From: Closterium sp. NIES-65
Lineage: Eukaryota > Streptophyta > Zygnematophyceae > Desmidiales > Closteriaceae
Assembly (NCBI GenBank): GCA_948144175.1
Contig: CANXME010002310.1
Location: 62,001 to 126,000, forward strand
Direction: 5' to 3'
DNA length: 64,000 nt
Shown: positions 1-64,000 of the stretch, piece after piece
Layout: every line of letters starts with the position of its first letter
How positions within the stretch are numbered: position 1 is the stretch's first letter
Made by a program: the position numbers and the translations under genes
Notes under the pieces: generated by a model
Databases searched by the model: none
The model's input: only the letters and a program-made list of their open reading frames with translations
What the model was told of the DNA's origin: nothing

Positions 1-1788
1 GCAACGATCCTCGTTGTTAGCTTCCCCGCAAAGAAACACAGGCTTTATAAATTCGTCGATCACAGGAAACGGGCTGCGGGGATTCGGTTCGTCTCCCGCC
101 TTTATCCAGAGCCGGAATCAAACCACGCAGGGACTTCATACGCGTTATCGACACGGCCCGGGTTTCCATACAAGAGCGTTTTTTTGGAAAGGAGAGTCGG
201 ACGGGGAGAAGGATAAAGTGGATGATGCGGAAAAGGCCGCGGAGGAAGCGGAGAAGGAGAGAGAGGCGAAGGCGAAAGAGGAGGAGGAGAAGAGGAATAA
301 GCTGGTCATCAGCATTTTCGTTGACCTGCTGGGGTGGGCCTGCTGCTCCTGTCCTCCTCTCCCCTCCCCTCATCTGCTCCTTTCCTCCTCTCTTCCTCTC
401 TACCTCTCCTCCGCTTCTTATGCACTCTTATTCTGAAAAGATTTTTGTCTTGCATACCCCCTCCCATTCGCTTCCCCTCCCCCTCTGTCCCTCTCTCTCC
501 CAACTTACAACTCATTAATCCCACACTCCCAGGTTGTTGGCCAGTCGGCGCATTGTCCCTTTAAAATTACATCTGACTCTCTCCCCCCCCCCCCCCGCAC
601 TCACGGCTCCCAGGTTGTTGGCCAGTCGCCACATTGTCCCTCTGGACTACATCTGGATTCCTACATCGGCCTTCATCATTCAGGTGCTTTCAACATACAC
701 ATCAGGTGCCTTCCACAGCCTTTCAGGTGCGTCATTCTTGTGCTTCCAACAGACGCCCAGGTGTCTGCAACAGTCATTCGGGTGCTTTCTGCTTTCAACA
801 GATGCTGAGATGTTCCAAGGGATTGCGTAAGGAGGTAAGTTGTTTGAGCTAATGCACCTGCACTCGTATCTTTAATCTCACCTGCCCCCTTTCCTCCTGT
901 CTCTCCTGCTCGCCTGTCTCTCTTGTCCCCACCCCGCCCCCCCACCAGAGAATGTACCGAGCACCACTGCTCTCCACTGACCCTTGAGTCGTCTCAAACT
1001 CACCCACTCTTTCGCTGCCCCCTGCTCTCCTGTCCCTCCTCCTACCCCCCCCCACGCCCCCCCTCCAGAGAATGTACCGAGCACCGCTGCTCTCCAGTGT
1101 GGGCTTCGTGGAGCAAGCCATACCGGGCATAGAGTTCATCCCCACGGCCACACTTGGTGAGTGTGAGGAGTGCTAGTAGGTAGCAGTGAGGAGCTCACGT
1201 GTGTGTGCGTGTGTGTGTCTGGTGGCTTGGTATGGGCGTGGGTATTCGCATGGTCATGGCGCACAGCTCTCACCTCTCCAGTGTGGGCTTCGTGGAGCAG
1301 GCCATAGCGGGCGTAGAATTCATTCCCACCACCACACTTGGTGAGTCCAAGGAGCATTAGTACGTACACGTGTGCTGGTTGTATGTGTGTATCACGTGGC
1401 ATGGGCAGTGGCATGGTCACGGCCATCGCCCACCAGTCTCCCGTGTTTGTCGTCGTGGAGCAAGCCATCCCGGGTATAGAGTTCCTTCCCACAACCACAC
1501 TCGGTGAGTCACGGCATGTCATGATGGTATAAACTACATCCTCACGTACACACTTGGTGAGTCACGGGCATGACATGCAGCACATGAATCACACTCGACG
1601 GATCACTCGAAAAGCCCGCCACCTCTGTGTCATGATGCCACCCTGTGTGATCTTATCCATCTCACTTCTTCCTCACCTTTCCCCTTGCCCTCCCAGGCTG
1701 GATGCTTGAGACGTACCCAGAGCTGCGGAAGCTCACTCGAGCCCTGCCACTTATGGGCAGACTCAGCAGCCGCTTCAAAAAAGGATAG
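1..1788 (+). CDS. small organelle-type membrane protein, 3' part (5' end off window)
   Basis: Spliced gene entering from the left edge; no ATG is in frame, so the start lies outside. Exons by frame and GT-AG sites: up to 333, 614-683, 1069-1156, 1697-1788 (TAG). The first exon encodes a basic, Ser-rich N-terminus followed by a Lys/Glu-rich charged stretch and the start of a hydrophobic segment (VISIFVDLLG). The next exons read IVPLDYIWIPTSAF, then RMYRAPLLSSVGFVEQAI and GIEFIPTATL, and the last encodes GWMLETYPELRKLTRALP and ends in a basic tail. The pattern of two hydrophobic stretches around PLDYIWIP and IPTATLGW resembles small uncharacterised membrane proteins of plants and cyanobacteria, as I recall that family; I know no function. 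The introns hold extra truncated copies of exons 2 and 3. Splice phases (2, 0, 1) agree across the chosen exons, which makes this reading firm. Confidence 0.6.
520..1508 (+). repeat. truncated duplicate exons inside the introns of the first gene
   Basis: An upstream partial copy of exon 2 lies at about 527-575 (acceptor plus first ~35 nt), just before the intact exon at 614. A partial copy of exon 3 lies at 946 to about 975 (acceptor plus start), before the intact exon at 1069. Two further exon-3 copies lie downstream at about 1279-1342 and 1443-1506. Each of these keeps the exon end and a GTGAGT donor but no complete start. The copies differ from the intact exon at several bases, so they are not assembly echoes of one read. 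Confidence 0.75.
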
Positions 1789-3071
1789 ATACAGTATGCA
1801 TAGGCTGAAGGTTCGTATAAGATTGTGGTTATCTGCTATACCTAAAGCCAATGCAGAAATCGCCAAACTGCTCTACTAGCCTTGATTTAGATCAGGGGGG
1901 GCCACAAATCATACAAAATACCGGTAAGTTTGATTCTGTTTGTGTATTCGAGGGCATTTGATGGTTGGAATGTACCTGGGGAGGGAAAATGGGTTACGTA
2001 GTTACTGGAAGAATCACGTTTGCCATTGTTAGTCATTTTCATAACCAATGCCGTCCACACCTATCATGTAAACCGGCATGATAAATATTACAAATTATTC
2101 CTGGAGATAGCGGATGAACCAACTCGTTTGATCGACATGACCAGACGTACAGTATTCCTCATGAAAACGGGCGCATTGGGTCCGCGTCGCGCCAAAAGAC
2201 ATTGGCGTCGCATGTCGCGGTCCGTTCGATCTCGCATTTCATTTCATTCTGTTTCCCCCTTCCAATTCATGGGCACGGATATGCTGCTCCTGCTTTCCAC
2301 ATTGCACGACTGATACCCAGACCCAGAGCCAGCAACCCCACTCCTCCTTTGGCGACCTTTCCAGGCTCACCTCAATACACCGATCAAAATGTGCCACCAG
2401 ACGTCCTTATCGCCGACCATTCGCTAAGCTTACTTATCACCGACCATTAGCTGGCTGCGGTATCACCAGCGAGCTGGTAGACTTCTGGCCTTATCCCGAT
2501 GTGCACTCATCATCGGACGAAGGACGAACTACTCTGGTAAATTTCTGGTAATAGTTCGGCTGTTTGCTCGAGTGTTGTGTGCTGGAAAATCCCTCGCAAT
2601 AGGCTAGGGGCGATTGTGGGTCAACAGAATCGCGTGGCAGGTACTCCGAAGATATGGGGGAAACGCTGTCGCTGAATCGGCGGGAAAACTACTGGAGGCT
2701 CTTCGTGTGTTGCTAGTTTCGAGAAGCGCGTTACCACATTTCGTCCTCCTCTCAGAACATTGGAACAAACCATTCGGGAACCTAAATGGATTCGCGCCCA
2801 AGATTGTTGGGTTCTTTTGTAGCACTCGAGTCTGTCATAGTAACGGTTGATATTGGTGACCACTGGGATTTGCTTCAATTGAAATCACTCACTAACAGGA
2901 ACACTTGACACACTAAAGTATCTACACCTAGCTATTTCGTTCGCATTTGAATATTTGCTATTAATTAGAAATTCAGCAGAAACAAATTATACCAAATTTA
3001 CAGCGCATTAATTAAAATCGGGAGGCCAAATTAGAAATTAGCATTAAATCGATTGCATACAAAAGGATTCA
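1789..3071. other. intergenic, no supported gene
   Basis: Contains only short overlapping open frames without family resemblance or coherent splicing. AT-rich from about 2880 to 3070. I see no transposon ends or RNA gene. Confidence 0.5.
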
Positions 3072-4660
3072 CTACACATTGCTGTGTCCATTGCTAGGAT
3101 GCTCCAAACCATCATTATTCCAATCCTTCAGTGCTACACCACCCAGGTCATAAAACCCACTCTCAGATACGATCCCAGCTTTGTTGAGCCAATTTGAAAT
3201 CTGATCTTGCCTCTTGTCCATCTCCCTCATGTTGATGGTGCTGTCAGGAGACAAGCTGAGTTTTCCAGTGAGCATGCTGTGCTCCACCTGAAAGGCCCAT
3301 ATCATACCATGAGACAACACAAACAACAGTAGTCAACGTAATGATGACAACCAGGAAAATAGATTAAGATACAACGCAACTAGAAACCCAATTTATGGAT
3401 TTACAGACTCACCGCCAGAAACATGTAGCACATCTGATCGATGGTGAGCGCAACCACTGCTGGCTCATCCTTGTACCACGAGGCAGCCGCCTCATTGAAC
3501 GCATCACTGGAAAATGGTGTTCCGTCACGAGCATGCCATGGTACGCCAAAATCCTCTGCAATGATGCACCACAATTTTGGTCAGCACTTTAAAAGCTTCA
3601 ATGGTGAACAGAACACAATTTAGGCATATACCTGTCCAGTTGTCGTCGGCGTACTTGCGCCTCGCTTCTGCAGTGTTAGGAAGTGGATCCCCAAACATGT
3701 CACGCAGAAGAGGGTAAGCCACTTCACGAAACTTAGTACTCAGCTTACCCCTACGACTGTTACCCTGGGTAACAATCTTAGAAGCAACGCCGCCATTGAT
3801 CCACACGGACTCGAAATAGCGAAGCTCCTTGTCCAGCACGTCGAGGTCAGCAATGAGCTCCGCCTTGTAGTCCCTTTCCGAAGGATATATCATCCTCTTC
3901 GACAACTTCGGCCCGTTGAGGAACATGTCCACAACATCACTTATTGATGCCTGCAGCGGGACAACAAACGTAATTAGAATTGAGTTTTATTTACAAGGAC
4001 AATAAAACAGAGCGAAACAAGGGAACACAGCATGCGTACATTAATCTTAGCTTCGTCGGCCCAAGGTGGTTTGATCACGTGGATCATCAGCTCCTTCAGC
4101 ATGTCCATCATCTCCCGTTGACTCCTATCCGAGGCAGCAAGCCGACTCTCCAAGCGACCCAACGTCTCTCCAAGCTTACGAACGGCAGTGCGGAGCTCCG
4201 TTTCGGAGCTGGGCCTGACGTTGTTTGCCTCTCTGTGAAAGATATTGCGTTCGGAGGCTGGAACCTGATCTGTAAGATTGGAAAACCAACACGGAAACAT
4301 AAGCATGGATTTCGAGCCGGCATGTGCAGCAGAGCCAATAACCACGACTCACTCACCCTTTTCAACTTGCATCGCTGCAGGTTCAGCAAGTGGCAGCGCA
4401 GATCCAGCAACATTGAGCTCCTCTTGCGAACCAAGCGCATTCTCCCCGTTTCCTTCCGAGGAGCCATCGACGGCAGCAACCAAGGGTTGCTGCGACAGTG
4501 ATTTGCCTCCACCGCTCCCTTCCGCATCATCTTGTGCGCTGGTATTGCGAGCCCCCCATAATTTCGCATGATATCCTCTCAGCTTGACCGATGGTTGAAT
4601 TGTTCGCCTCTTACGTCCGGCGAAAGTCTTCTGAAGCGCCTTAGGGATTTCATCTGCCAT
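3072..4660 (-). CDS. unidentified five-exon gene with a coiled-coil segment
   Basis: Exons on the minus strand: 4660-4357, 4269-4040, 3950-3632, 3555-3413, 3287-3072, all with GT-AG borders and consistent phases, giving roughly 400 residues. The start is MADEIPKALQ, with a basic stretch (AGRKRRT) at residues 15-20 and a short HAKLWGARN segment, then a Ser/Gly/Glu-rich linker. A heptad-like segment follows (RTAVRKLGETLGRLESRL), suggesting a coiled coil. The C-terminal half has WINGGVASKIVT, SRRGKLSTKFREVAYPLL and EDFGVPWHARDGTPFSSDAF. I do not recognise the family. It lies 1.4 kb downstream of a DNA transposase on the same strand, so it could be an accessory gene of that element or a host gene. 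Exon structure is well supported; function is unknown. Confidence 0.6.
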
Positions 4661-6052
4661 GGCATCGGGTAGTTAGGCTCTAGCTGGAAGGAAAATATTT
4701 AAACACAGCTGTAAAATATGCTGGGGAAACATTGTTTTGCGAGCTACAAGGTTGGACCATTACCGTGAGGGGAATCACGTCAGCCATGAAACTGGCGTAG
4801 TAAGAGCTCTCGCGGCAGAAGCGGTGAACGGTACCTGCTCAGCTATGAGGGCGGAACCGTGAGGTGGAGCATGGCCGGGGAAAGGCAGGACGTGGCTCTG
4901 TTCAAACTCTGCTTTACAGGTTCCGAGGGGGGGGGAGGATAAGGACGGGCATGGCAGTTCAACTTTTTACAGGTGCCCATAACTTGAGGGTCTGGAGTTT
5001 CGAGCCATGCGTTAGGAGCAAAATAGAACGGAGATGAGCATGAAACTTACAAATTATGCGCTTGACCGGGCACGTAAAAGTTTCGCAAAGTTTGTGTAGC
5101 AATGGAGCAATGTGCACTGCCGAGTTGGAAAAATGACAACTCAGCATTGAGGCCCACCGTTCCTTTTTGAGTGTGGGCAAACAGCCGTGACAGCGCATCA
5201 AACACCCACCGCCCAAAAGTGTGGGCAATCCAACGTGATGCTCACGGGAAGCACTTCCGGGCAGTAATTCCATTATCCCGAGTTTGTCTCCTCGGCTCAG
5301 AAACTGGCGTCACAGTACAGTAATATATCAGCCCTTGATTAATGGTGCTGACGGGCAAAAACCCAAAAATGTCTGCGGGTACTGTACATGACCTCGTCGC
5401 GTTCACGTTTGATCGTCGGGCTGGATGGAAGGCAACATGCACGGCAGTCATTATTTACTGTTCAGTTCCACACTGGGAGCGAGCGGATTTTTGCCAGCAA
5501 CAGCGAGCGGCTATCTGCCGAAACAGTGTCGCAACTCGCGCCGCTGGTTTGGGAGGACAGAGATTGGTGGTGCTTCGAGAAACACGACTGCCAGCACGGA
5601 TTCGTCGCGACACGCTGGTGTGTCTTCGAGAATCGAGGCTGCAAAATGTACGGCTGGGATTGGTGAGGTGACTGATATCGAGTACAGACCCCTTTATAAA
5701 AATCAGAGTAGTGAAACAAGGCAAAAAGTTAATGCCTTTAAGCATGGTTGAATGTGCCAATGATAGAACAGAACACAAAGCATCACATGGTGTTGTTCAA
5801 TTGTTTGGCAACAAATTGAGTCAACCTAGCTGGGCTATGGCATGAACGGTATTCAACCTTGTTTTTGATGTAACACTACTGCAGTGTGAACCAATATCTT
5901 GAGGACCACAGCAAACTAGCTCAACCTATGCGTTAGTTAGGATGCTCGCCATGGGTTTAACACCATTGTCACTAGTGATTCACCAACTAGGAGCCTATGT
6001 GCAGATGTAAAGGAACAATCCAGCATCAAATGAATGTAGAAACTGTCATGAA
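4661..6052. other. intergenic, no supported gene
   Basis: Several overlapping short frames occur on both strands between 5240 and 5780 but none has splice support or family likeness. I looked for terminal inverted repeats of the neighbouring transposase here and saw none that I could defend. Confidence 0.4.
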
Positions 6053-7170
6053 TCAATAGAACTTGAACTTGTTGAGCAGGAAGCGCCCATCACCAAGAGG
6101 CACAACGTGAGCGACACGGAGAACGGTCTCCGCGTCAATCAAGTGGTGTTCAGTCCCCGCATCATCCCAAGTAAGCACGGGGCAGTGAGATCGGTGCTCC
6201 TCGTCTGTGACCTTGTAGAAGCGAACGAAAGCGTACTCCCGCTGCTCAACCTCGTCGCGCTCAGTTGTGAAAACGTCGGCGACAAACAAGCAGAGAAGCC
6301 TAGCATACCACATGACCTTCTTTTCACCTTCTTCCCCAAGCACAGCCACATCACTGAACCAGGGCGAGTCCATGAATGATGGCATCGCACGCACGTAATG
6401 GGCCTGACTAGAGTATCTAGTAAAGTCCTCGTCCCCTGGTATTGCCATCCCCTTCTTTACATGTATCGTCGAGCTTACCTTGGTCCCCCCCTCCTCTAAA
6501 CTTCCCAGAAGTGTCTTCAACCTAGTCATATCTCCAGGGGCAAGAGCAACATGCTCTTTTCAAGCATCAGAGGCATCGCCCCAGTTCAGCCGCCAGTTCA
6601 CGTTGAAAGAACCAGCAGCAAATGTGTTGACACCGTTCCCAATGGCCTGCCATAGCAGTGAGGGCGTGAATGGGAAGTAGGGTTGGAGCGAGAGAAAGCA
6701 AGGTGTTTACATTGGACAAAAAGGAACCCAAAACGCAAAAGAGAGGTAGGACAGTGCAGAGGTGTGTTTAATAAAGCATAGCAATGCTGCTGATTTGATA
6801 CACACCTCTTGAAGAGCCACCATTCGATGCGGACCATCCACAGAGTTGGAATCGGCTGCCTGCAGAGAGCGGAGCATGTGCGACCGAACATCATGTTTCA
6901 CAATCTGTGGTTCCGCGTTCCGCTTGTTGGTGGCTCTGTAAGCACGCTTCACGAGTGGTTGGTGGAGATACTCGAACATGTTCGCATTATAATGTACGGG
7001 TACCCCCGACCGCACGATGTCGTCCACTAGGTGAGCCATGTCATGTATTTTAGTGAGGTTGAACTCGTTGGCTTGTTGTGCACCGAATACTGTTTTCAGT
7101 TGGGGGATCAATCTGTGATCATGCATGAAATGGATGAATAAAGGGACAAGAAATGTGAAAGATGGCTCGC

Positions 7171-7985
7171 ATGGGCACCGGAGAATGCAAGTAGGTGGGG
7201 AGATGCGAAGGATGGGTTGTGAGCAAACAATCGCTAGCATGGGCAGCAGAGAATGCAAGCAGGTGGGGAGATGCAAGGGACGGGTTGTGAGCAACCAATG
7301 GCTCGCATGGGCAGCAAAGAAGACAAGCAGGTGGGGAGATGCAAGGGATGGGTTGTGAGGGAACAACGGCTTGCATGGGCAGCAGAGAGGACACGCAGGT
7401 GGGGGGATGCAAGGGATGGGTTGTGAGGGAACAACGGCTTGCATGGGCAGCAGAGAGGACAAGCAGGTGGGGGGATGCAATGGATGGGTTGTGAGCAAAC
7501 AACGGCTTGCATGGGCAGCAGAGAGGACAAGCAGGTGGGGGGATGCAAGGGATGGGTTGTGAGGGAACAACGGCTTGCATGGGCAGCAGAGAGGACAAGC
7601 AGGTGGGGGGATGCAAGGGATGGGTTGTGAGGGAACAACGGCTTGCATGGGCAGCAGAGAGGACAAGTAGGTGGGGGAATGCAAGGGATGGGTTGTGAGC
7701 AAACAACGGCTTGCATGGGCAGCAGAGAGGACAAGCAGGTGGGGGGATGCAAGGGATGGGTTGTGAGGGAACAACGGCTTGCATGGGCAGCAGAGAGGAC
7801 AAGCAGGTGGGGGGATGCAAGGGATGGGTTGTGAGCAAACAACGGCTTGCATGGCCAGCAGAGAGGACAAGCAGGTGGGGGAAATCAAGGGATGGGTTGT
7901 GAGGGAACATTGACTTGCATGGGCAGCAGAGAGGACAAGCTGGTGGGGGGATGCAAGGGGTGAATTATGAGGTAACATTACAAGC
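7171..7985. repeat. 68-bp minisatellite, about 12 copies, in a transposase intron
   Basis: The unit begins CTTGCATGGGCAGCAGAGAG and is 68 bp long. It repeats about 12 times between the intron borders 7113 and 7999. Copies alternate between two variants, ending GAGGGAACAACGG or GAGCAAACAACGG, and diverge at the edges. Because 68 is not a multiple of three and the unit lacks minus-strand stops in any frame, all three minus frames stay open for hundreds of codons. The long predicted proteins here are therefore artefacts. Confidence 0.9.
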
Positions 7986-8444
7986 AAGATAGTACTCACT
8001 TCTTGATGTCGCGTCGCAATTCATCAAGTGTGCCCTCTGTGTGGTACCAACGCCGACACCCCAACATGTAGCAGTCCACAAACGCCGCTACCGCATTGAT
8101 GACGGCTTGGGGCACGAGCGCAACCATGCTGAGAACAATGCATATCTCTTGCATGACAGCGCGATGTTCGAACGCCTGGAAGTTTGAGCCACCTGAAAAG
8201 TATCCTCCCTTTTCCGTCCCTGGCATACGAAATCCAGAAATGCGGGTGTTACCATGAACCGATTGAAGTGCGTCATCAAGCTCAACCAACACCTTACGAT
8301 TTCCCTTGAACATGTTGCGAATGCATGAAACAATGTGTAAGAAAACACCCAACTCCCACGCGTGCATGACTTCAACAAGAATGGCACGATACGGGTTACC
8401 AACGTCAGTTAGCCCGAGTGCAAACCCCCAGATGGCGGCCTGTA

Positions 8445-8940
8445 ATAGGGAAACACAGGATGGGCAAAGAGAGAACTAAGTTGTGTACACGATACATGGG
8501 AAGTCGAGGGGACCCTTAACCACCACACGAGTGAGGCACGGGAGAGGAAGTGAGGTGAAGTGAGGAGGGGGGCTGGACTCATGGGAAGTGGAAGGTGCAC
8601 GGAAAGTGACAGCGGGGTAGATAAAAAACGGGGAAGGGGAGGTGGATAAGGTGAATTTGTAACGTGGTGGGCAAAAGAAGTTGCATCGAGATAGAGGAGT
8701 GGATGTAAACACATAGAAGTAGGAATTCTATGACGGAAGAAGAGAACGGGGGAGGGCAGAGGTACACGATACGGGGGGATGAGGGACACTAAAAATGGGT
8801 CAGAGACGAACTACAAACCTTGTGGGGAAGGGGGATGGGGGGGAAAGTGGGGGGGAAGGTGGGGGAGAAGGAGGGGGAGAAGGTGGGGGAGAAGGAGGGG
8901 GTGAAAGAGGGGTTTGGGGGACACATCGCTAAAGGCAGGC
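8445..8940. other. purine-rich intron of the transposase gene
   Basis: Intron between the exons ending at 8950 and starting at 8439. The plus strand is strongly purine-rich, with GGGGGAGAAGG-type runs at 8820-8930. No coding signal. Confidence 0.5.
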
Positions 8941-10356
8941 GCTACTCACCTCTACTGGATGGGTGCTAATACTGCGTGAAGCGTTTAGACGCTGGGTTGG
9001 AACTTCAATCGCCATAAGCTCTTTCACTTTATTCATTTGATCCTCCTCGGTCCGATACACCAAAGGGAGCTCCATGTTGCTGATGTTGTCCGTTTCCACC
9101 AGGCATCGGTGGCAAGGAAACTTAGCCTTATGGCTTGCGAAAGTTCCAGCCACCTTGCATGCCTCTGGGTGATCCGCAACGTACGCATACAACATTGCGT
9201 ACATCATGCGCTCAACACCAAATGGATCCAGCATGGGCCTGCCACTGAACATGGGTAGGAAGAACATTGAAATAGTGTTATGTGAGTGAGTGTTTGTACA
9301 CATACACCATGCAAACAAATATGAAACACCAGAGAAACCTTAAAGGCATACGAACCTGGCTGAAAGTTGCTTGAGGTCGCGCAGAACGTGGCACATAGCT
9401 CTCTGGAAGATGTTTCGCCGGATAGCCTTGCCCGCCTCTGTTTTTGCGTCAATGCCGGTCAAGGGAGGCAACAAGGCCACCATCCTGTGCCCATGCGGCT
9501 GCCATCTGTCTTTCACTTGGATGTTTGCCAGCGTGACATAAACAGGATGGCCTACAACACGGCCATCGGAGCTCAGATTTGTCGCATCACTGTAGATAAT
9601 TACGTTTGCAATAACGCTGCCACACGGAATTTCCTTTTGGGCATTGATCCACATGTCCCCTGTTTCAGGGCCAGCAAAGATTCGCTTCCCATCGCTCGTT
9701 TTTAAAGCCTCTGCCCACACAACAAAACCTTCAGCCACTTTTGGTTCATTGTACAAGCTCTGAACAGCATCCGCAAGAGATGTTTTGTATAGTTTTGCGG
9801 AACCATCTTTGTTCTCACTCACATCAATGCTTTCCCAGGTGGCAAACCCACTCACCTCGGCCAATTGTTGCTTCTCAAACTTCTCCATGCTTGTTCGATT
9901 GTGGTACACTGGCTTTTTATACTTGGGATGATGCAAAATGCACAAAATACGGTTGATATCAGAAGCTGACAACCCCATGCCACCATTACACGACAAGAGC
10001 ACTGTCAAAAGAGCAATATTGACATCCCATTCAGGCTCAACGCTTGGTAGATCGTCCTCCACCCCTAATCCAACGATGGGTGGACTAGGTTCTCTCTCAA
10101 ACTGACCTCCCACAGCAGAAAAATGGAAGGTTGGTTCGGATCCAGTGGGTGGACTAACCTCAGGTTGTTCCCGTGAAACGCGGAGCCTCTGTCGCTCTCT
10201 TTCCAGCTCCTTGTCCACTCGTGCACGTTGCACCCGTTCCATGAATGCTACCTGTTCATCTCGCCTTGTTGATCCCGTGGCCTTGCAAAACTTCTTGTGC
10301 TTTCCCAAGTCTGCACGAGTAGCAAACTGACGAGCACAGATGCATGATACCACCAT

Positions 10357-12619
10357 GATTGCCAATGCAATCAAAAACTGCACCCGAAACCAGAGTTTGA
10401 TTGTCATAGAAGCCAGAGCAGTAATGGGAGATCTTAGACTGACATTCAAGACTAATGCAGATAATGTACTCGCATTCCGGAATATCAAACGGCCATACAA
10501 CCCAGGAGATTCGTGGCTGGAAGTTGATGGTGCTTCTGGGGCTCGTTTTTGCAAAGAAAGTGGTAATAGAAACCACCAGCAATCCGTTCCTGGAGGAAAA
10601 TTATTATCAAAACGTCACTTATGTCCTCATATTTGAGCAGCAGTGAAAGTCGCCCGTAATAATTAAAGGCTCTGGAAAAAGAGCAACACTAGATTTCTTA
10701 GGAATGAGATTCTGGAAAATTCAGAGGCATGCTGAGTTCCTTGAGTTCCTTAGTGAGATTGGGTCTCAAACCCTAGGAACGAGAAGGGTGCCTCGTATAT
10801 GTAATTCTCAGCGGTAGAAAGAGATGATGTGCAGCAGAGACCGGCTGTAATGTACTTTCTCTCGTTTGGGTACGATTTAGGGTAAACACGCACCCATTTC
10901 GTACCCTTCGTAGAATCGAGTTCAGCAGAAGGGGGACCCTGGGGGCTGCGAGGCACCAATCTCGCTCAGATTCCCAAGCTTCTTGATTGGTCGCGGGTCA
11001 AAGTGAGTCAGACGCGACCCCACGTTACCCTATTTGCGACACGAAACGACTGTGTAGTAACACGGTCGCAACGCACGAGAGTTGATCGCGCCAGATCGCA
11101 ACACCAGGTGAGAGAAATTTTGTCGCGCGCCAGTGATTGGGCGATCGATTTCAACGACTACATTCAACGGACTCGTCACCAGAGGCTACGGTAAAACTGA
11201 AGTTGTATTGTCCTTGTAGTAACATGGCCTCTTACATAGATATTTCAAGCTCCTACAAAAAATGTTTTCCTATGACAATATATTACGTTGAGTGCATAAT
11301 AAGCTCAATGATGCAAACATTAAAACAAAGCAACTATTCAGAATAATGACTTCCAATAATAAACATTGGGTATTAATCTACCATAACTCCGAAAACACAG
11401 TACTCCAAGAAAAAAAATTGACAATGCAAATTTGTAACAAAGCAGCTTAACAAGTTACTGTACTTTTCAGAGACTTTGAGTAGTAACGATAACTTGCATA
11501 CGACGAGATTTTCAGCACGAACAATCTTCACTGTTGACGCACAGTTGCGAAACTTGCCCCACGACGCAAGCAGTTAGCACGCATACTCTGCACAATGTAT
11601 CGACGATGTGCTCTGATTGGTCGCGAGAGCACAGACATTCGTGACAATCGCCAACGCGATTCCCAAATTGTTCCCCCCCAATTTTCCCACCAACATTATC
11701 GCCCGAGTATTGCCTCCCCGATTGCCAGTGCAACACCTCAAATGTCCGATGATGCTACTCAGGAGCTCCAGTGGTCCTAATGTAAGGATATGAATGTTAG
11801 TCGGTACCAGTTCCAGTTCAGCCAGAAACGAAGCCTCACTACCCCGAATTCTACTAGAACCATCGCACAATCTCCTAACTCTCTCTTCCTGTCGGGGACA
11901 CCACCCTAGTTCCTCGGCACTTGCTCCAGCCATGACTCTACAAGAATGAGAGGGCCCAAAATCACCGCGGGGGCTACTATGGGTAGGTGTGCGCAAAAAA
12001 AAAAAAAGTCTGCCAGATGCTGGCAGCATGGCTAGGAGAGAACCGCATGCCTCCGACAACGTCTCAACACTGCGTAAGTTTGCGAACCCCTCCGCTCCCG
12101 CCCGCTGATTCGCAGTGTCTCTCCGAGAAAAGCGCCAGGTGATTGGTCGCGCACATCTGGGATACGAGCCTTCTGATTGGCCGCGCCACTCTGGGACACC
12201 CCAGTGTGTGGTTTGGGTCACTGTGTAGTTGTACATCCTATAAGTTCCATCCTGATCCGATCAGTAGTTGGCCACACCACAATCCCTGTATTTAAAAACA
12301 GTTACATATAGCATACGCCGCATATGTTCTGAGTAATAGATATAATGTGCCCCATATAAGGCCAGCAGGGGGCGCATACGGGTACGAGCTCTATCTCGCC
12401 CCTTACTATAACATACGCATATATGATACAAGGATCCCGCACAAAGTCTGAAGGAGGCCCACAGGTGGGAGCTGGAACGAACGACGCGGGTGGGGGGTTG
12501 GTGAGTAAGTATAACATGGCTGACCAGGCATGAGATTGGCACGAAACTGGGCTAGTCTTGCGCTGTGCCGAAACACCGATTACGTTCCCCCGTGCCATTA
12601 AAGATGTGGCAACGGCTGA
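10357..12619. other. intergenic region with repeated GATTGGTCGCG motifs
   Basis: No gene is supported. The longest frame, on the minus strand at 11574-12236, shows no family likeness. GATTGGTCGCG occurs near 10985, 11615 and 12141, with a variant GATTGGCCGCG at 12174. The last two lie in a 33-bp imperfect tandem duplication. The core is an inverted CCAAT box. A 30-bp segment at 11916-11945 matches the 5' leader of the Cys-rich peptide gene at 31.36 kb with one mismatch. Confidence 0.5.
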
Positions 12620-13355
12620 TCAAGTGAGGCTCTCAGTGCACCTGTACGCCCATCGGTTCAGGTACCAAATCCCTCGCCGCTCGAACAAGGGCACGCAGTG
12701 AACGGCGCGACGGATGGCAGCCACCTCAATGACCGCCAGTCCCCCCATTGCCGATGGAGCAGAGAGCGTGCGGCAGCCAGTGTGAGCGTCCAGCCCCACA
12801 TCCACCAGCCTCTGGATAACAGCCACCTCCACCTCCTGCTCGGCCCCTAGCACATACTGCTCTGCCTCCAGCAGCATGAGGAGCCTCCCATGCTCAACCT
12901 GCCCTGCTGCCGTCTCGTACTCCACGCACGAGAAGGCTTTGTGCCCGTGGAAGGAAGCGGCAGCCCGGACATAGTGGGGCCGCACGGTGCCAAGGTCCGT
13001 GTGTCTTGCAGGCAAGGCCAGAGCCGTGTGTGCCTGCGACAAGGGATGGGTTATAGTGTACAGTTAGCATGGTTTAACAGCCTCCTGGCAGGATGGCATG
13101 GTTGCGTGCAACACCGCACTGCATCCGCAACAGAGAGGCCACAACACGAGTTCACGTAAGCATGCACGTCTACGTTACCTTGGCTGGAAAGGGGCGTAAG
13201 CATGCCGCGCGCATGGCACCGTCGTATGTGGCAAGGATCCCGCCCAGCGCCGTGTTCAGCTCCTCGAACACCGAGCCCGCTGGCTCGCCACCATGGGGAG
13301 CGCTGGTGAGCGACCTGCTAGCCCTCGTCAGCTGCGAGGTGCCCGTGGCGATGGC
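12620..13355 (-). pseudogene. probable C-terminal remnant of a second Plavaka-like transposase
   Basis: Two minus-strand exons, 13355-13179 and 13033-12620, join in frame (59 plus 138 codons). The second exon contains RPHYVRAAASFHGHKAF and a C-terminal block VAAIRRAVHCVPLFERRGIW. These line up by eye with the last exon of the transposase at 6053-6646 (AHYVRAMPSFMD and VLRVAHVVPLGDGRFLLNKF). Only the C-terminal portion is present and I found no zinc finger or central block upstream. The alternative is a host gene containing a related domain. The alignment is by eye and distant. Confidence 0.45.
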
Positions 13356-14118
13356 CTGAATGGGATGGATGTACATGATGATGGATGGCGGGCAAGTACT
13401 TGTTTAAGCGCTATAGCGATTTGTGTTGTTAGGGAATGAGAAGGGTTGCGGATTAAAATGTTCTCTATAGCTAACGAAGCCGACCTGCAGTTCTGCCAGT
13501 GTGTAAGCTAAGACAGCCATTGGCAGGTGACACCCAAGCGCACACAAATCGGTCACAGGGTAACATCCGTATTCGACGATGCGAAATAGGAGTACACCGT
13601 ATTGGTCAGAATTGCATCAATGTCAGCACCAATGGGGATTTCAGGGTTGCTGTAACACGTGTGTGCTGGGAATGGGTACAGCAAGATATGCTGACGCGTA
13701 ACGAGAGCGGGTATTAGTACCCCCTTCTGGTGTCCACGTCGGAAACTGCTTCCGGGTAACAATCCGACCGGAACTCCTGACTTGGACATTGTTAGACTCA
13801 CCTGGCCGTTTTTTCACACGAAGCGGATGCGAGGAGGTTACCTGGCTTGTATTATCGCGCAATCACGGACAGCCAACCCCGATATCCATCTGCGACCCGC
13901 AATGGTATTCGCAGTATCGAGTTACTCAACTCGCCGAACCATAGCGGCTATTCGTCAGTTAGTCGTATCACCACGAAGAGGTTACAGGATGGGTCCACCG
14001 CTCTCGTACATTTTATCCAGGCTTCGCTAGGATCCATCGAGCGCGTATGTCTCAGCAACAAATGCGCATTTGGTCTGCACAACTCCGATTCTTCACATTT
14101 CAGAATCTGCATTCAAAA

Positions 14119-15125
14119 TCATGGTGATCACACGCCCCGCTCTAGAGCGCCTTCTAGCCCGTCCAGCGCAGTGGCGTTCCGCTCGCGATGGCAGTGCACA
14201 CCCTTATACACGCTACCGTGGGCCTGTCTGGCCCAAGACCCGCATGACCAAGACTAGGCCCCCGTCTACAGCCGTGCTTGTGCGGGATTTTCACGAAATT
14301 ACGGCTGTTGTTATGCAGGCGGAGTACTTGCGCCTCCTGTCTTCTAGTGTGGCGCCAACAGCGCGGAAGCTCGTCGAAGCTGTTGAGCATCTAGTTGCCA
14401 CCCGTCATGCAACGGCTCGCACACAACGCCGGCATGCAGTGGGTGCGCTCCGACAAGCTCGTGGCGGCTCTCCCTTCGACACACTGTCATTCCTAGACAG
14501 TGCGTGTATCACCGCGGTACTACACGATGAACGGGATACGGCCTCCGTGCTAACACTTGCGCAGCGCTTTGTGCGCATCGTGGCTGGCCGAGGGTCACCT
14601 CAATATTAATTACGATGCGACCGGCCTCGGAGACCTGGCATCAATGACTCCGTGCGCTCAGGACTACCGCGTATTTCTTATGCACTTCACGATGAGCGAA
14701 GGATGGGTGGTGAGCTATGGCGAGACTGGTATTTGCTTCACTGCTTACTACGCAAACGTTCATTGTCATGCTAAGCCCACTTATTGGTGTACCTGCAGAT
14801 GGAACATGGGAAGTACCAATATTGGGGCGCAGAAGATGCCCGTGTCGTTTTCAGCGCGCACAAGATCGTGCAGCCAATGCTCTACAACTACGAACAGAGC
14901 AAACATGTGGGCGGCGTAGACGGGATTGGTGCCGCTATTCTGGCACACGCTGTCGAGATGCTTGCATGGTGGGAGGTGGCATCGCCGGATCGTGAGATAT
15001 GGCCTGTTCGGAGGGGCAAGCACATGTGCGTGTATCCGTGGGAGGTTCCCGACGGCATGCTCGCGGCACCTCTTTATCGCCTCGTCAGGCAGGACTATGA
15101 GTGGAATCACCCTGACAAGGACTAG
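14119..15125 (+). CDS. unidentified gene fragments, plus strand
   Basis: A first coding stretch starts at ATG 14119 and runs to a stop at about 14609. It is rich in Arg and Ala, with PVWPKTRMTKTRPPS and FHEITAVVMQAEYLRLLSSS. A last coding stretch from an AG at about 14800 to TAG 15125 reads MEHGKYQYWGAEDARVVFSA, then CVYPWEVPDGMLAAPLYRLV and ends HPDKD. Between them, 14610-14710 is open in another frame and includes CAQDYRVFLMHFTMSEGW before a GT. The exact splicing is unresolved. I do not recognise a family. The position beside another unidentified plus-strand gene, split from it by a Copia insertion, suggests a mobile-element or remnant origin. Confidence 0.35.
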
Positions 15126-15794
15126 CCGGAATTCCGACTCTAGTATATAGTTGTGTTTCAACACTGTGGATATTCTTGTGTGTGAGAGGTTGACTAAACA
15201 TGGTTTAGGCTGGTGTGTGTCGGCACTTTGCTTGCATGTTAACTTTGTTCCGCGAATAGTAATATTATGCCAACAATGTTAACTTCGCTGGATTACATGC
15301 GATTTCACTCTCACACATAGATTTAGGATGTGTGTTTGTGCGACTACCCAACGGGCTTCCGAGCAAGCCAAGGCACTAGCCCACAACGCTCTCGCGCGCT
15401 CACACACAGAGCACAGGTCAAGACTAGGATGTCAATTATTGCGCGCGGCGTGGCCAAGCATACTATACATGCCTCGCCCTATGACTGGCCCACCAAGTGC
15501 GACCGTAGCACGGTATAGGATGGGGGTACGTAACAAACCCGTCGGCGGATTACTAAAATGACGTGGCTGATCCGTGGCTGTTCAAATGATTAGCTGGCAA
15601 TGAGAAGGAGGAGGGGTACGAAAAAGTTACTGGCGCCAAACATGCGCTGTAAACAACGGCGACACGTTATAAGGCGGTGACATGGGTAGGACACGCCGGA
15701 TACGTCGAATATCTGCTGGCACTTTACCAGCTCTGCATGAGCGAGATATTTTCGATTTTTCGCTTCATTGGCGCGCGCAACTATGATAAGCGCT

Positions 15795-15799
15795 CAATG
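15795..15799. repeat. target-site duplication of Copia-1 (left)
   Basis: CAATG directly precedes the left LTR; the same five bases follow the right LTR at 19560-19564. Confidence 0.9.
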
Positions 15800-15929
15800 T
15801 GAGAAAATGAGAACGAGAATGAATGAACTATGAATGAACTGGTACAAGTACTAACCCTAATTGGGTTGTACCCCTTGTGGGATACCCCACTATAGCCTAC
15901 ACAATATGCAAAAGCTATATGTTCTGACA
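15800..15929 (-). repeat. left LTR of Copia-1 (3' LTR in element sense)
   Basis: 130 bp, from TGAGAAAATGAGAACGAG to GTTCTGACA on the plus strand. The polypurine tract of the element, read on the minus strand as TGCCTATGGGGGTG, abuts its right side at 15930-15943. Confidence 0.9.
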
Positions 15930-16171
15930 CACCCCCATAGGCAAAGTGGGGGAGAACAAGGGGTCACAAGACCAGTCAAGCAAAGCAAAGCAAAGCAAAC
16001 TCAGGGTGGATCACAAAGTCACCACACAGTCCGAGCACAAGGTCAAGGCCACAAGGTCAGTTCACATGCAGGGGTAGACAGATATATATAAGGCTAAACA
16101 AGTAAGAGCAGGTATATATATATAAATGCAAGAGTACAAGCAAGGTCAAGAGGTGAGCAAGTGAGGCAAGA

Positions 16172-19114
16172 CTAGGACAAGTCCCAGCTAAGTGCAGAAG
16201 CGCTGATGATCACAAGCGGAAGTGCCTTGGTGAAAACATCAGCAGTGTTGGCCTCAGAGGCCACGTACGCAAGTCGCAATTGACCACGCTGCTGCAGCTC
16301 ACGAGCAAGAAAGTAGCGGAAAGCAATGTGCTTCGTTCTGTTCTCCAGGCGCTGCTGACGACACAAGGCCAGCATGGCCTTGTTGTCTACGTACAGCACT
16401 GGAGGAGAACGAGGCGACTCTCCAAGGTCGGCCAGCAGGTACGTGAGCCAGCGAAGCTCCTGTGCAGCCATGGCCCCGGCGTAGATCTCAGCCTCACAAC
16501 TGGAGCCGAGAACAGAGGACGAGCGAGTAGCCCGCCACGAAATAGAGCCAGAACCAAGACTGAAGGTGTAACCCTGGGACGACCGCTGAGTAGCCTGGTC
16601 GTCAGCCCAAGAAAGGTTTGCGTGCCCAGTGAGGACCACTGGACTCCGCCCTCCAAGCACTAGCCCCATGCCCAAAGTACTGCACAAGTAGCGCAACACC
16701 CTCTTCGCTGCAGCCATGTGCTCTGGTCTGTGTCTCCCAGGAGCAACATAGCGTACAAGAATGCTAAGAGGGTATGCAAGGTCAGGTCGTGTGCAGGTCA
16801 TCAGGTACATGAGGAAGCCAACAAGCTCTGGGTATGGGCCACTCGACTCTACGGACTCATCCGAAGGCAGAGCTGAGAGCGAGTGGCGAGTAGACAGAGG
16901 AGTGGCCTGAGGCGAGGAGTACGTGAAGCCGAAGCGCTGAAGGACCTGCTACACCATGTGTGACTGAGTCAAGGTAATGGTGCGGCGTGCTCTGTCCCGG
17001 GTGATCTGCAAGCCAAGGTAGCTGCGAAGTTCACCCAGGTCTGTGCACGTGTGTCTCTTCTGCAGCTCGGACTTCACGTAGGCGAGTCCAACAGTGTCAC
17101 CTGTGGCAAAGACCAAGTCGTCGACGTACACGAGGATGTAGAACGGCGACAGAGAGGTGTCGGTGCGCAGAAACAACGACGGGTCAGCAGTAGAGAGAGC
17201 AAACCCAAGAGCCGCAAGCGTAGTCCTCAGTGTGTTGTGCCACTCACGTGGTGCCTGGCGGAGACCGTAGACTCGCCGTTGGAGGCTCCACTGGGTGCTA
17301 GGAGGGAAAGTCCCAGTGAAGCCAGGTGGACGGCGCAGCCAGATCTCCTCGTGCAGGCTACCCTGCAAGAAAGCAGTGCTGAAGTCAAGAGAGTGAAGCT
17401 CGTAGTCGCGCTGAGCAGCTATGTGCAGCAGCACCCAAAGAGTGGTCATCTTCGGGGTGGGAGAGAAGGTCTGAAAGTAGTCAACTCCCTGCCGCTGACT
17501 GAAACCACGAGCGACGTACCGCGCCTTGAAGACAGGTGGAGAGCCCGGTGGCCGCTTCACCTTGAAGTTCCACATGCCACTGACGATGTTCGCCCCAGGA
17601 GGGGGAACGGCGTCAACGTAGGTGCCTGTGGACTTCCAGGAAGCCATCTCTGCATCCATAGCTGCCTGCCACTGAGAGGAGTAGGGACCCTCTACGGCCT
17701 CCGCGTAAGAGCGCGGAGTCGGGATGTCTAGTGCATCCGGGTCTCCCTCAGGGGCAAGTAGTACGGATGCGAGATGAGGTGAAGCAGCAGCCAGACACTG
17801 GAACTCCTCCTGCCTGTCCTCAAGGACGTCCGTGCCAAGAGCACACTCACCCTCGACGGACGGAGGACAGACAGACGCAGACTCAGCAACAAGGCTAGCA
17901 GCGTAGTCTAGACGACAGCGAGCAGCAAAGTCGACGAGCTCAGCAACAAGAGCAGACGCAGCAGTGGACTCAAAAGAGGGGTCAGTGACGACAGTAGCAA
18001 GGAGATGCGTGACAGTAGGACTAGCAGCATGAAGAGTGTCCGACTCCGGGTCGGCCAGCGCAGGGAGAGAGGACTCAAGAGGAGAAGGCAAAGGGGCACG
18101 CAGAGGAGCAGTGGACGGACGCAGAGACATCCGGTGCGTGCCAGGTACAGGAGGAGGACGCTGACGCGAATCGCGACCACTAGCGCAAGAAGCACAAACA
18201 GGCAACGCGGGACAAGACGCAGGCTCACGACGCTCAGCAAGACCTCCAATAGGACCAGTGTAAGGAGAGGGAGCAGGCAGAGGTGAGGCGGGCTCTAATT
18301 GTAACTGATACAAGACAGGCGATGGACACTCTACAGGAGGAGAAAGACCAAGAACCTGCTGCAGGAGCGGAACGAAGTACGGCCGAGGCCGCGCGGCAAC
18401 GCCAGACACAGCAGGGACAGCACCAGCACCCTCAGAGGCAGCACCAGCGCCAACAGCACCTCCAGCTGCAGGACCTCCAGCAGCACCAGCTGCACCCGCA
18501 GCAAGACCACCGCCAGGACAAACAGCAGTAGTCTCAGCACCAACACCCTCAGCAGCTCTAGCTCCAATCAAACCCGCAGGCTCAGCAGCTCCGCGACCGG
18601 CGGCACCAGCACCCTCAGCGGCCGAAGAAGCTCCAGCTCCAGCAGTACGGCTCCAGCGGCGAGTAAACCACTCGCGCAGCTCCTGTGGAGAGAGGGGCTC
18701 TCGCCAAGACAAAGCACCCGGAGAACCTCCAGACTCAGCACCGCCAGACGCCACAAGGGGAGGTCCAGCGACTGCAGGCTCCGCACCTCCAAGCTCAGCA
18801 GCTCCAGACGCAGCATCCCCTGGCTCAGCACTCCCAGGCTCAGCACCCCCAAGCTCAGCACCCCCAGGCCCAGCACCCCTAGTCGCAGTACCCCCAGACT
18901 CAGCACCCCCAGTCGCAGCACCCCCAGACTCAGCACCCCCAGGCTCAGCACCCACGCGCGCAGCACTCCCGGAGTCAGTACCCCCAGGCTCAGCACCCGC
19001 AGCAGTACCAGAGTCACCAGCAACCTCGACCGGCTCGACTGCGTCTACCTGGGACACACCTGAAGGGGCAAGACCCTGAGTGGGAAGGGGGTCTACCGGG
19101 GGGGGACCTGGCAC
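16172..19114 (-). pseudogene. Copia-1 reverse transcriptase-RNase H reading frame, broken
   Basis: From about 19114 the frame gives a Pro/Ala/Gly-rich spacer with many AEPGG and AESGG repeats (18.6-19.0 kb), then reverse transcriptase from about 17.7 kb (SQRQGVDYFQTFSPTPKMTT; YVDDLVFA catalytic box; DLGELRSYLGLQI). RNase H follows (SSCEAEIYAGAMAAQELRW; LYVDNKAMLAL; ADVFTKALP). Two lesions are visible. CAG has become TAG at about 16947-16949, right after HMV. A one-base loss near 16217, compared with Copia-2, shifts the last residues out of frame. Both would prevent a full polyprotein. Confidence 0.85.
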
Positions 19115-19415
19115 GAGGAAGTGCGGTGGCGGGGGGAGGGAAGGAGTGCGGTAGGGGAAGAGGCGGTAGAGTAGGGCGGCAGGGCCGCGACGTAGGGCGG
19201 CGGGGCCGCGAAGTAGGGCGGCGGGGCCACGCTAGTAGGTGGCGGGGCCGCACGAACGGGCGACGGGGCCGCTAAGGTAGGGAGGGCCGCTAGGGCGTAG
19301 GGGCCGCTAGGGCGGCTCGACGAGGTGAGAGCGCGACTCGGGCGGAGCGCGCTTCGGGCAGGATTTTTTTTTTTTCGAAATTTGGTGGGCCCTAGGCACG
19401 GTTCCCACAGGGGAA

Positions 19416-19429
19416 CCTGCTCGATACCA
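19416..19429 (-). other. primer-binding site of Copia-1
   Basis: Minus strand TGGTATCGAGCAGG immediately follows the 5' LTR. It resembles the usual Copia site complementary to the initiator methionine tRNA (TGGTATCAGAGC), with a one-base difference in the middle. Confidence 0.7.
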
Positions 19430-19559
19430 TGAGAAAATGAGAACGAGAATGAATGAACCATGAATGAACTGGTACAAGTACTAACCCTAATTGGGTTGTA
19501 CCCCTTGTGGGCTACCCCACTATAGCCTACACAATATGCAAAAGCTATATGTTCTGACA
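19430..19559 (-). repeat. right LTR of Copia-1 (5' LTR in element sense)
   Basis: 130 bp, nearly identical to 15800-15929, followed directly by the CAATG duplication. Confidence 0.9.
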
Positions 19560-19564
19560 CAATG

Positions 19565-21606
19565 CTGCCCCGCGCACGGCGGGAATGTGCGGAAGACTCT
19601 TGAGGCCGATGTGCGTTTGGGCGACTCCCATAGTCGAGGTGTTTAGCTGCGCGTTAAACTTGCGACTCTGGCAATGTGCATGTATATCAAAATAGTACAA
19701 CTTCAGCTAGCATTCGAGCATTCCACAATTTAACCCACACCTTCTCCATATGCCGCATACCGTCGCTCGTCGCGAAGCACTGCTGGTGTGCGCAGTGACG
19801 ACAAGGATATGGTGTATTACGGCCAGGGCACACGATCCCCACGGATGTCTGGCAGGGCGGGTCGCGCGCCATCACCCTGTGAGGACACGCCGGAGCGCGA
19901 AGCGTCGGAGTCTGACACCGAATATCTGCCCTGGGCTGACCGCATCGACGTCGAGAGGAACGCCGACGACAACAAAGAGCGTGATGCGCCTGTTGACGAA
20001 GAGGCCGAACGTATGTGGTGCCAGCGCGGAAGTTGTCACGGTGTGTCGTACAGATAAGTAGCGAGAATATGTCATATACTTACGTTTGCAAGATGTGTGG
20101 TGCTTCTTAAACGCAGCTGAGCGCCGGCCTCAGCGCGCAATGTCGGAAGTTGTGGCGTCGTCTTCGCGTGACACCACAACACCTCTTCGCCCCGGTGGCC
20201 GTGGGCCTAGTGCCTCCCGTGCCCGTGCAAACGGCGCAACAGCGACCGAGGTCGCGGTACCTGGGCCTGTCAACGCTGCAATGGCGGCAAGGGCGACGCA
20301 GCAGGAGCGGCTGATCGTGTCCCTCAACCAGAGGATTCATCGCCTTGAGGGGAGGGGCGATGCCGCGGTGCGCCCTGACATCGCGCGTCTGACTACTGCG
20401 CGTGAGCGGCGTGGAAGAGCGAATGCGGTCGACGCACCAGGGGCTACGCGTCGACGTATCGACGCCGCCGGCGGGCACGCTACTGGCGGTGTCCGGGCTG
20501 CTACTCGCTCGCCGATGGTTGAAGCAGCCTCCGAGCGTGAATTGCGCCAGGCAGACACGGATGGCGTCGTTACTGAAGGGATGGACGAATGGGCCGACCG
20601 TTTGGAGATGGGGCACAAGCTTCTCCCCAAGCTCGAAGATGGCTTCAAGGTATTAATAGATGGTATGAAGGTTAAAGCCACATGGACGAACACCCTCTTT
20701 ATGCTTGCTACTACTAATTCACCATGCGCCCCAATACCCACATGGAGTAACCAAGGACGCCATCACCATCCTGGCCTACGACACGTCGGTCGCAATCATG
20801 AACTTCTGGGTCACCCCGGAACTGGCCGAAAAATGCGTCGCGCGCGCGCTGCGCTTGTCTAACCCGGATCAATTTGTGCTTCTGCACATGGTGTGGGGCG
20901 TGGACGCCAAGAGGATCGGATGGTTTACGCGACAGATGCAAGTGTGGCGCGTGTCGAAGTGGGAACAGGGAAATGCATTCGTCAACATCCTGCACGGCCT
21001 TCCATACCGCATGCGGGCCAACCCGCGTGTCAGGCTGCCGGTCCGCCCTAGCACGCAGGAAGTGCCGCGCATATCCCGCAAGGAGTTCATGGTGCAGTTC
21101 AAAGCTGGTATGTCATTTTCTCGACTTGACTTCCGTCCCGCATCTCTGAATAATACCCGTAGATTGTCTTGACAATCTCTCCTTGTAAGTGCACCCAGGC
21201 CCAGGGTCGATGGAGCTGATGCCCTGGCACCGCGATGCGGCGAGAATGCCGTTTGCGACCGAGATCTTCGAGTGCACTTTCTACGCATCATTCCGTCGCC
21301 CCATTCCGCCACCCCTGGTCGTCAAGACATATGTTCTTGCGTTCTAGCTCTTTGGCGTGAGTACGAAGCGTTGGGGTTGGGATGGTGTTTATTCAGGCAG
21401 ATCTGTTACTGATATGGTGTGCCTCCCTTCACATGTTCCAGGTAGAGATGCCAATTGTGACGGGAAGCACTCTCACCCGCAGCGCTCCGCGAAACGAAGA
21501 AGGTGTTCGCTGGTACCATGAGCGAGTGCGGATCTGGATTCGCCAGATGATTCTGCGTCGCACACCCCAGCAGGGCCCGTTTTGGGACGCGGAACGGCGT
21601 GCCTGA
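19565..21606 (+). CDS. unidentified multi-exon gene immediately right of Copia-1
   Basis: Several coding stretches chain on the plus strand. An acidic exon at about 19788-20010 (ASESDTEYLPWADRIDVE) joins in frame at 20117 to a segment with ERRPQRAMSEVVASSSRD, an Ala/Arg-rich stretch and a short helix (RLIVSLNQRIHRLEGRGD), ending about 20648. A block at about 20730-21104 reads TKDAITILAYDTSVAIMNFW, PDQFVLLHMVWGVDAKRIGW and MQVWRVSKWEQGNAFVNIL. A final stretch to 21606 has RSAPRNEEGVRWYHERVRIW. The middle splice junctions are not all resolvable. No family recognised. The Copia insertion ends at 19559, so the 5' end may have been displaced. Confidence 0.4.
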
Positions 21607-21609
21607 GGC

Positions 21610-22480
21610 TTTCGCCGCGACGGCTTGATCCTCTTCTCTGAGGATGGCCCGGAGGAGCTGTCGCCGGGGCCGGCTGTTGCTGTCGCACCGGCCATTCCGG
21701 TGGTTACACCTCGCGAGTAGGCCTGGGCATGAGTTACTGTTTCCCAAAGCTTGGCGTTAGCCTACACCTACCTCTTAACCCCTCTACACTCCACCAACCC
21801 ATCAAGCATCGTACCAGGTTACATGCCCGGGGTTGCGCTATCCTCTATAGTACGCGCTAATGTATAAGGGTTATGCTAAAGTTTCTATTGTATTGCCAAT
21901 GTTCCAATGCTCAGCAAGTTGTTGGCGCAGCTATTAAAACTTTGTTGACACGCAACAAAACCCATAAGCAGACTACGATAGATATGTGTAATGCACGCAA
22001 GCGCTGTAATAGGTACAATTTGTACACGTTAGTTGGAGGCTCGCGTAGGAGCTAGTACCGTTTCGTTTAATGAGGCGTTTATAGTTCCACACGGCTAGAT
22101 GTTCCTCTGTTTACGATTTAAGAGTACTGTGGCAGTGAGGTGTATCTTATCAGAAGTATTGCAGATGCAGAACTCGAAATAGGCAAAAATGATTTTGGTC
22201 ACTGCCATCCACTCAACATATGCACTCGAAGTGCACACATGCTTACTGTATTTTGGATTGAGGTGTACCAATATCGAGCTCGCCTGTCAGAAGTACTTGC
22301 AATGCCCCCAAAATGCTCGATCAAACCCTAAACAATGCGCGGAAACATTCTTCGCGCTTTCCTAAAGGATCCCGCAGGTAACACGGAACAATGCGCATAG
22401 TAATGCTAAAAGTGTGTCTCTGGCAAGTACATCAGGCAATGCTTGTGGATAGGCTTATCATTGCTTTTCGGCCCGATTCT
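21610..22480. other. intergenic, no supported gene
   Basis: Mostly AT-rich with short frames only. I see no repeat or splice structure worth naming. Confidence 0.5.
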
Positions 22481-22484
22481 TTGT

Positions 22485-23028
22485 AGAGGAGGCGCTCCAA
22501 GCTTTTCTTCGTCCTGCTCGCGCTCTCCCTGCTCGTGTCTTTCGCGCTGGCGCTGTAGTGCCGCGCGAATGAGATCGACGCGAAAGATGACGCCGACGAT
22601 GACGATTCGTCGGACGCCGCCATTTCCGCCGACGCGTCGCCTCCTGGTGCGTTGGGTACCACATCTCGCTCAGAGACGCTAGGCGCCCTCTACGCCTCCG
22701 CCCTGTCCTGCCTAGCTCTAGTAGTAATCCATGAACGGGCCATTTTTCTTAATTCAACAGTGACTGTTGGCTGACTTTGTTCGTTCCTTGCCTTCCCTGG
22801 TTTCCAGGTCTCGTGAACGCGTTATACCGCGTGAGCCGGCGGTTCCTGTGGTCGCCGCGCATGCTGTCGTGCAAGTCGGACTGCGAGGAGAAGAACAAGG
22901 AGTGCAACGAGGAGTACAGCGAGTGCAAGCGCGAGAACAAGGCCGACGAGCATAAGCACCACAAGTGCACGCACACGTACAAGAAGTGCAAGAAAAAGGC
23001 CAAGAAGTGCCGCTCCAAGTGCGACTAG
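22485..23028 (+). pseudogene. secreted Cys/Lys-rich peptide gene, copy A, damaged signal-peptide exon
   Basis: Paralogue of the gene at 31359-31895. Exon 1 (about 22485-22646) matches the signal peptide exon but has lost the ATG and has an in-frame TAG after LVSFALAL. Exon 2 (22808-23028) is intact: phase-1 splicing gives GLVNALYRVSRRFLWSPRM followed by a Cys-rich domain with CKSDC, KKCKKKAKKC and CRSKCD spaced as repeated CxxxC and CxxxxxxC. The mature domain is about 55 residues, very basic, with 10 Cys. Either this is a pseudogene or a different upstream start is used; a short frame inside the intron could give a version without a signal peptide. Function unknown. Confidence 0.65.
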
Positions 23029-23392
23029 AGCTAGAGTGGCGGCTGATTTCGTCTATAATAGAGAGGAACATGCTATTTTGTGTGCGGAAGAAGAGGTACA
23101 AGTAGGGTGCTTGAGCCGTGTAAGAATGGGATGGCGCTCTTTTTCGGTTTGGATTTGGGTTTGGGTTCGGTTTGGATTTGGGAGGCTGCTGAGTGGCAGT
23201 GGCAGAGTTGTATCACTTGTCCACGGCAAGCTATCAAGCTAACTTGTTCATACCTAAATGTTGGCTGATTCATTACTCTGCTAGTACGGTGTATGAGACA
23301 TATTTATGAAAAAAGGAACACATGGCATGACAAACTGTGTCTACCAAATGCATATTTTCCATAACCCTTCGGACTCAAAACATAGCTCTTTC

Positions 23393-23523
23393 TGAGAAAA
23401 CTAAAACGAGAATGAATGAACTATGAATGAAGTGGGTACAAGTACTAACCCTAATTGGGTTGTACCCCCTATGGGATACCCCACTACAGCCTACACAAAA
23501 GCATAAGCTATAATGTTCTGACA
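23393..23523 (-). repeat. 3' LTR of Copia-2
   Basis: Starts TGAGAAAACTAAAACGAG and ends GTTCTGACA. It differs from the Copia-1 LTRs at about a dozen positions including small indels, so it belongs to an older or separate subfamily. Confidence 0.85.
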
Positions 23524-23736
23524 CACCCCCATAAACAAAGTGGGGGAGAACAGGGGGTCACAAGACCAGTCAAGCAAAGCAAAACAAAGCAAAGCTCAGG
23601 GTGGATCACAAAGTCACCACACATTCCGAGCACAAGTACAAGGCCACAAGGCCAGTTCACATGCAGGAGTATATATATATATATAAGGCTAGACAAGCAA
23701 GAGCAGGTATATATATATGTAACAGTACAAGCAAGG

Positions 23737-25900
23737 TCAATAGGTGAGCATGTGAGGCAAGACAGGGACAAGACCCAACTGAGTGCAGAAGCGCTGATGA
23801 TCACAAGGCGGAAGTGCCTTGGTGAAAACATCAGCAGTGTTGGCCTCAGAGGCCACGTACGCAAGCCGCAACTGTCCACGCTGCTGTAGCTCACGAGCAA
23901 GAAAGTAGCAGAGAGCAATGTGCTTTGTTTTGTGCTCCAGTCGCTGCTCTCGACACAAGGCCAGCATGGCCTTGTTGTCTACGTACAGCACTGGAGGAGA
24001 ACGAGGCGGCTCTCCGAGGTCAGTCAGCAGGTAGGTGAGCCAGCAAAGCTCCTGTGCAGCCATGGCCCCAGCGTAGATCTCAGCCTCACAACTGGAGCCG
24101 AGAACAGAAGACGAGCAAGTAGCCTGCCACGAAACATAGCCGGAACCAAGGCTGAAGGTGTAACCCTGTGACGACCGTTGCGTAGCCTGGTCGTCAGCCC
24201 AAGAAGCGTCTGCGTGCCCAGTGAGGACCACTAGACTCTGCCCTCTAAGCACAAGCCCCATGCCCGACGTACTGCACAAGGAGCGCAACACCCTCTTCGC
24301 TGCAGCCATGTGCTCTGGTCGGTGTCTCCCAGGAGCAACATAGCGTGCGAGAATGCTAAGAGGGTATGCAAGGTCAGGTCGTGTGCAGGTCATCAGGTAC
24401 ATGAGGCAGCCAACAAGCTCTGGGTACGGGCCACTCGACTCTACGGACTCATCCGAAGGCAGAGCTGAGAGCGAGTGGCGAGTAGACAGAGGAGTGGCCT
24501 GAGGCGAGGAGTACGTGAAGCCGAAGCGCTGAAGGACCTGCTGCACCATGTGTGACTAAGTCAGGGTAATGGTGCGGCGTGCTCTGTCCCGGGTGATCTG
24601 CAAGCCAAGGTAGCTGCGCAGTTCACCCAGGTCTGTGCACGTGTATCTCTTCTGCAGCTCGGACTTCACGTAGGCGAGTCCAGCAGTGTCAGCTGTGGCA
24701 AAGACCAAGTCGTCGACGTACACGAGGATGTAGAACGGCGGCAGAGAGGTGTCGGTGCGTAGAAACAGCGACGGGTCGGCAGTAGAAGGGGCAAACCCAA
24801 GAGCCGCAAGTGTAGTCCTCAGTGTGTCGTGCCACTCACGTGGCGCCTGGCGGAGACCGTAAACTGGACGCCGGAGGCTCCACTGGGTACCAGGAGGGAA
24901 CGACCCACTGAAGCCAGGTGGGCGGCGCAGCCAGATCTCCTCGTGCAGGCTGCCCTGCAAGAAAGCTGTGCTGAAGTCGAGAGAGTGCAGCTCGTAGTCA
25001 CGGTGAGCAGCAACGTGCAGTAGTACCCGAAGAGTGGTCATCTTTGGGATGGGAGAGAAGGTCTGAAAGTAGTCAACTCCCTGCCGCTGACTGAAGCCAC
25101 GAGCCACGTAACGTGCCTTGAAGACAGGCGGAGAACCCGGCGGCCGCTTCACTCTGAAGATCCACATGCCACTGACGATGTTCGCCCTAGGAGGGGGAAC
25201 GGCGTCAACGTAGGTGCCTGTGGACTTCCAGGAAGCCATCTCTGCATCCATAGCTGCCTGCCACTGAGAGGAGTAGGAACCCTCTATCGCCTCCGCGTAA
25301 GAGCGCGGAGTCGGGATGTCAAGTGCATCCGGGTCTCCTTCAGGGGTAAGCAGTACGGACACGAGATGAGGTGAAGCAGCGGCCAAGCAGTGGAACTCCT
25401 CCTGCCTCTCCTCAAGGACGTCCGTGCGAAGGGCACACTCACCCCCGACGGACGGAGGACAGATAGACTCAGACTCAGCAACAAGACTAGCGGCGTAGTC
25501 TAGACGACAGCGAGCAGCAAAGTTGACGAGCTTAGCAACTAGGGAAGACGCAGCAGTGGACTCAAAGGAAGGGTCAGTGACAACACTAGCAAGGAGACGC
25601 GTGACAGTAGGACTGGCAGCACGAAGAGATTCCGACTCCGGGTCGGCAAGAGCAGGAAGAGAAGACTCAGGAGGAGAAGGCAAAGGGGCACGCAGAGGAG
25701 CAGTGGACGGACGCAGAGACATCCGGTGCGTGCCAGGGACAGGAGGAGGACGCTGACGCGAACCGCGACCACTAGTGCAAGCAGCACGGACAGGCGACGC
25801 AGGACGAGACGCAGGCCTACGACGCTCAGTAAGACCTCCAGTAGGACCAGTGTAGGGAGACGGAGCAGGCAGTGGGGAGGCCGGCAGTAACTGTAACTGT
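23737..25900 (-). pseudogene. Copia-2 reverse transcriptase and RNase H, interrupted
   Basis: Reverse transcriptase in the frame 25722-24556 includes SQRQGVDYFQTFSPIPKMTT, the YVDDLVFA box and DLGELRSYLGLQITRDRARR. The frame stops at a TAG near 24554-24556 after TITLT. RNase H and the C-terminus continue in the same frame (24549-23737: SSCEAEIYAGAMAAQELCW, LYVDNKAMLALCREQRL, ADVFTKALPPCDHQRFC). In Copia-1 this codon reads CAG, so a single C-to-T change explains the stop. The rest is open and close to Copia-1. Confidence 0.85.
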
Positions 25901-25959
25901 GACGGGACAGGCTGTGGACACTCTAAGGGAGGAGGAGGACCAGTAGAAGGTGGAAGACC

Positions 25960-28448
25960 AAGAACCTGCTAAAGGAGCGGAACGAAGTACGGCCGAGGTC
26001 GCGCGGCGACTCCAGACACAGCAGGGACAGCACCAGTACCCCCAGCGGCAGCACCAACACCAGCAGCACCTCCACCTCCAGTACCTTTAGCAGTACCAGT
26101 AGCACCCTCAGCAAGACCGCCTCCAGGACCGACAGCAGTAGCCTCCGCGCCAGCACCCGAAACAGCTCCCACTCCAGAAGTACCCGCAGGCCCAGCAGCT
26201 CCAGTACTCCGAGTACGAGCACCGCCGGGACCCGCGGCACCAGCACCCACAGAACCTCCAGTACCCGCAGCACCTCCAGCTCCAGCAGCTCGCCTCCAGC
26301 GCCGGGCAAACCACTCACGCAGCTCTTGCGGAGAGAGTGGCTCCTAGCGAGACGAGGCACCCGGAGAACCGCCAGGCTCAGCACCGCCAGACGCCCCACG
26401 AGCAGGCTCAGCTCCCTCAGGCTCAGCACCTCCAGGCGTAGCACCCCCAGGCTCAGTACCCCCAGGCTCATCGAAGTGCGGTAGGGGAAGAGACGGTAGT
26501 AGGGGACCGACTCGTCGAACGTGACGTCTTGGGAGGACAGAACACGGCGAGAGGTGGGGTGGTAGAACCGCCACCTAGGCGCGTCAGGGGGGAAACCCAG
26601 GAAGACGCAAGGAGCAGCACGAGGGGACAGCTTGTCCGCAGACAAGTCGCGAACAAACGCCCGAGATCCCCAGACACGGAACGCAGACGCATTGCCAACC
26701 TTCCCCGTCCACAGCAAGGCTGGGGAGGTCTCCGGCATGGAGACCCTAGGGTGAAGGTTGATCTGATGCGCCGCGTACTGGACCGCAAACGACCACAGAA
26801 AATGGGGGGCAGCCGCATGCATCATGGACGTACGGGCGACGTCCATGACCATGCCAATGCGGCGCTTAGCAATCCCATTTTGCTGTGGAGAGTCCGGAAG
26901 CGTGAAGGTCTGGCGGATGCCTGGTGCACGACAGTAGGCTCGCAGAAGGCCAGAGGAGAACTCTCCGCCTCTGTCAGAGTGCAGACGCAGAACAGGAAAG
27001 TCCGAGCCGAAGCTCCGCCTGAGCTGGAGACGAGCTGCGCGGATCCAGTCGATCAACACCTCAGTGACATCACCCTTGCTGCGCAAGGGGAAGACTGTGG
27101 TGTAACGCGAGTAGTCGTCAACCACCAGCAGGAAGTAGCGCTCGTGACCCTGTCCACGGACGCGGGCCGGGCCCCACACGTCCATGTGAAGCGTCTGCAG
27201 CGGGGCCTCTGTCGGAGGAAACTGGGAGGAGTGAGGGGCAGCCCGCTGCCGCCCCTGGAGACAGGGGACGCAGGTAGGGCCAGGCCCCGGAGGAAAAGGA
27301 GGGAGGGACCGGGGAAGACCAGAGACAAGGACACGGGAAGCCATGCTTCGGAGACGAAGCAGGGAGGGGTGACCAAGGCGGTGGTGCCAGAGGAGAGTCT
27401 CGTGAGACAGGAGGCGACACGAGCAGGGGGCAGACTTAGGACCAGACCTGGACGCTGCAGCAAACACCTGACCCGATGCAGCTACCTGACCAGACGCAGG
27501 GAATGGAGGAGACGCAGTGGTCAGTGTGTACAAGCTCGACCCCGGTCGACGAGTAAACGTGGCCAGGTGTCGGCCTGTCCGAGCGTCCGTGCAGTGGGTC
27601 ACCCGCTGACTCGCACGAGTGAACTGGTGAACCCCCGCATCTTGAAGGTCAGCACCACTCACCAAGTTCGTAGAGAACGAGGGGAGGTAAAGACCAGACA
27701 GGGTGCCAGAGGGGGCCGCCGGACACGGGAGGACAGTGGAGAAGTGAGCAAGGACAGGGCCCCTAGAGGGGTCTGCCAGAGAGACTGCAACTGGCCGACC
27801 AAGCGGCGTGAGTGTGGTGCGGTCTCGAAAGAAGGAGCGGGAAGCCCCCGAGTCAAGAGTGAAGGTGTGAGAGGCCGGAGCCGACGCGGTACCTGAGAGA
27901 GCAGACTCATCCGCACCTGAGGAAGCAGACTCACTAGCACCTAGAGCAGCAGCCGCACGTGTACCTGGAGCAGGAGACACACTAGCACCCAGAGCAGCAG
28001 CCTCACCAGCAGCTAGAGCAGCAGGCTCGATACCAGGGTCAGGCGGGACGCACAGGTGACCGGCACGGTCAGCACTAGTAGGCAATGCATACATGGCAGT
28101 GAGAATAGCATCATAGTCAAGAGCAAATATATCTACCCTCTGCCTAAGCAACTCCACCCAGTCGGGGAGCTCAGCCTCGTCGCCAAACTCTGTACGCCAG
28201 TCGTCGCTCAGACGGGCGAAGCAGCGGGACTGTGTGTGACTAGGCGTCCCACAAGGCTGACTAGTCCGAGCACCAGTGCGAATCACGTAAGAGCAGCGAA
28301 CAGAACTGAGAGACCCTCCACTCTGAGCGTACCACTCACGAAGCTGCTGGGGCGTGAGGGACTCACGCGGACGTCGCTGCGGCTGCATCTGGCTCCGCCA
28401 GTAGAAGCATGAGCAGGAGTAGCAGCAGTAAGGCAGGCAGCCAAGCAA
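25960..28448 (-). pseudogene. Copia-2 gag remnant-protease-integrase reading frame, inactive
   Basis: From 28448 the frame gives a partial zinc-knuckle-like region (CGTPSHTQSRC), a protease active site (LDSGASRSFF), the integrase HHCC finger (LLWHHRLGHPSLLRLRSM, CVPCLQGRQ) and the integrase core (LHMDVWGP; LHSDRGGEFSSGLL; PQQNGIAKRRIG). Counting from the second Asp, the residue in the DD35E glutamate position is Lys (codon 26867-26865), so catalysis should be lost. No capsid domain is visible upstream. Near 26470 the frame shifts into a Leu/Val-rich nonsense translation, while the expected GGAEPGG spacer continues in another frame. Confidence 0.85.
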
Positions 28449-28449
28449 G

Positions 28450-29140
28450 CGGCAGGCAGCGCGCTAGTAAGGCAGGGGCTCACCAGTGGTGGGAAGAGCA
28501 GGCTCGACGACTCGGCGACTCGGGGGTGCGGGCGGCTCGGGTGACTCGGCGGCACGGCGGCACTACAGCAACTTCGGTTCGGCGGCTCGGGCGACTCGGG
28601 CGACTCAGCGGTACGGCGGCTCGGCAGCAACTACAGCGCGGCGGCTCGGCGACTCGGCGGCTCGGGTGGCTGAGGTGGCGCTGCGGCTCGGGCGGCTTGG
28701 GTGGATAGGGTGGCTCGGCACTAGCTCGGCGGCGCCGGCGGCTCGGTGGTGACGGCGGGGCCGCTGGGGGACGACGGCGGGGCCGGGTGGAGCGGCGATG
28801 GGGCCAGCAGAGGTGGCGCCGGGGCCGCAGGGTAGGCGTCCGGGCCAGCAGAGGCGGTGCCGGGGCCAGCAGAGGTGGCGCCGGGGCCGGGAAGGGCAGC
28901 GCCGGGGCCGCAGGGGTAGGCGACGTGGCCAGTAGAGGCGGGGCCAGGTCGAGAAGAGCGGCGTTGGGGTCACCGGGGTAGGCGACGGGGCCGGCCGAGG
29001 TGGCGCCGGGGCCTGGAAGGGCGGAGCCGGGGCCGGGAAGGGCGGCGCTGAGGCCGCAGAGGTAGGTGACGAGGCCACTAGGGCGGCAGATCGGGGCCGC
29101 GAGGGCGGCGCGACGCGGCCGTTGCTCTTGGCAGTGTCAT
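28450..29140 (-). repeat. GC-rich leader of Copia-2
   Basis: Short degenerate GC-rich units (GGCGGCTCGG and GGCGCCGGGGCC types) across 28490-29110. A similar but shorter stretch sits between the 5' LTR and the spacer in Copia-1 (19130-19370), supporting a shared leader. Confidence 0.6.
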
Positions 29141-29316
29141 ACCTTCATCCCCTGCAGACCAAGAGCTCCTAGCCTAGCCCACCAGAAGCAGCAGCATAGA
29201 CAAGGAGCAGATGCACCGTATATCCGCAAGCTGTAGAGCAGATGGATAGCTACTTTTGCCCGATTCAACTGATAAGGCAATGGTATGCTGTGCATGTATT
29301 GTTGGGAGAATAGCAG

Positions 29317-30302
29317 CAGGGCCTATTTTTGGATTTTAGGTACTCTGATTTCCAGAGTAGTTTTTTTTCCCAACTCTGAAATCTAGGGTTGTTCCTGCGC
29401 CTTACTCTGATTTGTCAGAGTAACCCTATACTTTAAAACAAAAACCCTGGCACGTCAGAGTAATATTTTTCTCTACTCTGATGTTAGTTAAGTTTGGTGT
29501 ACCATGACCTCAATAGGTTTTTGTTACGCCTTTTGTACTTGCATTTCCGCGTCGCCCACGTTTCCCCCCTCACTACGATGTTTCAGAGTGAGGTGTTGGC
29601 GGCACCGATAATCTGACTAAGGGCGTGTCCGAAGTGAAACGTCAATAGATGTCGCTGGATGTCGGTGAATGTCATCCCTCGGATCGACAGTTCCAACCGT
29701 CAGGATTTACCGACATCCCCAAACGGATGTCCACGGATGTCGACGTTTCACTTCGGACACCCCCAAAGAGCGTGTCTGAAGTGAAATGTCGACGGATGTA
29801 CAATTTCGTCGGGGAATGCTGGCGAATCTCACTCCTCGGATTGAGCGTTCCGACCGTCAGGATTCCTCGACGTCCCTCAAAGTTTTGTCGGGAAACGTCG
29901 ACGTTCACTTCAGACATAAAGAGAGAGGGGAGTGGTTGGCATCGTGCGTTGGTTGGGAAAGTTGTCAAACTACGGTAGCCAATCAGTGCTCATATTGCCG
30001 CCAACACACGACAGAAATCAAGAGAATGATCTCGACGATTCGGGGAAAATCCGCTAAACGCAGGGGGAGGTGGGGAGGGGAGGGGGGCGGGGGAGGGGGG
30101 GCCGGCAGGTATTCCCTATACAGAGTAAATTTGGTCCCCGAAAAAAAAACCCAGAGGCCTCAGAGTAAACTACAGCATAACTCTGGCAAATCAGAGAAAT
30201 CGGAAGTCCCAAAAAAATTACCCAGCGGGTACAGAGTTACTTTCAAAAGTGACTCTGATTTTCAGAGAAACAGAGTAATTTACTCTGAAAACGTGAGGCC
30301 TG
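29317..30302. mobile_element. hAT-like MITE, 986 bp, 8-bp target duplication
   Basis: Perfect 8-bp direct repeats AATAGCAG flank the segment at 29309-29316 and 30303-30310. The termini are CAGGGCCT on the left and, in reverse complement, CAGGCCTC on the right, beginning CAG as in many hAT elements. Both sub-terminal regions are filled with ACTCTGA/TCAGAGT motifs in both orientations. No transposase is encoded, so it is non-autonomous. Two smaller inverted-repeat elements are nested at 29621-29918. Confidence 0.8.
29621..29918. mobile_element. two adjacent small inverted-repeat MITEs nested in the hAT-like MITE
   Basis: The first, 29621-29764, has terminal inverted repeats of about 22 bp (GTGTCCGAAGTGAAACGTC and its complement). 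The second, about 29769-29918, has a diverged version (GTGTCTGAAGTGAA). Interiors are related (GATGTCG-rich). Target duplication unclear. Confidence 0.7.
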
Positions 30303-30310
30303 AATAGCAG

Positions 30311-31222
30311 GGGTTAATTTCTCATATAGGTAATTTGCTGGAAACTAGAGGGTATTTCGTGACTGGTGGTGGCAATGCGTTGTTGGATCATTGGATGGAT
30401 TTCACGCGACTGGTAGTGGCACCTGAGAATGTATACGATTTGAGAGGCACAAGAAAACCCAGTCTCCACTGTTTGAGAGGAATAATGCTTCTTTTTTGTG
30501 TGGAAAATGTTTACCATGGACATGGCGGCATGGTCCTTGACTAAGCTAGCATCTGGGACTGAGCATCATGTGCCTGTAAGTACCATTACCACGCTCAACC
30601 GTTATGTTCCAGACTTGTAAAACTGGATATAGCACACAAATACAGCATGCAGAGTAAAAAAATGCCTCACTTCTTACGTGTCACGAGTTGCATTATGAGT
30701 GGGTATACTGCAAGCACAATGTACGGAGAAGTGAGAACTCGGTCCGCTTGAGCGATGGATTTCGTGAAACCAACAAATATGTGTACGGTAGATGCAGACA
30801 TGCGGATGCGCGTACGAATTTGCAACACAAAAATCTCACCCAAGCAAACCATTCGCGTTTCGTGAACAGAACAAACTCGTTTGAACGACTCGACTGGACT
30901 GAATGAAATACTGTATGGATTTTTGGTGTTGCGCACCGGGACCGCGTCGCATCGCAATTATAAGTTATTCACGGTGACATTGTGCGGTTCGATTTCGTAT
31001 TTCGCTCCAGCGCAAGCACAGAATCTCACGTCCCTCTTCCACCCATAATCTCCCACGCAATCCACGAAACTGAAGCATCCAGCAACGACTTCTCCCTTAG
31101 GTAGTCCAGCAACACAACACCGACCAAATATACGCCACCAGATTTACCTTTATCACCACCGACCAACAGCCACCGTACCGTACCAGCGGCACGATGTAAG
31201 ATCCGTCTGGCCTCTGCTTGCT
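30311..31222. other. intergenic, no supported gene
   Basis: Only short frames. Ends at the promoter of the Cys-rich peptide gene. Confidence 0.45.
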
Positions 31223-31242
31223 GACCAATGCTCGTATAAAAA
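31223..31242 (+). promoter_or_regulatory. core promoter: CCAAT and TATA box of the Cys-rich peptide gene
   Basis: TATAAAAA at 31235-31242, 124 bp upstream of the ATG, with ACCAATG at 31223-31229 just before it. Confidence 0.65.
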
Positions 31243-31358
31243 GGCGAAAACTGATAGCTTTTCAGCATCAGTTCTCCTCCAGTCCATGTCACTCACTATA
31301 GTCTGTGATCCCTCAAATCACATATTCTTTTGCTAGTTCCTCAGCACTTGCTCCAGCC

Positions 31359-31895
31359 ATGAGGCTCTCCAAGCTTTTCTTCGTCCTGCTCGCGCTCTCC
31401 CTGCTCGTGTCCCTCGCGCTGGCGCCGACGTGCCGCGCGAATGAGATCGACGCAGAAGACGACGACGCCGACGACGTTGAAGACGCCGTCAATTCCGCCG
31501 GCGAGGCGCCTGCTGGTGAGATTCGGTTTATTGCCGCATTGTTCATGGCGTTGATGATTCCAGAGCACGCGAGGGCACGTGAGGGCGCTGTTCGGCGAGA
31601 GCAGGCGGTTTCCGTGCAGTACCCTAGCGTCTTTTTGCTAATATCTACTTTGTTTGCGTTCCCTCATTCCAGGTCTCGTAGGAAAGCTTTTCGGCGCAAG
31701 CAGGCGGGGTTCCTGTGGTCGCCGCGCATGCTTTCGTGCCGGTCAGACTGCGAGGAGAAGAACAAGGAGTGCAACACCGATTACAGCGAGTGCAAGCGCG
31801 AGAACAGGGACAACGAGCACGACCACAAGAAGTGCACGCACAAGTACGAGAAGTGCAAGAAGAAGATCAAGAAGTGCCGCCGCAAATGCGACTAG
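31359..31895 (+). CDS. secreted Cys/Lys-rich peptide gene, copy B, frame conflict at its intron
   Basis: ATG 31359 begins a clear signal peptide (MRLSKLFFVLLALSLLVSLA), followed by an acidic pro-region (EIDAEDDDADDVEDA) and a very basic Cys-rich C-terminus (CRSDCEEKNKEC, KKCTHKYEKCKKKIKKC) of about 55 residues. In copy A these parts are separated by an intron with donor CTG|GTG and acceptor CCAG|GTCTCGT. The same sites exist here (intron 31516-31672, 157 nt). Exon 2 of this copy has two extra bases, so that splice would put the Cys-rich domain out of frame. Read without splicing, the frame is open from ATG to stop (178 residues). Either the intron is retained, another acceptor is used, or the copy is recently broken. 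Function unknown; size and charge suggest an extracellular or defence-like peptide, which is inference only. Confidence 0.6.
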   Translation: MRLSKLFFVLLALSLLVSLALAPTCRANEIDAEDDDADDVEDAVNSAGEAPAGEIRFIAALFMALMIPEHARAREGAVRREQAVSVQYPSVFLLISTLFAFPHSRSRRKAFRRKQAGFLWSPRMLSCRSDCEEKNKECNTDYSECKRENRDNEHDHKKCTHKYEKCKKKIKKCRRKCD

Positions 31896-32254
31896 AGCAG
31901 AACCCAAAAGCGCAAACGCGAATGCAGGATGTCTGGGAGATGGTAGATCAAATGGTATTTTCTCTCAGGCTGTGCTATGTTCCGTCAGAAGTAGTGTCTG
32001 CAAGGGATGTTCTGGAGATAAACTGATGGGCACTCGGGTGAGGTAGGTATTGATATGTAGTTGGCGAACCACCTCACATCAATGAAGGACTTCGGGCCAT
32101 ATTGGTATTTATTTGGTATGAGACATATTCCACAGCCAACCTCAGCCACTTGACCAGCGCCATGCTCCAACAAGGCTGCTGTGCCTCTAAGCTAGAAGCG
32201 CCCTGCCACCCTCCAAACAATCTCCAACACACTACAAGCAATCAACACCCTACC

Positions 32255-35200
32255 CTACAAATCATCTTCCCAGTATCGTGCCATACCACCACCACCACCA
32301 CCAGCCCCTGCCGATGCACCTGCTGTGCTAAACGACTCTGCACCCACACCAGCCTTAGGAGCAGAAGCACCAAGAAGGCTGCTGTGTCCATACCCTTGCC
32401 CATTCAACCCATCCCAACCTCGCTCCTGCTCCCTGGCCTCCCACTGCCATACCCAACCTGCTGCCATCATCCAAACCTCACTAAAGAGCGCTCCAATAAA
32501 GCGCATAACGTCTGCCCAGGTGACAAAGGGCAGTGTCCCAGCAGCCACAGGGAGGAGGAGGAGCAGAGTGAGGTGGAAGAGGAGGCGTCTTACCCACGGG
32601 GGAGGGGGAGGGGGGATGATAAGAGAGAGGAGGGGGAGGAGGTGAGAACGGCCCCACTTGCTGCACACGAGGGCAAAAGCTCGTGGGTTGGTGAACAGTA
32701 GCTGGATGGAGGTGAAGCAGGAGGCAAGGAGAGTGATGATGAGGCGGGCCCATACTGAGAGGGACTGTAACGAGATGGTGGTGTAGAGAGGTGAATCTGT
32801 ACATGTGGAAACGGATGCTGCTGCTTCTGCGACGCCTGATGGTCGCCGAGACTCTGAAGATGATGACGCTGATGGTGATGACGTGGATACAGATGCAGAC
32901 GACGATCGCCGCCCAGAAGGCGATGAGGAGGGGCGCCTTGCAGATGACGACAAGGATGGCTCGCTCTCTGCTGGATTGCACACGGAAGAAGACGATGAGC
33001 GCCGTGATGCCGACCCACCGTCCGACCCTCGCCTGTTTGCCGCCCACCAGCGCCCCATCACCAGCCCATCCACGTCATCATCCATGACAGCTGTCACGAT
33101 CTCAGCCATCCGCCTCCACACGCCCCCCACCAACTTCCCAATGCCGTGCCCCTTCCAACTCACGCCCCTTGTGCTGCCCCTCCCACTATTCCCTCTGTTA
33201 TCTGAGTCAACATTGTTCCCCAAATGCTCTTTAAAACGCCCTGCTGGGTCCCTTGATTGCCCTGCTGGGTAGTTTCTAGAAGGCCCTGTTAGGTCTCTGC
33301 TTGGCACAATCTCTCCTCTTCTTCTCCGCATCCTCTGTGCAGCTGCTGCTACAGATGCGTCTGGTGTTCGTCCAAGCATGACTGCTGCTGATGCTCCTGC
33401 TGTGGCTACCCCTGCTGCTGCCCCTCCAGTTGCTGAAGTTCCTGCTGCTGCTACTCCTCCTTCCAAGCCTGACCCTGTACAAGCCTTCCCCCCGCTTCTC
33501 TTCCCGTCTTCCTCCGCCCCCATCCCCAACTTCCCCACCTCCTCCACCTCCTCCCCCGCCCTGCGCCCATACAGCACTCGAAACAGCTGCTCTTTCCGCC
33601 AGGCCACCATGGCATGCAGCAAACACAGCCCCTCCCAACACACCAGCCACAACACCGCATCCCCCCCTGCCAGCCGCACCGCATAGAACCCAAAGTAACC
33701 ACACACGCACCCCAGGCAGAGCACAATGGTGGTAGCCGGGCGGGAGTGGGCGCTACCCGCCCCTGTAGCAGCAGCCACGTTATTGAGCAACATGATATAA
33801 GTAGTAGCCGACGCGACCAGGAACGCTAACAACATCTGCCCGGCAACGGTCAGCTTGCACCCAATCAGACGCAGCCACGTCACCAGCGACCGGTCCGGGC
33901 GGGAGAACGAAACCCCGAGAAAAGACGAAGCGTCCAACGCAGGATCGTGCCGATTCTGACAAGCCGCCACACCAGCAGCTAACCTCTCCCCTGCAAACCT
34001 CCACCCAGTCGCTCCAATCACCACCAGCATCACCAGCAACCCTGCGACCAACTCATCCGCACACGCCCTGGCAAACCCAGCTAGCTCCTCCCGACCTCTC
34101 CTCTCCCGCCCCTCCTGCTCCCTCCTCACCTTCTCCCCTTTGGAAAGCTCGACCTTCTGAGCCATGAGGTGATTGGAACGGTCTGTGGCGGCTAAGTGTT
34201 GGGCGTGGAGGGACACTGAGAGGGCGGATTGAGAGAGCTTGGCTGCTGAGAGGCGGTTTCGCTCCTCCAGGGCGGTTACGTAGCGCAGGGCGAGCAGGGA
34301 GGGGGTGGGGGCTGTGACTGTGTGGGATGTGAGCGCGTGGGATGTGAACGCATGGGATGGGGTTGTGATTGCGTGGGAGAGGGTTGAGTGGGTGTGGGAT
34401 AGAGCCAACGGATGAGCAGACTCGGGCTGGTATGGATGTGGCTGGTACAGGTGTGACTGGTGCAGGTGTGACTGGTGCAGGTGTGATGATAACGGATTGT
34501 AAGAATGTGGTTCGCCTGACGTGGAGCTCGGATGGTAGGGCTGTGTGGGTGGGGCTGTTGGGGAGGTCGGAAAGGGTGCTATGGTTTCAGAAGCGTGTGA
34601 GAGAGGAGCATAGGGCAGTGAGACGGAATGGTATACGTGAGATGGAAGCGAGTGGGTTTCAGGAGTGCGAGCGGGGATGGAGCTCGTAGAGACAGAACGA
34701 GTGGGGATGGCAGGGATGGGGGACTCGGACTCAGGAGAGTGCGAGAGAGAGGCACAGGGTGGTGAGATGGAATGGAATGCGTGAGATGGAAGCGAGTGGG
34801 TTTCAGGAGTGAGAGTGGGGATGGAGCTTGTAGAGACGGAACGAGGGGGGATGGCAGGGATGGGGGACTGGGGCTCAGGAGAGTGCAATTGAGGAGCACA
34901 GGGTGGTGAGTCGGAATGGCCTGCGTCAGACAGAGGCGCGTGGCTTTCAGGAGTGCGAGAAGATTGTTTTTGAGGTGCCTCAAAAACAAGAGCATAGAAT
35001 GGTGAGACGGATTGGTAAGCGTGAGACGGAGGCGAACTTGGAGCGTGTGTGTCCTGCTGCACCTGCTGCTGCCGGTGCTGCTGCATCTTGGTCTGCTCTT
35101 GCAATCGCCTCGGCTCTCCTTGCTTGCTCTTCCTCCCACTCTCTTCCTTCCCTGTGCCTTGTCCCTTGTGCTTCCTGCTCTGCTCTTGCTTCCCTGTGCT

Positions 35201-37351
35201 ACCACCCTTTCTCATCCCTCTGCCTGCCTTACACTCTCCCCTCATGCCCCACTCCTCTTCTTCTCCTCCATTTTCCTTAGACAGTCCCTTCTTCCTCCCC
35301 CTCTTCTCCCTCTGCTCGCCCTTCTCCTTCTGCCCCCTCTTCTGCGTCCGCTCCCCCTTCTCCTTCTGCTCGTCCGTGTGACCCTCTACCCCCGCAGCTA
35401 CCTCGCTCTGCAGCAGTACGGCAGCCATGGGGTCATACGAGGCAATGAGCGAGCTCAACACTCCCACTCCATGCTCTTTCTCCTCCCCATCCTCCTCCAC
35501 CCCCTCCCCTCCCACCACCTCATCCTCCACCCCCTCTTCCCCAGACCCCTCTTCCCCCACCGCGACTACCCCTGCACCTGCTCCCGCCTCCTTCCCCAAC
35601 TCGCCCTTCCTTGCACTCTCTCTTTCAAAACCCCCAGTCGTTCCGCCTGAACACCCATGCCCATGCCTGCCAAGCCGCCACCCTGATCCAGCAGCGGAAG
35701 GAGCAGAGGCAGCGGCAGCAGCAGGAGGCGTGGCAGCAGAAGGAGTAGCAGCAGGAAGAGGAACAGGGACAGGACCAACTCCAGCAATCGGCGCAGCATT
35801 AGAAACGGCATTACGGGAAGCAGCAGCAGGAGACAGGTTGAAGGCATGGCTTGGAACGGCTTGGTTCGGCACAGTCCGAGCCAGCGCCCTTCGTACACGA
35901 GCGCAGGTTCGGAAGGTGGAGAGAGCTGCTGCGAGAAATGCGGGGGGAAGAGGGGCGTGCTTCACCGCTGCTGCTGCTCCTGCTGCACTTATTGCTGATA
36001 CACATGATGTTGCTGCTTCACCATCTGTACCAGCAGTCACTACACCACCACAGCTTCTGCTGCTGCGTACTGTATTTACAGCACAACCAGCTTGTGCTCC
36101 GAGTGGAAGCACCAGCTCAGACAGAGACACCTCTATCATCTGGGGAATGTGACCGAGGTGGGAGGAGGGGGAGGGACGGAAGGGGAGGAGGCGAAGGGAG
36201 TGGAGGAAGGAGAAAGGAGGAAAGGGGGAGGGGGAGAGGGGGGGGGGGGGGGGGTGGCTGGCGATTATGATTGGGAACCGAGTTTTGGTTGTATACCTTG
36301 CAGGATTTAGTGAGGTGCGGGTGTGCAGACTGGCAATAGGAAGGGGTCGGGATTTAGAGAGGAGATGATACAAGCGGGAGGATGTCAAACGGAGAGGTAA
36401 GAGGGGCGACAAGCCGCTCAAGGGAGGGATTACCTGTGAAAGCTCATCGATAGGGATGGGCTTTTGTGACGTCAGCACATGCGACTCCACCTGCACGGTT
36501 CCAACACGTCCACGAGATCAAGGTGACACATGGGTTTTTACCTCAACATTGTATTAAGGTGAGGTTAGAAACATCAACCATTGTGAGCTCCTCAACCGTC
36601 ATGAGGTGAAAAAACATCGTAATCGCGCTAATCCAAAATTGCGAGGGAGTAATGGTGATCGCGAAATATTATGCAATGCAACTTCAAGCGTGCAGAGAAG
36701 AAGCTGGTAATGGGCCGTGAGAAGCGAGTAGAGCCAGGAGCAAAATAAATTTACCTCGGAAATGACAGCGCCGAAGGCCACTCCGAGCGACTGAGCCCAC
36801 TGATCCGCAAACTGCACGTTAAGTCCAACGGTCGACCTGACATGCGTGTGGTCCGTGGAGCAGCTCGCGTGACTACAACGAACGTGACTGGATCGGTCGA
36901 GCAATCGAGCTTCGTCATGTGTCTCCTCGGTCCTCCGATTCGTAAGCTCCTCGTTCCCAATCCTGCGTTGTGCGTCGATCGCGGCGTGGATTTCGCTGGT
37001 CGCGACCCCGTTGTCGCTCGTTCGAGTCGCGTCAACGGTCACATCACAGCTTGTGCAGCATGACGTGGCTCCACGTTGTTCGCTGCTCACAGATTCCCGA
37101 AAATGCGGATCTGAGCCAGAGGGAATGGAATCGAGATCACTTTCAGCCACTTCGTTGCTGCGAAGGGTAACAGCGCCGTCTCGTGAAGCATGCAAGCTCT
37201 CGCCGTTTCGTGAAGCACGCGAACCGTTTTCCACCTCCAAAAGCGTCGTCCCGTCGTTACAAGGATCACTGAAGATGTCACTGCTGACGTCGGATTCCTT
37301 CACGAGTTCCGGCTTACTATCTTCGACAACGGAACTTAATTCGCCAACCAT
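32255..37351 (-). CDS. CPR5: CPR5-like transmembrane nucleoporin, unusually long
   Basis: Two exons, 37351-36755 and 36139-32255 (phase 0), give about 1493 residues; Arabidopsis CPR5 is roughly 560. The end of exon 1 (FADQWAQSLGVAFGAVISE) and the start of exon 2 match the conserved Leu-rich motif before the CPR5 membrane region. The C-terminal part matches CPR5 in order: a helix (LSQSALSVSLHAQHLAATDR), then membrane segments around LVAGLLVMLVVIGATGW, MLLAFLVASATTYIML, GCVCGYFGFYAVRLAGGDAV and LWLVCWEGLCLLHAM, and a last block WVRRLLFHLTLLLLLPVAAG before LPFVTWADVMRF. CPR5 of land plants is a membrane component of the nuclear pore that restrains immune and cell-death signalling. The added length is low-complexity Ala, Gly, Ser/Pro and Lys/Glu-rich sequence, including about three imperfect repeats around TPETHSLPSH. 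It shares a 0.7-kb spacer with the divergent helicase gene. Confidence 0.85.
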
Positions 37352-38033
37352 GTCGCACCAATTGCGAATTATAATCGCTTCTTACATTGAAAATCGGACT
37401 AAAACATGGATCCAAGCCAGAGAATCCCTCCAAGAGACGTGCCAACAAGTCTAGTAGCTACGAAAGCAGAACCTTAAAAACAGAGAATGAACCACGCTGA
37501 TCGCCTGACCTCTTCGTGACAGATTATCCATAGATGATGGTTCTCTGACCATCCGAGGAATTTATTTTCAGAGAGCTTTGAGAAAGGAGGTGCATGCGGA
37601 GCTCAGGAAATGGCGGGAAAGGAGACTGTCAGAAGTGTCAGTGTACGAGGAGGACCAGGAATTTCCCACACTGGAATTCAAATTAGTCACGTATAATGGT
37701 ATTTTGCGAAACCATTCGAGCAATGTTCCTGCTAGTAGAGCACATTTACTTGTATGATTTGAGAAATCGATTCTGTAGATGATTGCGCAAAACCTTTCCC
37801 AAGGCGCTCTCGTTTGTTGTATAAGCAGGCTGTGTATCCCTCTGAGCACCGCTTTGAGCCGTAGGGAACCCAACAAAACCGTGATATGCGAATTCAGAGC
37901 ACTGCGAACTTCTCTCAGCTTCAGATCCTCTGTTGTTTCAAACTGATTGAGCTGTCTCATTCAGCTTCGGTGTTCGCTTCCCAATCCATTGGGAACGTCA
38001 AATGCGTTGCACTGACAAACAGCTGGTCCCGCC
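37352..38033. promoter_or_regulatory. shared upstream spacer of CPR5 and the helicase gene
   Basis: 682 bp between divergent start codons, so it must hold both promoters. I see no clear TATA box and no other gene; a 130-residue open frame on the minus strand at 37568-37960 has no family likeness. Confidence 0.5.
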
Positions 38034-41000
38034 ATGGTTGCCGTTTCACGAGTCATGAATTCGCGCGCGATTCAGGTCAGGGAATTCAGCCACGTTTCGC
38101 TTAGAACGCTTATCACCGCACCTCCCTCTCAGGCTCTTAGTCTACGCTGTAGACCGTGTTCGAGCGTTCTAATGACAGCACCTTTTGCTGAAGTCACCTC
38201 GGTCACAAGCACTCGGCTCAAAGTCAGCTCATTAGATGCCAACCGTCAGATATCCGTTTTGCATGCTGACGTGTACACCTCGCGCTTCATTGGCCCAGGA
38301 AAACCCCTGAGGTTCTCAACGAATCCGCGTTTAGGTCGATCTGATCCGTTGAGTCACCTCCGTTACACTCACGTTACTGATCCCAGGATGGATTCGGCGA
38401 AATCAGCTGCAGCGTCTCGATATCTAAACATCAGATGCTATTCCGGTCAAGCAGACAATGCCTCATCAGGCATTTTGTCATCAGGCACTGGCTCGGTAGC
38501 AGGCATTGGTTCGGCAGCACAAAATGGCTCGGCAGCAGGCAGTGGGTCGGCAGCAGGCGACGCAGCAGGCGATGGATCAGGCGACGGACTGAAGGGTTTG
38601 AACGAGGAGCAGCGAGCAGCGGTGGTGGCATCGCCACACGGCTGCGTGCGCGTGGTGGCTGGTCCTGGATCCGGCAAGACCCGCGTGCTCACACACAGGG
38701 TCGTGAATTTGATCAAGAACCTCGGAGTGCACCCCCGTAAGATACTGGTAAGCTGGCTGGTCGCATGAATTCTGAAATTGAAAGAACCTAAAAGACATTC
38801 TGAACTGTATACACTTATTAAAATGCTGCCGGGATGACCCTTAGTGGCAATTATGGGGGGTTGTTTTCGTTTTTGAAGTTTGCTGACGTTCCGTTTTGGC
38901 CTGTGCCTGTGCCTGTTCCTTTGCATGTGCCTGTGTCTGCAGTGTATCACCTTCACCAACAGAGCAGCCAATGAGCTTGTGACACGTCTCCAGGACCTCC
39001 TGTCTCCCGAGGCTGCTGCAGCTGTCCATGTGAGTCACGCTGGTTACCACATTCGTCACTATTACCACAGTTACCCCATTCGTCACAGTTACCACACTCA
39101 TCACAGCTACCACAGTTACCGCAATTTTTCTTATCTTATGTGCTACTGCCTGTCTCTTGAGGGACGTCATGCTCCACTTCTAATGACGTTCCCCCCTGCA
39201 CGCTTCAAATGCTCTCTGCTTGGCTCTATGTCTGGTTGGTTTGCTCTTTCTGGTTGGCCCCTCTCTTTGTGCTTGGGATGCATGCAGGTGGGGACCTTTC
39301 ACGGCATTGCAGCTCGCATTCTCAGGCACGAGATGCTTCCCTCTCTTCGCAACCGAAGGTGAGTAAGGGTGGCGAGGGTGTACACTGGTTTTTGTTTTCT
39401 TTTCTTTTGTTGCAATGCGTATGTGATTTTCTTTCCTTTTTACTATAGTTATATCACAAATTATCACCCTTTTTCCTCGAATGTCAATGTTTCGCCCTGG
39501 TGCTCTCAAGCGCCTCTCTTTGCCCATTCGCCTTTATCTGCCTGCCTGCAGATGCTACAGGGACTACACCATATATGACGAGGATGATTCACTGCGAGTG
39601 ATAAAGGAGATTGATAAGCAGGTGAGACCACATCTCGGGGTCCATCCATGCAATAAATACATGAACCCACGAACACATGGATCCATGAATTTATATTACC
39701 ATAAGCCTGTGAATCCAGAATCCCATGGACTTATAAACCCATGAACCCTGAACCCAAGACCCGTTCCCTCTATCCATCTCATCCTTTCAATCCCCTGTTC
39801 ACCCCAGGAGAAAGAAAGACTCGCTAAGATCAGCCCATATCAGCCAGGGAAATCCAATTCAGCAGCAGCACGAGGAGCAGCAGCAGGAGCCAATCCGGAC
39901 GGCCTATACGAGGCCATGTCACATCTCTCTCTCCAATCAGGCGACGCCACGTCAGCAGCACAGGCAGCAGTGGCAGAAGTGCTGGGGGATAGAGGGGGTG
40001 GGGGAGCGGGAGGAGATGGGGTAGACGGGGATAAGGAGGGAAACCGGTTGAAAAATATAAGGGATGCGGTGTTGAGGTATAAGGAGGGGGGGATGAAAGA
40101 GGACATGAGGGGGAGAGTGGGGGAGAGGAGGAGAGGGAGGTTCGAAGGGGAGTTGAGCATAGGAGGCTCCATTCCCAGATACGCGAAGCTGTACGAGGTG
40201 AGATTGGAGTATAATATCGCACACTGTTATAATGGTGTTGCGCATGACGAGGTGAGATGGGAATGATGTTTTGCACACTGTTACTAAGGTGTTGCGCATG
40301 ACGTGAGGTGGGATGCGTTTTGGGTCAACCTTGAAATCGTTTGGCTGCATTCCCAGATACGCCAAGGTGTATGAAGTGAGATTGTAAGAAATCGTTTGTA
40401 TGGGTATACACAGAGAGTTTAAGGTGAGGGATGGTGTATTAGTGAGCACGTATCTTTCATCCGTCTTCCCCCCCTCTGCACTTCTCGCCCTCCCTGTCCC
40501 TGTCAGGAAGAGCTGAGGTGCAGCAACGCGTTGGATTTTGACGACCTCACACACTTCCTCCTCGGCCGCTTCCACTCTCAACCTTTGAAGCGGCTCAAAA
40601 CCCCTCCTTTCCGTGCTTCCTGAGCTCCCTGGTTCACTTCCCGCCTTCCCTGTCCCTGTCAGGACGAGCTGAGGCGGAGCAACGCGTTGGACTTTGACGA
40701 CCTCACACACTTCCTCCTCGACCTCTTCCACACCCAGCCCCACGTGCTCAAGGTGAGCTCTCTATGATATGCTCTCTCACGGAGGCTTTCAATCAGTACA
40801 CCTGATTTTGACCACCTCACACATTTCCTCCTCGACCTCTTTCACTCTCAGCTGCACGTGCTCAAGGTGAGCCCGCGTGCAAGGTGCGGATTTGTGCATC
40901 TTTCTGTCGCCCATCCACGCATTTCCTCCTCGGCCTCTTTCACACGCAGCCCCATGTGCTTAAAGCTCAAGTATACATTTGTCAGTGGGGTTTCGGGTTT

Positions 41001-44000
41001 TACAGTGTGCCTCACGGTTTTGCCCCAACGTTCAAGTTCCTAAGGATTTTGAATCCCAAAAGCCCCCCTCTTCTTTTCAATGTTCAACTTTTTACATGTT
41101 CACAGAAGCCCCCCTCTTTACAATGCTATCAATGTATACAGAAGCCCCCCTCTTTACAATGCTATCAATGTATACAGAAGCTCCCCTCTTTACAATGCTA
41201 TCAATGTATACAGAAGCCCCCCTCTTTACAATGCTATCAATGTATACAGAAGCCCCCCTCTTTACAATGCTATCTTATGGGAGATGATGTGTTGGTGGCT
41301 ATTGAGTCGACTAAAATTCATGTGTTGGTGGTTGGTGCTCAGAATGAGGTTCCCCCTTTTCAGTGCAGTGCTTTCTTATGGAAATGCTTTCGTACAATGC
41401 TGCACGTTTGTGAGCCCCTCCGACATGCCCCTCCCTCCGACATGCCCCTCCCTCCGACATGCCCCTCCCTCCGACATGCCCCTCCCTCCGACATGCCCCT
41501 CCCTCCGACATGCCCCTCCCTCCGACATGCCCCTCCCTCCGACATGCCCCTCCCTCCTGCATGCCCCTCCCTCCCGCATGCCCTGCCCCTCCCTCTCACG
41601 TGCCCCTTCCACGTGCCCCTCTTGTTGCTACTGGCAGAAATACCAAGAGCGCTTTCAGCATGTGTTGGTGGACGAGTTTCAGGACACGGATTCGGTGAGT
41701 GGGATAATGAGACGTGTCGCAATATTGAAGCGAGGTAGGGAATAATGAGGCTACCAGTCTCTGGTATCACGGCAGGTTTCAGCATGTGTTGGTGGACGAG
41801 TTTCAGGACACGGATTCGGTGAGTGGGCAGCGTTGCAGCACCTCTCAACTCCCCTGCTTTCTCCCTGCTTCTCTGTCGTCTCCCTCTCCTCCAGTTCCAG
41901 TACGAGATAGTGCGGCTACTGACACTCAACTCCAAGCGCCTGTTCGTTGTGGGGGACATTGACCAGGTGCGACCAGGTGCGACCAGGTGCGACCAGGTGC
42001 GACCAGGTGCGACCAGGTGCGACCAGGTGCGACCAGATGCGATCAGGTGCGACCAGGTGCGACCATGTGCGGCCAGGTGCGACCAGGTGCGACCAGGTGC
42101 GACCATGTGCGACCAGGCGGGGCTTGTTGACTAAGTGTGACGTTTTGATTACATTTGATTGGATTCAAAGTTTCTGTTTGTTATGGGAGACTCCTAATCG
42201 AGTCCCCAACTGCATGCTTCGTCACTCTCGCCTCCGGCCTTTGCTTGCTCCTGTCTTATCCACACGTTTCGTTTTGTCATTTCTTACATGGGTCCACCCA
42301 TCATTCTTACATGGGTCCACCCATCATTTCTTACATGGGTCCACCCATCATTTCTTACATGGGTCCACCCATCATTTCTTACATGGGTCCACCCATCATT
42401 TCTTACATGGGTCCACCCATCATTTCTTACATGGGTCCACCCATCATTTCTTACATGGGTCCACCCATCATTTCTTACATGGGTCCACCCATCATTTCTT
42501 ACATGGGTCCACCCATCATTTCTTACATGGGTCCACCCATAATTTCTTACATGGGTCCACCCATCATTTCTTACATGGGTCCACCCATCATTTCTTACAT
42601 GGGTCCACCCATCATTTCTTACATGGGTCCACCCATCATTTCTTACATGGGTCCACCCATCATTTCTTACATGGGTCCACCCATCATTTCTTACATCACC
42701 CATCATTTCTTACATGGGTCCACCCATCATTTCTTACATGGGTCCACCCATCATTTCTTACATGGGTCCACCCATCATTTCTCTGTCGTTGCATGTGCGC
42801 ACAACATGGCATGGCAGTGCATCTATTCCTGAAGGGGGGCAGGGTACCACTACCTGCAGCGGCTTCCTGCCTGCCTGCCTGCCTGGTTGCTCACTTGTTA
42901 CCCTCCCTCCCTTCCTACCTTGTGTGCATGGCATGGCAGTGGATCTACTCCTGGAGGGGAGCAGAGTACCACTACCTGCAGCGGCCGCCTGCCTGCCTTA
43001 TTGGTTACTTGATACCCCCCCCCCCTCTCCCAATTGCGTGCGCACAACATGGCATGGCAGTGCATCTACTCCTGGCGCGGAGCAGAGTACCACTACCTGC
43101 AGCGGCTTTTAGACGAGGACTTTGATGACGTCACCACGCTGCAGGTGAGTGAGTGACTGAGTGAGTGCGGGAGTGTGAGTGAGGGTGTGCGATCGAGTGA
43201 GTGAGCGAGCGAGTGAGTGAGTAAGCAAGACCCACGTCCCCCACCTCACCACATCATGAGTAAGCGAGTGAGGCCACCCGTGCATGGTGGGTGGAATCAG
43301 CTTGCATTAATACTCCCATGCTGCCAATCTTGTTCTCACTTCTTTTGAGTCGACTCAAAAACACCACATCCTTTGAGGCCACCCGTGCACGGTGGGTGGA
43401 ATCAGCTTGCACTAATACTCCCATGCTGCCAATCTTGTTCTCACTTCCATCACTGAAAGTAGTAATCACTGTCTCTAATGTTTCTTGTATCCCCCCCGTC
43501 CCCTCCCCTCCACACCCCCCTCTGTCCACTTGTACCCTGCACTTCAGCTTCGCAGCAACTACCGGTCATCCCAGAGCATCCTGCAGGCAGCAAACCGCGT
43601 GATTCAAGGCTGCTCCTTTCCCCACGTGTCGGCCAAACTCCCCCACACTCCCACCCCCACTCCTCCACACCCGCCAGCTTCGCAGCAACTACCGGTCATC
43701 CCAGAGCATCCTGCAGGCAGCAAATCGAGTGATTCAGGGCGGACCCAGGGACAGGCGCGTTGGGGGAGGCACCCTGGAGCTCAAACCAACCAAGGTGTGG
43801 AGCGTGAGGGGACGAGGATAAGGGGGTTAGACGGAGAGAGGGTGCTCTGGGATTGAATGAGTGCGTGCGAGGGAGCAGGCAGCCAAGTGAGTGATTCAGT
43901 TCAGGGCGGGCCCAGGGATAGGCGTGTTGGGGGTGAGGCACTCTGGAGCTGAAACCAACGAAGGTGAGAGGTATGAGTGGTATGAGGGGGTAAGGGAGGG

Positions 44001-47000
44001 AGGAGGGCAGAGGCAGCATGATGGCTAAATGGATGGACGCTGCTATTCTCGACCATAGTGACCCTGCTGCCACTGCCAATGATCTCGATGCTGGTGCTGA
44101 TGCTGTAGGTGCTGCTGCTGCTGATGTTGCTGGTGCTGATGCTGTAGGTGCTGCTGCTGCTGATGTTGCTGGTGCTGATGCTGGTGGGAGCACTGACAGC
44201 GTCAGCACTTCCAGTGCAGATAGCACCTCTGGTAAATGCACAACCGGAGCAGAAGCAGTACTAGCTGATGTGAGTGCAGCGGATGTGAGTGCAGTGGATG
44301 TGACTACACGGATGGAGTGGCCCGCACCGGGGACTGCAGCTCCAGTCCCGCACCGGGGACTGCAGCTCCAGTCCCGCACCGGGGACTGCAGCTCCAGTCC
44401 CTCACCCGGGACTGCAGCTCCAGCCACGCACCCGGGACTGCAGCTCCAGTTCCCCACCCGGGACAGCAGCTCCAGTCCCGCACCGGGGACTGCAGCTCCA
44501 GTCCCTCAATGACTAAGGATTTTCATATCCCTCTCTCTCCCTCCTCATTACCCCTGTTTCCGTCCACCCACTTCCCCCCAGCCCCCAGGCCATCCGGTGT
44601 TCTTCTCCTTCTTCCCCTCGTGCGCCAGTGAAGCCGCAACAATTGCTGAGGAGATAGAGAGTCTGGTTGACCCCGCTGAGCTCTCCCCCTGGCGGGGGCA
44701 AGCAGGCGCGAGGGGGGGCGCGGGGGGATGGGCGAGGGGAGGGGCGGGGGCAGGGGGAAGGGCATGGGCGGGGGGAGGGGCGAGGGAGGGGGCAATGGGA
44801 CGGGCGAGGGCAGGGGAGGGCGGAGGGGCGAGGGGAGGGGGAATGGGAGGGGAGATGGAAGGGGAGGTGGGAGGGGAGGGAGCAGGGGCGAGTGGGGGCT
44901 ATGCATGGAGGGACTTTTGTGTGCTGTACCGCACACACGCTCAGGCCGTGCAGCTGCAACAGGGGCTGGCGGACCTCGCGATTCCATGCATTGTCGTGGG
45001 CGGGAGCACTCTGTTCCAGAGGAAGGTGGGTTGCTGCTTTGATGTGCCTCGTGTTGCCTGGGGGCCAAGGCATCTCAGCCAAACAACACTCCAGCAGGGG
45101 CTGGCGGACCTCGCCATCCCATGCATCGTTGTGGGAGGGAGCACGCTGTTTCAGAGGAAGGTGGGTGCTGCCCCCTCGTTTCCGAAGGAGTGAGCAGCTG
45201 TGGTGGTTAGGGACCTGATAGCGTACATGAGAGTGGTCGCCAAATCAGCAGACGGTGTTGTTGCTCATCCCACCCTCACTCCCCTGCCCTCTGCTCCCTC
45301 CACTCCCTCCACTCCTGTCCCTCCCCCTCGCAGGTGGTGAAGGATCTCATAGCATACATGAGATTGGTCGCCAATCCAGCAGACAGTGTTGCACTGGGTC
45401 GGATATACAACACGCCCTCCAGAGGTATTCCTGTGTTTACCCTCGGGGACTTACGGTGTTTACCGTGCAGGGGTATTATGTTTTTCTCCTCTATGGATAG
45501 TCTGGTCTTTACCTGAAAAAGTTGTCCTCCGTGTTTTTTATTTTTTTATCTGTTTTTTTCCACTTCACCTGCCTTCCCCCCACCTCCTTCTTCCTCTAGA
45601 ATCTTCCTCCCTCCCCTTCCTTCTCCAACTCCCCCCTTCCTTGCCCATGGGGGCCTGAGCGAAGTCATGGGCCATCGACAAGCCAAGTCACTGGTGCAGC
45701 AGTGGTTCGGACCATTGACACTCCCTTTCTCCCTCATTACTTGTCCTCCCCTCTGTACCTCTCTGCACCTCTCTTTCTTCCTCATCACTCCCGTCCTCTC
45801 TACCTTCACCTTGCCTCCCTTGCACCATGCAGGCCTGGGGGCGAAGTCATGGGCGACAGTGCAGCAGTGGGCTCAGGGCCTCGACTCCCCCACGGGCACT
45901 GCAATCCTGGTACTCGTGCATCTGCACGGCCTGTCTTTCATCCATTCGTCCATCTTCCATGCATCCTCTTGCCATCGTCCATGCATCCTCTTGCCATCCT
46001 TCTTATGTTGAAAATTCCCTTCTTTTCTCCCTCCTATCTTGCAAACCCCATTCTCCACTCTCCCATCCTCCATCCTCCCCTCCTCCACCCTCCCACTTCA
46101 CTTCAGATCCATGCATTGTCCAGGAACTAGCAGCATGCCAATTGCTTTCCTCCCATTGCTTTCCCATCATCCACACTCCCATACTCCACACTCTCCCATC
46201 CTCCACATTCTCCATCCTCCACTCTCCCATCCCCTACTCTCCCATCCTCCACACTCTCCCATCCTCCACACTCTCCCATCCTCCACTCTCCCATCCTCCA
46301 CTCTCCCATCCTCCACTCTCCTATCCTCCACTCTCCCATCCCCTACTCTCCCATCCCCCACTCTCCCATCCTCCACTCTCCTATCCTCCACTCTCCCATC
46401 CCCTACTCTCCCATCCTCCACTCTCCCATCCTCCACTCTCCCATCCTCCACTCTCCCATCCTCCACTCTCCCATCCTCCACTCTCCTATCCTCCACTCTC
46501 CCATCCCCTACTCTCCCATCCCCCACTCTCCCATCCTCCACTCTCCTATCCTCCACTCTCCCATCCCCTACTCTCCCATCCTCCACTCTCCCATCCTCCA
46601 CTCTCCCATCCTCCACTCTCCCATCCTCCACTCTCCCATCCTACACTTTCCCATCCTCCACTCTTCCATCCCCCACTCTCCCCATCTTCCACTCTCCCAT
46701 CCTCCACTCCTATCCTCCACTCTCGCATCCTCCACACTCTCCCATCCTCCGCTGTCCAATTCTCTACTCTCCTCCACTTCCCATCACATTAATTTGACTA
46801 GGAACTAGCACTGGGCAAGCATGCAGACAACCCTCCTTCCATCTCCAAAAAGGCCAGGTCAGAAAACAGCCTTTCTCTTTTATCCGGTGCAATTGTTCGT
46901 TCTTATTGGTCTGATTCACGTACAAAGCTTCACATTTCTAGTCTCTGTTGTTTCCTAGTTCACATCAGTTGATCTGTAACAAGCGCTTTGATCAAGGAAC

Positions 47001-50000
47001 TTTTATATCCACCCACATCCCCTCCCTCTGTCTCTCCTCGTGTCTCAGGGAGAACCCTCTCAGCTTCGCACACCTCATCCTCTCCTTCCGTACTGCTGTA
47101 GGCACAGTGGATGGCGACAACTCAACTCTGAGTGCTTCGAGTCTTGATGGGAACAAAAAAAAGGGAGGGAAGGGGCCGAACCTGAACCTGTGTGTTCCAC
47201 CACCTACATCCCCTCCCTCCCTCTGTGTCCCGTCCTGTATTATGTCTCAGGGAAAATCTCCTCAGCTTCGCACACCTCATTCTCTCCTTCCGTACTGCTG
47301 TAGGCACAGTTGATGGCGACAACTCAAGTCTGAGTGCTTCGAGTCTCAGTGATTCGAGTCTTGATAAATCAAGTCCCGGTGATTCGAGTCTTGATAAATC
47401 AAGTCCCGGTGATTCGAGTCTTGGTGATTCGGGGCTAAGTGGGAGCAGTGGTGTGACCGAAGGGCTGCCTCATGCGGGAGGGCTGCTGAGGACTATAGTG
47501 GATGTGTGAGTACAGGGAGAGGGTTGCATGCTTGTTAATTGAGGCACAGAGCAACAGCAGCAGCACAAAAAGTAGCAGCAGCACCGGTGTTCTTGAAGAA
47601 GCAATCATCAGCACATTTTTCACTCATCCTTTCCAATCTCTCTTTCAATACCTCTCGTCCAAACTTATTATAGTTCCTCTTCCCCATCCCTTTTCTCCAC
47701 CCCTCTTCCCCACACCTCTTTTCCATACCTCTTTCCCATACCTCTTTCCCGTACCTCCTGTCGAGGCTCGAGTTGAAGCAGGAGTACAGCCCGGCAGCAG
47801 CAGCAAAGAGCCGGTTCCTGCTTGTTTATTCCTCTTCCCCATACCTCTTCCCCATACCTCCTGTTCAGGCTCGGGTTGAAGCAGGAATACAGCCCGGCAG
47901 CAGCAGCGGCAGCAGCAGCAAAGAGCCGGTCCCCCAACCCTGCTGCGTTGAGGCAGCGGCATGAGGAGGAGGGGAAGCGAGCTCTTGACCAAATGGAACG
48001 ATTGCAGGTGGGTGTGATGGGAGGGTGGGTGGGGATTGATTGGTTTTTCTTGGTGGTGGGTGTGGTGGTGGGGGGGTTGTGGTGGGGGGGGGTGGGGGGC
48101 TGTATGGCGTAGTAACAGCACGGTTGAGAGGAGCTGAGAGGATTTATGGCAGTAATGGAAGGAAAATCCTGCCCGACCCTGCTCCCCGAGGAGATGTAAG
48201 GAGGATGAGAGAGGAGGAGGACGAGCTTATTTGAAGAAAACAGCCATAAGTGTAAGTAGAATGCTGCTTATAAATCGTGTTCTAATCCACTTCTGTAACT
48301 CGTTCCTTTGACCTTCCCGAACCGATTGCTGATACTGCAGGACTTGGCGAACAGGTTCGGCCCAACCTGTGGGGTTGGTATGGAGGGAGTGCGGAACTTT
48401 CTGGAGCAGATTGCACTACTTTCAGGGGAGATGCACGAGTCTGGGGTGAGTCAATAACGAGTCTGGGGTGAGTCAATAACGAGTATGGGGTGAGTCAATT
48501 ACGAGTATGGGGTGAGCTAATAACGAGTATGGGGTGAGTCAATAACGAGTCTGGGGTAAGTCAATAACGAGCCTCGGGTGAGTCAATAACGAGTCTGGGT
48601 GAGTCAATAACGAGTATGGGGTGAGTCAATATCGAGTCTGGGGTGAGTCAATAACGAGTCTCGGGTGAGTCAATAACGAGTCTGGGGTGAGTCAATAACG
48701 AGTATGGGGTGAGCCAATAACGAGTATGGGGTGAGCCAATAACCTGTCCGGGCTCAGTCAATAGCGAGTATGGGGTGAGTGTGCAAATAGCAGTCAAGGG
48801 GTTCCACGCTGTTATATGATTCCTATAATTGTTTGTTTTCCTCTCTTCTTTCTTTCCGGTTGCAGCGAGGAATGCTGCAGCATTCCTAACCTATCCTCCT
48901 TCCTCCCTTCTTCTCCCTCCCGCCTCCTCGCTACAGGGAAAGGAAGCACTGCTGTCAGCCAATGCGGTGCGGCTGATGACCATCCACAAGGCCAGGGTTC
49001 TGGAGTTCCCGGTGGTGTTCCTGACAGGCATCTATCTCAATGCACCCTCACACACCCTCACACACCTACACATTGTTACTACCTGTGCTGCTTGTTCCCC
49101 TTGGCAGGGCAAGGAGGGACAGCTGTCAGCCAACGCTGTGCGGCTGATGACCATCCACAAGGCCAAGGGGCTGGAGTTCCCTGTGGTGTTTCTGAGTGCT
49201 AGCTGCCACAACCCTACCCTATCCTCCTTTCGCTCCGCCTTCCTCTCTTTAGCATTCCCCCTCTTCATTGCAGGGCAAGGAGGCACAGCTATCAGCCAAT
49301 GCTGTGCGGCGGATGACCATCCACTAGGCCAAGGGGCTGGAGTTCCCTGTGGTGTTCCTGACAGGCTTATTCCTCAACACACCCTCACACTGTGATACCT
49401 ACTTCCCTTCCTCTGTCCTCCCTCCTCATTACAGGGCAAGGAGGGACAGCTGTCAGCCAATGCAGTGCGATTAATGACCATCCACAAGGCCAAGGGGCTG
49501 GAGTTCCCTGTGGTGTTTCTGACAGGCCTGTTTCTTTACACACTCTTCTGTCAATCCTCTCTCCATGACAGGAGCAAGGAGGGACAGCTGTCAGCCAATG
49601 CGGTAAGGCTGATGACCATCCACAAGGCCAAGGAGCTGGAGTTCCCTGTGGTGTTCCTCACAGGCATCTCTATCAACACACCTTCACACACCTTCACACT
49701 GTTATATCCTTGCACTGCTCTCTCCCTTTCCAGGGCAAGGAGGGACAGCTGTCAGCCAACGCAGTGCGGCTGATGACCATCCACAAGGCCAAGGGGCTGG
49801 AGTTCCCTGTGGTGTTCCTGACAGGCCTGGAGAATCGAATCTTGCCGCTGATTCAGTATAGGAGGCGTGAGGAGGAGAGGCCTGGGTGGGAGAGGGTTAC
49901 TATAGGGACGGGGGGTAAGCATTCCCACCATCATCAGCAACAGCATAATCATCATCATTCTCATCAAAAGCAGCAGGTTGCGAGGAGAGGAGACTCTAGG

Positions 50001-50320
50001 GTACAAGGCGGGGGGGCGGAAAAGGAGGTTATGTTTGATGAAGAGGAGAGGAGACTTTGTTACGTGGCAATGACTCGCGCTCAAGATCGACTGTAAGTGG
50101 CTACCTGTATTGTCGTCAATCCGAAATCCCATTCTTGTGGTCCCCTGTTTGTCTATGTTTGTATTTTTTTGAAGTATTTTTACTCGTTTACTCATTGCGC
50201 CACAGGTACTTGAGTGGTGCACAACAGCGCAGAGTTTATAGAGAAACCTTGCAATCATTGGAGCCGTCAGTCTTCCTTAACGGTCTACAGGATCTTGCAC
50301 CGTTTCCAGGGAATATATAG
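38034..50320 (+). CDS. SRS2: SRS2-like UvrD-family 3'-5' DNA helicase, 19 exons
   Basis: Exons: 38034-38747, 38943-39029, 39288-39358, 39552-39621, 39808-40197, 40663-40752, 41638-41694, 41895-41966, 43061-43144, 43678-43794, 44582-45025, 45334-45424, 45833-45909, 46802-46857, 47251-47505, 47869-48007, 48341-48445, 49734-50092, 50206-50320. They sum to 3393 nt with matching phases: 1130 residues. All superfamily-1 motifs are present in order: GPGSGKT (Walker A), [28 protein letters not shown] (Walker B), VGDIDQ with [47 protein letters not shown], and [11 protein letters not shown]. The protein should unwind DNA and disrupt recombination intermediates, as SRS2/UvrD enzymes do. The N-terminus before the helicase core is long and Ser/Arg-rich, which could be an organelle-targeting sequence. 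The second ATG (MNSRAIQ) is an alternative start. Introns are crowded with truncated exon copies and minisatellites. Confidence 0.88.
40330..40966 (+). repeat. truncated copies of helicase exons 5 and 6
   Basis: A 3'-end copy of exon 5 with its donor lies at about 40330-40377. Exon 6 (intact 40663-40752, [19 protein letters not shown]) has an upstream copy at 40508-40592 (acceptor plus start, then divergent). Two downstream copies lie at about 40804-40866 (exon end plus GTGAGC donor) and 40918-40966 (middle part). Confidence 0.8.
41100..41580. repeat. 36-bp and 17-bp minisatellites in a helicase intron
   Basis: 41100-41275: about five copies of a 36-bp unit containing CTATCAATGTATACAGAAGC. 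41413-41580: about nine copies of CCTCCCTCCGACATGCC (17 bp) with decay at the right end. Both lie in the intron before exon 7. Confidence 0.85.
41777..41820 (+). repeat. downstream partial copy of the Walker B exon
   Basis: Repeats the last 43 nt of exon 7 ([15 protein letters not shown]) and its GTGAGT donor, 80 bp after the intact exon. Confidence 0.85.
41967..42115. repeat. 10-bp minisatellite starting at a splice donor
   Basis: Exon 8 ends GACCAG at 41966 and is followed by about 15 copies of GTGCGACCAG. Each unit repeats the exon end and donor-like GTGCG, so the array offers many equivalent GT sites. Minor variants occur (GATGCGATCAG, CATGTGCGGC). Confidence 0.9.
42284..42785. repeat. 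24-bp minisatellite with an internal inverted repeat
   Basis: About 20 near-perfect copies of a 24-bp unit containing ATGGGTCCACCCAT, in which ATGGGT and ACCCAT are reverse complements. One copy near 42695 is shortened. Confidence 0.9.
42799..42987 (+). repeat. two upstream partial copies of helicase exon 9
   Basis: Copies at about 42799-42866 (with a TGA after CIYS) and 42925-42987, each with the GGCATGGCAG acceptor context and the start of the exon ([14 protein letters not shown]), before the intact exon at 43061-43144. Confidence 0.8.
43262..43962 (+). repeat. intronic duplication and copies of helicase exon 10
   Basis: 43262-43450 holds two copies of a ~110-bp intronic segment (GAGGCCACCCGTGCA...). 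An upstream copy of exon 10 (acceptor plus [18 protein letters not shown]) lies at 43541-43613. A downstream copy (exon end plus GTGAGAG donor) lies at 43887-43962. The intact exon is 43678-43794. Confidence 0.8.
44085..44510. repeat. CTG-rich and 26-bp minisatellites in a helicase intron
   Basis: 44085-44185: a duplicated unit of CTG/GTT-rich sequence. 44330-44510: about seven copies of a unit like CCGGGGACTGCAGCTCCAGT. Confidence 0.8.
45091..45705 (+). repeat. partial copies of helicase exons 11, 12 and 13
   Basis: 45091-45154 repeats the end of exon 11 ([19 protein letters not shown]) with its donor, downstream of the intact exon. 45207-45262 is an upstream partial copy of exon 12 ([10 protein letters not shown]). 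45652-45705 is an upstream partial copy of exon 13. Confidence 0.75.
46170..46760. repeat. 15-bp polypyrimidine minisatellite, about 37 copies
   Basis: Unit CTCTCCCATCCTCCA with variants (CCCTA, CTATCC) arranged in a higher-order pattern. It fills most of intron 13; the plus strand is almost purine-free except for A in CCAT and TCCA. Confidence 0.9.
47050..47815 (+). repeat. upstream copies of helicase exons 15 and 16
   Basis: 47050 to about 47145 copies the start of exon 15 ([20 protein letters not shown]) with acceptor, before the intact exon at 47251-47505. 47764-47815 copies the start of exon 16 before the intact exon at 47869. Exon 15 itself contains a 30-bp coding repeat ([10 protein letters not shown], 47350-47425). 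Confidence 0.75.
48446..48780. repeat. 22-bp minisatellite starting at a splice donor
   Basis: Exon 17 ends CACGAGTCTGGG|GTGAGTCAAT at 48445. The array repeats GTGAGTCAATAACGAGTCTG about 15 times, so each unit carries a strong GTGAGT donor next to the exon-end sequence. Confidence 0.9.
48938..49660 (+). repeat. five upstream copies of the helicase motif V exon start
   Basis: Copies at about 48938-49030, 49109-49195, 49273-49371, 49435-49525 and 49573-49660, each with a pyrimidine tract, a CAG or AG acceptor and the sequence for [14 protein letters not shown]. The third has a TAG in place of the Lys codon after TIH. All end near FLTG, where the intact exon (49734-50092) continues. Confidence 0.9.
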
Positions 50321-51123
50321 GCCAAGGCGTCTTCGGTAACATAACGACTAGCAAATCACATTTCTTTATGTGGAAACATGTATTAAGATATACGCTCAGT
50401 CTAATTTTTCCCTTACCTTTATTTCGAAGCGTCCTCTGGTGCAACATATGTCAACCATTGGCAGTGAGTTCCCAAGGGCCCACCCATCACATCGCGCACA
50501 TCAATCCATTCCCCCCTTCCTGACTTCGAAGTGACTACCTCAGTTGTCACAAGGCTTCATTACTTCCCGAGAATCGCGAACCACCTAATTTGCGTGAATT
50601 CGTAGCCTCCTATTGTCTTGCACATCTGTCAATTTCGCAAGCTCGAGCCGTCTCAAAACCCTGTTTGCATATTTTTACTCATGTGTAAGGAATTTACACC
50701 GAGAATCTCGTGACATCGAGGTTCTCGAAATGTTCGCCCTACGCGATTCTTTTTAGTTCCATTATTCATCTATCCGTCGCCATCGCTGATACCGCGCTGT
50801 CATTCTAATACGAGATTTTTGTAATTTCCGCAAATCGTTTTGCGGGTAACACGGTGTCCCGATTGTACCAAGCAGCAGCATAAGGTGACTATTGAGTCGC
50901 GCGAAGGCCTGCTGATTAGATTCAAGGTCAAGGTTAAGAAGCTGGTTAGCTTCTAAGCAGCATAAGCGTCGGGATACTGACGTGTCAGGAGCAACGGCAG
51001 CGGGAACTGACGGCTCGTTTCCGCAGGAGGGTTTAACGAAGAAGACGGCTTCAAAGCGGGAGAAAGAGTAAACGAAGAAGAAGGGTGAGAGAAGCGGTGC
51101 TGGACCAGAGAGAGACTCAGCGA
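50321..51123. other. intergenic spacer upstream of the mTERF gene
   Basis: No gene supported. The last 120 bp before the ATG already contain AAGAAG-rich sequence like the coding region that follows. Confidence 0.4.
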
Positions 51124-54100
51124 ATGGCGGGCGTTACCGATGCAGACACAATGAATCAGTCGCGAGATGCTGGGGAGATGGAGTCAAAGCGGGAGAAAGG
51201 GTCAAAGGTGAAGAAGAAGGAGAAGAAGGAGAAGAAAGAGAAGAAAGAGAAGAAGCTGAAGAGCGGTGCGCTGAATGGTGGATCAGACGAAGCAGTGGAG
51301 AGCGTCGCGGCTGCAGAAGCGGGGAGACAGTCGCAGCCACCAGAGGAGAAGGGGAATAAGGGAGAGATGGAGGAGGGTATTCGAGAGAAGGGTGATCGGA
51401 AGAAAGGGTCAAAGCGGGTGAAGGGAGCGAAGCTTGAGAAGGAGTCAAATCGCAAGGGATGCGCTGAGGCTGCTGCCGCAGAGGAGCAGTCAAAGCAGAA
51501 AAAGGTGTCAAAGCGGGAGAGGGAGTCAAATCGGGGAAAGGAATCGGAACGGAAGAAGGCATTGAGTAGCGGCGGTAATGCAGATGAGTCAGCGACAGAT
51601 GGTCAGGATACAGCAGCAGGTGCCAAGGAGGCAGCAGCGGAGGCAGAGTGTCGAGCTGAAGGGTCTAAGCGGGCGAAGAAGGGGTCAAAGCGGAAGAGAT
51701 CTGCGAGTGGCGACGTGGACGCTAGCAGCGGCGGAGATGAGGCTGTGGCAGGGATGGAGGCTGCAGCAGAGGTGGAGCAGTCAATCGGAAAGGAGAAAAG
51801 GAAGAAGGCGAAGCGGGAAGGAGCCGTGCGTGATGGGTCTGCCAATGAGGCAGCTGATGGTGTTACGGTTGCAGCAGAAGCGGAGCAATCACCTGAGAAA
51901 AAGAAAAAGAAGAAGAAGCAGAAACTGGCTGTGCGTGAGGGGGCGAATGAGGCAGCTAATGAGGCAGCTGCAGGTGATAATACTGGAACAGAAGCGGAGG
52001 AATCACGTGTGAAGAGGAAGAAAAAGAAGTCGAAGCTGAAAGGAGCTGTGGATAACGGGGTTGTTAGTGAGGCAGTGACAGGTGCTGGTGTTTCAGCAGA
52101 GGAGTTGCAAGCACATGGGACGAAGGAAGAGACGAAGGAAACGAAGACGAAAGAAAAGAAAAAGTCAAAACGGAAACGGACTGATGAGGGTGTTGCCAGT
52201 GAGGCTGCTGCAGGTGATGATGCAGCAGCAGAAGCAGAGCAATCACGTGTGGGGAAGAAGAAGAAAAAGAAGAAGTCGAAGCGGGAACGAGCTGCTAGAG
52301 ATGGGGTGAAGGAGGAAGAGAGAGGTGCTGAGTTTGCAGAGGAACTTCTTCAGGAGCATGATGCATCGTTACCAGGTGGTTCAGAGGTGGCAGCAGCAGA
52401 GGAAGGGTCTCAGGTGAAGGGGAGGAAAAGGGAATCAAAGCAAGAAAAGGGGTCAAAGCGGGAGAAGGCGAAACAGAAGAGAGGGGATAACGGTATCGAG
52501 GAAACCAGCAGCATCGGGAATGGTGCAGCGGCAACAGAAGGGGTTGGGGTTGCAGCAGCAGGGGAGCAGCCGAGAGCGAGCGGGTCAAAGCGGGAGAAGA
52601 AGGCAAAACGGAAGAGAGCTTTGGGTAGTGGCAGCAAGGAGAACGGTAGCAGGACTGATGGAGTGGCAGCGGTAGGGGTGGGGGTTGCTGTAGCAGAGGA
52701 AGAGCAACCGCGGGTGAAGGGATTGAAACGTAGACGGGTTTCAGTCCCTAGCGGTGAGGGTGAAGCAGCAAGGGTTGAATCAGCAGCAGGAGCTGAAGCA
52801 GCAGCAGCAGCAGCAGCAGGAGCAGCAGTAGGAGCAGCATCAACAGGAGCAGCAGCATTAGCAGCACCAGCTGCAGCACCAGCACCAGCAACAGCAGCTG
52901 CTGCTGCTGCTGCTGCTGCAGTTGAAGCAGAATCTGAAGTACTACAGATGCAGGTACCAGAAGCAACGCCGGGACAACCAGCAGCGGTGAAAGTAGAAGA
53001 GGTAGATGCAGCAGGGGCAGAAGGAGCAGCGGCACAACCAGTAGCACTAGGAACAGAACCAACAGCAGCTGGGGTAGAAGTAGCAGGGGCGGAACCAGCA
53101 AAGAAAAGTCAGGCACCCAAATCAAGGCCGAAGAAAAGAAGCGAAAAAACAAGTGGCGTTTCTGCAATCCCGGCTGATTTGCGCTCGCTCTTGGAGTCAT
53201 GGGGCATGGACGAGCAGCAGATGTTTCGGGTACTCGTGCTGCGTCCCGGACTCGCGAAAGTAAGCGTAAAGGAACGAATCCTGCCGGGCAGCGCAGTGTT
53301 ACGCGGTTACGGAGTCGAGACCTGCGATCTCGCCCACGCGACCCTCATTTATCCGTGGTGGCTCGGCGCCTTGTCTGCAGAGGGCATAGAAGAGGTTGTG
53401 CAATTTCTGCGGGATTTGGGGGTCACGGATGGGGAGCTCTTGGGGAAGCTGCTGCGGCGAAATCCCGCGATGTTTGCGACTGACTCGGAGAAATTTCAGG
53501 AAAGGAAGATTGGGATGCTCAAGGAGCTTGGCATCACGGACTTCGTCCGAACCATGAGAAGGGATTCGCGAGTGATGACTGCTCGTCCGGCAACTCTCAC
53601 TGGGAAAGCGGATTATTTGAAGGAGTTGGTGGGAAATCATCATGCTCATAACATCGTAACGCGTAACACCACCCTCCTGGCAATCTCGAAGCAAGAGCTT
53701 ACGTCCAGGGAAGGGCTGTTTGAGGAACTTTTTGGACGTGAGCTACCCCGGATGGTTATAGCCAAGTTACTCCGGAAAGTGGATAACTCTTCTGGCGAAA
53801 CTCTGCGAGGGAAGTTTAAAGCCCTGTTCGACCTTCTCGGGGTAGAGCCAGCCCGAAAAGTTGTTTTGAAATATCCCAAGGTGTTGCATGCTTCGGAGGA
53901 GTCAATACGTGAGAATTTCCGTCGGTGGGGTTCTTTTTTAGCGGGCGAATATGATGCAGCGGATATGGTTCAGCGGTATCCGCTGCTGCTGTGTTCTAAC
54001 TGGGAGAGCGGAATACAGCCTAAGCTGGACTTCCTGCAGAAAAATCTTGGTCTGTCTGCCGGAGCTATAGGTTCGGTGCCGTACCTGGTGACTCTCAGCC

Positions 54101-54288
54101 TTGAAGGCAGGTTGAGGCCGAGAGAGGAGGTGCTTAGAAAGGCTGGGTTGTCGATTGTCGAGTCGGCGGATGGTAAGGTCAACTGTGAGATGAAGGGTAA
54201 GGGGCTGGTGGCGCTGAATACTTTCTTTGGAATTGATTCGAACAGGTTTCGGACACTCCTTAGGAATTATGGTCTTCCAATGGATTGA
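51124..54288 (+). CDS. mTERF-domain protein with a long Lys/Glu/Ala-rich N-terminus
   Basis: Single open frame of about 1054 residues from ATG 51124 (MAGVTDADTMNQSRDAGEM). Residues 1 to about 670 are low complexity: runs of Lys/Glu (KKEKKEKKEKKEKK) and about a dozen loose repeats of SKRxK...EAAAG...AEAEQSR...KKKKKSK, then a poly-Ala/Val/Pro stretch. From about residue 680 (AIPADLRSLLESWGMDEQQM) the sequence has the repeated leucine/proline pattern of mTERF proteins, for example YGVETCDLAHATLIYPW, FLRDLGVTDGELLGKLLRRN, FDLLGVEPARKVVLKYPK and LDFLQKNLGLSAGAIG, ending GLPMD. mTERF proteins bind organellar DNA or RNA and act in transcription and RNA processing. The N-terminus does not look like a transit peptide; it looks nucleolar or nuclear. 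No intron is needed. Confidence 0.8.
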   Translation: MAGVTDADTMNQSRDAGEMESKREKGSKVKKKEKKEKKEKKEKKLKSGALNGGSDEAVESVAAAEAGRQSQPPEEKGNKGEMEEGIREKGDRKKGSKRVKGAKLEKESNRKGCAEAAAAEEQSKQKKVSKRERESNRGKESERKKALSSGGNADESATDGQDTAAGAKEAAAEAECRAEGSKRAKKGSKRKRSASGDVDASSGGDEAVAGMEAAAEVEQSIGKEKRKKAKREGAVRDGSANEAADGVTVAAEAEQSPEKKKKKKKQKLAVREGANEAANEAAAGDNTGTEAEESRVKRKKKKSKLKGAVDNGVVSEAVTGAGVSAEELQAHGTKEETKETKTKEKKKSKRKRTDEGVASEAAAGDDAAAEAEQSRVGKKKKKKKSKRERAARDGVKEEERGAEFAEELLQEHDASLPGGSEVAAAEEGSQVKGRKRESKQEKGSKREKAKQKRGDNGIEETSSIGNGAAATEGVGVAAAGEQPRASGSKREKKAKRKRALGSGSKENGSRTDGVAAVGVGVAVAEEEQPRVKGLKRRRVSVPSGEGEAARVESAAGAEAAAAAAAGAAVGAASTGAAALAAPAAAPAPATAAAAAAAAAVEAESEVLQMQVPEATPGQPAAVKVEEVDAAGAEGAAAQPVALGTEPTAAGVEVAGAEPAKKSQAPKSRPKKRSEKTSGVSAIPADLRSLLESWGMDEQQMFRVLVLRPGLAKVSVKERILPGSAVLRGYGVETCDLAHATLIYPWWLGALSAEGIEEVVQFLRDLGVTDGELLGKLLRRNPAMFATDSEKFQERKIGMLKELGITDFVRTMRRDSRVMTARPATLTGKADYLKELVGNHHAHNIVTRNTTLLAISKQELTSREGLFEELFGRELPRMVIAKLLRKVDNSSGETLRGKFKALFDLLGVEPARKVVLKYPKVLHASEESIRENFRRWGSFLAGEYDAADMVQRYPLLLCSNWESGIQPKLDFLQKNLGLSAGAIGSVPYLVTLSLEGRLRPREEVLRKAGLSIVESADGKVNCEMKGKGLVALNTFFGIDSNRFRTLLRNYGLPMD

Positions 54289-54811
54289 AGGTGGATCTAG
54301 GAGTATGTGGAGTCGGGTTAGATGTTCCTTGAATATCTCAATGTTTGTTGAGGTGGTATGTAGTGCCTGGGATGATATGTAATCGAAGCCCATAGCGTGT
54401 CTTCATTATGGAAATCTTGACAACGAGGACACGTGATGAGACAAATGAAGACTGGCCAGCCACGCGAACACAGGGTTTCGACCCAGCTGGCACGTAAACC
54501 AGCGTGGAAATTCGATTGTATGACTAGGCACAATGTGGCATCATCAGCACTCGGTGACATCGACGTAGGCCACGAGAGCCCCAAAACCATCACCATGTTA
54601 TCATTGGCTGATAAAGGTCCATGTCAGACAGCTTCGATCCACATCGATGTGGACTGAAGCAGGCCCATTGTCGAACCCAATGCTGACACTGCTCCATTCA
54701 ACGTCAGCTCGGAAGTATCAGCACCTTCCTCCATTCAGCAGACAACGCAACGCAACTATACGAATTTCTTGAGAATCCCGTTTCTTGATTATCCCAGCCT
54801 GCCGAGCCGAG

Positions 54812-54818
54812 TATAAAG
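54812..54818 (+). promoter_or_regulatory. TATA box of the zinc-finger protein gene
   Basis: TATAAAG lies 124 bp upstream of the ATG at 54936. Confidence 0.5.
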
Positions 54819-54935
54819 TAATCCCTGGTCCAGCTTCCTGATTATCGCATTTCTAGACATCCGCCGTCAGGTTCAGCCAAGCTTGCGTTGCTTTCTTCTT
54901 TGTGTCTTGATTCTTCGCTTGCTAATCCCTCAGCA

Positions 54936-55370
54936 ATGGCTGCCACCTGCATGGCTACCCTCGCCCATCCGTCAGCTTCCCTTGTGAGGTCTTCAGCAAA
55001 CGTTCAGGTGAGACCTCTTCCAGCATGTGCTGGACTAGGGCCTCTCCGGATAGTCTCCAAGAAGACTCGGATGGCGTCATTCGTGAAGGCAACTGAAGGC
55101 GCTCGGTCAAGGTCTCGCGTGGTGTGTGCCGTTGGTGACGTATCAGGAGACGCAACGACTTACCTGATTGCTGGAGCCGTGGCCATCACGCTTATCGGTA
55201 CCGCCTTCCCCATCCTGTTCTCGCGAAAGGATCTCTGTCCAGAATGCGATGGAGCTGGTTTCATTCGGAACTCACGTGTCCTGAATGCGAATGCTGCGCG
55301 GAAGGACGACAACCGGATTGTGTGCCCGCGCTGCAAGGGTTTGGGAAAGCTCAACCAAACGGACAAGTAG
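54936..55370 (+). CDS. small chloroplast membrane protein with DnaJ-type zinc finger
   Basis: 144 residues, single exon, start MAATCMATLAHPSASLVRSS, a typical Ser/Ala/Arg-rich plastid transit peptide. One membrane helix (TYLIAGAVAITLIGTAFPIL) is followed by two CxxCxGxG-type motifs, CPECDGAGFI and CPRCKGLGKL, separated by NANAARKDDN. This matches the small plant thylakoid DnaJ-like Cys-rich proteins (the LQY1-like group), some of which help in photosystem II assembly or repair through thiol chemistry. Only two of the four motifs of LQY1 are present, so I leave the gene unnamed. The downstream region to 55.6 kb looks like 3' UTR. Confidence 0.75.
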   Translation: MAATCMATLAHPSASLVRSSANVQVRPLPACAGLGPLRIVSKKTRMASFVKATEGARSRSRVVCAVGDVSGDATTYLIAGAVAITLIGTAFPILFSRKDLCPECDGAGFIRNSRVLNANAARKDDNRIVCPRCKGLGKLNQTDK

Positions 55371-57267
55371 AGTCTCTCTCGAAAGTTTCACAACTCTTTC
55401 CTGCCATGTCGTCAAACGCGCAAACATCAGACTGTCGACCATGTTCGATTCCCGCCCCGTGCTTTCTTCCCCAAGCTCTCGACGCAACTTCAGCTGACTT
55501 TGATGAGTTGATTTTGGACAAGATTGATGGCTCAATGATTACTTCTGAACATTTTGTACATGAATATTGGAAGGTTGTGATTTGCTATTTAAATTCGTAT
55601 ATTCCCCGTTCCATGAGTCTTACATCACTTCGCGTCCTGGTTTGAATGGTGCACTTTACCGTCCTATATCACGCTGATTTGCCAGTCTTACACAATCACT
55701 CATTACAGCAATCTAAAGAAATCGCAATCGATTGCCGGTTACGCATTGATGCAATCTAATGGAATCGTATTAGTGGGAAAAGGCAAAAACAGTTTTCGGC
55801 CACCAGAGTTCAGAAACTATTGCTCAGACGATCCTGACCTCAGATGTCTCTTTGGCCCCAACCAGGAAAGAATCTCTATGACGATTCTGCCCTCTCAGAA
55901 GCTCTTTGAAGTTAGTGACCCAGCCAGACAAGGACCTTATGGATTTGTGCGCCACAAAATACTGCACGGGACGCGATTGATTGACTGCAAGGCAACTTTA
56001 GGGAGTGCCTAGAGCAAGCCTGCTTCTTGTTTGAGAAACGGATGAGCTTGCATGAAATCACAACACACAGGGACGAGAGGCTCCTTTGTGCAATTTCGTA
56101 ATTCGCAAAAGCTCTACTTACTGTACTAGTAACACTAAACCCCCTCAATCTGTCTCGGCATAGGTGATTCGTAAATGAACAACTTCATCATCTGGCCCAA
56201 TTCGCCCCTGAAGCCCATGATGCTCGATCCAAGCTGGTCCAACTGATTGGGAAAGCAAGAGAACTGCACTGTAGGCTGCTTGTGCAAGCTGACGAGGGTC
56301 TCTTTCGAAGGTTCCCATTCATCCCCAGCAATTGGGATCACACCTGCGACTCCGCTTGGCAGTCCATCGCAGTTCCGAAACATCCGTCATTGCGTTGGTT
56401 GTGCTTGGAACCAACAGCGAAATCTGGGTTTTTTCGTGTGTGAGACGACATCTTTTTACAGGCTGCGAAACCTGAATATGCTTGACTGATGCTCTTCCCG
56501 TTACACAAATTCCGCTTGACCGACCTTCATTCTGTTACAGCACAAAGCCGGCAGTGGATTGGTTGGGGAGGGTGGCTCACAGAGGAACCTGATGGGATGG
56601 CCCCGCCCGAGACACATGCGGCTGTGCACAGACCAGAGCTGGTTCTTTTCCCAACAACCAGATTGTAACCATTCCTTCAAGTTCGCAATCACCTGATACA
56701 CTCGTCGTTCAACCTCCCCCGGGCAGTCACCTCCCATATTCCCCGAGTGCGACATCAAGGCATAAAATTGTAACAAATTGCTCGCATCACTGTTGGCGTC
56801 CAACTTCGGTTGACTACATCTGCTCCAGTGAGGGGGAAGTGCCAGCTTTGATTTGATGACTACTAGGTCAGTTGTGTTCGACAGGAAGTCTTTGCTTCAA
56901 GTTTGTACATGTGTGGATGGAGCTCCTCCTAAATCACCCAAACATTTCCTTCCACGCACGAGTCTCTGCCTAGGATTTAGGATCAGAAATGGTAGTTGTT
57001 GCTACAAAGTTTAGCTGTTTGTTGTGAGACGCACATACACTTCGTAGTTCTAATAGCTTCCTGCCTTGAAGGGATTTCTTGGTTCCTGACCCTAATGCGC
57101 TTTAGTCGCATCGCTGCCTGTCGTAGAGGGGATTCTTGATGCCTGGCACTAATGCGCGTTCTTGAAGTAGTCGCAACGAAGCTAGTTCTCTGTTGTTGTT
57201 TAGAGTCACTATACCTTTAGAAGGAGGCGGTTGCAGGAAGCCACAGACACAAGGTGTCTGAGATATT
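55371..57267. other. intergenic; weak minus-strand coding traces
   Basis: Two minus-strand frames, about 56803-56501 and 56383-56135, give plausible protein text (PGEVERRVYQVIANLKEWL; WSVHSRMCLGRGHPIRFLC; IAGDEWEPSKETLVSLHKQP; FPNQLDQLGSSIMGFRGELG). I cannot join them with a valid acceptor and do not know the family. They may be a decayed gene. Confidence 0.3.
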
Positions 57268-59018
57268 ATGGCTCCAGAAAGAAAAGGCTCTTTGAAGACA
57301 TCAAGTGACGCATTTCAAGGTGAATAATCGAGTTCTTGCAGCTAGAACAACTTTCTTGACGAAACGCGGGCTTAGAGAAGGAGAACTAATATCTCGGAAC
57401 CATTTCACCTGCAGGACTGTACAAAGGAGCTGATATTCTGTTGTTACGATATTTATTTCCAAAACCCGAAGACATTAGTTTGGAGGCTCTAATCCCGGTG
57501 AAAGAACGAGATTCTATACCTCGCCCGTCCTCGATAGCCGAGCTTGAATCATCAACAGATGCAAAAGCTTCGGCATCCAGGCGTACCCCCGTCCCTATGT
57601 TCAACTCCATATTCTCCGCTCTCCTTTATTGTTTCGTGGGACTCGCCATGGGTTTCATCAACAAGGTACGAGGCTTTCAGGCTCTTTACCAGTAGTAGGC
57701 GTCTGATCACAGTATCACGCTTCAGAAACAACCATCCATACCAGGATTCGAACTGAATGCGTTGATCGGTTGACATTGCAGGCTGTTTTGATGCAATGGC
57801 CGTATTCAAACTCTCTCCTCATGCTCCAAATGGCCGCATCTGTGCTGATCGTGTACTCCCTGGGCTGCGTTGGCCTGATTGAAGTCAAACCATTTGATTG
57901 GGGTTCGGCAAGATCGCTTTCCGGGGTCGTGTTCTTTTACAACGCGAACGTTGCCTTCGCATTGGCAGCTGTGGAAGCTCTGAGCATCCCTGTGTACCAC
58001 GTGCTGAAGCGACTGACCCCTGTCATGGTCCTCTGCGCGAAATACTTGATTGGAGATGGCTCCCCACCCCTGGAGGTCTGCATGTCAGTGCTCGCCGTTG
58101 TCTCAGGTACTTGTGTTTCTTGTTTGTAGTTCTGGGACTTACAGGGCTCATGATCACAGGGCGCATGATCTCATATTTCCACTCTCTTTTTTACTAACGT
58201 GACATTATCGTCTCGCCAGGTTGCTTCCTTGCTGGAGCGGGTGACCTAAGTTTTGATGCGCGAGGATACCTATGGGCCATTGTGAGCTGCATGCTTCAAA
58301 CAGCGTATTTAATCCTTGTTGAACGATCAGGCTCGCAAAAAGGTATGCATTGAGTGAGTCCTACATGTGAAGTTGACATGCCTTGAATCTGCCTTTCCAA
58401 GTCATTCCTAACTGAAGCACTTTATTTCAACGTTGGCTTTGCTTCCCCAGGTTTTACGACCAACGACCTGTTGGTTTACAATGGCGTCATGTCATTTCCT
58501 GTGCTCGCTGCCTTAACCCTAATTACAGGCGAAGCACAAAGATCCATCCCAAGACTGTTTGAGCTCTCGTATGGCTCAGATAGCCTAGGGTTTGCGATTC
58601 TTTTTGTGGTGTCTTTGGGGGTTGGGGTCCTGCTCAACTACTCTCTCTTCTTCTGTACAATTTCCAATTCCGCGCTCACCACCACAATCGTCGGAACTCT
58701 GCGAAGCGTCCTGGGCACGGTATGTACCCCTCATGATGAGCTGTGGAAGGAGACGCAAACGTGTGTGTTTATTCAGTGTCCTTCTCGGCACCGTTTTGTA
58801 TCTGACCTGGTGTTCTGTTTCTTTTGCAGACGATTGGATTCTTTGTGCTTGGGGGTGTAAAGGCCACTCCACTTATTGTAGCCGGTTCTTCAGTCAACAC
58901 AGTGGGTGGAGTGTGGTACACCTATGCCAAGTACAAGGCGAAGAATGCTCAACAAGCAGAAAGGGCTGAACAGGTGAAGGCCCACTCGAGCCCAAGAATG
59001 TCAGAAGACAAAGTATGA
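57268..59018 (+). CDS. SLC35D-type nucleotide-sugar transporter
   Basis: Six exons, 57268-57319, 57415-57665, 57782-58106, 58220-58342, 58451-58719, 58830-59018, sum to 1209 nt with consistent phases (402 residues). The N-terminal tail (MAPERKGSLKTSSDAFQG and a Ser-rich linker) is cytosolic. About ten membrane segments follow, with landmarks LLYCFVGLAMGFINKAVLMQ, FFYNANVAFALAAVEALSIP, VYHVLKRLTPVMVL, GAGDLSFDARGYLWAI and NSALTTTIVGTLRSVLGT. This order and the NSALTTT motif fit drug/metabolite-superfamily nucleotide-sugar transporters of the SLC35D/GONST group, which exchange nucleotide sugars for the nucleoside monophosphate across Golgi or ER membranes. Substrate cannot be told from sequence. 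The C-terminus is hydrophilic and lacks an obvious KKxx signal. Confidence 0.82.
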
Positions 59019-59415
59019 GCAGAGGACTATGTCAAGTGCTACGACAGCCACATGGACTCGTGAGAATAGCGGGATGGGATGCCAAACCATTTGTAACTAC
59101 TCTGGGACTGCTCGATGCAGCTCTGTGTATATTCTTGGCAAGCAGACGCAGTAGAGATATTGCAGATCACCTGTATTGGCCATAATGACACAAGTCAAGG
59201 CCTACGAGTGATGTTCGCTTCGAAATTTCTGATGTTAGTTGACATGCAGATATGGTACAGGAGTGGTATACAATTTGGCAGCGCCTAAAATTTTATAAAG
59301 ATTTCAGTACCGTCATTTCAACATAATGTGCCTTAGGATCGCAGCTTTGCCACAGGTGTGCATGAAACACACCAAGCTACCCAGCAAAAACTCCTCTTGC
59401 CCAATTCCCCTATGC

Positions 59416-61962
59416 TCATCTCTCCTCCTCCTTGGGTTGAGCCATTTCATACTTCAGAAGCAACTCATCAATCTCCTTTGCCCCAAACACACGGTACCTG
59501 CACACACTCACATTCAACTCAGACAAGGCACCGTCAGGACAATTACGAGAAGATAGAAAACCATACCCCCTCCCCCTCATGGTTCAGCCCTCCTCTCCAC
59601 ATCTAATAAACCTGTAGCCCCACTCATCCCCCCACACCTCAGGCAAACTCACCTGACTTGTCCATCCTCGAGGCACACTTCAGCCAGCTCAATCTTCTCC
59701 TGATGCCCCTCCCACCTGACCACCCTCAATTCCCCCTCATCCACATTCATCAGGCCATCTCACCTGACTTGGCCATCCTCGAGGCACACTTTAGCCAGTT
59801 CAATCTTCTCTGCACTCAGGCTCGTGCTGTCCATGGTCTTACTCAGCACCTTCAGCGCCAGCTGCACTGCTCCTTCCAGGTCCATCCCTGGAATCGCCTC
59901 CCCTCCCGGCCCCTTCTCCTCCTTGTACTCTTGCTTCAGCAGCGACTGTGCTGCACCGTGATTGGCTCCTATGGCACACGCCCGCCACCCGCCATAGTTC
60001 CCTGAGGGATCTGAGTGGTACAGCTGGAACTGATGATGCTTGTCCCACCCTGGAAGAAGGAAAGTTTTGAAAGGGAATATAACAAAGTCAGGGAGAATAA
60101 TTCTTACAGCAAAGATGCACGAGAAGGCCACCTTCCAGACAAAGATGCACTCGGACCTTATTATTAAGCAGTTGAGCTGCACCTCGACTTAACAACTGCA
60201 GTGCAACTTATAACGAACCAATCAAACCCCACCTCACAGAAAGAGACACCGAGGAGGAGGCGCACCTGCAAAGAGGAAGGAGACGCCAAACGGACGCAGA
60301 CCACCAAACTGCGTGTAGCCCTGCTTGGTGTCGCACAGGGACTGCACCAGCTGCTCCATGGGAATAGGCTCCTGCTCGCAGGAGGAGGAGGGGAGCCAAA
60401 GAGGAAGCAGAGGGGAATGGAACAAAAGAGAAACGTAGCCATGCTTGGTGTCGCAGAGAGACTGTACCAGCTGCTCCATGGGAATAGGCTCCTGCACGCG
60501 GGAGGAGGAGAGCCGAAAGGGGGCAGACGAGGAAGCAGAGGGAAGAACACAAGGGAATGAGAACTCAGAAGTAGCCCTGCTTGGTGTCGCACAGGGACTG
60601 CACCAGCTGCTCCATGGGAACAGGCTCCTGCATAAGCCAGGCGGAGGGCAGAAGGGTGGTGAAAGAGGATGGTTCAGATGTAGAAGTGCTGAATGTCGCA
60701 CAGGAGTTGCAACAGCCGCTTTACCTGAATGGGCTTCTGCAGGAACCGGGAAGGGCGAATAGTAGGGAAGCGGTGGAGAGAGAACGAAAGAAAATGAGAG
60801 CTCGGTTGTTTGTGGGCCTACATGGTAATCTCTCCACTCATACGCGCGACAAACGCACCTGATAGGCGTATGTGTAGCGCTGGGCGGCCAGCCGAGCGGA
60901 ATTGACGAGGATATTGGCGTCGGCGGTGATCCCAGCAACAGCAGCAGCGACGTGGTCATCAATTCGATACATCTTCTCGTTCGTCTTGCTGCTCTCCAGC
61001 AGCTTCGACGTGATGCGCTTCTCCGCTGCCAGCACCACGCCGTCCGTCGCCAGAATGCCTATGGCCGACCCCGCATGGCTGATGGCCTCCATTGCATACT
61101 CCACCTGGTGGGTGGGAAGCGGCGGGAAGGGGTGGGAAGGGGTGTGGAGCAGCTTCGACGTGATGCGCTTCTCCGCTGCCAGCACCACGCCGTCCGTCGC
61201 CAGAATGCCTATGGCGGACCCTGCGTGGCTGATGGCCTCCATCGCGTACTCCACCTGGTGGGAAGCGGTGGGAAGCGGTGGCAAGGGGTGGGAAGGGGTG
61301 GAAAGGGGTGGCAAGGGGTGGGAAGGGGTTGGGGGAGCGGGGGGGGGGGGGGGGGGGGGGGGGGGGGAAGAACCATGAGAATGCGTGAGAGAAGCGGAGT
61401 GAGGAAGAGAAGGTGGATAGAGGCGGGGAGGTACGGAGTGGGAAAGGAAAAGAGGGAGAGGAAACGCGAGAAGGAGGAGGGGGATCAGTGTTGCTGCCCT
61501 TGAGCAGCTTCGGCGTGATGCGCTTCTCCGCCGCCAGCACTACTCCGTCTGTTGCGGAAGAAATTCGACTCAAGTTGACTCAACCGCCGACTGAAACTAG
61601 TCTAAAAAGAACCACTTAGACTCACGGACATCGCACCAGGAACAATCTATGAGTTGGCTTAGGTAACTGAACCTGCTTTTTGAGAATTCTAAAAAAACAG
61701 AGTCGCACCAAGAACAACCTCTGGGTCGGCCCAGCAATCGCACACCCTGATCGCACTCAAACTCAAACTCGACTGACGGAGACCAATTACTAGGTGACTT
61801 TTGAGTCGACTCAAAAGTCACCTCGGAGACCACTTACTCTCACTATCATCGCACCAGGAACAACCTCTGGGTCGGCCTAGCAATCGCACACCCTGATCGC
61901 ACCTGGAACAGCCGGCCTTCCGGCGAAAACGTCGTCGTGCGACTGTCATAGCGTCTCGACAT
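59416..61962 (-). CDS. PAC1: 20S proteasome subunit alpha type-4
   Basis: Five exons on the minus strand: 61962-61903, 61104-60859, 60371-60266, 60049-59764, 59497-59416. They sum to 780 nt, 259 residues, as expected for this subunit. Exon 1 encodes [20 protein letters not shown]. Exon 2 continues [39 protein letters not shown]. Exon 3 gives [36 protein letters not shown]. Exon 4 gives [20 protein letters not shown] and [15 protein letters not shown]. The last exon ends [19 protein letters not shown]. This is the conserved alpha-4 (PSMA4) pattern, a non-catalytic ring subunit that gates the 20S core. Introns contain extra truncated copies of exons 2, 3 and 4. A 29-base G run lies in intron 1. 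Confidence 0.93.
59653..59701 (-). repeat. downstream partial copy of proteasome exon 4
   Basis: Repeats the end of exon 4 ([14 protein letters not shown]) and a GTGAGT donor on the minus strand, 60 bp after the intact exon end. Confidence 0.8.
60436..60745 (-). repeat. three upstream partial copies of proteasome exon 3
   Basis: At about 60436-60497, 60570-60635 and 60683-60745. Each begins with an AG acceptor context and the start of the exon ([16 protein letters not shown] or decayed versions) and breaks off before QFGGLRPFG. Confidence 0.8.
61148..61556 (-). repeat. two upstream partial copies of proteasome exon 2
   Basis: 61254-61148 copies the acceptor and first ~107 nt of exon 2 almost exactly ([19 protein letters not shown] to ITSKLL). 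About 61556-61500 is a shorter, more diverged copy ([18 protein letters not shown]). Confidence 0.85.
61339..61367. repeat. 29-base G homopolymer
   Basis: Continuous G run in proteasome intron 1. True length is uncertain because sequencing often misreads such runs. Confidence 0.7.
61690..61903. repeat. duplicated segments flanking a 32-bp perfect palindrome
   Basis: The sequence around CCTCTGGGTCGGCC, GCAATCGCACACCCTGATC occurs at 61715-61760 and again at 61863-61900, the second copy running into the donor of exon 1. Between them, 61792-61823 is a perfect palindrome centred on GTCGAC. GGAGACCA-TTACT lies on both sides of it as a direct repeat. Confidence 0.8.
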
Positions 61963-62604
61963 GGCGACAAAGCCACTGATGCGACGACGAAAAGAGAAAA
62001 ACAAAATCTACGACCCGGGCCTGGCAGAAGAGCTACGGTCGAAGCCTGATTTCCCTGGCTGGAATTTCGGCTCTGTTCCACCCGAGAATTACGACAGATG
62101 AACGAGCAAAGAGGCTACGGATAGATCTCCTATACAGGAGTAAGCGGATCCGTGGAAAAGCTACGGTTGAAAAATACCAATTTCTCAACGCGAGCCGAGG
62201 ACCTCCTTGGACTGCAGTACTCGCTGGAAGTACAGAAACCGGAAAGGGAAGATCCCAAAACAAGCTCCGCCGGAATTCATACGCTTTATTCGCAGAGTCG
62301 ACGCAACAACAGAGATCGAGAAGGAGCATCTATCCATAGAATGAGCGACATGAATATGTGCCATCAAGTTGGTTAATGTAATAAAGGCCCCTTTGAGACA
62401 AGAGCGGAATACCATTCTTTTAATCATATTGTTCTCCTGATGTCCTCTATGTTTTGAGACACCTGAATCATCAGTAAAGCCTTTAATAAATATACTAGTT
62501 CTAAAATAAATAAATGCAGACAATGCTAGTACCCTTCCAACCTCTTCTGAAGCACTCATCCATAAGTCCTAAGAGAATGTCTAAACTAGAAGTATTAGCC
62601 CTTT
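61963..62604. other. spacer between the proteasome and Gly-rich genes
   Basis: Holds the proteasome promoter on the minus strand and presumably the 3' end of the Gly-rich gene. No other gene is supported. Confidence 0.4.
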
Positions 62605-64000
62605 TCACAGATCGCCACCGCCCTCTCTTTGCAGCAGTCCTTTCACCTGCACTCTCTTCACCTCCCCTTCATGAATCCTTGTCCAACTCCCCGCCCCTCC
62701 CGCCGCCCGGGCAGCCTGAAGCTCTGCCAGCAAGGCCGAAGCCCTACTCCCTTGCTTCTCCCCTCCCACCATCCTCCTACTTCCCGCCCCCATGCCTTCC
62801 CCGAACTTGCGGTTTCCAAACCCACCATCTGGCATTATCGACCGAGGCTGAGCAAACCCAGCCGTTCCCGAGCCTAAGAACCCGCCGCCCCGGTAAGGAG
62901 ACGCCATTCCCGCTCCGGCCATACCGCCGCCCGGCATTCCTCGTCTCATTGACCCATACTCTAACGATTTTCGCCGCCCGCTGATATTCCCCACATCCTC
63001 ACCACCCATTCCCCAACCCCCACCAATCCCTCCTCCCATAGAAGGGAAATCCACCATTTTCCTTCTCATGCCCATATCCTCCGCCGCCCCTCTCGGCATG
63101 CTGCTGAAACTAGCCGGCCGGTGCCGCCCGCTCGTGTTCCCCACATCCTCGCCGCCCATCCGCCCCAACCCCCCACCAAGCTTAGCCACAGCATCAAGAA
63201 TACTTGGCTCATCTCCTCCAAAGGACTTCATATGGGCCGTTCGGGCCCGCCTCTGCCTACCTGGGTTTCCAGAACTGCCCGGATTCCCAAACTCCCCTCC
63301 CATTCTGCCCGATGCTGCCCCATGCCCTGCCCACCCCGCCCCCATGCTATGAGACCCTACCGGACTCATCATCCCCCCATTCCCCATGATCCCCGTATAC
63401 CCACTGGCGACACTCGCAATAGGACTCAGTCCACCTATCCCCTCCCCTCCCCCTCTCCCTCCCCCACCTCCCCCTCCCCCACCTCCCCCTCCTCCACCTC
63501 CCCCTCGCATACCATCACTGAAGCTCAACCCACCAGTAAGACCCGCCACGTGAGTGTGCTGCCTGCTGCCGGGTAGCAACGCGCTGTCTGTCCTCCTCCT
63601 GCTCATAAACCCAGGTATGATAGGACTCGGCAGGCTGTTGGTGTGGAGCGTGGGGGTGCGTGTGTGGGAGGTGGGAGCGAGCTGCTCAAAGGAGAGGCTT
63701 CCTTTCATGCCCGCAATAGATCGAGGAAATTGCCTGGTTATGGCGGTTAGGGTTGCCTCGCTTGCACTGGAGGAGTGAGTTATACCCTTGGTAGACCCAC
63801 TGACAGCAGTATCAGCAGTGCCAGCAGCATCACCAGCAGCACCAGCACCAGCACCAGAACCAGAAGAGTCACCTGCAGCAGCACTGGCAGCAGCACCGCC
63901 AAAACCACCGCGATTGCTGCTCCCGCCGCCCCAACCGCGCAAAGCAGCAGCAGCAGAAACATCAGCATCATCATCATCACCATCATCATCATCCTCAAAC
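62605..64000 (-). CDS. Gly-rich protein, C-terminal part (5' end off window)
   Basis: The minus-strand frame is open from the right edge to a TGA/TAG-type stop at 62605, about 465 residues. It begins with an acidic run (FEDDDDGDDDDADVSAAAA), then a Gly/Ala/Ser region, a Gly run of about 17 residues, and repeated Met/Gly-rich segments such as RRKSLEYGSMRRG and GGEDVGNISGR (twice, about 45 residues apart). Near the C-terminus are GSRASALLAELQAARAAGG and HEGEVKRVQVKGLLQREG. I do not recognise a family; the composition suggests a disordered tail of a larger nuclear or regulatory protein. An intron inside the low-complexity part cannot be excluded. Confidence 0.5.
   Translation of the reverse strand, partial: FEDDDDGDDDDADVSAAAALRGWGGGSSNRGGFGGAAASAAAGDSSGSGAGAGAAGDAAGTADTAVSGSTKGITHSSSASEATLTAITRQFPRSIAGMKGSLSFEQLAPTSHTRTPTLHTNSLPSPIIPGFMSRRRTDSALLPGSRQHTHVAGLTGGLSFSDGMRGGGGGGGGGGGGGGGGRGGGEGIGGLSPIASVASGYTGIMGNGGMMSPVGSHSMGAGWAGHGAASGRMGGEFGNPGSSGNPGRQRRARTAHMKSFGGDEPSILDAVAKLGGGLGRMGGEDVGNTSGRHRPASFSSMPRGAAEDMGMRRKMVDFPSMGGGIGGGWGMGGEDVGNISGRRKSLEYGSMRRGMPGGGMAGAGMASPYRGGGFLGSGTAGFAQPRSIMPDGGFGNRKFGEGMGAGSRRMVGGEKQGSRASALLAELQAARAAGGAGSWTRIHEGEVKRVQVKGLLQREGGGDL

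Follow-up and report, generated by a model that had tools for sequence, protein, structure and literature searches.

The window analysed here, a 64-kb stretch of the genome of the freshwater alga Closterium sp. NIES-65, carries at 38034..50320 (plus strand) a gene of 19 exons that encodes 1130 amino acids in an intact reading frame, with every intron bounded by GT and AG. Pfam analysis of the protein revealed both the N- and the C-terminal UvrD helicase domains (UvrD-helicase, E 6.1e-71; UvrD_C, E 7.2e-52), which assigns it to the UvrD/PcrA-like helicases, and protein comparison showed that homologues exist in other Closterium strains.

To find copies of its exons, each helicase exon with 40 nt of flank was compared by blastn with the whole window (E up to 0.01). 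The search revealed 19 partial copies in unique sequence, derived from 11 exons (5, 6, 7, 9, 10, 11, 12, 13, 15, 16 and 18; Table 1). A preliminary description of the locus had reported partial duplicates of at least ten exons in adjacent introns; this count was borne out, and exons 12 and 13 are additional to its list. All 19 copies lie on the same strand as the gene, each inside an intron adjoining its parent exon. The 13 upstream copies (of exons 6, 9 twice, 10, 12, 13, 15, 16, and 18 five times) all derive from the exon-start side and the six downstream copies (of exons 5, 6 twice, 7, 10 and 11) all from the exon-end side. The directional rule proposed in the same description, by which upstream copies keep the exon start and downstream copies the exon end, holds without exception (19/19), E13u being an ambiguous case. 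GT or AG is present at the aligned splice position in 15 copies and missing in four, among which E18u1 has an AG one base off. The other blastn matches were the two donor minisatellites, internal repeats of exons 11 and 15, alignments confined to flank sequence, and weak hits on one or the other strand, mostly in simple sequence. E-values of the copies ranged from 5e-5 (E13u) to 5e-42 (E18u2), and these values, together with inspection of the matches, ruled out chance or simple-sequence similarity as their source.

Table 1. Partial exon copies and associated features in the window
Feature	Position	Strand	Description
E5d1	40343..40375	+	downstream copy, exon 5 end; donor kept
E6u	40507..40583	+	upstream copy, exon 6 start (1-77 of 90); acceptor kept
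E6d1	40804..40866	+	downstream copy, exon 6 (28-90); donor kept
E6d2	40916..40963	+	downstream copy, exon 6 (42-89); aligned donor lacks GT
E7d	41777..41818	+	downstream copy, exon 7 (16-57); donor kept; identical
10-bp minisatellite	41961..42117	+	seeded at exon 8 donor (CAG/GTGC, slash at the exon end); 11 motif matches 3' of exon
E9u2	42818..42865	+	upstream copy, exon 9 (1-48); in-frame stop
E9u1	42940..42985	+	upstream copy, exon 9 (1-46)
E10u	43548..43610	+	upstream copy, exon 10 (1-63); 3 synonymous, 0 nonsynonymous differences
E10d	43875..43963	+	downstream copy, exon 10 (36-117); frameshifted
E11d	45089..45160	+	downstream copy, exon 11 (373-444); 9 synonymous, 0 nonsynonymous differences
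E12u	45203..45260	+	upstream copy, exon 12 (1-58); aligned acceptor lacks AG
E13u	45653..45672	+	upstream copy, exon 13 (1-22); aligned acceptor lacks AG; frameshifted
E15u	47049..47144	+	upstream copy, exon 15 (1-96); acceptor kept
E16u	47766..47804	+	upstream copy, exon 16 (1-39); acceptor AG kept
22-bp minisatellite	48435..48780	+	seeded at exon 17 donor; 13 GGGTGAG motif matches 3' of exon
E18u5 to E18u1	48937..49665	+	five-copy upstream array, exon 18 start; copies begin at 48937, 49108, 49274, 49435 and 49573, each truncated near exon position 88-96
Proteasome alpha-subunit gene	59416..61962	-	5 exons, 259 aa (Pfam); same kind of copies
Proteasome exon 4 end	59653..59699	-	downstream copy; donor kept
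Proteasome exon 3 start	60435..60736	-	three upstream copies (60491-60435, 60627-60571, 60736-60680), all cut at one codon
Proteasome exon 2 start	61147..61254	-	upstream copy
Proteasome mid-exon copy	61488-61555		excluded from every codon count
Unnamed gene	949..1503	+	intact exon 1069-1156; upstream copy 949-978; downstream copies 1283-1340 and 1454-1503
Copy and exon	526..655	+	exon start at 607-655 with truncated upstream copy at 526-575; this exon predicted from splice-like edges alone

Identity between copy and exon was 84-100%, and none of the 19 is clearly full-length; E13u is ambiguous and possibly represents an almost complete, decayed copy of exon 13. Whole-exon duplication followed by loss was rejected, as tests for a remainder past the truncation were convincing for no copy but E13u (p 0.03). 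The value for E18u4 (p 0.035) was judged unconvincing, the zero p values of E7d and E9u1 likely come from the intact exon lying in the tested flank, and the rows for E6d1, E10u, E12u and E16u were left out because the exon had aligned to itself. No copy is more than 0.8 kb from its parent exon, inside the 5-kb donor-acceptor limit of repair-mediated duplication (Pace et al. 2009), and the nearest copies, at 24 to about 165 nt and several of them near 50 nt, fall on both sides of the separation of more than 50 bp that characterises such duplications. They are arranged head to tail in the same orientation, and their tandem-duplication geometry is well supported, as the preliminary description had it, with one breakpoint inside the exon. 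The copies of exon 18 share one breakpoint, as do those of exon 9, and both sets look like array expansions. For this reason we count about 14 duplication events rather than 19 (13 if both downstream copies of exon 6 represent one event), plus the two minisatellites.

Truncated exon copies are not peculiar to the helicase gene. Two other genes in the window carry them, and nine of their ten copies, read by eye, fit the rule, the tenth keeping neither edge; the copy and exon at 526..655 probably belong to the same unnamed gene as 949..1503. None of the 74 repeat pairs in the window is inverted. Twenty sampled 10-kb stretches of the genome yielded 62 non-redundant separated local direct duplications, and 173 of their 174 local repeat pairs were direct and one inverted. 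Sixteen sample pairs, selected for strong codon phasing, were inspected by eye, and every one of the 12 that allowed classification followed the rule. The three-base periodicity of the random pairs (432) exceeded both the mean (363) and the maximum (394) of the null; this periodicity may partly reflect repeats inside real coding exons, and the pair L028 at 9401 looks like one. The number of events in the helicase gene had been called remarkable. Its density of separated direct pairs (23 in 13 kb) is indeed about three times the sample average (115 in 200 kb), but two of the 20 samples exceeded it, with 22 and 28 pairs in 10 kb, and events are fewer than copies.

Introns rich in repeats can confuse assemblers, and we therefore considered an assembly artefact or collapsed haplotypes. 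The NIES-65 genome contains a second, near-identical copy of the helicase gene on a separate contig (C1817), 99.6% identical over the gene, which carries all 19 partial copies. Misassembly is unlikely on this ground; moreover, copy-exon identities of 84-100% are unlike sequencing error, and in other strains the annotated proteins extend into similar copies. We regard an artefact as extremely improbable. Between the two gene copies, introns show 38 changes over 7645 nt, exons 12 over 3393 nt and decoys 2 over 1257 nt; the decoy changes are fewer than neutrality predicts, yet too few to conclude from. This second gene was the sole other helicase copy among the best-scored family candidates. A diverged donor haplotype was not present among them, which counts against the diverged template proposed below.

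The differences between the helicase copies and their parent exons fell mainly at third codon positions (15, 17 and 76 of 108 at positions 1, 2 and 3). There were 73 synonymous and 35 nonsynonymous differences, a nonsynonymous/synonymous ratio of about 0.16-0.20, whereas a decoy that arose from the same exon and decays neutrally should by our estimate show a ratio of about 0.5 or more. So many third-position differences are not accounted for by self-duplication followed by neutral decay. Non-independence of the copies was rejected as the source of the excess, which survived when each exon column was counted once (62/89) and when one copy was taken per exon (45/62). Composition was rejected as well: the excess is clear for A, C and T, and for G it is clear only in the comparison with position 1. 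Over 26 copies in three genes we counted 94 synonymous and 46 nonsynonymous differences, a nonsynonymous share of 0.33 compared with 0.55-0.62 expected under neutrality; these totals omit the degraded copy P_E3u3 (4 synonymous, 14 nonsynonymous) and include P_E2u with three mismatched edge bases, and the copy at 526-575 enters no codon count. Synonymous counts were homogeneous across the 26 copies (dispersion p 0.45), as for a single template depth, in a test that is weak because counts per copy are small; nonsynonymous counts were likewise homogeneous (p 0.23), with a rank correlation between the two of 0.31 (p 0.12). When E10d and E13u were left out, six of 31 nonsynonymous codon differences (at 4 sites) matched the residue of a sister strain, against 1% expected, and 24 of the 25 unshared ones fell at residues invariant among the sister strains compared.

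Ordinary local tandem duplication from the same molecule or the sister chromatid, by slippage or fill-in of a staggered break, with neutral decay and selection against disturbance of the mRNA, was the reading given in the preliminary description. The directional rule and single orientation come free with it, and short local duplications are known from other genomes (PMC2671141). E7d, with zero differences in 42 nt (identity over 51 nt in blastn), requires no diverged template, some sampled random pairs are 98-100% identical, and in six copies (E6u, E9u1, E9u2, E12u, E16u and E18u3) nonsynonymous differences equal or exceed synonymous ones, as ordinary decay could give. However, the low nonsynonymous share and the sister-strain residues speak against a self-origin, as do the spacers, which measure 24 to about 165 nt for the nearest copies and in many cases show little or no similarity. 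At a tandem junction the flank is repeated with no foreign spacer. The flanks of the E18 copies are homologous to that of the intact exon but diverged, with 70-89% identity in aligned columns and many gaps, while the exon parts retain 88-98%; from the nonsynonymous rate of 0.038 per site we estimate that flanks should be near 92%. The downstream copies lend little flank support to a diverged template, because their flanks match over at most about 10 nt. On balance we consider self-duplication unlikely, if still a serious contender. Gene conversion among exon, decoys and gene copies elsewhere could also keep exon parts alike while flanks drift, which is the contrast seen at E18, where all four combinations at columns 27 and 84 (read by eye) point to sequence exchange or recurrent mutation. 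Yet if exchange were limited to a decoy and its adjacent exon, the decoy branch would stay neutral and the ratio should not fall under about 0.5, and a diverged functional donor would be required anyway; we judge conversion improbable.

A low ratio could instead reflect protein-level selection on functional decoys, for example as alternative splice sites or exon ends. In E11d all 24 residues are identical despite 9 synonymous changes, its donor lies in frame 135 nt past the true donor, and deposited gene models of NIES-64, NIES-65 and Yama58-4, predicted with RNA-seq evidence (PMC10407611), run into E11d or a similar copy. Nevertheless, E9u2 and E18u3 contain in-frame stops, E10d and E13u are frameshifted, nearly all unshared nonsynonymous differences hit the invariant residues described above, four copies lack the aligned GT or AG (with the E18u1 exception), and the truncated copies are without a partner splice site. 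The distance to the true site is a multiple of three in only 5 of 19, on which ground functional alternative splicing was rejected as a general cause. With these stops and frameshifts, and mostly out of frame, the copies look non-functional, and we hold functional decoys to be quite improbable. Where a copy has been taken for exon sequence, as at E11d, gene models in Closterium may be in error.

We propose, with about even confidence for and against, that the copies are tandem-duplication scars of abortive homology-directed repair on a diverged homologue; the geometry, orientation, recurrence elsewhere in the genome, synonymous bias and decay are observed, and the diverged template, the repair pathway and the disregard of half-exons by splicing are what we infer. 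A double-strand break would fall within an exon, and one broken end would invade the matching exon of a diverged homologous gene copy (the other haplotype or a homoeologue), the exon possibly being the sole stretch similar enough for invasion. Copying would run outward past the edge of the exon and take in some tens of bases of the template's intron, after which end joining would link the extended end to the other broken end. Extension of the right-hand end would place a shortened copy upstream, with the exon start and the 3' splice site, followed by a spacer and the intact exon; extension of the left-hand end would leave the intact exon first, then a spacer and a shortened downstream copy with the exon end and the 5' splice site. 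The leftovers would be non-functional and decay, and some arrays (E18, E9 and proteasome exon 3) would later expand. Abortive repair from a diverged template would account for the directional rule, single orientation, one breakpoint within the exon, diverged flanks and synonymous-type differences. Selection for exactly one intact exon, part of the earlier explanation, may be unnecessary, as a mechanism requiring a break within the exon yields the same pattern. More tentatively, and with somewhat less confidence, we suggest that in hybridising Closterium diverged introns leave exons as the only homology for repair between haplotypes, so that abandoned repair seeds half-exons genome-wide. The available text of PMC10407611 reports recombination between sequences of different origin in the species complex, in strain NIES-4550; hybrid origin is demonstrated there for NIES-4550, not NIES-65, and recent within-group duplication is indicated for the NIES-64/NIES-65 group.

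If this is true, half-exons would be a dated record, inside introns, of past haplotypes and introgression, with lost alleles recorded within the genome, and sequence divergence between parental genomes would be tied to a specific kind of intron growth. Many genes with real-looking acceptors or donors that have no partner would also offer a natural test of splice-site choice.

In tandem exon duplication and mutually exclusive exons, extra exon copies lie whole in the neighbouring intron with both splice sites; the helicase gene differs in that it includes no clear whole-exon copy. The proposed route resembles the coupled homologous and nonhomologous repair that Richardson and Jasin (2000) reportedly described, in which one end is extended by homologous copying and then end-joined; this is said to have been experimental repair of an induced break, with no claim on exons or diverged templates. 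Among the open-access literature matches listed, no title or opening abstract concerned truncated copies of exons within introns of Closterium. In helq-1 mutant C. elegans, tandem duplications arise via theta-mediated end joining of abrogated recombination intermediates (PMC8654963), and tandem duplication by end joining of such intermediates is shared with the route proposed here. Those duplications, seen in a mutant background, range from about 100 bp to 10 kb around a median of about 1 kb and are not described as exon-anchored in the available text (PMC8654963). The repair-mediated duplications of vertebrates are closely linked, reach 619 bp and are ascribed to synthesis-dependent strand annealing, and their authors, too, consider the homologous chromosome as template (PMC2671141). 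According to the available text, only 4 of 824 had partial exon/intron donors, one duplicated exon was inverted, and Ka/Ks did not differ from 1 in the two whole-exon copies tested (PMC2671141). Unlike these, the Closterium copies are nearly all direct and lie beside the parent exon, with one edge within the exon and a low ratio.

The gene examined encodes a complete UvrD-type helicase, whose best seven protein matches all come from Closterium strains (NIES-65, NIES-64, Yama58-4 and Naga37s-1). When every exon was searched with 40-nt flanks against the window, 19 partial copies in unique sequence were recovered from 11 exons, in agreement with the preliminary description, which had placed partial duplicates in adjacent introns for at least ten of the 19 exons. 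The copies show a tandem geometry: all 19 lie on the same strand as the gene and within a neighbouring intron, with spacers between copy and intact exon reaching about 165 nt. The directional rule previously proposed held throughout, as 13 copies upstream of their exon fall on its start side and six copies downstream on its end side, without exception. The weak upstream match to exon 13 (E13u) may be a decayed near-full copy. GT or AG is present at the aligned splice position in 15 of the 19 copies, while the first upstream copy of exon 18 (E18u1) has its AG one base off the aligned acceptor position; five of the 19 decoy splice sites lie at a multiple-of-three distance from the true site. At the donors of both exon 8 and exon 17 a minisatellite has formed by expansion; the two contain 11 and 13 additional matches to the donor motif, respectively. 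Since breakpoints are common to five exon 18 copies and likewise to two exon 9 copies, duplication events number about 14, fewer than the copies (13 if both downstream exon 6 copies represent one event). The assembly searched (874 Mb, 2400 contigs) holds the gene a second time, 99.6% identical across its length, on contig C1817, separate from the window's contig (C2012). This second gene carries all 19 truncated copies too, which makes misassembly an unlikely source of them.

Truncated exon copies are not confined to the helicase gene. In the proteasome alpha-subunit gene, a single copy lies upstream of exon 2, three lie upstream of exon 3 and one lies downstream of exon 4. Four copies, of which two are upstream and two downstream, occur in an unnamed gene at the start of the window, where one upstream copy was identified from splice-like edges alone. 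Read by eye, nine of ten copies in these two genes follow the rule; the tenth, a mid-exon copy in the proteasome gene (61488-61555), keeps neither exon edge. Self-comparison of the window revealed no local repeat in a transporter-like gene at 57.3-59.0 kb. Elsewhere, 20 stretches of 10 kb at hand-chosen positions on six contigs yielded 174 local repeat pairs, one of them inverted. Separated direct pairs numbered 115, in 15 of the 20 stretches. The preliminary description had stressed the number of events in one gene; the pattern is not peculiar to that gene, and two stretches, with 22 and 28 pairs per 10 kb, are denser than the helicase gene (23 per 13 kb). Removal of overlaps left 62 pairs, 50 of them with at least five differences, and differences in these 50 display three-base periodicity (largest-phase sum 432, against a null mean of 363 and maximum of 394 in 2000 shuffles). 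Sixteen pairs, drawn from the most periodic ones, were inspected by eye: 12 could be read as decoy plus intact exon, all fitting the rule, and four could not be classed (stretches L028 at 1272 and 9401, L022 at 3358 and L012 at 802).

Independent tandem duplication, the origin initially put forward, accounts for the geometry, with one edge within the exon, but not for how the copies differ from the intact exons. Differences in the 19 helicase copies fall at codon positions 1, 2 and 3 in the numbers 15, 17 and 76; 73 are synonymous and 35 nonsynonymous, a ratio (nonsynonymous/synonymous) of 0.16-0.20, too low for neutral self-duplicates, as at least about 0.5 is expected of a truncated copy decaying neutrally beside an exon under selection. 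The position-3 excess holds in A, C and T and partly in G, and it persists whether every exon column enters the count a single time (62/89) or one copy is taken per exon (45/62). Taken singly, 6 of the 19 copies have nonsynonymous differences equal to or exceeding synonymous ones. Once seven copies from the proteasome gene and the unnamed gene are included, synonymous differences total 94 and nonsynonymous ones 46; the nonsynonymous share is then 0.33 versus 0.55-0.62 expected (p 1e-7 to 4e-12, ignoring remaining relatedness), and synonymous counts among copies are not dispersed above chance (p 0.45). These comparisons indicate that the copies are other than simple duplicates of the adjacent exon. 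In the exon 18 array, exon parts show 88-98% identity to the intact exon; the intron parts, compared with the flank of the intact exon, reach 70-89% over the columns that align, and their alignments contain many gaps. For most copies, ungapped flank identity is lost, by eye, 10-30 nt from the splice site; flank matches of downstream copies extend at most about 10 nt.

We infer a diverged template and a repair pathway. A double-strand break would occur inside the exon, repair would copy outward from the exon of a diverged homologue, over the splice site and into the homologue's intron, and the newly copied end would then be end-joined. Such a sequence of steps would produce every one of the traits seen here: the directional rule, a single orientation and one edge inside the exon, as well as diverged spacers, synonymous-type differences and the lack of clear whole-exon copies. 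Published work lends some support. Within the species complex, strain NIES-4550 has been shown to have a hybrid genome and recombination between sequences that differ in origin, a demonstration that does not extend to NIES-65, for whose group the evidence points to recent duplications (PMC10407611). In worms, tandem duplications are described as arising when abrogated recombination intermediates are end-joined (PMC8654963), and repair-mediated duplications that are short and local are described from vertebrates (PMC2671141).

The helicase copies look dead. Among 31 nonsynonymous codon differences compared with sister strains (E13u and the downstream copy of exon 10, E10d, left out), 25 are not shared, two of them stops, and 24 of these 25 affect residues invariant among the strains compared. 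The other six, at four sites, match the residue of another strain's exon (expected, 1%). Because of this mixture, the divergence looks partly like that of functional alleles and partly like subsequent decay. The downstream copy of exon 11 (E11d) is a possible exception: the exon 11 frame stays open for 135 nt into the intron, up to the donor of E11d (45026-45160), which is in frame with the true donor. Deposited proteins from NIES-64, NIES-65 (two) and Yama58-4 (one) contain this stretch or a similar one, and the read-on adds a repeated [27 protein letters not shown] block to them.

Features of the window
Feature	Position	Strand	Remarks
Tandem repeat	7164-7977		68 bp, twelve copies, 91% matches
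Plavaka transposase domain	9340-10614	-	domain match
Copia-type reverse transcriptase and integrase domain frames	15792-28463	-	domain matches
UvrD-type helicase gene	38034-50320		19 exons, 1130 residues
mTERF-domain gene	51037-54288		single frame, directly downstream of helicase
Proteasome alpha-subunit gene	59416-61962	-	similar truncated exon copies

The repeats at 61703-61902, in intron 1 of the proteasome gene, hold intron sequence only, since the donor of exon 1 is precisely where the copy ending at 61902 starts. The exon 4 decoy of this gene (59653-59699) encodes [11 protein letters not shown], the intact exon instead [11 protein letters not shown]; going by plant homologues, the older residue may be that of the decoy. 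Within the Copia-type region a 3-kb segment recurs at about 89% identity, and the start of the mTERF gene is fused to the helicase in one deposited model each from Yama58-4 and Naga37s-1.
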